From assembly GCA_003697085.1 (NCBI GenBank), contig RFFU01000010.1, forward strand, positions 1 to 32,261: DNA of 32,261 nucleotides, written 5' to 3'. A program made the position numbers and the translations under genes. Source of the DNA: Candidatus Hydrogenedentota bacterium. GTDB lineage: Bacteria; UBA8481; J006. The notes under the pieces are model-generated. The model did no database searches, was not told the origin of the DNA, and saw nothing but the letters and a program-made list of their open reading frames with translations. Shown here in pieces: positions 1 through 32,261 of the stretch. Position 1 is the first letter of the stretch. Each line of letters begins with the position of its first letter.

Positions 1-1
1 C

Positions 2-352
2 AATTACACGTTCCAGACGAACTTCATTCTCGATGAAGTGCCGGTTCTTGTTACGTACGAATCGGATATCGAAGAAGCGACGCAACTCTTGATAGAGGCC
101 GCTCGCGTCCATGCGGAGATTGCTATCAAGGAGACGGGAGAGGAACCGTACGTACGCGCCGAGTTGGGGGACTCGGGAATCCGGCTGAGGCTGCGTTATC
201 AAACATTGGCAAAGGAACGACAGAAGATATCAAGTGCCATCGTCTTTGACATAGTCAACAAGTTCGGCGGTAACGACAAAGTGGAGTTTGCCTATCCGCA
301 TACTGAGGTGATTTACCGTCCTAAGGGAGGTCCAGTGGCCAAGGAGGCTTGA
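2..352 (+). CDS. MscS-family mechanosensitive channel, C-terminal end (5' truncated by window)
   Basis: The reading frame is open from the first bases of the window. It gives about 116 residues ending in a TGA stop at 350-352. The stretch FILDEVPVLVTYESD followed by an alternating charged and hydrophobic helix is typical of the cytoplasmic C-terminal alpha/beta domain of MscS-type small-conductance mechanosensitive channels, where a VxVxYxSD strand begins the domain. Such channels are inner-membrane heptamers that open under membrane tension to release solutes during hypo-osmotic shock. The pore-forming TM3 helix and beta domain lie outside the window. The GTG at 38 is only an internal codon, since the homologous frame continues upstream of it. 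This is the only protein gene on the plus strand, and it converges on the polysaccharide operon. Family assignment is fairly sure; subtype is unknown. Confidence 0.8.
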   Translation, partial: NYTFQTNFILDEVPVLVTYESDIEEATQLLIEAARVHAEIAIKETGEEPYVRAELGDSGIRLRLRYQTLAKERQKISSAIVFDIVNKFGGNDKVEFAYPHTEVIYRPKGGPVAKEA

Positions 353-596
353 CGCCTGGAAACCAAAGGCAACGCGCTCTCGGGATCTGCGCCGGACAGG
401 AGGAAATCCGAATCGAACGCCGTTTCCGCCTCCTCGGGGATGTGCCGCTCTTTGAAAAGATGTTGAGTATCAACGGGTTAGGTGATATCCCGGCGGTGGA
501 GAGTGGTTAGGAAGAGGGTTGCAGGCGGGGAGCCAGATTTTGAAAAAATCAAGCCCCTCAAACGGCACTCAAGATCTCGATCCGCTGAATCACGCG

Positions 597-751
597 AGGA
601 CTCGAAGCCGCGGAAGTGGGCAGCCTGGCGGCTGCCGAGCCGCACGGACGCGGCGAGAACTTCCGCGGCCGCCCGGAGTGAGGCGCGCACGACGCGCGCC
701 GAGTGGAGGGCGAGTCCTGCCCGGGGAACGGGCTGCGAAGAAGCTTCGCCC
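597..751. other. Nested inverted repeats, candidate structured non-coding RNA
   Basis: This sits in the 495-base gene-free gap between the MscS tail and the sugar transferase. Perfect complementary arms visible in the sequence: 597-604 with 711-718 (8 bp, AGGACTCG/CGAGTCCT); 607-617 with 659-669 (11 bp, GCCGCGGAAGT/ACTTCCGCGGC); inside that, 619-625 with 630-636 (7 bp) and 639-643 with 650-654 (5 bp). Then 682-688 with 694-700 (7 bp), 719-723 with 729-733 (5 bp) and 735-740 with 744-749 (6 bp). The arms nest and do not cross, so they can form one multi-branched fold. Short frames across it translate to low-complexity Arg/Gly/Pro-rich text. It does not match the landmark sequences I know for RNase P, SRP, tmRNA or 6S RNA. 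Strand is undetermined. The rest of 353-847 shows no gene; an A/T-rich spot lies near 535-549. Confidence 0.5.
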
Positions 752-847
752 GACCCCTCTATTTCCCACGCTCCCACATAAGAACGTCTCCAAGACTGCC
801 CAACCCTCCTCTTCTGAAATTGACAAATTGTAAGAATGACACCTTTT

Positions 848-2119
848 TTAGGTGCGGCCGCGGTATTTCCACACGGCCCGCACGGTGCGGAAAAGGATCG
901 CGACGTCCATCTCGAAACTGCGGTTCATCACGTAAAAGAGATCGAGGCGGCCCTTTTCTTCCTCCGTCAAATCGTCCCGGCCGCAGACTTGAACCAATCC
1001 GGTGAGTCCGGGTGGAGTCTGGAGCACCAGTCGGCGCCACGCCGGATACGTGCGCGTTATGCGGGGCAGTTCGGGACGCGGACCGACCAGAGACATTACG
1101 CCCGCCAGAACATTGAGCACCTGCGGCAATTCGTCCAAGGACCATCTCCGTAAAATCCTGCCCACCCGCGTGATCCGTGGATCGGAATCCTCCGTCAAGT
1201 CCGGCCCCCGCAGATCCGCACGCATCGTCCGGAACTTCAATATGCGAAACGGCTTTCCTCCTTTTCCCGTTCGTTCCTGCCGGAAGAAGATCGGTCCGGG
1301 AGAATCGAGTTTGACGGCGAGTGCAATGAGAACCCAAAGTGGTCCCGAAAGAATCAGGATGGCGGCGGAAAGGACGATATCGAGCGTTCGTTTCGCCCAG
1401 ACGTAATGGTGCTCGCCTCGCACCTCGCCGACCGAAAGGACGACCATTCCTCCCAGATCATAGGGAACAGCGCTGACCAAAGTGATCTCCGGCACGTCGG
1501 CGATGACATAGACGGCCCCATTTCTTCTGCGCTCCATAAGGCGATCCGGATCGTAATCGCTCGAGGTCAAAAAGAGGGCGGTGGATCCGTCCCAAGACTC
1601 GATATCGTCGATCCTGCGATCGACTCGGTAACGCCAACCTTCCTTGAGGAGAAACGTGCCGACCCGCGAAGCAAGTTCGTCGGTTCCAAGGACGGCGGCG
1701 GGGATCGGAGGAAGAAGCGTTCGCCCGAGCAGAAATACCACTCCGCGCCAAAAGAGCGTGAACGCGAGCGAAAAAGCGGCCTCGTAGATCAAGACGAGGC
1801 GGCTCGTTTCGAGAAAGCGACCGAAGAAGACGCCCGCGGCGAGAATCACAGACCCCGCCGCCCAAGCCTCGACGAGGTCGGCGAAGTCCGAACCGCGAGG
1901 CCGAAGGAAACTGCGGCGATAGATACCGGCCCCGGCAAAGGTCCCCAAGCGCGTCAAAAGGAGAAACGGAAACAGACGCCGCACCTCGAAGAGGTCCCGC
2001 GCCGGAATCGCTTCGCCGAAGCGGATCACCAACGCCAGCGCAACGGCCGCAACGAAGAGAAGGACATCGAGCAGGATCGCAGCCGTCCCCTCGATGCCGC
2101 GCGAACTGCGCCCTTTCAT
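848..2119 (-). CDS. WbaP-type polyprenyl-phosphate sugar-phosphate transferase
   Basis: This 423-residue inner-membrane protein transfers a sugar 1-phosphate from a nucleotide sugar to undecaprenyl phosphate, the first step of lipid-linked O-antigen or exopolysaccharide repeat-unit assembly. The N-terminal ~115 residues hold about four hydrophobic segments, followed by a soluble middle domain. The C-terminal ~185 residues are the bacterial sugar transferase domain: KRTLDIVLS and a membrane-dipping helix, DSPGPIFFRQERTGKGG, FRILKFRTM, RRWSLDELPQ, SLVGPRPE and a closing PPGLTGLVQV motif. Its ATG overlaps the upstream dehydratase stop as ATGA, so translation is probably coupled. It is the last gene of the operon. 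The specific sugar cannot be read from sequence. The N-terminal membrane domain resembles that of the upstream gene. Confidence 0.92.
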   Translation of the reverse strand: MKGRSSRGIEGTAAILLDVLLFVAAVALALVIRFGEAIPARDLFEVRRLFPFLLLTRLGTFAGAGIYRRSFLRPRGSDFADLVEAWAAGSVILAAGVFFGRFLETSRLVLIYEAAFSLAFTLFWRGVVFLLGRTLLPPIPAAVLGTDELASRVGTFLLKEGWRYRVDRRIDDIESWDGSTALFLTSSDYDPDRLMERRRNGAVYVIADVPEITLVSAVPYDLGGMVVLSVGEVRGEHHYVWAKRTLDIVLSAAILILSGPLWVLIALAVKLDSPGPIFFRQERTGKGGKPFRILKFRTMRADLRGPDLTEDSDPRITRVGRILRRWSLDELPQVLNVLAGVMSLVGPRPELPRITRTYPAWRRLVLQTPPGLTGLVQVCGRDDLTEEEKGRLDLFYVMNRSFEMDVAILFRTVRAVWKYRGRT

Positions 2120-4023
2120 CCGCTTCCGGCTCCCCCTTTCTCCTCTCCGGCTCCCTCCCGATCGTCGCGCGCCCCTTCCCGCGAATCGCGACTCAGCGAA
2201 TCGCGACGCGGACCCTCCGGCTCGTATTCCGATACCACGCGCTTCAACATCCGGCGAATCTCCTCCGCCGTCGCCTCGTAGAGCCGCTTCTCGAGATCCT
2301 CGACGACACGAAAGACCTCCGGATTCGGACGACCCGTTCCCCGCACACGAAAGACCTTGCGCGCTTCCGTCGGAACGATGTTCTCTCCCTCCGTTAACAC
2401 CTCCTCGACCAGTTTCTCTCCCGGTCGCAAACCGGTAAAGACGATCGGGACATCGATATCGGGCCGGAGGCCCGCGAGCGTAATCATATTGCGCGCGAGA
2501 TCGAGAATCCTCACGGGCTGCCCCATCTCCAGAACGAAGAGGTCCGTCTTCCGCGCAAGGAAGGAGGCTTCGAGGACGAGATGTACCGCCTCGGGAATCG
2601 TCATAAAATACCGAATCACGTGCGGGTGGGTCACGGTAACCGGCCCTCGGTGCTCGATCTGTTTCCGGAAAAGGGGAACGACGGAACCGCTGGAGCCGAA
2701 AACGTTACCGAACCGGACGGCGGCCCGAACAATTCGGCCGTCGTGGGCAACCAGGATTTCCTCCGCAAAACGCTTCGTCGCCCCCATTACGCTCGTCGGC
2801 CTGACGGCCTTGTCCGTCGATATCAAAACGAACCGCTCGGTTCCCGAGGATTCCGCGACCTCGAGGACGTTTCGGGTTCCCAGAATATTCGTCGAGACAG
2901 CCTCGGTGATATTCGTCTCCATCATCGGAACGTGCTTGCACGCGGCGGCGTGAAAGACGATCCGCGGTTGCGTCTGCCGAAAGACGGCCTCGAGTCGTTC
3001 TCGATTCCGAATATCCGCAACGAAAACGAGCGGGGGTGTTTCCGGGCGCGAAGCGCGCAGGATACCGTCGATCTCGAAAAGACCCGATTCGGAATGATCG
3101 AGGAGGATCACGCGGGCGCCTGCGTCGGCGACTTGGCGGCAGATTTCGGAGCCGATCGAACCCGCCGCCCCGGTCACCAGAACCGTCTCTCCGCGAAGGC
3201 GATCCGCGAACCGCCGGGGATCGATCTCGAGCGTTTCGCGACCGAGCAGATCTTCCGGCTCGATGCGGCGGATTCGTTCAAAGGGCACGTCGCCGCGGAT
3301 GATCGAGAGAAGTCCGGGGACGATGCGAAACCGCGTTCTCACCTCGCGGCAGGCCGCCACCAGAGAACGCATCTGGTCGCCGGTGGCGGACGGGATCGCG
3401 AGAATGATCTCCTCGACATCCAGCGCTTCGACCGCCCGCGGAATTTCATTCCGCCCCCCGATCACACGAACCCCGTCTATCCAGAGCCCGTGCTTTCCCG
3501 GATCGTCGTCGATGAAGCCCACGACGTTCATATCCGATTCCGGATGGTTCCGGATCTCGCGGAGTGTCATAACCCCCGCCTCCCCTGCTCCCACCAACAG
3601 CACCCGCCGCCCTTTTTCCAGCCTCCCGCCCCGGCGTTCCCTCCGATGTTCCGGAAGAACACGAAGTGCAAAACGGTACGCGCCTGTCAAAAAGAGCGTA
3701 AAGATCGGTTCCAGGAGAAGCACGGCGCGGGAGGTTCCTTCCGGTCCGGCGAGATAGATGACCGCCCAGCCGATCAGGGAACCAAGGGAAAGAGCGGCGA
3801 GAAGACGGCGGAGTTCGGAAGCACCCGCGTAGCGGAAAGACCATCGGTCACATTGAAAGAGACCAAAGCCAACGAGCCGCGCCGCCGTCATCACGAACGC
3901 GGCACGGAGGAGAATCGAAACCTCGACGGCGGGAATAGCGGAGCCGAAACGAACGAGCGCGGCGAGAAAGATCGCCAAAAAGACGGAGGCCGCATCCGCG
4001 ACATAGAACCAAAACCTTCTCAC
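2116..4023 (-). CDS. CapD/WbpM/FlaA1-type nucleotide-sugar 4,6-dehydratase (membrane-anchored)
   Basis: This 635-residue protein combines roughly 100 residues of N-terminal membrane helices (RFGSAIP loop) with two nucleotide-binding regions. The first (VGAGEAG, near residue 145) is the CoA-binding-like middle domain. The second is an extended short-chain dehydrogenase/reductase domain with VTGAAGSIGSEI near residue 280. The catalytic region STDKAVRPTSVMGATK, near 397, has Met in place of the usual Tyr, which is the norm in the WbpM/PglF/CapD subfamily. These enzymes convert UDP-GlcNAc to a 4-keto-6-deoxy sugar on the cytoplasmic side. The start is GTG, with GGGAGG a few bases upstream. It lies 22 nt downstream of the polytopic membrane protein, the only non-overlapping junction in this operon, and overlaps the sugar transferase by 4 nt. 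A charged tail of about 50 residues follows the enzyme domain. The exact product sugar is inferred from the family. Confidence 0.9.
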   Translation of the reverse strand: MRRFWFYVADAASVFLAIFLAALVRFGSAIPAVEVSILLRAAFVMTAARLVGFGLFQCDRWSFRYAGASELRRLLAALSLGSLIGWAVIYLAGPEGTSRAVLLLEPIFTLFLTGAYRFALRVLPEHRRERRGGRLEKGRRVLLVGAGEAGVMTLREIRNHPESDMNVVGFIDDDPGKHGLWIDGVRVIGGRNEIPRAVEALDVEEIILAIPSATGDQMRSLVAACREVRTRFRIVPGLLSIIRGDVPFERIRRIEPEDLLGRETLEIDPRRFADRLRGETVLVTGAAGSIGSEICRQVADAGARVILLDHSESGLFEIDGILRASRPETPPLVFVADIRNRERLEAVFRQTQPRIVFHAAACKHVPMMETNITEAVSTNILGTRNVLEVAESSGTERFVLISTDKAVRPTSVMGATKRFAEEILVAHDGRIVRAAVRFGNVFGSSGSVVPLFRKQIEHRGPVTVTHPHVIRYFMTIPEAVHLVLEASFLARKTDLFVLEMGQPVRILDLARNMITLAGLRPDIDVPIVFTGLRPGEKLVEEVLTEGENIVPTEARKVFRVRGTGRPNPEVFRVVEDLEKRLYEATAEEIRRMLKRVVSEYEPEGPRRDSLSRDSREGARDDREGAGEEKGGAGSG

Positions 4024-4045
4024 AGCGCCTCCCTCTTTTCGTCCT

Positions 4046-5599
4046 TCACGTTTCTTGAATTCCGAGGCTTCGGGTACCGGATACCAACCTCTTCCCGCCT
4101 CCTGTCGTCTCGTAGGGTATCCACTCTACGACTTTTCCCCGCGGGCGCAATTCCCCCGTTCTCCCGAGATCGAAAACCGCAAAATACCGCGGGTCGATCC
4201 CCCCGAGCAAAACCCGTCTTCCCTCGGCGGCATAACGCCGCACCGCCGGCAGTTGCTCCTCCGGTGCAAGACACCGGACGACTCGGTCCGTCTCGAAGGC
4301 CCTGTCCCGCTGAATCCTCCAGACCATGGCGGTTCCGTAGGCTACAGGATCGAGAAGAAGAATCTCCGGCTCCTCCGATCGTCGGGCCAACAAACGAAAG
4401 AGTTCCCGTGACCGTTCCTCCGCTCCTCCGTACGGAAAGAAGATTTCCCGCCGCTCGTCGTACCATTCCCCCCATTCGAAACCGTTTGGACCGGATGCGA
4501 ATCGAGCCAATCCGGGAAGCATCCACGTCGAATGGGAGAAGGAGGAGCCGAGAATCACCGGAGCGATGAAGAGAAGTGCAACCGCCAAACGCGGAAGAAA
4601 CCGAAAGCCGTACCAAGATTCCGCGGGGATCGCCCGCCGAAACTCCTCCGTTCCCATTCCGGCCAGGAGCGCCATACCGAAGAGGCCGGGGACGGTTCCG
4701 AGGAACAACCCCCTCGGGTTCGTCCCGCCGGTGAAAGCGAACGAGAGAAGAAGAGCGAAGCAAAGCGGAAGAAGCCTTCGAAAACGTCTTGCGGCGGCCA
4801 AGATTCCCATACCGAGAAGGAACCAACCCGCGACGGGCGCCGCCATCGATAGAAAAGCCGCCTTCAGCAATAGGGCCGCACTCCCCTCCCGGAGGAGGCT
4901 TCCGAGCAGCGCCGCGATAAGAACGATCGTCGCCACGGAACCTCCACGGTAGCGACAGAGGAATCCCACGAGCAGAAGAACGATACCGGCCGAAAGAAAT
5001 TCCGCGTCGGCCAGCGCCGCCGCGGCAAAGAAGCCGCCGGAGAGAAGCCAAGACACTTTTTCGTCGAAGACGGCCGCGCGGAGGAGGAGAGTGACCCCGG
5101 GAGCGAAGAGAAACGCGGCCAGGGCCGCCGGAACGAAGGCCCCGGCCAAGTACCACGTCACCGGCGCGAAAGCAAAGAGTACGCCCGAAGCAAAGAGGGC
5201 TGTTCGTGTCTCCGTCATCGGGGAGGCCGCCGCCGCAGCGAAGAGAATCATTCCTCCCACCAGAAGCGCCGCCGGGAACGTCCCCGTCTCCAGCCGATCC
5301 CCCCGCGGTCGGGGAACGATCCAGCGACCGAGAATGCGATAAAACTGCGGTGCCGTCGCACCTGTAAACCAAAATTCTTCTTCTTCTTTCGTCAATCCCT
5401 CCGGATTCCCCCTCACTTTCCGTTCCTCCGAAAACCACTCCGGACACGTCGCCGCGAAGAGCGCCGCCTCACGCCCCCAGACGATGCGCGGGGGATAAAC
5501 GACGGCGGCGAGAAGAAGGACGGTCGCGATGACCAGAAACAGCCGTTTCAAGTATGCCTTCCTTTCCTGAGCTTCTTCCTCCAAAAGGTCCTCCGTCAA
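4046..5599 (-). CDS. Polytopic inner-membrane protein of the polysaccharide operon, function unknown
   Basis: This protein of about 517 residues has roughly ten hydrophobic helices between residues 18 and 370. A soluble C-terminal part of ~130 residues follows (ILLLDPVAYGTAMVW, then GGIDPRYFAVFD). The shape, a multi-helix body with a C-terminal globular domain, resembles GT-C-fold glycosyltransferases of the PMT/ArnT type. I do not see a convincing acidic catalytic motif in the first loop, so that is only a guess. Start choice is uncertain. The first frame start is a TTG overlapping the upstream stop (TTGA). A second TTG at 5551, just before the first membrane helix, has a strong AAGGAAGG Shine-Dalgarno about 5 nt upstream and would give 501 residues. 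Its position between a membrane glycosyltransferase and the dehydratase implies a role in the same polysaccharide. Confidence 0.75.
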   Translation of the reverse strand: MTEDLLEEEAQERKAYLKRLFLVIATVLLLAAVVYPPRIVWGREAALFAATCPEWFSEERKVRGNPEGLTKEEEEFWFTGATAPQFYRILGRWIVPRPRGDRLETGTFPAALLVGGMILFAAAAASPMTETRTALFASGVLFAFAPVTWYLAGAFVPAALAAFLFAPGVTLLLRAAVFDEKVSWLLSGGFFAAAALADAEFLSAGIVLLLVGFLCRYRGGSVATIVLIAALLGSLLREGSAALLLKAAFLSMAAPVAGWFLLGMGILAAARRFRRLLPLCFALLLSFAFTGGTNPRGLFLGTVPGLFGMALLAGMGTEEFRRAIPAESWYGFRFLPRLAVALLFIAPVILGSSFSHSTWMLPGLARFASGPNGFEWGEWYDERREIFFPYGGAEERSRELFRLLARRSEEPEILLLDPVAYGTAMVWRIQRDRAFETDRVVRCLAPEEQLPAVRRYAAEGRRVLLGGIDPRYFAVFDLGRTGELRPRGKVVEWIPYETTGGGKRLVSGTRSLGIQET

Positions 5600-6909
5600 T
5601 TTCTTGTATTCCTTCCAGAAGAGTTACATTCAGGCAACGCCCCTTCGAGACATTCCGCCGGCATTCCGGTTGACTGCGGAAACCGCCCGCCCCCGCGCGT
5701 CGTTTCGGCCTTTTCCCAGACCGCCGGAGAAATCCCGACCATTCCTCTACAGAAGCCGAGGAAGGCGGCGGTGAGGGCACCTAAGGCGTAGGCCCCGATG
5801 CCGAGAAGGCGCGCGGTCCGGCGCCGTCGCGACGGCGTCAAGAAAAGAATCGAAACAGCGCTTCCCGCCGCCGCCGACATTCTCGAGCGTGCCACTCGCC
5901 GCAAATCCGGCGCGATGGAGACGGCGAAGACCGACCCGATCGGAAGGAGAAGCCAGCGCAGAACCTTTTGGGAGAAAAGGGCGAAGACGGTCGCGGGGCG
6001 TGGGGCTCCCCAATCCAGAGCACGGGCGACGCGCACATCTTGAGCGACCATCCTCACCCGCCGCCGCCACTCCTCACCCATCCGCGATCCGGCGCGTTCG
6101 CGGGCGACCGCCTCGGGGACAAAGACATTCCATCGGCGGCGGCGATGAAGCGACAGCGGAACGAAGGAGTCGTCGGCGAGATCGTGGGGAATCCCGCGCG
6201 GATAATCCTCCTTCCGTACACCGTAAACACCTCCCGCCCCCATCAAGAGAAGCCCGGCGTCCGAGGCCGCCCGTTTCAGGAAGGTCTCATACCGCCAGTA
6301 AAGACTCTCGCCCGCGGACGAGGCGGATTCTTCGGCATTGGAATACCGCAGGTCTCCCGCGGCGATCCCGACGCGTTCGTCTTCGAGGCGATCGACCAGC
6401 GCTTCCACAACATCCGGCTCGAAGACGGTGTTCGCATCCGTGATGACGATCGCCTCTCCCCGCGACAATTCGACTCCCTTTTCCAGCGCGGCGACCTTCC
6501 CGGCTCGATCTTGCTCCACAACGATCGCGCCGGCCGCCCTGGCTCTCTCCGCCGTGGCATCGGTCGAGCCGTCCGAGATCACGATGATCTCCATTTTTCG
6601 TTCCGTCTGCTGCGCTTCAAGGTTTCGGACTCTCCCGCCGATAACCACCTCTTCATTGTGCGCCGCGATCAACACCGTAACTGAACCGATCCTGCGATCG
6701 CGACGAAATCGGAAGGGACCTCGCCGACGCGCAAGAAGAACGAGGAGGAGAGGATAGCCGAGGAGATTCCAGAAGAGCGCGGCGCCGCTTGCCACGGCCA
6801 AGGCGACACGGACCGCCGATGGAGTTCTTTCCTTCCCGCGGTTCGGCGTGTCAGGCGAGACGTTTCCCGACGACGAGCGCGCTTCGGAACGGTCTTCTTC
6901 CCCGCTCAC
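5596..6909 (-). CDS. Membrane-associated family 2 glycosyltransferase (QxxRW type)
   Basis: This 437-residue GT-A-fold enzyme has an N-terminal membrane helix, then TVLIAAHNEE, the nucleotide-binding ISDGSTDAT (Asp near residue 113), TDAN as the DxD equivalent (Asp near 158), an acidic LADDSF motif, and QKVLRW, matching the QxxRW motif of processive GT2 enzymes. Two or three C-terminal hydrophobic segments follow. It probably adds or polymerises sugars on a lipid carrier at the inner membrane. I chose the GTG at 6909 because it overlaps the upstream stop as GTGA and has GGAG 5 nt upstream. The open frame continues to 6975, but that stretch is the antisense-free overlap with the neighbouring gene and reads as low-complexity Gly/Ser. 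The donor and acceptor sugars are unknown. Confidence 0.88.
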   Translation of the reverse strand: MSGEEDRSEARSSSGNVSPDTPNRGKERTPSAVRVALAVASGAALFWNLLGYPLLLVLLARRRGPFRFRRDRRIGSVTVLIAAHNEEVVIGGRVRNLEAQQTERKMEIIVISDGSTDATAERARAAGAIVVEQDRAGKVAALEKGVELSRGEAIVITDANTVFEPDVVEALVDRLEDERVGIAAGDLRYSNAEESASSAGESLYWRYETFLKRAASDAGLLLMGAGGVYGVRKEDYPRGIPHDLADDSFVPLSLHRRRRWNVFVPEAVARERAGSRMGEEWRRRVRMVAQDVRVARALDWGAPRPATVFALFSQKVLRWLLLPIGSVFAVSIAPDLRRVARSRMSAAAGSAVSILFLTPSRRRRTARLLGIGAYALGALTAAFLGFCRGMVGISPAVWEKAETTRGGGRFPQSTGMPAECLEGALPECNSSGRNTRN

Positions 6910-7760
6910 AGCATCTCCGCCGCACGAATAAGGCCCTGACGCCGGCGCGGATCCCCCGCCAACGCGGCCCCACAACGCAGCGCCGCCTTCAAGAACCGTT
7001 TTCGCTGTCCCTGATCCCCCTTCGACTCTCCGAAACGCTCGAGCAGTTTCAAAGCCCCTTGGTAATAGGGAACTTCTCGTCCGGCCGGAACCTCATCTCC
7101 TCCCTCGTGATCCACTTCCACCAGCGGGTCATAGAGGATGTTGTACCCGAGACGGCGGGCGCGGAAGCACCAATCCGTCTCCTCGTGATAAAGAAAATAT
7201 TCCGGGTCGAACGGGCCGACTACACGCCACGCTTCCGCATCGATCGCGAGGCAGGATCCCTGAACCGCCCCCACCTCCCGCGCGGGAGGCACAACGTACG
7301 TGCGGCGGATTCGGTGCCACCACCGGTGAACTCCGACCGCCTCAAGAAGCAGTCCAGACAATGATATTTTATTATAAAATGATTTCTGCACCGAACCGTC
7401 GAGACGCCGGACACACGGACCGATCGCCGCAACGCGTTCCTCGCGCAATCTCCCGAACCACGCCGGCCACGAGCCGATCCGCAACCGAACGTCCGGATTC
7501 ACCAAAAGAAACGCATCCGGCCGGCTCCCGCTCGAAAGAATCCGATCGATGCCCGCGTTCACGCCCGCGGCAAAGCCCTCGTTTCTCTCCAGGACCACCG
7601 GCGTCTCTCCGCCGCCTTCCAACCGGTCCGCTTCCTCACCCCCGTTGTCCACAAGGACTATCTCCTCCACCAGCGGCCCCAAGACCGAACGGCAATTCCG
7701 AGCCGCCGCCAACGTCGCCTCCGCCGAACGGTAATTGACGACGACGACTCCGATCCTCAT
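6906..7760 (-). CDS. Family 2 glycosyltransferase, rhamnosyltransferase-like
   Basis: This 284-residue cytoplasmic GT2 enzyme of the WbbL/RfbF type begins MRIGVVVVNYRSAEAT. It carries LVDNGG, NEGFAAGVNAGI, LLVNPDVR as the DxD-like metal site, and FLYHEETDWCFRARRLGY, which is characteristic of rhamnosyltransferase-like GT2 proteins. It would add one sugar to the growing repeat unit. The start is fixed by the ATGA overlap with the upstream GT4 gene. The frame stays open up to 8297, but the upstream translation is Gly/Arg-rich out-of-frame text from the GT4 gene. An AT-rich island inside the gene (7360-7388) stands out from the GC-rich surroundings. The sugar specificity is not readable. Confidence 0.9.
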   Translation of the reverse strand: MRIGVVVVNYRSAEATLAAARNCRSVLGPLVEEIVLVDNGGEEADRLEGGGETPVVLERNEGFAAGVNAGIDRILSSGSRPDAFLLVNPDVRLRIGSWPAWFGRLREERVAAIGPCVRRLDGSVQKSFYNKISLSGLLLEAVGVHRWWHRIRRTYVVPPAREVGAVQGSCLAIDAEAWRVVGPFDPEYFLYHEETDWCFRARRLGYNILYDPLVEVDHEGGDEVPAGREVPYYQGALKLLERFGESKGDQGQRKRFLKAALRCGAALAGDPRRRQGLIRAAEML

Positions 7761-8875
7761 CGGAAGACGCGCCCCCGGCGGGCTTGTTCGAAGTAGAGGT
7801 CCGAGAGCCGCCGCGCCATCATCTCCACCCGGAATCGTGACTCGTATCGGCCCCGCGCGCGGCACGACGCCTCCCGCCACGCCGTCTCGTCCTCGAGAAA
7901 CATCTTGATCGCCTCGGCGAAAACCGCCGCGTCCCCCGCCCGTTCGGCCGGATCGCGTAGCGGAAGCAGTCTTCCCGCCTCGCCCACCGTCTCGGGATTC
8001 CCTCCGACCGCCGAGGCCACGATCGGCGTCCCACACGCCAGCGCGCTCATCAACGTCAAACTCGCTCCCTCCGAGCGGCTCGTGTTCACGACCACCACCG
8101 CCCGGCGCATCAGTTCCTCCGGTTTCGAGTGACTCTCCAACCATCGCAACTTCGGGATACTTCCGAGATCGAGTTCTTCCACGAGCGGGCCGGAACCCAC
8201 CATCACAACTTCCTCGATCCGCGGATGCTCCGCGCAGAGCCGCGCGACCTCCCGCATCAATTCCGGATCTTTCTCTTCCGTGAAACGTCCGACCCATAAC
8301 ACACTCCGCCGTTCCTCCAAGGGGATTTCCTCAAAACCCGGGTCCGGAACGCCGTTGTTGACCGTCTCGAGGCGGTCCGCGGGAAATCCGTTCTCGATCA
8401 ACTCCTCTCGGTCACGCTCACACACGGCGATCACCAACCGCGCTCCCCGGGAAGCCCAAAGGTCCGCCCAGCGATACCACGCCGCGGGAATCGCCCTGTT
8501 CGCCTCAAACTGCCGGTGGCTCCCGTGAATCGTCATCATACGCGGAGGAACAGCCCCCAGCCACGCTCCCAGAAGATTCGCTTTCGGCGTGTGCGAGTGA
8601 ATGACATCCGGCTTCTCCTCTTTTATTATCCGGCGGACGGAATGAACGGACCGGAACGGCAATCGAAAAGATTCCGGAACAACATAAACCCTTGCTCCCG
8701 CCTCCCGCCATGCCTCGACCATCGGTCCTTCCGCGAGAGCGACGACGACATGTTCCGCATCCACATACCGGACGATATGTTCGATATGCCGCTCCGCCCC
8801 CCCGAAATCCGCGGAGCCGATGAGAAGACAGAGGCGTACCCGTTCGTCTCCACTCGCCGCCGAACGCATCGTCAT
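7757..8875 (-). CDS. Family 4 glycosyltransferase
   Basis: This 372-residue GT-B-fold retaining glycosyltransferase has an N-terminal acceptor domain with GSADFGGAERHI and DVIHSHTPKANLLG, a link through NNGVPDP, and a C-terminal donor domain with VLWVGRFTEEKDPELM and SHSKPEELMRRA. The EX7E donor motif reads EGASLTLMS, so the second Glu is replaced by Ser, followed by ALACGTPIVAS. The start at 8875 (ATG ACG ATG) overlaps the O-antigen ligase stop as ATGA. The longer frame to 9004 is rejected as overlap. It should act on the cytoplasmic face, adding a sugar to the lipid-linked oligosaccharide. The Glu-to-Ser change may reduce or alter activity. The donor sugar is unknown. Confidence 0.9.
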   Translation of the reverse strand: MTMRSAASGDERVRLCLLIGSADFGGAERHIEHIVRYVDAEHVVVALAEGPMVEAWREAGARVYVVPESFRLPFRSVHSVRRIIKEEKPDVIHSHTPKANLLGAWLGAVPPRMMTIHGSHRQFEANRAIPAAWYRWADLWASRGARLVIAVCERDREELIENGFPADRLETVNNGVPDPGFEEIPLEERRSVLWVGRFTEEKDPELMREVARLCAEHPRIEEVVMVGSGPLVEELDLGSIPKLRWLESHSKPEELMRRAVVVVNTSRSEGASLTLMSALACGTPIVASAVGGNPETVGEAGRLLPLRDPAERAGDAAVFAEAIKMFLEDETAWREASCRARGRYESRFRVEMMARRLSDLYFEQARRGRVFR

Positions 8876-11025
8876 CGCCGCCGTTCCCCCTCGTCGACTT
8901 CTTCGCGATGTCCGATACGTTCCGCGGTCTCCGCATCCCGCATAAAAAATTCTTTCTCCCGCGGCGCGTAATCCGTACATTCGTTTCGCCATTCTCTCCA
9001 CCAATCCGAGTTCTCTCCACCGCTTCTTGTCGGCAATCGATAGATCATAGGGGCAATATAACGGTAGGGTACGACAGGGTGAAGACGGGAACGTCCCCGC
9101 ACGAGAAAGGCTTCTGCGCGACTCGGATCGGAGTCGACCTCAGCCGCCATTCGGCAAAGAACCGCATCGATTCCGTATTGCCGAACCGAAAGATAAAGCG
9201 CTTTCTTCAAAGCGGCCCGAGCCGCCGGAGTATCTACCGCCGCAAGGGCACGGCCCGCCAGAAATCTATAATGCTTCCAATGCATCGGATCGTCATACGG
9301 AGGAATCGTTCGCCAATCGGCTGAACCGGGGCAGGGATTTTCGATACGAAAATTCCAGTCGACGAAACTCGTGCTCCATACCGGCGTCGTCTCTCCCAAA
9401 TACCAACCGATGAGCGCCGGAGCGCGATCCCGCCAGTTCTGCAACAAGCGGTCCGCATCCTGTCGCCGCCCGACTGAACTCCAGACGCGCGCCAAGTCGA
9501 GCACGTGTGGAGCGAAGACCATCATGGGATCCCTCTCCAGCGCCCCCCGAAAGAGCGCCTCGGCTTCCCCGACCTTTCCGCGGCGAAGCGCAATGTATCC
9601 CGCGACACGACGCGCCACCGGGTCTTCCCTCCATCCGCGGAACTCCGGCGTCTCGTTCGCCTCCACCGCACGATCGATCGCAACGACCGGCGGGACGGGA
9701 AACGACAGCCTCGTTCCGTACCGCGCCCACGCCACCGGGAACAGTAAGGCCGCGGCACAAGCGGCAAAGGCGATCGTCCGGAGAACGAATTCGAATCGTG
9801 CTCCTGTCCTCGAGGACGTCGTCGAGTTCGCCAACGAAACCTCCTCCGCCGAGAGAAGCCCTCCCAGGAGAAGAAACGTTCCGAAAAGGACCGCCGGTAT
9901 CCAGAGTATGTCCTCGGCAACCGAACCTCCCGCCAAGGCCGCCAAGGCGGCCAGGGCCGAATACCGTTTCCTCCGAATTCCCGTGACGACCGCGGCCAGG
10001 ACCGCCGTGGCGATTACTCCAAACCCGAAAATTCCCGTCTCGAAGAGCAGGCATAGAGGAAGGGAATGGGGATGGAGTTCCCATTTCGGCCAACTCTGGT
10101 ACCGCATCCCGATCACCGCGAAAGACCACGGTCCATTTCCCAAAAGCGGGTGATCACGAATTCCCTGAAGAGCCGCACTCCACATCGAAAATCTCTGCTC
10201 ATTCGTGATGTAGTGAAGCGAGAGTTTCGCGAGAAAGCGATCCCGGTAGAGAAGAAACGCGGCGACCGCGATGAGAAGCGCCGCCGCGACCAAGCGGAAT
10301 CTCCAGAGGGGAGGAAGCAGCCACGCCGCGACGCACCACCCGCACAAAAGCGCCAGATACCCGGAGCGCGAATCGGTGAGAACGAGAGCGGCAAGCCCGA
10401 CGAGAAGAACCGCCCCAAGAAAAACCCGTTCCCCTCGCGATACGGCTCCGCCGTGAAGGAGGGAAATCGTGGCCAGACTGATCGCGGCTGAGAGAACGAT
10501 GGCGGTGACGTTCGCACCACGGAGTAATCCGGCGCCGCCCAACCCCCACGCCGGCGCGCCGATTCGTCGGAGATTTTCCGCAACCTCGAGAAAAACGGAG
10601 AGGCCCAGAACAAGGGAGGCCGCAAGAAAGGCGGATGCCAAAATCCGGTAATCAAGTCGCGCTGAAAAGACCGCCGCGAAGAGCGCCCCCGCCATGACCT
10701 GAAGAGTCAGGTCATAACCCAATGAAGGTATCGGCGCCAAGAGAAGCGCCGCGAAATAGACCCCCGCCGGCCAGAGAAAAAGGTACCGCGTCTCGTTCCG
10801 CTTCCATCCGGAAACGAAGGAACGGACCGGAAAAGCCGAGAGAGCAAAGAAATGGATGATCCAACGGAAACTTGGTTCCACGCCTCCGCGGAGGAAAGTC
10901 AGTCCAAGAAAGAGAGCGATCGCCACACAATAGGTTTCCGCCGCCCCGGATCCGCTCCTTTGAACTCCCATCCCTTCTCTCTTATCGTGCCGAGCTCCCG
11001 GTTCCCGTACTTCTCCGGCGCTCAT
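8872..11025 (-). CDS. O-antigen ligase/polymerase-like membrane protein with C-terminal TPR-like domain
   Basis: This 717-residue protein has about twelve hydrophobic segments across residues 30-420 and a soluble C-terminal ~270 residues. The Wzy_C/O-antigen ligase signature appears as TDSRSGYLALL, then QGIRDHPLLGNGPWSF and HPHSLPLCLLFETGIFGFG, which form the periplasmic loop and flanking helices in WaaL/Wzy proteins. The C-terminal part (GYIALRRGKVGEAEALFRGA and similar helical pairs) looks like TPR repeats facing the periplasm, an arrangement common in larger bacterial O-antigen ligase-family proteins. It either polymerises repeat units or attaches them to a lipid or protein acceptor; sequence alone does not separate these. 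The start is ATG at 11025 in an ATGA overlap with the upstream GT4 gene, preceded by AGGGGGAA. Confidence 0.85.
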   Translation of the reverse strand: MSAGEVREPGARHDKREGMGVQRSGSGAAETYCVAIALFLGLTFLRGGVEPSFRWIIHFFALSAFPVRSFVSGWKRNETRYLFLWPAGVYFAALLLAPIPSLGYDLTLQVMAGALFAAVFSARLDYRILASAFLAASLVLGLSVFLEVAENLRRIGAPAWGLGGAGLLRGANVTAIVLSAAISLATISLLHGGAVSRGERVFLGAVLLVGLAALVLTDSRSGYLALLCGWCVAAWLLPPLWRFRLVAAALLIAVAAFLLYRDRFLAKLSLHYITNEQRFSMWSAALQGIRDHPLLGNGPWSFAVIGMRYQSWPKWELHPHSLPLCLLFETGIFGFGVIATAVLAAVVTGIRRKRYSALAALAALAGGSVAEDILWIPAVLFGTFLLLGGLLSAEEVSLANSTTSSRTGARFEFVLRTIAFAACAAALLFPVAWARYGTRLSFPVPPVVAIDRAVEANETPEFRGWREDPVARRVAGYIALRRGKVGEAEALFRGALERDPMMVFAPHVLDLARVWSSVGRRQDADRLLQNWRDRAPALIGWYLGETTPVWSTSFVDWNFRIENPCPGSADWRTIPPYDDPMHWKHYRFLAGRALAAVDTPAARAALKKALYLSVRQYGIDAVLCRMAAEVDSDPSRAEAFLVRGRSRLHPVVPYRYIAPMIYRLPTRSGGENSDWWREWRNECTDYAPREKEFFMRDAETAERIGHREEVDEGERRR

Positions 11026-12434
11026 TTCCCCCTCCCCGCTCTCCGCTCCGCCAACACCTCCTCGTAAATCCGATCGAGTTCGCGCAACATCGCTTCGAGC
11101 GTGAACTCCTCCCGAAATTCTCTCGCCGCCGCCTCTCCCATTCGGCGCCGCAGTTCCGGATTTCCGAGGAGTTCGAGCGCCTTTGCGGCCATCCGGCGGA
11201 TCTCCCCCGGCGGAAAGAGAAATCCCGTGCGGCCCTCCGCCACCGCCTCCGGAATCCCGTCGACGTTCGTCGAGACAACGGGGATCCCCAAGGCCTGTGC
11301 TTCGAGAACGGCGCGGGGCAGACCTTCAAACCACGCCGTGTGAAAGAAAAGATCGGCGGAGGCAATGATCGCCGCCGCGTCCCTTCTCCACCCCGGCAAG
11401 AGCACGCGGTGCAACCCATCCCTGCGGGCACGCGAAAGGTACGCTTCCTGCCGCGTGCCTCCCCCGACCGCGAGAAACCAGGTGTCCTTCCGTGCCATCG
11501 TCAATATCCGCGCCGCTTCGTACATTCCCTCCGGATTCTTCTGCTCCTTGAAATTTCCCACCCAGACGACAACGAGGTCTTGCGGAGGAATTCCCAAGAT
11601 CCGCCGTGTCTCCATGCGCCGCGCTCGGAGGCCCTCCCGGTCCAAGGAGATCCCGGATCGCACCACACGATACTGTGAGGGGGTTCCGATTCCGCATTCG
11701 AGCCCGCGACGCCTGTTCGCCTCGGCCACAACGAGAATTCGATCCGTCACGCGCGCGGCCACCCGCTCGCTCGCCACGAACAATCGTCGCGTCACGGCCG
11801 GTTGGCGCGAATGAAACCCCCAACCGTGAACAGTGTGGATCACGGCGCAATCACAACCGCTCGACGCCGCGGCCAGTCGCCCGAGAATCCCCGCTTTCGA
11901 GGAATGCGTGTGCACGAGATCGGGCCGAAGCAATCGAATCAACCGACGCAGTCCGAAAAAGGCACCGATGTCCGCCGCGGGATGAACCGGCCGTACCAGA
12001 CGACAGCCGGGAAGAACGTACTCCGCTGTCTCTCTTCCCTCCTCCGCGGCCGGTTCTTCTCTCTTCGCTCTCCTCCCTTCTTCCGTGGTTCCCTTTCCTT
12101 CGTGATTCACAAAGGTGCCCCCCGTTGTTTTCTTCTCCGTCGCCGCTCCCTCTCCCTTCGCGAGAGCGTCAAACGCATTGGAGAAGCGATCCGAGGAAAA
12201 AACGTCGGCCCCGTCAGGAGAAGGAATCCGAAGCGATCCGCCGTTCAGTTCGAGCAACCGCACCCCCAATTTCTCCCGCGCCCATTTCGACAATTCTCCC
12301 GGCGCCGCAGCGACGAAGACCTCATGCCCCCGCCTCAACGCGTCGCATGCCGAGAGAATTGTATTCACCTGGGCGCCGCCCAACTCCAGTTTCGTTATGA
12401 TATGCAGGTATCGGTTGCGGTGCGGACTCCTCAT
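11022..12434 (-). CDS. Family 4 glycosyltransferase with a charged internal insertion
   Basis: This 470-residue GT-B-fold enzyme has LHIITKLELGGAQ at the N-terminus, DLVHTHSSKAGILGRLAA around residue 172, VVWVGNFKEQKNPEGM, and an intact EX7E motif (EGLPRAVLE) followed by VSTNVDGIPEAV. It is the first gene of the polysaccharide operon. Compared with usual GT4 proteins of this subfamily it is about 70-75 residues too long. The extra part lies at residues ~66-140, is rich in Glu, Lys, Arg, Gly and Thr, and interrupts the normally short link between GVRLLEL and the RLVRPVHP segment. The start is ATG at 12434. No strong promoter was recognised in the 281 nt upstream. Confidence 0.9.
   Translation of the reverse strand: MRSPHRNRYLHIITKLELGGAQVNTILSACDALRRGHEVFVAAAPGELSKWAREKLGVRLLELNGGSLRIPSPDGADVFSSDRFSNAFDALAKGEGAATEKKTTGGTFVNHEGKGTTEEGRRAKREEPAAEEGRETAEYVLPGCRLVRPVHPAADIGAFFGLRRLIRLLRPDLVHTHSSKAGILGRLAAASSGCDCAVIHTVHGWGFHSRQPAVTRRLFVASERVAARVTDRILVVAEANRRRGLECGIGTPSQYRVVRSGISLDREGLRARRMETRRILGIPPQDLVVVWVGNFKEQKNPEGMYEAARILTMARKDTWFLAVGGGTRQEAYLSRARRDGLHRVLLPGWRRDAAAIIASADLFFHTAWFEGLPRAVLEAQALGIPVVSTNVDGIPEAVAEGRTGFLFPPGEIRRMAAKALELLGNPELRRRMGEAAAREFREEFTLEAMLRELDRIYEEVLAERRAGRGK
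12018..12200 (-). repeat. Purine-rich in-frame insertion within a GT4 gene, containing a CACGGAA-type repeat core
   Basis: This segment encodes about 60 residues of low-complexity charged sequence (for example KGEGAATEKKTTGG) inside the glycosyltransferase. On the coding strand it is strongly purine-rich. At 12071-12115 it contains AATCACGAAGGAAAGGG followed by AACCACGGAAG, which resembles the intergenic CACAGAG/CACGGAG repeats at 12547-12590 and 15611-15640. The frame is kept. I infer that a copy of an interspersed repeat was captured in the coding sequence; simple purine-tract expansion is the alternative. Confidence 0.4.
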
Positions 12435-12546
12435 TCTATTTCCCCGGATTCCTTTCCGGAAAAGGGATCGTTGTGCTTTCCTGGAACATTCCCCTTTCGG
12501 CGAAAATGATTTTTTTCATACCGGAAAGATGCAAGTCGCCTTCGAG

Positions 12547-12590
12547 GAACCACAGAGAACACAGAGGGCACGGAGAGGTCACGGAGAAAG
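12547..12590 (+). repeat. Degenerate CACAGAG/CACGGAG interspersed repeat
   Basis: On the plus strand the units ACCACAGAG, AACACAGAG, GGCACGGAG and GTCACGGAG follow one another at about 9-11 base steps. This purine-biased repeat resembles a family common between genes in environmental bacterial genomes and often mis-called as short Arg/Gln/His-rich proteins. It lies in the 281-base gap (12435-12715) between the response regulator and the polysaccharide operon. The remainder of the gap holds a TTCCGGAA palindrome around 12462-12469 and no recognisable gene. Confidence 0.7.
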
Positions 12591-12715
12591 AATGGAAAAA
12601 AGAAAGAAAAGGTTTCCTTCTCCAGCGACAGAAAATCCACGGAAAAGCCGTTCCTCGGGGACTCCTTGTTTCTTCCGGATCTCGATGCGTGACCCGCACA
12701 AATGCGACTGCTCCC

Positions 12716-14077
12716 TCACCTCATCCGTTTCCCCGCGCGGAGTGTGAGTTCGATGTCCGGATACTTGGAAAGATAATAGGACATCATCCGAGGTTTGACG
12801 CCGAGAAGTTCGGCCGCTTTTCCTTTTTGTCCCTGCGCCGTCCGCAACGCCTCCGCAATCAACGCCCGTTCCGTCTTGATCAGTGCTTCCTTCAACGACA
12901 TCCCAGACAATGCCTCGGGGATGCTTTCCTCGAAATGCTCCGGGAGAAGCACGTCCGATTTGCCCGCCAATATCACCGCCCGCCGAACCGCGTTCTCCAG
13001 TTCCCGCACATTCCCGGGCCACTCCCGTCCCGTCAAAACCGCTATCGCCTCCGGGGAGATCATCATCCCACGATCCCCGGCGAAACGCGCAAGAAAATGG
13101 TGCAACAAAAGCGGAATGTCTTCCTTGCGCGACCGCAGCGACGGCATCGTTATCGTAATTACGTTGAGACGCCAGTAAAGGTCCTCACGAAACCTCTTCT
13201 CTCTCACCGCCTCCTCGAGATTCTCGTTCGTCGCTACAACGATCCGCGCCGAGGTCTCTCGTTCCCGATCCCCCCCGACCGGCGTTAATTTTCCGTCTTC
13301 GAGAACATGAAGAAGTTTCGCCTGAAGGGACATCGGCAACGTAATGATCTCGTCGAGAAAAAGGGTGCCTCCATCGGCAAGAAGAAATTTTCCCTTCCGA
13401 CTCTTGACCGCTCCCGTAAAGGCCCCGCGAACGTGACCGAAGAGCTCGCTCTCCAACATCGTCTCGGGCAACGCCGCACAGTTGACACGCACGAAAAGTC
13501 CTCTCCGGCCGGATTCTTCGTGAAGAACCCTCGCCGCAACCCCCTTCCCGGTGCCGGTCTCACCGAGAAGGATCACCGGCGCGTCGGAAGTCGCGGCTTG
13601 ACGGATCTTCTTCTTCACCGCGATGATCTCCGCACTCGTCCCCACCATCTCCGGTATCTCCCCCTCCCCCAATTGTTCCCGTAAATATGCGTTCTCCTCC
13701 CTCAAACGTCTCACGTCGATCGCCTTCTCGATGCAACGCACCAAGGTCTCGATATCCACGGGCTTGGTGAGGTAATCGAACGCCCCCAGCCTCATCGCGT
13801 CCACCGCTCCCTCGATCGACCCATACGCCGTCAGAAGAATCACAAGGATCTCCGGATTCCACTCCTGCACCCGTCGCAACAGGGTTATCCCATCCATCCC
13901 CGGCATCTTCATATCCGTGACGACGATATCGATCTCCGACGTCCGCGCGATCTCCAACGCTTCTTCGCCCGAGGAAGCCCGAAAGACATTGCCGTAATCA
14001 GCCAACTGCGTCGCGAGAATTCTTCGTATCGGCTCCTCGTCATCCACGACAAGAATGTTGCATTTCTGTCCCTTCAT
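12716..14077 (-). CDS. NtrC-family sigma-54-dependent response regulator
   Basis: This 453-residue transcriptional activator has three domains in order. The receiver (1-120) has acidic residues DDE at 12-14, phospho-acceptor Asp55, Thr83 and Lys105. The AAA+ domain (about 143-375) has Walker A GETGTGKG at 172-179, the sigma-54-contacting GAFTGA at 218-223, Walker B GGTLFLDEI, and WPGNVRELENA. The Fis-type helix-turn-helix (about 400-445) includes KAAELLGVKPRMMSYYLSKY. Phosphorylation by the kinase encoded just upstream should allow ATP-driven opening of RpoN promoters. I prefer the ATG at 14077 because the receiver begins at once and GAGAGGGA precedes it; the frame extends to 14122. Its gene lies between the kinase and the polysaccharide operon, so regulation of that operon is a reasonable inference. 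Confidence 0.95.
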   Translation of the reverse strand: MKGQKCNILVVDDEEPIRRILATQLADYGNVFRASSGEEALEIARTSEIDIVVTDMKMPGMDGITLLRRVQEWNPEILVILLTAYGSIEGAVDAMRLGAFDYLTKPVDIETLVRCIEKAIDVRRLREENAYLREQLGEGEIPEMVGTSAEIIAVKKKIRQAATSDAPVILLGETGTGKGVAARVLHEESGRRGLFVRVNCAALPETMLESELFGHVRGAFTGAVKSRKGKFLLADGGTLFLDEIITLPMSLQAKLLHVLEDGKLTPVGGDRERETSARIVVATNENLEEAVREKRFREDLYWRLNVITITMPSLRSRKEDIPLLLHHFLARFAGDRGMMISPEAIAVLTGREWPGNVRELENAVRRAVILAGKSDVLLPEHFEESIPEALSGMSLKEALIKTERALIAEALRTAQGQKGKAAELLGVKPRMMSYYLSKYPDIELTLRAGKRMR

Positions 14078-14124
14078 TCCCGTCCCTCTCTTCTTCCCTT
14101 CCTGGGTTCCAATCCTTCTCAACC

Positions 14125-14141
14125 AAGCAATCTTATACCCG
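14125..14141 (-). promoter_or_regulatory. Possible sigma-54-type promoter upstream of the response regulator gene
   Basis: On the minus strand the sequence CGGGTATAAGATTGC places GG and TTGC at the spacing of the -24/-12 elements of RpoN promoters, but the CAC part of the -24 element is missing. It lies about 48 nt before the regulator start, in the 156-nt gap after the kinase gene. The same bases include TATAAG, which could be a sigma-70 -10 with a weak TTGAGA 19 nt upstream. Either reading is tentative. Confidence 0.25.
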
Positions 14142-14233
14142 TTCCGTGAAAGACGCTCTCAATTTTCCGGCGTCCGTTCTCGCTCCCGCCCCGCTTTCCT
14201 TTCACGAAAAAAAGCTCGCCGGGGGCTGCAGGT

Positions 14234-15394
14234 CTATTCACAGGGGAAACGGAGCCGGAAGACGGCCCCCTTTCCTCCCTCCCCCGCACCCTCGAAAGTG
14301 ACCTCCCCTCCATGGGCGTTGACGATCCGCTTCACGATCGCCAGGCCCAAGCCCGTGCCGCCCGGCCGGCCCGAACGGAAAGGACGAAAGAGTTGCGGAA
14401 CCACCTTCAGGTCGACTCCTTCTCCGTCGTCGGAAAAGATGACGTCTCCGAGACCGTCCTTTCCACAAGAACAACGGATCGTTATCTTCCGCGCTCCGTG
14501 TTGTACTGAATTTCCGACAAGATTGAGGAACAGCAGCCTCAAAGCCTCCGGGTCTCCCCGCATTCTTCCGCATTCCCCCTCGACCCGCACAATGCAACCG
14601 GGATATCTCTTCGCCGCGTCGCGGCATATCTCGCCGATATCCACCTCCTCGTTCGGTTCCACTTTCAACCTTCCGTACACGAGGAAATCATTGACGAGCC
14701 GGGACATTCGAACACACTCCCGCTCGACATCGTTCAAGAACTCCCGCCCCGGCTCCACGATCCATCCCTTCCGTAATATCGTCTGTGCCGCTGACGTAAT
14801 GATCTGCAACGGGTTTCTCATTTCGTGCGCTATCTGCGATACCATCACCCCCATCTCGGCCATCGCTCGGTTCTCCTCCTCCCGTCGTTCCGCCTCCCTC
14901 CGCAACTGCTGCTCATTCGCGATCCGGTCCACCAGAATCCCCGAAAGAAGCGAGACGAAACAGATCGTGATGAACTCCTCGATCAACTCCGATTGAATCT
15001 CATCGGGAGACGCATCTCGAAAAAACGAGCCATACAGGACCAGAACCGCCAGCCCGGTTAAACCCGCCCCGATCGTGCCCCGACTCCTCGCGGCAAACAG
15101 AATCGGAACGAAGTAGAAGGAATAGAGCGCCGAGTCGGCCCCTCCGGAATTCGCCACAAGAACATGAGCGGCCATGAGAAGCAGGATTACGAAGGGAATC
15201 GGATTCCGCGCCACTGCCTCCCGTTTCATAATGATCGGTACGATTCCGCCGGCGAGCAGAAGCAGTCCGAAAAGAAAGCCCGGCATTTCTACGGACCCTG
15301 TTTCCCATTCGATCCAGCACGCGATGATCCCCATCAGCCCGAGAATTGCTATGGCCCAACGTTCGCGTATCCTCAAACGCCGGAGGAATCTCAC
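14234..15394 (-). CDS. Membrane-bound sensor histidine kinase, NtrB/ZraS type
   Basis: This 386-residue kinase has five or six hydrophobic segments in residues 13-155, with no long periplasmic sensor loop. A short coiled linker (EQQLRREAERREEEN) follows. The H-box is QIAHEMRNPLQII with phospho-His190. The HATPase domain has the N-box LFLNLVGNSVQHG, G1 SDDGEGVD and G2 GGTGLGLAIVKRIVNAHGG. It starts with GTG, preceded by an excellent AAGGAGAT 4 nt upstream. It should autophosphorylate and pass the phosphate to Asp55 of the sigma-54 regulator encoded 156 nt downstream. The stimulus is unknown; the membrane-embedded input domain suggests a membrane or envelope signal. Confidence 0.95.
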   Translation of the reverse strand: MRFLRRLRIRERWAIAILGLMGIIACWIEWETGSVEMPGFLFGLLLLAGGIVPIIMKREAVARNPIPFVILLLMAAHVLVANSGGADSALYSFYFVPILFAARSRGTIGAGLTGLAVLVLYGSFFRDASPDEIQSELIEEFITICFVSLLSGILVDRIANEQQLRREAERREEENRAMAEMGVMVSQIAHEMRNPLQIITSAAQTILRKGWIVEPGREFLNDVERECVRMSRLVNDFLVYGRLKVEPNEEVDIGEICRDAAKRYPGCIVRVEGECGRMRGDPEALRLLFLNLVGNSVQHGARKITIRCSCGKDGLGDVIFSDDGEGVDLKVVPQLFRPFRSGRPGGTGLGLAIVKRIVNAHGGEVTFEGAGEGGKGAVFRLRFPCE

Positions 15395-15552
15395 TGGTAT
15401 CTCCTTTCCGATTTCTCGAACGTCATCGATATCCCGCCCTCACGAATATTCCTCGAGCCACGTACCACGCTTTTTCCTCCTCGTTTATCGTTTTCCGCTT
15501 ACCGTTCTTCGTGTTTTTGCCAAACGTGACCGATTCACGCGACCGTCTTTTC

Positions 15553-15575
15553 GCAGACAAGAGTGTCGGCGCTCC
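15553..15575 (+). repeat. Short hairpin repeat, GCAGACAAGAGTGTC type
   Basis: The sequence GCAGACAAGAGTGTCGGCG resembles the two hairpin repeats at 29928 and 29978 (GCAGGCAAGATGCCTGCG). It keeps the CAAGA core and a GACA/TGTC inverted pair. It lies in the 306-base gap 15395-15700 upstream of the kinase gene, near another repeat at 15611-15640 and the tRNA promoter. No gene is seen in that gap. Confidence 0.45.
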
Positions 15576-15610
15576 ATATTTCCTCTTCACTTTTGCCTTT
15601 TGCCTTTCCT

Positions 15611-15640
15611 TTTCCGTGTGCTCCGTGGTTCTTTCCTCTG
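15611..15640 (-). repeat. CACGGAG-type interspersed repeat, second copy
   Basis: Read on the minus strand this is GAAAGAACCACGGAGCACAC followed by GGAAA, matching the pattern of the repeat at 12547-12590 in the opposite orientation. It is intergenic, between the kinase gene and tRNA-Leu. Confidence 0.55.
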
Positions 15641-15661
15641 CCCCCGCGTCTCTTTTTTCCC

Positions 15662-15689
15662 TTGTCCCATTTCGCCGGATGAATATCAT
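15662..15689 (+). promoter_or_regulatory. Sigma-70-like promoter of tRNA-Leu
   Basis: A -35 box TTGTCC (15662-15667) and a -10 box TATCAT (15684-15689) are separated by 16 nt. This would start transcription about 5-7 nt after the -10 box, only a few bases before the mature tRNA 5' end at 15701. Confidence 0.45.
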
Positions 15690-15700
15690 CTTGCTCGAAC

Positions 15701-15787
15701 GCAGCGGTGGCGGAACCGGCAGACGCGCCAGCTTGAGGGGCTGGTGCCCGCAAGGGCGTGGGGGTTCAAATCCCCCCCGCTGCACCA
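15701..15787 (+). tRNA. tRNA-Leu (anticodon GAG)
   Basis: This is an 87-nt class II tRNA with encoded CCA. The acceptor stem GCAGCGG pairs with CCGCTGC. The D-arm contains GGCGGAACCGGCAGACGC. The anticodon stem CCAGC/GCTGG encloses the loop TTGAGGG, giving anticodon GAG, which reads CUC and CUU leucine codons. A long variable arm (TGCCCGCAAGGGCGT) and the T-arm GGGGGTTCAAATCCCCC follow. The last 22 nt overlap, antisense, the end of the RNA methyltransferase gene. Confidence 0.97.
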
Positions 15788-16542
15788 TTCTTCGTTTCCT
15801 TTTCCCGTTGCCCCCGCCCCTCGCCGCGCACCCGAGGCACCCGCGGAATCCGAGAATAACTCTTTCGGCCGATCCAGGCCATCAGAATCGCGCCGGCCGC
15901 AGCAACACCCAGCGAATCAATTTCCGGGACCGACCGAACCGGAATGGAAATGGATTCCGCATCGGCCCAGTTCGGCCCCACTCCCCGCGCCTCCCCCCCA
16001 AGAACCAGGACCGGGAATTCACCCGGCCCGTCACCCGCATCTCTCGGGAAAGGCTTTCCTCCGGGAACGGCGGTAAGCACCCGTCTTCCCGATCGGTGCG
16101 CTTCGTTTTGAACTTCCTTCGGATCGGCGGTCGCTATCGGAAGGTAAACAACCGCTCCCACGGAACTTCTCACAACTTTCGGCGAAAAGAAATCCACGGT
16201 TCCGGGCGTACGGATCACCCCGGCGAAACCCAGCAAAACCGCCGTTCGGATCAGCGATCCGCAATTTCCCGGATCCGAAACGCCGTCCAGAACAAGAACC
16301 GGACCGTCCTCCCTCATCACCTCGGCCGCGGAGACCTCCTTGGGCCGCACAACTACCAGGCCGATTCCCTGGGAATGAACAGTGTCGAAATATCGACTCG
16401 CGCGCCTGCGCCCGACCCTTCGGACCTCGATTCCCCGCGAACACGCCTTTGCCAACACCGAGCCGAAACGTTTTTCGTTTTCCTCCCCCTCTTTCAGAAC
16501 AATCGCCTCGATTCGCGCCCTCGAAGCCAAAACGGCCCGCAC
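15766..16542 (-). CDS. SpoU/TrmH-family RNA 2'-O-methyltransferase
   Basis: This protein of about 258 residues has a trefoil-knot SPOUT fold. Motif I is LVLDGVSDPGNCGSLIRTA (Asn93, Arg99). Motif II is LGGEARGVG near 181-189. Motif III, IPVRS...DSLGVAAAGAI, has Gly where SLN is usual. Such enzymes use S-adenosylmethionine to methylate ribose 2'-OH groups in tRNA or rRNA; the target is not clear. The first canonical start is GTG at 16542. Family-like sequence (FFAEGLRTV) continues in frame upstream to a stop at 16603-16605, with no ATG, GTG or TTG, so the true start is unresolved. The C-terminal ~32 residues are low complexity, and the stop codon lies inside the antisense of the tRNA T-loop. 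Confidence 0.85.
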   Translation of the reverse strand: MRAVLASRARIEAIVLKEGEENEKRFGSVLAKACSRGIEVRRVGRRRASRYFDTVHSQGIGLVVVRPKEVSAAEVMREDGPVLVLDGVSDPGNCGSLIRTAVLLGFAGVIRTPGTVDFFSPKVVRSSVGAVVYLPIATADPKEVQNEAHRSGRRVLTAVPGGKPFPRDAGDGPGEFPVLVLGGEARGVGPNWADAESISIPVRSVPEIDSLGVAAAGAILMAWIGRKSYSRIPRVPRVRGEGRGQREKETKNGAAGGI

Positions 16543-16570
16543 TGTACGAAGCCCTTCCGCGAAGAAAGTC

Positions 16571-16765
16571 CTACTCTTCCCGCTCGTACGGCCCCTCTCC
16601 CTTCAATTTCTCCTCGAATTCCCTCGAGAGGATCTTGTAAAGGACCGTTTCGCAGACCTTGCAAGCACCTCGAGCAGCCCGGCGGCCGTTTTTCATATTG
16701 ACGATCTCCGGTTCCATCACCTCGACCGTCTCCTTGCATTTCACGCAGTAGGCCTTGACCTTCAT
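16571..16765 (-). CDS. Small zinc-ribbon protein (DUF5679-like)
   Basis: This 64-residue protein begins MKVKAYCVKCKETVEV and has a second CxxC in RGACKVCET (Cys35, Cys38). With Cys7 and Cys10 these make a four-cysteine zinc ribbon around a KNGRRA turn, typical of the short DUF5679 family. A charged 20-residue tail follows. I chose the ATG at 16765, preceded by GAGGAG 7 nt upstream; the open frame to 16861 lacks family resemblance. Its stop lies 28 nt before the first canonical start of the methyltransferase gene, so the two are probably co-transcribed. The function of the family is not known to me. Confidence 0.75.
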   Translation of the reverse strand: MKVKAYCVKCKETVEVMEPEIVNMKNGRRAARGACKVCETVLYKILSREFEEKLKGEGPYEREE

Positions 16766-16871
16766 CTCGCAACTCCTCGAGACAAGGACACGCGATGCCG
16801 GAAGATCAAGCGATTCCCGTTCTGGCCATAAAACCACCGGAACGGGGATATTTGACTCCAAGAAGAACGTC

Positions 16872-16895
16872 TTTCGGAAACACGAATTTCCGAAA
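16872..16895 (-). terminator. Inverted repeat after the 47-codon frame, possible weak terminator
   Basis: TTTCGGAAA (16872-16880) and TTTCCGAAA (16887-16895) form a perfect 9-bp stem with a 6-nt loop. It starts 3 nt beyond the stop of the small membrane frame. The stem is only moderately GC-rich and lacks a clear U-run on the minus strand, so it could equally be an operator or an RNA processing site. Confidence 0.35.
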
Positions 16896-16898
16896 CCA

Positions 16899-17042
16899 TC
16901 AAAAGACTCCCCCCATAATCCCTCGCACGATCAGGAGGAGAAACATCACGACCACCAAACCAACTTCCTCGGGAACCGTCAACGGTAGGAATTCGAATTC
17001 GAACATCTCGCGCCGTTCGATGCCTTCTTCTTTCAATTTCAC
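16899..17042 (-). CDS. Possible 47-residue single-span membrane peptide
   Basis: A GTG at 17042 is preceded by GGAG 8 nt upstream. It opens a frame reading VKLKEEGIERRE, then an acidic and hydrophobic linker, then a C-terminal hydrophobic run VGLVVVMFLLLIV, ending RGIMGGVF. That is a plausible cytoplasmic-in membrane anchor. It starts 55 nt after the end of the PorV-like gene, in the same direction, and is followed by the inverted repeat at 16872-16895. I know no family for it. An internal ATG at 17006 is an alternative start with a poor ribosome site. It may be a chance frame. Confidence 0.35.
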   Translation of the reverse strand: MKLKEEGIERREMFEFEFLPLTVPEEVGLVVVMFLLLIVRGIMGGVF

Positions 17043-17097
17043 CGAACCGTCTCCTTCTTCGGCCCCTTCGCCGGCTCTGAACTCGATCGCTGAAGCC

Positions 17098-18408
17098 TCA
17101 TCGCCCGGGAACCTTGTCGGCAACCGTGGCGGCCAGATTCCGCGATGCCTCGATGAGATCGCTTTGAAGAATCGTGTTCTCAACGAATTCCACGACCGTG
17201 CGGTTCTTGGCATCGATGATCTTTACGCCGATCCAGATCGATTCCTCTCCGATCGCCGAGTAACGACCTTCGATCAGGTACCGAGCATCCTTCTTCTCCG
17301 TCATCACGAAATCATCTTCCTCCGATAACCTTCGGAAGAAAATCTCGCGAAATCCCTCGCTCAACCAGTCGAACTTCTCCGTCGGAGAAAGATTGATGAA
17401 GGGAAGAACAGCGACCTTGACCTGGGACCGAAGACCGAGTTGCCATCGGGAAAATATCCCCTGCGTATCCGGCGCCGGAGGACGTCCTCCGAGATAACTG
17501 TACGAAAAACGATGATCGTTCCCGATTTCGTCGCGCGTTTGGAAGGAATAATCGAACGAGCCGACGCGCGAGTGGAATCCCATTCCCAACCGCAGGGCGC
17601 GGGTGAAATTGACATCGTAACCGATGTCAAATCCGCTTCGAACGGAAAAGTTCTTCGTGATATGGTACTCCGCGCCGATGTTCGCCCTCGGCTGAACCTC
17701 GGCGTCGAGCGCCAGGTCCCCGGACACAACGAATTTCTTGTGGGACGGCTCGAAGGCTCCGCCGATGCGAACCTCGAAGGGCTGCGGCGACGAGGAGGAA
17801 ATGAACTTCAGTCCGGTTCCCAAGTTTCGAAACGCCAGGCCCAACGAAACGCCAGGCCACCTCAACGGCCGGTACTTCACTCCCCCATCGACTCCGAACG
17901 CCGTCGCATCGTACCCGGCCAGACTGCTTTGAATCAGCCGCATTGTTCCTCCGACGGAGAGTTCCCGGGAGAGCGAGTAAGCGCCGCTTACGCCGATCGC
18001 CAAATCCCAGTTCGTGAACGTCCCGGTCTTCACTCCCCGGTTGTCTCGCTGTTCATCCTCGGCTCCCAGATACGTCGTGTACAAGGCCAGCACCGAGTTT
18101 TTACTCATCCTGCGGCCGACGGAGAAATGCGTCAAGGTGGCGTCGAAAGGCATCGTGATCCCCGCCAGTCCCGCGTCCCATTTCTCAATCGTCGTCAGTC
18201 CCGCCGGATTGAAATAGAGCGACTCGATTCCTTCCGCCAGCCCGGTATAAGCGTTTCCCATACCGGCGGGCCGGGCCATCGGGTTGATTCTAAGAAACGC
18301 GGCGCCGGTCGTGCCGATACCGTCCGAGTTCGCGCCGGCAAAAGAGACCGCGGAAAGAAGAAGGAAAAAGGCGGAGAAAAACCGCCGACAGTGACACGTC
18401 GGTTTCAT
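17098..18408 (-). CDS. PorV/PorQ-like (UPF0164) outer-membrane protein fused to a FlgO/TolB-N-like domain
   Basis: This 436-residue exported protein starts with a signal peptide (FFSAFFLLLSAVSFAGA). The UPF0164/PorV hallmark follows: AFLRINPMARPAGMGNAYTG, then ESLYFNPAGL. A region of alternating beta strands to about residue 320 is consistent with an outer-membrane barrel. From about residue 328, KVAVLPFINLSP, FDWLSEGFREIFFRRL and DARYLIEGRYSAIG match the FlgO/TolB-N-like (CsgG-like) periplasmic fold. The start overlaps the upstream paralogue as ATGA. PorV in type 9 secretion binds the C-terminal signal of cargo. By analogy this protein could receive the secreted proteins encoded upstream; that role is inference. 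It ends the secretion block; a short possible frame follows. Confidence 0.85.
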   Translation of the reverse strand: MKPTCHCRRFFSAFFLLLSAVSFAGANSDGIGTTGAAFLRINPMARPAGMGNAYTGLAEGIESLYFNPAGLTTIEKWDAGLAGITMPFDATLTHFSVGRRMSKNSVLALYTTYLGAEDEQRDNRGVKTGTFTNWDLAIGVSGAYSLSRELSVGGTMRLIQSSLAGYDATAFGVDGGVKYRPLRWPGVSLGLAFRNLGTGLKFISSSSPQPFEVRIGGAFEPSHKKFVVSGDLALDAEVQPRANIGAEYHITKNFSVRSGFDIGYDVNFTRALRLGMGFHSRVGSFDYSFQTRDEIGNDHRFSYSYLGGRPPAPDTQGIFSRWQLGLRSQVKVAVLPFINLSPTEKFDWLSEGFREIFFRRLSEEDDFVMTEKKDARYLIEGRYSAIGEESIWIGVKIIDAKNRTVVEFVENTILQSDLIEASRNLAATVADKVPGR

Positions 18409-19913
18409 CGCGAAAGATTCCCTATGCGCGAAGCCACTTCCGCTCCGATCGCGCGCCCGACAGTAAAAATGTCCGATGCGCCGCCGGAAGCCTCGATGAA
18501 ATCAACCGTTTTTCCCGTTGAGACGTCGATCAGTCTCACCGTCAACACCATCTTTCCCGACGGATCGTAAACGTACAAACCACGAACAACCATTCCAGCA
18601 TTGAGATTCCGCGCTCGCTTCAAAATTTCCGGTCCCGGCAAGGAGGCTGAATTGGCGAGCGCGGACCGCGGGACGACAGGAATTCCGCGTTTGCTCAATT
18701 CGTCGGCCACAATGTCCGCAAAACCGATCTCCAGCCAGGACAGATCCTCGTTGCCGGTTGCGTTCGCGAAGTCCACGATAGCGACCCCCGAAGACCTCCG
18801 TTCAGCCACGGACGGCGGAGGCGGTGGCGGGACGGCGGGCGCTTCTTTTCGCTTCTTCGCCGCGTACTCGGCGCGATCGACCCGTTCCATCGGTTTCTCT
18901 CCCCAAGGCTTGAAATCGTAGGAGAGGCTGTAACGGTGAGTGGACCCCAGATCGGCGCGGTTGAATTCGAAGGCGTAATCGAGTCGGACAGCGCCGTAAC
19001 CGAAGGTCGCCCCCACCGTCGGAGTAAAGTCCGCCTTTCCGGACTGGCTCTTGTCAAAACCGCTTCGAATCGCCAGAGAGATCGGATACTTCTCGAGATC
19101 GACCCCCGCGAAAATTTCCCGGTGTTTCTTCTCCTCCGGAAGACGGTAGGACGGCCGGATGATCCAGTACTCCGTCCCCAGCCGGAGACGGTTGAAGGCA
19201 TCACCGGAAACACCGTCGTAATCGAACGCGAGAATCCATTTCTCGTTGATCCGATAGGCCGTCCCGAGTTTCCAACTCGTCGGTATCGATTCCGAGGTTC
19301 CCGTGCCGAAATTGAGATTCGAATAAAGATTTTGAATCGAGGCCCCGAGACTCCAGCGATCCGTCACTTGATACCGCGCTCCGATATCGAATCCGATTCC
19401 CGTCGCAGTTCCGTTCGTGAAGTCCGACGAAAGATCGAAATACTTCAAGCGGGTCCCGAGGGAAAAGGGACCGAAGGAGCGGCCGTAGCCGTAACCGAGC
19501 GTCGTCTCGTTCAGTTTCTGCGGAAAGGGATCGAAGGCCACCCGCAGGCCCTTGTACGATAATCCGTGAACGCCCCACCGCGTGGGAAAAGCCCCCCCCA
19601 GATAGGACTGCTTCAACAGACCCAGATCATAGAGATTCGCGTAATCGAAGGTGACACTCGCTCGATCGAGCAGAGCCAACCCGGCGGGATTGTATTCCAT
19701 CGCATAGACGTCGTCCGCCACCGCGACAAAGGCCCCGCCCATTCCGATCGCCCGCGCCCCGACTCCGCCGTCCGCAAAGGCGCCCGTCGTGTTGTCCGTT
19801 ACGCCCGCCTCGACGAAATCCGCGGATCCGGAGAGCAAAAGGAGCGGAACGACGAGCCCAAGGCAGAAAAGCGCTCTCCAAAACCTCGAAATCCTCGCCG
19901 TCTTCGTCCGCAT
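18405..19913 (-). CDS. PorV/PorQ-like outer-membrane protein with proline linker and FlgO/TolB-N-like domain
   Basis: This 502-residue paralogue of the next gene has a signal peptide with a hydrophobic core ALFCLGLVVPLLLL. The family signature is GARAIGMGGAFVAVADDVYA and EYNPAGLALLD. A long beta-strand region follows to about residue 340 (THRYSLSYDFKPWG near its end). A charged and proline-rich linker with PPPPPP (about 354-372) leads to the C-terminal domain from 374 (SGVAIVDFANATGNEDLSWL, then GMVVRGLYVYD and VRLIDVSTGKTV). The ATG at 19913 shares one base with the upstream stop (TGATG); the frame upstream to 20021 is rejected. It is expected in the outer membrane, with the linker and second domain in the periplasm. 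Its tandem arrangement with the following gene suggests duplication and perhaps a heteromeric complex. Confidence 0.85.
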   Translation of the reverse strand: MRTKTARISRFWRALFCLGLVVPLLLLSGSADFVEAGVTDNTTGAFADGGVGARAIGMGGAFVAVADDVYAMEYNPAGLALLDRASVTFDYANLYDLGLLKQSYLGGAFPTRWGVHGLSYKGLRVAFDPFPQKLNETTLGYGYGRSFGPFSLGTRLKYFDLSSDFTNGTATGIGFDIGARYQVTDRWSLGASIQNLYSNLNFGTGTSESIPTSWKLGTAYRINEKWILAFDYDGVSGDAFNRLRLGTEYWIIRPSYRLPEEKKHREIFAGVDLEKYPISLAIRSGFDKSQSGKADFTPTVGATFGYGAVRLDYAFEFNRADLGSTHRYSLSYDFKPWGEKPMERVDRAEYAAKKRKEAPAVPPPPPPSVAERRSSGVAIVDFANATGNEDLSWLEIGFADIVADELSKRGIPVVPRSALANSASLPGPEILKRARNLNAGMVVRGLYVYDPSGKMVLTVRLIDVSTGKTVDFIEASGGASDIFTVGRAIGAEVASRIGNLSR

Positions 19914-21298
19914 CACCGCACCACCGTGAAACGCCCGACGAAGACCTGTCCACCCGATTCCACCCGGTAGTAATAGTTTCCGGAAGAAACGAACGCGTTC
20001 CGAATGTTTCGCCCGTCCCACGATACCTCCGTCGTGTTCGTCGTCGTGGGAAGCAACGTGCGGATCAAGCGCCCCGCGAAATCGAAGATGTCGATCTTCC
20101 GGATCGCCCCGGCGTCCTTCGAGAAGAAGGTCAGCGCATTTCCAGAACCGGGGATGAAGGGATTCGGCCCGGACACGACAACGCCGGTCACGCCGGAAGT
20201 CGTCGTCGAGGTGGACGTGCTTCCGGAAGACGTCGCCGCCGAGGTGTCCGTGGGATCGTTGCTTCCAAGATTCTCCAGGTTCTGGGACGCGATCCGGTTG
20301 ATCTCCTGGATGTACTTCTGCGCGATTCCGCTGTTGTTCCCGATCACGACAGCGTTTTCGTCGTTATCGACGTCCCCCGCCGAGGTGAAATTGTAGGAAC
20401 CCGTGGCGACGGTCGTCGCATCGAGCACGAGAAACTTGTGATGCATCTCGAAGGGATTGACATCCGTGGCCACGTTCATCCCCGCGGCCTGTTGCTCGTC
20501 CAACTTCGTGAAATTGGCGTTCGTCGTCTGGTCCGCCTCGAAAAGCCCGAAGCTGCTCAGCCCGGATTGCGCAATCATCGCATCCGAGATCGTGGAACTG
20601 TTGTAGGTATAGACGGCATAGTAGAAGGATTTCGTCGCGGCCCCGATGAGACCGGCGTACTGGTTCTGCATATTCATACCGGCAGAAAAATAAACCTGAA
20701 CGGTCGTCCCGTCATCGAGAATGACCTTGTTGGGAACCGTTCCCTTGTTCTGATGACTCTCTCCGCTGACATAAAGCCGCTCGAATTCATCTCGATAGAT
20801 ATCGGCCACCGTGGGGTCCTTGATGATAACCGCATTGTTGTTCTGGGAAGAAAACGACGGACTCGTGAAATTGGCCGAGCCCGTCCAGACACGGGCGTCC
20901 GCCTCGTCCACATCCACCACCACGAACTTGTGGTGCATCTCGTTCACGTTCCCTCCGTCATCCTTCACGGTGATATTCGCATCGAGATTCTTGATCGGAT
21001 CTCCGGCATTGTTGTTGTCTCCGTCCGTAAAGACGCGAACCGTTACGCCGCGGGTCACGGCGTTGTTGAGCGCGTCGATGACGTCGTTGTCGCGGAGATT
21101 ATACACGGCGACATCGATCGTCTTCTGGGCGTTGTCGATAAGCGAAATCAAGGCGCTTTTGAAGGTGTTTGTCGCCTGGAATTCGCCTCCCACCGTAAAT
21201 AACACGGCTTCGATGCTCCCCGCCGAAACGGCCGAAGCCAACACCAAAATGCAAAATACTCCCGCTCCAATGTATCGTCTCCACGGCCTCGTCTTCAC
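19913..21298 (-). CDS. Secreted phospholipase-D-fold protein with FlgD/T9SS-like C-terminal domain
   Basis: This 461-residue protein has a signal peptide (GAGVFCILVLASAVSA) and two PLD half-sites. MHHKFVVVD gives His122, Lys124 and Asp129, with GSANFT around 140-145. MHHKFLVLD gives His286, Lys288 and Asp293, with GSYNFTS at 300-306. Both HKD motifs are intact, so it is probably an active phosphodiesterase: nuclease, phospholipase or transphosphatidylase. A Ser/Thr linker (348-370) leads to a ~90-residue C-terminal domain (PNPFIPGSG, IRKIDIFDFAGRLIR, EVSWDGRN, GNYYYRV), which resembles FlgD-like/type A sorting domains. The start is GTG at 21298 in a GTGA overlap with the upstream gene; the frame to 22435 is overlap text. 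Export and surface attachment are inferred from these domains. Confidence 0.88.
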   Translation of the reverse strand: MKTRPWRRYIGAGVFCILVLASAVSAGSIEAVLFTVGGEFQATNTFKSALISLIDNAQKTIDVAVYNLRDNDVIDALNNAVTRGVTVRVFTDGDNNNAGDPIKNLDANITVKDDGGNVNEMHHKFVVVDVDEADARVWTGSANFTSPSFSSQNNNAVIIKDPTVADIYRDEFERLYVSGESHQNKGTVPNKVILDDGTTVQVYFSAGMNMQNQYAGLIGAATKSFYYAVYTYNSSTISDAMIAQSGLSSFGLFEADQTTNANFTKLDEQQAAGMNVATDVNPFEMHHKFLVLDATTVATGSYNFTSAGDVDNDENAVVIGNNSGIAQKYIQEINRIASQNLENLGSNDPTDTSAATSSGSTSTSTTTSGVTGVVVSGPNPFIPGSGNALTFFSKDAGAIRKIDIFDFAGRLIRTLLPTTTNTTEVSWDGRNIRNAFVSSGNYYYRVESGGQVFVGRFTVVR

Positions 21299-24200
21299 TT
21301 CAACAGAAATATCGTCCGCGTCTCTTCGATTCCCCCGCCCGTGATGGGAACGACCCTCACGCGAATAACATACACGCCGTTTCTCAATAAAGTACCCTGA
21401 TCGTTCCTCCCGTCCCACCACACGGTATTCGAACCGCTCGTCGCTGGAATCACCCGCAATCGGTCTCCGGCCGCGTTGAAAATCTCGATGTTCCCCTCCG
21501 AAAGCGTGGACGAAAACTGGAACCCGAAACGGTTGTTTGTTGGAGAATAACGAAAGACGGGTTCGCCAAGCGTCTTTCCGGCTGCATCCACATAGGTCAG
21601 CGTCTGCTTCGTCACTCCGCCACCACCGGTCCCGACCGCGATCGTTATCGTGTCCACTCCGACATTCCCCGCATCGTCCGTGAAGTAAATCACGACGTTG
21701 TTGTTCCCCCCATTGAAGAGATTGATGTTGAAGTGCTGGTCGAAATCGGAAGTCTGAGCCGAGAAGGACTGATTTACCGGGGTGTCCTCTTCCCCGTTCG
21801 GACCAAAAACCCTGATCAGCACACTGAAACCTTCGTTGTTCTCCGAAGCCAACTTCGCCTTGTTCTCCGAGGTCAGATCGGGGTCTCCGCCAGAGGCCGG
21901 AGTCAAATCGGCCACGACATTGAGTGAGATCGTCGTTGCCGTCGTCGAGGTCGGAGCGTTGGGGGCACCGGGAGTCGGCGCGGAGGAATCGACGATCAAT
22001 TTCTCGGAAAGATCCAACGTCGCCGTGCCTCCGGTCGTCGAATAGAAAACCCGGACTCCATACTCCAACTCCGTATCGAAATCCGTGATGAACCAAGTAA
22101 AGGTATCGTCGCCGACGCCGTTCTTCGTCGCCGACGTCACCGTCTCTCCGCTCGTCACATCCCGCTTGTACAACACGACCATCGTCGGTGAATCCGGTTC
22201 GATTGGAAGAATCAATCGGAGCGAGACGGAATCTCTGGCCGGAGAAAGAATATTGCTCGGCCTGAAGGACGTTATTCCCGAGGGGGGAATGCCGGTGAAA
22301 ATGATCGTGTCGGATGTGATCGTCGGGTCTCCGACGAAGACCGTGCTCCACTGGAGCCCTCCGGAAGCGATTCCCACCAGGAAACTGTCCGGAGCAAGGA
22401 CGTCGGCGTTCAAGGAGGCCTTCAAGACGATCCACCAGTCGGGACCGGATTCGCTTCCGTTGTCCGTATCGGGAACATTGTCTCCGGCACCGGCGATCTG
22501 TAATGTCACGACATTGCCGGCAAGCGTCGGCGCCGATGCCAAGGTTACGAACTGATCATTCGCGTCGAAGACACCGTCCGTGTCTCCGTTGTCCCGGTAC
22601 AATGCCACACCGCTCGTCGAGTCATTCGCCAAATTGGCCAGATCGTTCGAGACGCTGAAGCCGCCGACGTCGGTGAAACTCACCTTCACCTGGAGGAGCG
22701 TCACGCCGCCGTCCACACCACCGTTGGTCTGGTCGGCCGCGTTGATTCCGATAAAGGCCGTCGCATTCCCGTTCGTGTTGATCTCCGTCTCGGAGGTGAG
22801 GGAGAGAGTGACGGGCAACCCTGCCGTCAGTATCTGGGTCGTGTCGGGATTCGGCTGTTTCAGCGTTCCGCCCGAAATCCCCAATGCTCGTTCCGGAATT
22901 CCAACCACGAAGTCGTCCTTGAAGGTGATGTTCGATGAAGGAAGAATCACGACGTAGAAATCATTTCCCGCGTTACTGTCGATATCGTTCGTTGGAATGG
23001 GAATCCCCGAGAATTGGAAGACCAATCGGCCCTCTGTGGCGAAATTTGAGTTGTCGACCGTAACGAGGCTGGCCAACTGATCCGCCGGATCGAAGACTCC
23101 ATCAACATTTCCGTTGTCCTCGTAAATCGCCACTCCGCTGGTGCCATCCGTCGATATCGCGTTGAGATCTCCGAGAACGGAGAAATCGCCGATCGTTCCG
23201 GCGTCGGAGACAACGACCGCCAGGGAGTCGACCGTCAGCGAGACATCCGGTGCGGCTTCGATGTTGAAGCCGAAAACCGCAACCGACTCGCCCGGAAAGA
23301 CCGTCTGAGCGAACGTGGTCAAATCGGAGAGGATGACCTTTTCTATCACCTCGCCGCGGATCACGCTCGAACGAAAATGGTCCTCGCGCCGCCAGCCCGG
23401 TACACCGCCGTATTTGAGTATTTGATCGTCCGTGTAGCCGTAGATGTCCCCCCCCTGAAGGAGCAGTGTCTGGTTCGTCCAGGCTGCGCTCCAGCCGTAA
23501 TCAGTCAGAGCCCACACTCCGGCCGGCTCTGCATCCACGTATTCCCCATCGTCATGAACTGCGTCCAAATCACCCAAAACGGCAAAGAAACGGTCGTTCG
23601 GATCGATCGTTCCACTTGAACGCACACAGATGAAAAAGACTCCCGTATCGCCGGCCGGAATCGCCGTGTTTGGATCGTTGGTGTCCAGGTACATACGAAC
23701 AAGCAAGGCCTTGATTCCCCCGAGTAAATCAACATCAGTCCCTGGATTGATAAAACGCGTTCCGTCCAGCGGCCCGAGCGTCGCGGCATCAAAAGGAATG
23801 AAAGAATCGATCCCCTCCTCGAAAAGTGCGTTCCCATTCATATCGCGGTAAACGGCCACTGAAGACAACGACGATCCATTCGCCTCCGTAGTGTTGGTGA
23901 AAGGCAGGCCGTCGAAATCGTGATCGAGAAAATCGGTCTGATTCAATTGCGGGATACCCGTAGTATTGGAATCGATGAAATAAACGTAAACCAAACCAAG
24001 CGATTCTCCGTGATTGTTTCCAGTGATCTTGAGGCGCAATACCGGCGTCGGCGGACTCGATTCTCCCAATACCTGACCGCTGGTAATCAAATCCGCGGGC
24101 AACACAGGAACGCCGAAGATGAGTTTCGATTGAGCGGAAAAGGTCGTATCCATCGTGACCCCGTTGTTGAATTTCACTCCGCCCGGGGGAATCCGAATTT

Positions 24201-25977
24201 CCAAAGTGTCGCCGAATTTTGCGTTTTTCCCCGCCAAGACCCCGAGCAGAAATTCGTTGTTCATTGGTACAAGGTTACCGCTACTCGCCGAAAGGATAAG
24301 GTTATCCCACGCATTGGTAAGCGGGTTCCCGTCAGGGTCTTTTTCCGGTTTGACGTGCGGCGACGGAAGCGCGCTGGGAGTGAAGACGAGTGTGAGCGTG
24401 TCGATCCCCGGGCCGTTTTGATACGTGGTCAACGACATATCCAGGGGGACCAAGCCGTCGGCGTTTTCGAGGGCATTGATGGCGGTTCCGCCGCCTTCGC
24501 GGTTCTTTCGAAGTTGAATTCCCGAGAGACGGCTGTTGTTGATGGGACGCAGCGGAGAATTGGCCCCCATCAAATCGATGTTGTTATTCGGATCCAGAAT
24601 CTGGAGTTGGATCCGCTCCAACTGCGGCCCCACGACCACATTGAAGGTATCACCTCCCAGCATATGAAACCCGAAGATCGGAGTATATTCGAGGAAATCC
24701 AACCCTTTGCCATCTTCCGAACCGGCCGTGTCCGCCGTGACCTGAAAATCCTCCGGACGATCGGAAATATGAATCGGAACGATGATATTCCCGGAATCGA
24801 TATATCCGGCCACCTCCGTAATTACAGGATCAACCGCCCCGGGGGAAAAGGAAAGTTGTTCGGTGGTAACACTTACTAACGTTGGACGCCACGCGTCTCC
24901 GGCCCCTACACCTGGGAGAAACGGGTCGTCGCTGAATCTGCGGTTTGTCTCGATGGCAACCCATACCGTGGGCCCTAACTTCGCATCCTCAAAACTCGGA
25001 ACATCGACATTGGCTGGAAAGTTCATCGTTAATCGATACGTGTCCGCCTTGACAGATCCACCGGCGCCATTAGTCCCGACCGAATTCTGCGAAATTTCCA
25101 CTCGTGTCATAGAAATTACCAGATCATCCCCATTTGTCGAGAGACCCGATCCATCGTCCGGATTCTTATTTCCCGTGGGGCTGAACTCATGATCTCCGCT
25201 CTTCTCCATAAAAACGTAGGCATATTCAAGGTCACCGAAATCGTCCGCCACCCCGCCGCCTGGTACGAAATTCCGAATGTTTTCAAAATCCACAATTATC
25301 GTCCGCATATGGTCCTTAAGTTGCGGATCCGTTCCCAATTTTATCCCGAATATCGGATGTACGTCGGAATTCGCCGAAATCAGAAAGCGGGTGTTTGCAA
25401 TGTTTTTCGCTGACACCGAAAAAACCGGGATCGTTATTTGTCCGGTTGTCAAAGAAGCTCCCGTCGCGTTCGTTAACGGGGTGCCGGTGTCGTCAGAAAA
25501 ACCAAATGAGTTGTTTATCGAAACAGTAAATTGGGCACCATCTGAATTAATATCCGTGACGACCGCCACCACGTAAACGGCGGATGTCGTTAGGGGCGGA
25601 ATGACCTGATTTATCAATGGAATACATTCCGTTGTCGAATTAACCGGCACAATATTCGATTCCCCCGTCGCCGAATTAGTCAAGGTCACCGCCGTAAGGT
25701 CGGATGGCGTGAAGGAACTCACGTCATTAAAACTTACACAGACCGAATCAAAATGGACATTGTCGTTTGTATCGGCATTGTCGATCGTAAATTCAAATAC
25801 ATCGAACTGCGCCCCCGCGTTTACGGAAAAGGGGGCTCCTGAAACGTCCGTCAAATTTACCGTCGGTCCCGGATTTACGTCCGCTCTCGCTGGAAACGCA
25901 AAAAGAAATATCCCCAAAAACGCTGGAACCGCTCCGCCGGCAACCTTCCTCCCCCGCCACCGAATTTCGCTCCTCAC
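21295..25977 (-). CDS. Very large secreted modular protein with Ca-loop-like repeats and FlgD-like C-terminal domain
   Basis: This protein of about 1560 residues has a signal peptide (basic VRSEIRWRGRKV, core AFLGIFLFAF, cleavage after PARA). Beta-rich modules follow, with many Asn, Asp, Thr and Gly. At least two repeat modules, about 175 residues apart, contain VAIYEDNGNVDGVFDPADQ (near 951) and VALYRDNGDTDGVFDANDQ (near 1126). Their DxDG-spaced acidic loops resemble calcium-binding dockerin/EF-hand-like loops. A less similar copy near VAVYRDMNGNALFEEG precedes them. A fibronectin-like segment and a C-terminal FlgD-like domain (GNIEIFNAAGDRLRVIP, WWDGRNDQGTLL, NGVYVIRV) complete it. I chose the GTG at 25977; the frame runs on to a GTG at 26118 without homology. 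I recognise no enzyme domain; adhesin or surface-layer roles are possible. Confidence 0.8.
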   Translation of the reverse strand: MRSEIRWRGRKVAGGAVPAFLGIFLFAFPARADVNPGPTVNLTDVSGAPFSVNAGAQFDVFEFTIDNADTNDNVHFDSVCVSFNDVSSFTPSDLTAVTLTNSATGESNIVPVNSTTECIPLINQVIPPLTTSAVYVVAVVTDINSDGAQFTVSINNSFGFSDDTGTPLTNATGASLTTGQITIPVFSVSAKNIANTRFLISANSDVHPIFGIKLGTDPQLKDHMRTIIVDFENIRNFVPGGGVADDFGDLEYAYVFMEKSGDHEFSPTGNKNPDDGSGLSTNGDDLVISMTRVEISQNSVGTNGAGGSVKADTYRLTMNFPANVDVPSFEDAKLGPTVWVAIETNRRFSDDPFLPGVGAGDAWRPTLVSVTTEQLSFSPGAVDPVITEVAGYIDSGNIIVPIHISDRPEDFQVTADTAGSEDGKGLDFLEYTPIFGFHMLGGDTFNVVVGPQLERIQLQILDPNNNIDLMGANSPLRPINNSRLSGIQLRKNREGGGTAINALENADGLVPLDMSLTTYQNGPGIDTLTLVFTPSALPSPHVKPEKDPDGNPLTNAWDNLILSASSGNLVPMNNEFLLGVLAGKNAKFGDTLEIRIPPGGVKFNNGVTMDTTFSAQSKLIFGVPVLPADLITSGQVLGESSPPTPVLRLKITGNNHGESLGLVYVYFIDSNTTGIPQLNQTDFLDHDFDGLPFTNTTEANGSSLSSVAVYRDMNGNALFEEGIDSFIPFDAATLGPLDGTRFINPGTDVDLLGGIKALLVRMYLDTNDPNTAIPAGDTGVFFICVRSSGTIDPNDRFFAVLGDLDAVHDDGEYVDAEPAGVWALTDYGWSAAWTNQTLLLQGGDIYGYTDDQILKYGGVPGWRREDHFRSSVIRGEVIEKVILSDLTTFAQTVFPGESVAVFGFNIEAAPDVSLTVDSLAVVVSDAGTIGDFSVLGDLNAISTDGTSGVAIYEDNGNVDGVFDPADQLASLVTVDNSNFATEGRLVFQFSGIPIPTNDIDSNAGNDFYVVILPSSNITFKDDFVVGIPERALGISGGTLKQPNPDTTQILTAGLPVTLSLTSETEINTNGNATAFIGINAADQTNGGVDGGVTLLQVKVSFTDVGGFSVSNDLANLANDSTSGVALYRDNGDTDGVFDANDQFVTLASAPTLAGNVVTLQIAGAGDNVPDTDNGSESGPDWWIVLKASLNADVLAPDSFLVGIASGGLQWSTVFVGDPTITSDTIIFTGIPPSGITSFRPSNILSPARDSVSLRLILPIEPDSPTMVVLYKRDVTSGETVTSATKNGVGDDTFTWFITDFDTELEYGVRVFYSTTGGTATLDLSEKLIVDSSAPTPGAPNAPTSTTATTISLNVVADLTPASGGDPDLTSENKAKLASENNEGFSVLIRVFGPNGEEDTPVNQSFSAQTSDFDQHFNINLFNGGNNNVVIYFTDDAGNVGVDTITIAVGTGGGGVTKQTLTYVDAAGKTLGEPVFRYSPTNNRFGFQFSSTLSEGNIEIFNAAGDRLRVIPATSGSNTVWWDGRNDQGTLLRNGVYVIRVRVVPITGGGIEETRTIFLLK

Positions 25978-26259
25978 CGGACGCGCATCCCTTCCCGCTC
26001 CTCCCGGAACAAACACCCCCGCTCTCTCCGCGCTGACCCTCGCCTTCTCCCGGATCGCTCCCACGTCCTCCGCGTTCGGACAACCTTCTCTCCCTGGATC
26101 ATCCTTCAACAACGCCACGTTCCTGACTCTCCCGATTCCGGCCTCGGCGATTCCTCGATCGACTTTCCGATCCCGCGCCGTCTCTTCCTCCGCTCGTCCC
26201 CCCCCTCACTCCCGCTCTCTTTCCTTTCACCGTCCAACAACGACTCCCTGGACCCACTC

Positions 26260-26289
26260 ACTCTATGCCCTCTCCGCATAAACTGTCAA
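26260..26289 (-). promoter_or_regulatory. Sigma-70-like promoter of the secreted-protein/PorV operon
   Basis: On the minus strand a perfect TTGACA (26289-26284) is followed after 18 nt by TAGAGT (26265-26260). It lies in the 403-base gap between pgpA and the start at 25977 (262 bases if the 26118 start is used) and would leave a 5' leader of roughly 130 or 275 nt. The rest of the gap is C/T-rich on the plus strand, with nothing else recognisable. Confidence 0.55.
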
Positions 26290-26380
26290 GGTCAACCGCA
26301 TTCCTTTTTTTTCACCAACTTCTCTTTTTCCAACACTCGAAGCCTCGCGCCTCAAAACCTTTTCCTTCCTCCGCTCCCCC

Positions 26381-26878
26381 TCAACCACCAAGATACCCCG
26401 CCGAAAGCAGAACTCCCAAAACGATCCGGGAATAGATTCCCGCCATCACATCGTCCGCCATAATCCCCCAACCTCCGGGAAGTCTTTCGAGCCGGCGGCA
26501 GGGAAAAGGCTTCAGGACATCGAAGAAACGAAAGAGAAGGAAGCCCGCCAAAAGAACCTCCCATTGCACCCCCGACCCGATGACCGACAGAATCATTCCC
26601 ACCGCCTCGTCAATCACGATAATCGATGGATCCTCCTCGCCGACTTCCCGCGCCACATATTCCGCCGCCGCCACCCCGAGAAAGAAAAGACCGCCCGCTA
26701 TGATCACGCCCGCAACGATATTCGCGGCCCCGAGCGCTCCCACGGGCAACGAAACAAAACTGCCGACCGTTCCCGAAGCGAGAGGAAAATACCCGCTGCC
26801 GAAAAGCGTCGCCGTAACGAAGAAAAACGCTCTCTTCCACCGGCGCACACCAGAAAAACCGTCACCCTTGTTCTTCAT
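26381..26878 (-). CDS. pgpA: Phosphatidylglycerophosphatase A
   Basis: This 165-residue integral membrane phosphatase removes the phosphate from phosphatidylglycerophosphate to give phosphatidylglycerol. Family motifs seen: GSGYFPLASGTVGS (27-40), DPSIIVIDEAVGM (83-95) with conserved acidic residues, FRFFDVLKPFP (116-126), and GGWGIMADDVMAG (135-147). Three or four hydrophobic segments are present and the length is normal for the family. It starts at the ATG at 26878, preceded by a purine-rich GAAGG. The gene encoding the preceding enzyme, PgsA, is 124 nt upstream in the same direction, so both steps of phosphatidylglycerol synthesis are adjacent. Confidence 0.95.
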   Translation of the reverse strand: MKNKGDGFSGVRRWKRAFFFVTATLFGSGYFPLASGTVGSFVSLPVGALGAANIVAGVIIAGGLFFLGVAAAEYVAREVGEEDPSIIVIDEAVGMILSVIGSGVQWEVLLAGFLLFRFFDVLKPFPCRRLERLPGGWGIMADDVMAGIYSRIVLGVLLSAGYLGG

Positions 26879-27002
26879 CCTTCTTTTTTTTCCTTCTTCC
26901 CCTCTTTCTCCGCGCCCTTCCCGCCTATCGCCGTTTTCCGAAACCAGACCACTTCAACCCGAAATCACTTCTCGCCCAAGTTTTGTGCAAGCGCTTTCGG
27001 TT

Positions 27003-27623
27003 TCATTCTCCTCCCGATTCCCGCCTCCTCACTCTCTCCGCTCGGATGAACTGAATCCCCGAAACGACCGTCAAAATCGTCGCCGATATTCCCAAAACCA
27101 AACCACTGCCGAAAACGATCGTCTCTCTCCAGGTCCCCGCCATCGCCTCTCTCCAAATCGCGCCTCGCGGCCCGGAAAGAACCGCGATGATCAACAGGTC
27201 CACCGGAATCGTTGTCATCTGGAGCCCCGTCTTCCATTTTCCCCACCGGTCCGCGGCGATCACGCGGCCATTTCGAACTTGAACCAAACGATAAGCCGTG
27301 ATTCCGAATTCCCTCACCAGAATCAGAAGCGTCAGCGGCAACGGAAGCAGGCGGGGCTCGATCAAAGAGACCGCGAGGAACCCGATTCCCGTAAGCGCCT
27401 TGTCGGCGATCGGATCGGCAATCACCCCAAACGAAGTCTGCTCGTTCCTCCGCCGCGCCATCCGCCCGTCGAAGAAATCGCTCAATGCCGCCACGCCGAA
27501 CGTGAAGAGCCCTATGAGACGCACATAAGGATCGTTCACCGCCAGAAGAGGAATGAGCAGAAGGGCCGCGACGGCCCGAAGGACCGTAGCAACATTCGAG
27601 TACGTCCAGAAGGCATTCTTCAT
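27003..27623 (-). CDS. pgsA: CDP-diacylglycerol--glycerol-3-phosphate 3-phosphatidyltransferase
   Basis: This 206-residue inner-membrane CDP-alcohol phosphatidyltransferase transfers the phosphatidyl group from CDP-diacylglycerol to glycerol 3-phosphate. The full family motif DGxxAR-x8-GxxxDxxxD is present: Asp52, Gly53, Ala56, Arg57, Gly66, Asp70 and Asp74 (in FFDGRMARRRNEQTSFGV and the residues after it). About five or six hydrophobic helices are seen. The ATG at 27623 overlaps the rimO stop as ATGA, so I prefer it over the frame start at 27647. Its product is the substrate of the PgpA enzyme encoded downstream. CDP-alcohol family members look alike, but motif, length and context all support PgsA. 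Confidence 0.93.
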   Translation of the reverse strand: MKNAFWTYSNVATVLRAVAALLLIPLLAVNDPYVRLIGLFTFGVAALSDFFDGRMARRRNEQTSFGVIADPIADKALTGIGFLAVSLIEPRLLPLPLTLLILVREFGITAYRLVQVRNGRVIAADRWGKWKTGLQMTTIPVDLLIIAVLSGPRGAIWREAMAGTWRETIVFGSGLVLGISATILTVVSGIQFIRAERVRRRESGGE

Positions 27624-29083
27624 TTTCCTTGCGTCACCTTCCGGCACTCTTTCTCCTCGACAAGCCGTCCCTCGAGATCGTGGTCCAAGGCCGCTACGAT
27701 CTCGACATCCACCATTCGCCCAGGAACCGAAGGCCTCTTCAACTGTATTACACCGTCAACATCGGGAGCCTCGAGCGGAGAACGCCCGGTCCACGGAGTA
27801 TCCATCAAGACGCGATACCGCCTTCCCACTCGAGCACGAAGGCGCTCGGCCGAGATGGAACCTTGTATCTCGAGAATCCGATCCGCTCGCCGCCGCGCAA
27901 CCTCGAATCCCCCCCGAGGCCGTCGCATTCGAGCCGCCGCCGTCCCCGGCTCCTTGAAGAAAGGAAATACACCGACCCGATCGAATCGAATCTCCTCCAA
28001 GAACGAAATCAATTCTCCGAACTCCTTCTCCCCTTCTCCCGGATGGCCGGTGATGACCGTCGTTCGTATCGCCGACTCCGAAAACCTCTCGCGAATGCTT
28101 TCCACGATCCTCCGGATCCCGTCCGGATCCGGAGGTCGATTCATCGCGCGCAGTACCTTCGGTGAAGCATGCTGGATCGGAATGTCGAAATAGGGGACGA
28201 ATATGTCGCAGTCCGCCCAAACGTCCAGAAGCCGGTCCGTTACACAACTCGGATAGAGATAATGAAGCCGAATCCGGTATTCCCGAATTCCCGCCTCCCG
28301 CTCCGCCTTACGCGCCAGAAAACGGAGAAGTTCCGCCAGGTCCTCACCTCGGTCCCTTCCCCAATGAGCCGTATCCTGGGAAACGAGAACAACCTCCCGA
28401 ACGCCCAGCCGCAAAAGCCCCGCGATCTCCTCCGCGATTTCTTCCTTCGGCCGGGAACGGAACCCGCCTCGATAAAACGGAATCGAACAGAAAGAACATC
28501 CCTTGTCGCATCCATCGGCGATCTTGACGAAAGCCGTTCCCGCACTGCTCGTGAGAAAACGCGGTCCGGGATCGAGCGAGCGGGCCGGCGGACGGAAGAA
28601 AGGTTCGTCTTGTCCTGCCTGCTCCCCCTTCCCTTCAATCCGCTCCGCCACTCGCGAAAGATCGCCCGGTCCAAGAAACGCACGCACATTCCGCCGTAAC
28701 TCCCCCGGCAGCCGGTGGGCCAAGAGAGGAGCGAAACACCCCGCCACCACGATCTCCTTCACGATCTGACGCTTCCGAAGACGAACGGCTCGCTCGACGG
28801 CCTTCCGAGATTCAGTCCGCGCCGGCGAGATGAAGGAACATGTGTTGACCACGAGGACATCCACGGGGCGCCATCCTTTGCTTCCCCCCGTCTCCTCCCC
28901 CGTTTCGCCGGCCTTTTCCCAGAGTTCGAGCGGCAATCCGACGATCTCGTATCCGGCGGAATCGAGTTCCCCGAGGATTCGTTCACCGTCCACCGTGTTT
29001 TTGTCACAACCCAGCTGGACAAGTGCCGCCGTGCGCGGAACCCTCCCTTTCCCGAAAAACCGGCTTTCCCTACTCGAATTCAT
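27620..29083 (-). CDS. rimO: Ribosomal protein uS12 methylthiotransferase RimO
   Basis: This 487-residue radical-SAM enzyme adds a methylthio group to an aspartate of ribosomal protein S12. The N-terminal methylthiotransferase domain has LVQLGCDKNTVDGE and conserved Cys26, Cys82 (VVNTCSF) and Cys116 (AGCFA) for one iron-sulfur cluster. The radical-SAM cluster is DGCDKGCSFCSIPFYRG, with Cys192, Cys196 and Cys199. The C-terminal ~75 residues form a TRAM-like domain. LGCDKN and SIPFYRGG favour RimO over MiaB or MtaB. An insertion of about 15 residues (KAGETGEETGGSKG) occurs in the N-terminal domain. I chose the ATG at 29083; a GTG at 29101 is also in frame. The pgsA start overlaps its stop. Confidence 0.93.
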   Translation of the reverse strand: MNSSRESRFFGKGRVPRTAALVQLGCDKNTVDGERILGELDSAGYEIVGLPLELWEKAGETGEETGGSKGWRPVDVLVVNTCSFISPARTESRKAVERAVRLRKRQIVKEIVVAGCFAPLLAHRLPGELRRNVRAFLGPGDLSRVAERIEGKGEQAGQDEPFFRPPARSLDPGPRFLTSSAGTAFVKIADGCDKGCSFCSIPFYRGGFRSRPKEEIAEEIAGLLRLGVREVVLVSQDTAHWGRDRGEDLAELLRFLARKAEREAGIREYRIRLHYLYPSCVTDRLLDVWADCDIFVPYFDIPIQHASPKVLRAMNRPPDPDGIRRIVESIRERFSESAIRTTVITGHPGEGEKEFGELISFLEEIRFDRVGVFPFFKEPGTAAARMRRPRGGFEVARRRADRILEIQGSISAERLRARVGRRYRVLMDTPWTGRSPLEAPDVDGVIQLKRPSVPGRMVDVEIVAALDHDLEGRLVEEKECRKVTQGK

Positions 29084-29138
29084 GCGCCCGCATTTCTCCA
29101 CCGAATCCGTCTTCGGTCTCCTTGCTCTCCTCCGGACT

Positions 29139-29633
29139 CTACCTGTAATTCGTAAACTGGAGTTCGACGCCGAAATCCTTCTCCTTGAGAAGCGCGATCA
29201 CGGCCTGAAGATCGTCTTTGCTCTTCGAGGAAATTCGGACCTGGTCTCCCTGGATCGATGTCTGAACCTTCTTCATCTTGGCATCCTTGATCGCTTTAAC
29301 GATCGCTTTACAGGCGTCCGCCGGGATCCCGGAACGAATCGTCAACTCTTGGCGCATTCTCCCCCCCAGAGCCGCCGTCGCCTTCCCGAATTCGATGTTC
29401 TTCAACGGCACGCCGCGCCGGATGAACTTTGAATTCAAAATATCGAGCGCCGCTTTGAGCCGGAATTCGTCGTCCGCCACGACCGTTATCTTCTCTTTGA
29501 CCCGTGTGATCGTGACATCGCTTCCTCGAAAATCATAGCGCGTCCCGATCTCCTTCCGCGCTTGATTCAGGGCGTTCTCCACCTCCTGAAAATCAACTCG
29601 CGATACAACATCGAATGAATGTTCCGACGCCAT
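29139..29633 (-). CDS. yajQ: YajQ-family nucleotide/cyclic-di-GMP-binding protein (UPF0234)
   Basis: This 164-residue cytoplasmic protein has the usual family length. It begins MASEHSFDVVSRVDFQEVEN and contains the family signatures TRYDFRGS, FRLKAALDIL, FIRRGVPLKNI, KAIVKAIKDAKMKKVQ and IQGDQVRISSKSKDDLQ. It has two ferredoxin-like subdomains. Some members bind cyclic di-GMP and act with a LysR regulator; whether this one does is not visible. The ATG at 29633 has AAGGAGA about 9 nt upstream, so I prefer it to 29663. A promoter-like sequence lies about 90 nt upstream. The rimO start lies 55 nt beyond its stop. Confidence 0.95.
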   Translation of the reverse strand: MASEHSFDVVSRVDFQEVENALNQARKEIGTRYDFRGSDVTITRVKEKITVVADDEFRLKAALDILNSKFIRRGVPLKNIEFGKATAALGGRMRQELTIRSGIPADACKAIVKAIKDAKMKKVQTSIQGDQVRISSKSKDDLQAVIALLKEKDFGVELQFTNYR

Positions 29634-29725
29634 CTCCGTCTCTCCTTCCTCGCTGTCTTTCACCCCTCCCTCAATTCACGATCCTCTCTTTGTCTCTCCC
29701 CTTCCCGACTCGGAATTACCGCTGG

Positions 29726-29754
29726 AAGATACCATCGAATTCCCGACATTTCAA
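29726..29754 (-). promoter_or_regulatory. Sigma-70-like promoter of the yajQ-rimO-pgsA-pgpA group
   Basis: On the minus strand, TTGAAA (29754-29749) and TATCTT (29731-29726) are separated by 17 nt. Predicted transcription begins near 29719, about 85 nt before the yajQ start. Confidence 0.5.
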
Positions 29755-29862
29755 ACTGGAAAGACGTATGACAAATCCGGTGAATGGCGAATTCCGCTCA
29801 GGCGGGCAGGATGAATACTGTGGAGCAGGATCGTTCAGGTTGGCGACCGCAGACGAACGGCG

Positions 29863-29881
29863 CGTAGGCTTCTAACCTACG
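29863..29881. repeat. Short inverted repeat CGTAGG...CCTACG
   Basis: CGTAGG (29863-29868) and CCTACG (29876-29881) flank a 7-nt loop, and AGGGGCTGG follows shortly after. It looks like a diverged member of the hairpin repeats found 65 bases further on. Confidence 0.4.
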
Positions 29882-29927
29882 AGGGGCTGGTTCAGCGACG
29901 CGCAATCCGGAGAGGCCGCGCGCCACT

Positions 29928-29954
29928 GCAGGCAAGATGCCTGCGCTGCCAGGT
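29928..29954. repeat. Hairpin repeat copy 1 (GCAGGCA/TGCCTGC)
   Basis: GCAGGCAAGATGCCTGCG contains a perfect 7-bp stem (29928-29934 with 29938-29944) and a 3-nt loop, followed by CTGCCAGGT. The second copy begins exactly 50 bases later. Both lie in the 477-base gap 29634-30110 between the yajQ and SPOR genes, which holds repeats and a promoter but no credible gene. Confidence 0.7.
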
Positions 29955-29977
29955 ATGACCACTTCGGCCGGTTACCG

Positions 29978-30004
29978 GCAGGCAGGATGCCTGCGGGCCC
30001 AGGT
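29978..30004. repeat. Hairpin repeat copy 2 (GCAGGCA/TGCCTGC)
   Basis: GCAGGCAGGATGCCTGCG repeats copy 1 with one changed loop base and the tail GGCCCAGGT in place of CTGCCAGGT. The same 7-bp stem is present (29978-29984 with 29988-29994). Confidence 0.7.
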
Positions 30005-30110
30005 TTCGCCGCGGACTGGTGAGTCTACGCTTCAACCGCAGACTGCAGAGGCCGCGCTTCACCTTGATGGCGTGGAATAAGACGAGGTTTTTATTAACGA
30101 AGGCCGTCCT

Positions 30111-31229
30111 CTACGGTCTTCTTTCCTTGACCAGAACGGGATTTCCAACCTCCTGCTCCAGGCGTAACGCCGCACGCTCGGCCTCCGCCCGACCCGTATA
30201 ACGCCCCACCAGAACGACCGTAAAGGCTCCGTGTCGCTCCGTCTCGCATAGATACCCCTTCCGTACGAGACGATCCATCAGTCGTCTCGCATTCTCGACC
30301 TTGCCGAAGGCTCCCACTTGGATCGAAAAGAATCCTCGGGATTTCGCTTTCGAGGACGGAACGCTCGCTTCCGTCACTTTCGCGGCTCTCCTTTCACTTT
30401 CCAAGTCGGCGCGTTCCCGTCCCTCCGGCTTCGGCGCACCGGCGGTAGTGCCTTTCTTTCGTTGGGCCCGCCACGCTTCCAATTCGGACCCGGACTTCTC
30501 TTCTTCAACCGGGAAAGACGATTTCTCCCCGGAACTCCTCTCCTCACTTTCTTCTCTCTTCCCCGCAATCTCCGTTTTCTTCTCTGCGACTTTCTCCCCA
30601 GGAGAAATTGCTGCCGCGGTCTCTGTCGGAAACTCCTCTCCTGAATCGAAATTCGGATATCGCCTCGCCAACACGGCTTCCCACTTCGCCGCCTCTTGCA
30701 CGGCCTCCTTCGAGCCGAGAGCCTTCAGTGCCGCCGCGAGCCTGTAATAAACCCACGGGAGAAGGGAATTCCCCGCGTGCTGCGAGATCACCGCCCGGTA
30801 TATCTCGATCGCCTCCGGATACCGCCCGAGTCTTTCATCGGCAACCGCGATCCCCACCCGCGCCGGGACTTGATAACGCCCCCCGAGGAAATTGATCAGA
30901 TAGTCCGCGTACGCTTCCCGCGCCTCCCAGTACCGGCCCTGCCGAAAAAGACCCACGGCCCGGAGAAAACACCCTCGCTCCGAAAGAAAACCACTGCCGC
31001 GGCGCCACGCCTTTTCCGCCATCAAAACCGCACCCGCATAGTCGCCCGAAAGAAACGCGCGTTCCGCCGCGGTAACCTCCGCCCGCGCCGCCTCCGCTAC
31101 GGCCGTTCGCCGAACTTCCTCCATCCTTGACGGCGGTTGCGGTTCCCGGGCCGCGGACACCGACCCGAGAATCCCCAACAACGCCGTCACGACGAGAAAG
31201 CGTAGGTTCGTTCGAAGTGCACTCTTCAT
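30111..31229 (-). CDS. Exported TPR protein with C-terminal SPOR domain
   Basis: This 372-residue protein starts with a signal peptide or anchor (NLRFLVVTALLGILGSVSAA). TPR-like helical pairs follow at about 45-180 (AAERAFLSGDYAGAVLMAEKA; RYPEAIEIYRAVISQHAG). Then comes a ~110-residue charged, disordered Glu/Lys/Ser-rich linker, and a C-terminal SPOR domain from about 297 (FFSIQVGAFGKVENARRLMD, TVVLVGRYTGRAEAERAALRL). SPOR domains bind denuded septal peptidoglycan, so it likely works in the periplasm in cell-wall or division processes. The lytic transglycosylase gene lies 218 nt upstream in the same direction, which fits the same theme. I chose the ATG at 31229, immediately before the signal peptide; the frame is open far upstream but without family sequence. 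Confidence 0.85.
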   Translation of the reverse strand: MKSALRTNLRFLVVTALLGILGSVSAAREPQPPSRMEEVRRTAVAEAARAEVTAAERAFLSGDYAGAVLMAEKAWRRGSGFLSERGCFLRAVGLFRQGRYWEAREAYADYLINFLGGRYQVPARVGIAVADERLGRYPEAIEIYRAVISQHAGNSLLPWVYYRLAAALKALGSKEAVQEAAKWEAVLARRYPNFDSGEEFPTETAAAISPGEKVAEKKTEIAGKREESEERSSGEKSSFPVEEEKSGSELEAWRAQRKKGTTAGAPKPEGRERADLESERRAAKVTEASVPSSKAKSRGFFSIQVGAFGKVENARRLMDRLVRKGYLCETERHGAFTVVLVGRYTGRAEAERAALRLEQEVGNPVLVKERRP

Positions 31230-31447
31230 CTTTCTCTTTATCGACCGCCTTCCTCTCCTCTCCCCCGCAAAGTTCGCGTTCCCTTCGTTTTTGTCGAAAA
31301 ATTTATTTCCCGGAAACAAAGGCGCCGTCCCAGGCAAGAAAGCCGAACCCCGCTGGAACAAACGAATTCGATACGGCAAGGGCTCCGCCACGCGCTCTCC
31401 CGCGCCATGACCGACTTCCCCTTTCCACATCCGCACCCCACCCTCCT

Positions 31448-32026
31448 CTACAGATTCCTCTTCCGCCAGGCGCGGCGCCACCGTTCCAACCGTTCCCTCG
31501 TCTTCAACACTTCCTCCACGTAACGTCTCGTCTCGCGTTTCGGAAACGAGTCGATCGTCGCCGTCTCGCCCTCCTCCTCGATCCATCGTCTCACGGCGGT
31601 CGGCCCGCCGTTGTACGCCGCCAGAGCCAAGATCGTGTCCCCGCCGAAATCGTCCAGAAGTTCCCTCAGATACAAGGCCCCCAACAGCAAATTCTGATCG
31701 CGATCCTCGATTCCCTGTTCGGAAAGATCGATCTTGTGCCGTGCCGCCACCTCCCGCGCCGTCGTCGGCATCAACTGCATCAACCCCGCGGCCCCCTTGT
31801 GGGATTGCGCCTCCTTTCGAAAACGACTCTCGACGAAGACGACGGAGTACACGAGAAGCGGATCGACCCCGGCTCGCTCCGCGGCGGATCGGATCGCCGA
31901 TAAGTGCATCGTCTCGTCGAGAATCTCGCCTCCGCGCTCCCGCAGGAAACCTCGCCCGCATTGCAATACGCCGATCCCCACAAAGAAAAGCACAAGAAGA
32001 ATCCAACGGATCCTCTTCGGCATCAC
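31448..32026 (-). CDS. Lytic transglycosylase (SLT/Slt70-like catalytic domain)
   Basis: This 192-residue envelope enzyme has an N-terminal hydrophobic segment (ILLVLFFVGIGVLQCG), then a goose-type-lysozyme-like SLT domain. VVFVESRFRKEA contains the likely catalytic Glu66, followed by GAAGLMQLMPTTA (78-90) and LALAAYNGGPTAV (133-145). It cleaves the MurNAc-GlcNAc bond of peptidoglycan, forming 1,6-anhydro ends. The Cys in LQCG does not make a strong lipobox, so a membrane anchor is more likely than a lipoprotein. It begins 8 nt after the stop of the MiaB-like gene and is probably co-transcribed with it. MM at the start leaves two adjacent ATG choices. Confidence 0.9.
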   Translation of the reverse strand: MMPKRIRWILLVLFFVGIGVLQCGRGFLRERGGEILDETMHLSAIRSAAERAGVDPLLVYSVVFVESRFRKEAQSHKGAAGLMQLMPTTAREVAARHKIDLSEQGIEDRDQNLLLGALYLRELLDDFGGDTILALAAYNGGPTAVRRWIEEEGETATIDSFPKRETRRYVEEVLKTRERLERWRRAWRKRNL

Positions 32027-32034
32027 AACCGCCG

Positions 32035-32261
32035 TCAGGAAACCGCGGCCGTCTTCATCTCAAGCCCCCTCTCCGCCGCCCTCTCCCCGCCACCGGCTCC
32101 TTCCTCGGGACACAGTCTCCCCTTCAGGGAGAACGGCGTCACCTCCTCGACGAAAACCGGGCAAATCCTCCTGGGGACCCCTCCCTCGAAGAAGACCGGA
32201 ATGTTCTGCCGGTTCCGGCCTCGTCCCGGCTCCTCCACAAGCACCTCCGTTATCGTACCCC
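32035..32261 (-). CDS. MiaB-like methylthiotransferase, C-terminal TRAM domain (5' truncated by window)
   Basis: The frame is open to the window edge and gives about 75 residues: GTITEVLVEEPGRGRNRQNI, then IPVFFEGGVPRR, and VFVEEVTPFSLKGRL. This matches the closing beta-barrel TRAM domain of radical-SAM tRNA methylthiotransferases of the MiaB/MtaB class, where a residue run like TPFSLKG ends the protein. A Glu/Gly/Ala-rich tail of about 25 residues follows. The catalytic domains lie outside the window, so MiaB and MtaB cannot be separated with certainty. Confidence 0.6.
   Translation of the reverse strand, partial: GTITEVLVEEPGRGRNRQNIPVFFEGGVPRRICPVFVEEVTPFSLKGRLCPEEGAGGGERAAERGLEMKTAAVS

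Follow-up and report, generated by a model that had tools for sequence, protein, structure and literature searches.

The four overlapping genes on the minus strand at positions 17098-25977 of the window, i.e., the whole 32,261 nt stretch of DNA that was analysed, probably encode two type IX-like pairs, in which PorV-family barrels would act as dedicated carriers for type A cargos and the periplasmic tail fused to each barrel would serve as a tether. Neighbouring genes overlap by 4, 1 and 4 bases (GTGA for BIG/PLD, TGATG for PLD/PorVa and ATGA for PorVa/PorVb), so all four are very probably translated together. The original prediction had described this overlapping set as two exported proteins with C-terminal domains (CTDs) followed by two PorV-like barrels, and both the overlaps and the profile scores agree with it. 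It had also called the secretion locus self-contained, which does not hold, as a SprA-like protein of 2100 aa is encoded elsewhere in the genome. The idea that the operon is a complete secretion system was dropped because the predicted translocon lies on another contig, and the locus would then be a cargo-carrier unit that depends on a distant translocon.

Table 1. Genes of the operon, listed in the order of transcription, with the parts of the two carriers.
Gene	Coordinates	Strand	Length	Parts and remarks
BIG	25977-21295	-	1560 aa	Start uncertain, 26118 possible
PLD	21298-19913	-	461 aa	
PorVa	19913-18405	-	502 aa	Signal peptide; N-terminal plug; 14-strand PorV/FadL barrel, aa ~44-336; Pro-rich linker, ~337-374; tail, ~375-501
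PorVb	18408-17098	-	436 aa	Signal peptide; PorV/FadL barrel, aa ~33-309; TolB-N/FlgO-fold tail, ~327-436

Both candidate cargos carry export signals, as judged by eye (a signal peptide in the case of PLD), and both can be assigned to the type A CTDs, PLD by TIGR04183 and BIG by FlgD_ig. The C-terminus of BIG matches FlgD_ig above its cut-off (4e-9, Pfam) and is not above that of TIGR04183, while the remainder of the protein includes repeated acidic DxDxDG-like segments. PLD ends in a domain that matches FlgD_ig (2.5e-5) and exceeds the cut-off of TIGR04183 (T9SS type A). Its passenger consists of two PLD-like domains (PLDc_2, 6e-40) with two intact HxK(x)4D motifs, and the closest solved structure is the endonuclease Nuc (1byr, 1.3e-12). 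PLD is thus a predicted secreted, two-domain member of the phospholipase D superfamily, likely a nuclease, an identity that adds to what had been noticed originally.

PorVa and PorVb score above the 90-bit cut-off of the PorV/PorQ family model NF033709, with 104.8 bits (6.6e-30) and 148.2 bits (4.2e-43), respectively. Both fall below the 250-bit cut-off of the T9SS_OM_PorV equivalog NF033710 (43.7 and 57.9 bits), which makes them relatives within the PorV family and not PorV orthologues. The PorP_SprF family was absent from their Pfam matches up to E = 1. PorVa was modelled with AlphaFold (AF2) from an alignment of six rows, at a mean pLDDT of 71. In the model, a plug precedes 14 strands (residues 85-334); a disordered linker (337-374) then leads to a compact tail, for which pLDDT is about 80-90. 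The barrel aligns with the PorV of the type 9 translocon (8gl6_F, 6h3i_F) at Z 29 by VIA-align, and FadL-type channels tie at Z about 30. A profile of the fusion proteins searched against solved structures matched PorV 6h3i (6e-12); FadL was absent at E<=1. In the AF2 model of PorVb (mean pLDDT 56) the barrel is poorly modelled and the tail is confident, at about 70-87. The earlier identification of two tandem PorV/PorQ-like barrels is borne out by the NF033709 scores of both and by the PorV/FadL fold of the PorVa model.

A FlgO/TolB-N-like domain had also been proposed on each barrel. Comparison of the models with the PDB gave a TolB-N fold for both tails and not the unrelated, non-FlgO/CsgG fold that would have spoken against it: the TolB N-terminal domain superimposes on residues 375-500 of PorVa over 120 residues at 2.5 A (Z 14.3), and on residues 329-434 of PorVb over 102 residues at 2.1 A (Z 12.6). 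The PorVb tail also matches FlgT, and Foldseek adds PelC and LpoB, so that the predicted tail fold belongs to the TolB-N/FlgO/PelC/LpoB group. By sequence the tails are distant TolB_N/FlgO members at best, falling below the Pfam gathering scores for TolB_N/FlgO (19.2 bits against 22.4, and 16.6 against 22.6), and in the fusion-protein profile the tail matches the FlgO domain weakly (0.095). Both tails are conserved in a relative from the same order, and the fusion recurs in several PorVs of this genome and of a related genome, as well as in a Lindowbacteria genome and one other. A tail of this type is missing from many PorVs, including some in this genome. One PorV of another genome has a tail with FlgO, CsgG, TPR and OmpA-type domains, and other PorVs carry TPRs; these tails favour a role as periplasmic tether or adaptor. 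Being C-terminal to the barrel, the tail should lie in the periplasm, as judged from barrel topology. There is no cysteine in either tail, ruling out a twin-cysteine linker of the SprF kind. Fusions of PorV to TolB-N/FlgO and paired PorV paralogues were not found described in a non-exhaustive search of the open-access literature.

Relatives of the operon were located by scanning contigs with a three-sequence alignment (a scan with PorVa alone found none). In Candidatus Hydrogenedentes CG07_land_8_20_14_0_80_42_17 (G001), which belongs to the same order and is the closest of the genomes compared, the gene order is BIG, PorVa, PLD, PorVb, i.e., each cargo is followed by a carrier. A BIG-like gene overlapping a PorVa-type fusion directly downstream also occurs in two other MAGs, one of Candidatus Lindowbacteria (G030) and one from groundwater. 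In three other genomes altogether, sequences related to the middle and C-terminal parts of BIG are directly followed by a PorVa-type fusion; in one of them (G001), the PorVb orthologue directly follows the PLD orthologue. The gene order in these relatives indicates that BIG probably pairs with PorVa, and PLD with PorVb. In the window, PLD sits between BIG and PorVa, the order of PLD and PorVa being exchanged compared to G001, and the pairing here rests on the relatives. The degree of divergence is also matched, BIG and PLD scoring 41 and 72 bits against the CTD profile, where the corresponding PorV scores are 244 bits for PorVa and 288 bits for PorVb; a divergent CTD alongside a divergent PorV fits the same assignment. 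BIG is, therefore, the probable cargo of PorVa, and PLD that of PorVb.

The assembly (3.2 Mb, 94.6% complete) contains 16 PorV-family matches and 16 FlgD_ig matches. Eight of the 16 FlgD_ig CTDs are followed on their own strand, within 500 bp, by the start of a PorV barrel, an arrangement with a probability by chance of about 7e-20, and some CTDs have no PorV neighbour. The SprA-like protein scores 143 bits (E 5.5e-42), below the curated cut-off of 200, and a three-sequence profile of such proteins matched no SprA chain among solved structures; by its sequence it may be a divergent SprA-like translocon. No PorU sortase was detected in this genome by a model that was positive in four comparison genomes (above its 420-bit cut-off). 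The best listed match to the model here (33 bits) covers only the CTD part, and was rejected as a sortase since it represents a cargo CTD. Searches for GldL/GldM (the PorL/PorM motor) gave no match in any genome, controls included, and the GldK model had no match in this genome and only matches below cut-off elsewhere.

If PorV barrels are carriers for neighbouring cargos, as the co-encoding had suggested, then CTD genes might be expected beside them in other genomes. In a survey of 80 PorV neighbourhoods from other genomes together with those of this genome (28 genomes in all), a CTD was present in the gene directly upstream of PorV in 70/102 cases, and directly downstream in 11/100 (Fisher p 7.5e-18); these rates are estimates, since the survey drew on higher-scoring PorVs and identified the upstream gene by a simple rule. 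As the CTD profile of the survey had been trained on such sequences, the count was repeated with curated models, giving 41/101 upstream versus 7/99 downstream for FlgD_ig, and 60/101 versus 8/99 for TIGR04183 (type A). Type B CTDs were seen upstream in 3/101. Across 98 genomes, SprA was present in 29 of the 31 with six or more PorVs compared to 6 of the 67 with fewer, i.e., high PorV copy number tracks this core T9SS gene.

Co-divergence of CTD and PorV was examined in 68 cargo-PorV pairs, leaving out those of the window, by comparing identities among paralogues within the same genome. The more alike two CTDs are, the more alike their PorVs tend to be (r = 0.67 for the identities, against a mean of 0.13 in permuted data, with 0/5000 permutations reaching the observed value), and the correlation persists among pairs whose passengers lack blastp similarity (r = 0.57, 0/5000). 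Taken genome by genome, this no-homology control was equalled in 15/5000 permutations for G001, 28/5000 for G030 and 291/5000 for this genome, the last being weak alone. In these comparisons, CTD and carrier change in step, and it is the passenger that is swapped. Such co-divergence supports pairing without proving specific binding, as linked co-duplication can contribute part of it. The no-homology control lowers the weight of linked co-duplication. The dedicated cargo-receptor pairing originally suggested for this locus is thus supported by the placement of CTDs upstream of PorV across the sampled genomes as well as by their co-divergence.

The mechanism that we infer, with specific recognition, surface retention and tethering, would begin with passage of BIG and PLD through the inner membrane by Sec, followed by passage through the outer membrane via the SprA-like translocon encoded elsewhere. 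At the translocon, each CTD would be collected by its own PorV-family barrel, PorVa taking BIG and PorVb taking PLD, and the shared operon would ensure that cargo and carrier are made together. The cargo would then probably remain on the cell surface, held by its PorV, because no PorU was detected. In the periplasm, the TolB-N/FlgO-fold tail would most likely anchor the loaded carrier to a partner in the periplasm or cell wall, so that a fused domain would take the part that the separate PorE plays for PorP/SprF carriers. The PorV of another genome that carries FlgO, CsgG and OmpA-type domains is consistent with a cell-wall tether.

The operon could also be read with the PorV paralogues as interchangeable shuttles, co-transcribed with cargos for dosage and without specific pairing. 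In Flavobacterium, a single PorV serves all type A CTDs (PMC12618676), and the CTDs of this genome that have no PorV neighbour fit such sharing. The presence of 16 PorVs in a 3.2-Mb genome speaks against it, as does the tracking of CTD and PorV similarity among the paralogues of one genome, unrelated passengers included, and we regard generic shuttling as unlikely. Far less credible is a role of the barrels in taking up hydrophobic compounds as FadL-type channels, their position next to genes of secreted enzymes being incidental. Although FadL structures score level with PorV structures, both barrels exceed the curated PorV/PorQ cut-off, their sequence profile picks out PorV and no FadL, and the linkage to T9SS CTD genes and SprA is strong.

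A further alternative retains the same two pairs and differs in the tail, which would be an energy or motor coupler of the TolB-TolA kind, pulling the loaded carrier from the translocon, and not a static link to the wall. The TolB-N fold itself would suit this, and in Flavobacterium cysteines in the periplasmic tail of SprF link it to the moving GldK track (PMC12635249). The canonical motor was not recognised in this genome, which would also fit, bearing in mind that the GldL/GldM searches were equally blank in the controls. Against this, the lack of cysteine leaves no SprF-type disulfide link, the tails of other PorVs are TPR or CsgG-OmpA modules, and many PorVs do without such a tail. Coupling to a motor is somewhat unlikely on this evidence, and dedicated PorV carriers with a tethering tail remain the preferred reading.

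The closest parallels are the SprF/PorP systems for type B cargos in Flavobacterium johnsoniae, where these cargos use cognate SprF/PorP carriers, 9/12 of them encoded alongside (PMC12618676), and in Porphyromonas gingivalis, where PorP-like carriers keep type B cargos at the surface and PorE has been proposed as the wall anchor (PMC9143113). Much as proposed for the operon, a FadL-like outer membrane carrier is found directly downstream of a CTD cargo in cognate pairs, and their connection in the periplasm, to the wall through PorE or to the track, resembles the role proposed for the tail. Unlike those systems, the CTDs here are type A/FlgD_ig-like, the carriers are of the PorV family, and barrel and periplasmic module form one protein. 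PorE, a periplasmic lipoprotein with an OmpA-like wall-binding domain, is a separate protein in Bacteroidota, whereas here the module is part of the carrier, and holding the complex to the wall is a proposed function. Known PorV-based type IX secretion shares the 14-strand barrel fold and family, type A CTD cargos and a candidate SprA-like translocon in the genome; it differs from the present case in the many paralogues, each adjoining a cargo, in the C-terminal tail, and in that PorU was not detected here. The tail shares the fold of the TolB N-terminal domain, FlgO, FlgT, PelC, LpoB and CsgG but, unlike TolB, it is fused to an outer membrane carrier barrel and lacks the propeller.

What is new here is a set of probable PorV-based cognate carriers with fused periplasmic domains, which is well conserved and more general than originally supposed. 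A broader interpretation, offered tentatively and falling a little short of an even chance, is that outside the classic Bacteroidota machinery, candidate phyla included, type IX secretion is widespread in a form that often does without a sortase. Each type A cargo would have its own PorV carrier as surface anchor, and in some lineages the carriers would have gained a TolB-N/FlgO, TPR or CsgG-OmpA module linking the cargo to the wall or to an energy source. PorV paralogues adjoin cargos and co-vary with CTDs in genomes labelled Hydrogenedentes and Lindowbacteria, in contrast to the view of one PorV for all type A cargos (PMC12618676) and to the description of the T9SS as confined to the FCB group (PMC11285876). 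If this is right, CTD-carrier recognition could be read from many natural pairs, type IX-like secretion would extend to uncultured phyla, and surface proteins could be matched to their anchors from genome data.

The genome carrying the window (G000) encodes a divergent protein resembling SprA, the T9SS translocon, next to lptF/lptG, and the order-level neighbour (G001) has a relative of this protein that is 56% identical. No SprA match was found in the 93% complete comparison genome G019, despite its 14 PorV-family genes; the relevant contig may be missing, or another kind of translocon may be used.

Extended PorV tails occur mostly in genomes without a strong match to PorU, the T9SS sortase, in a small and uneven sample of genomes (G000, G001, the Candidatus Lindowbacteria MAG G030, G068, G019, G065 and G072 versus G046, G059, G002, G008, G040 and G089). 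G059 (locus L143) is an exception to this pattern, and in G072 the catalytic part of PorU is matched weakly. A single chain of G072 carries, on the C-terminal side of its PorV-family barrel, FlgO, CsgG, TPR and OmpA-type domains.

The polysaccharide cluster of the window includes a sugar transferase, a nucleotide-sugar epimerase, glycosyltransferases and a Wzy-type ligase, and is adjoined by a sigma-54 regulator and a histidine kinase.

Coordinates of the features described
Feature	Location	Strand
Ordinary polysaccharide gene cluster	window 848-12434	
797-aa frame, PorV-family barrel	L182:1812-4203 (G072:C72)	
Divergent SprA-like protein, 2100 aa	L101:6452-12754, G000:C50	minus
22,286-aa open frame with FlgD_ig domains (L036, L189)	G030 contig C2 (MFPR01000002.1), ~43,800-110,685	minus

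The giant FlgD_ig frame of G030 runs to the contig end, and directly downstream of it lies a PorVa-type fusion of a PorV barrel with a TolB-N tail; the two are a putative giant cargo and its carrier.
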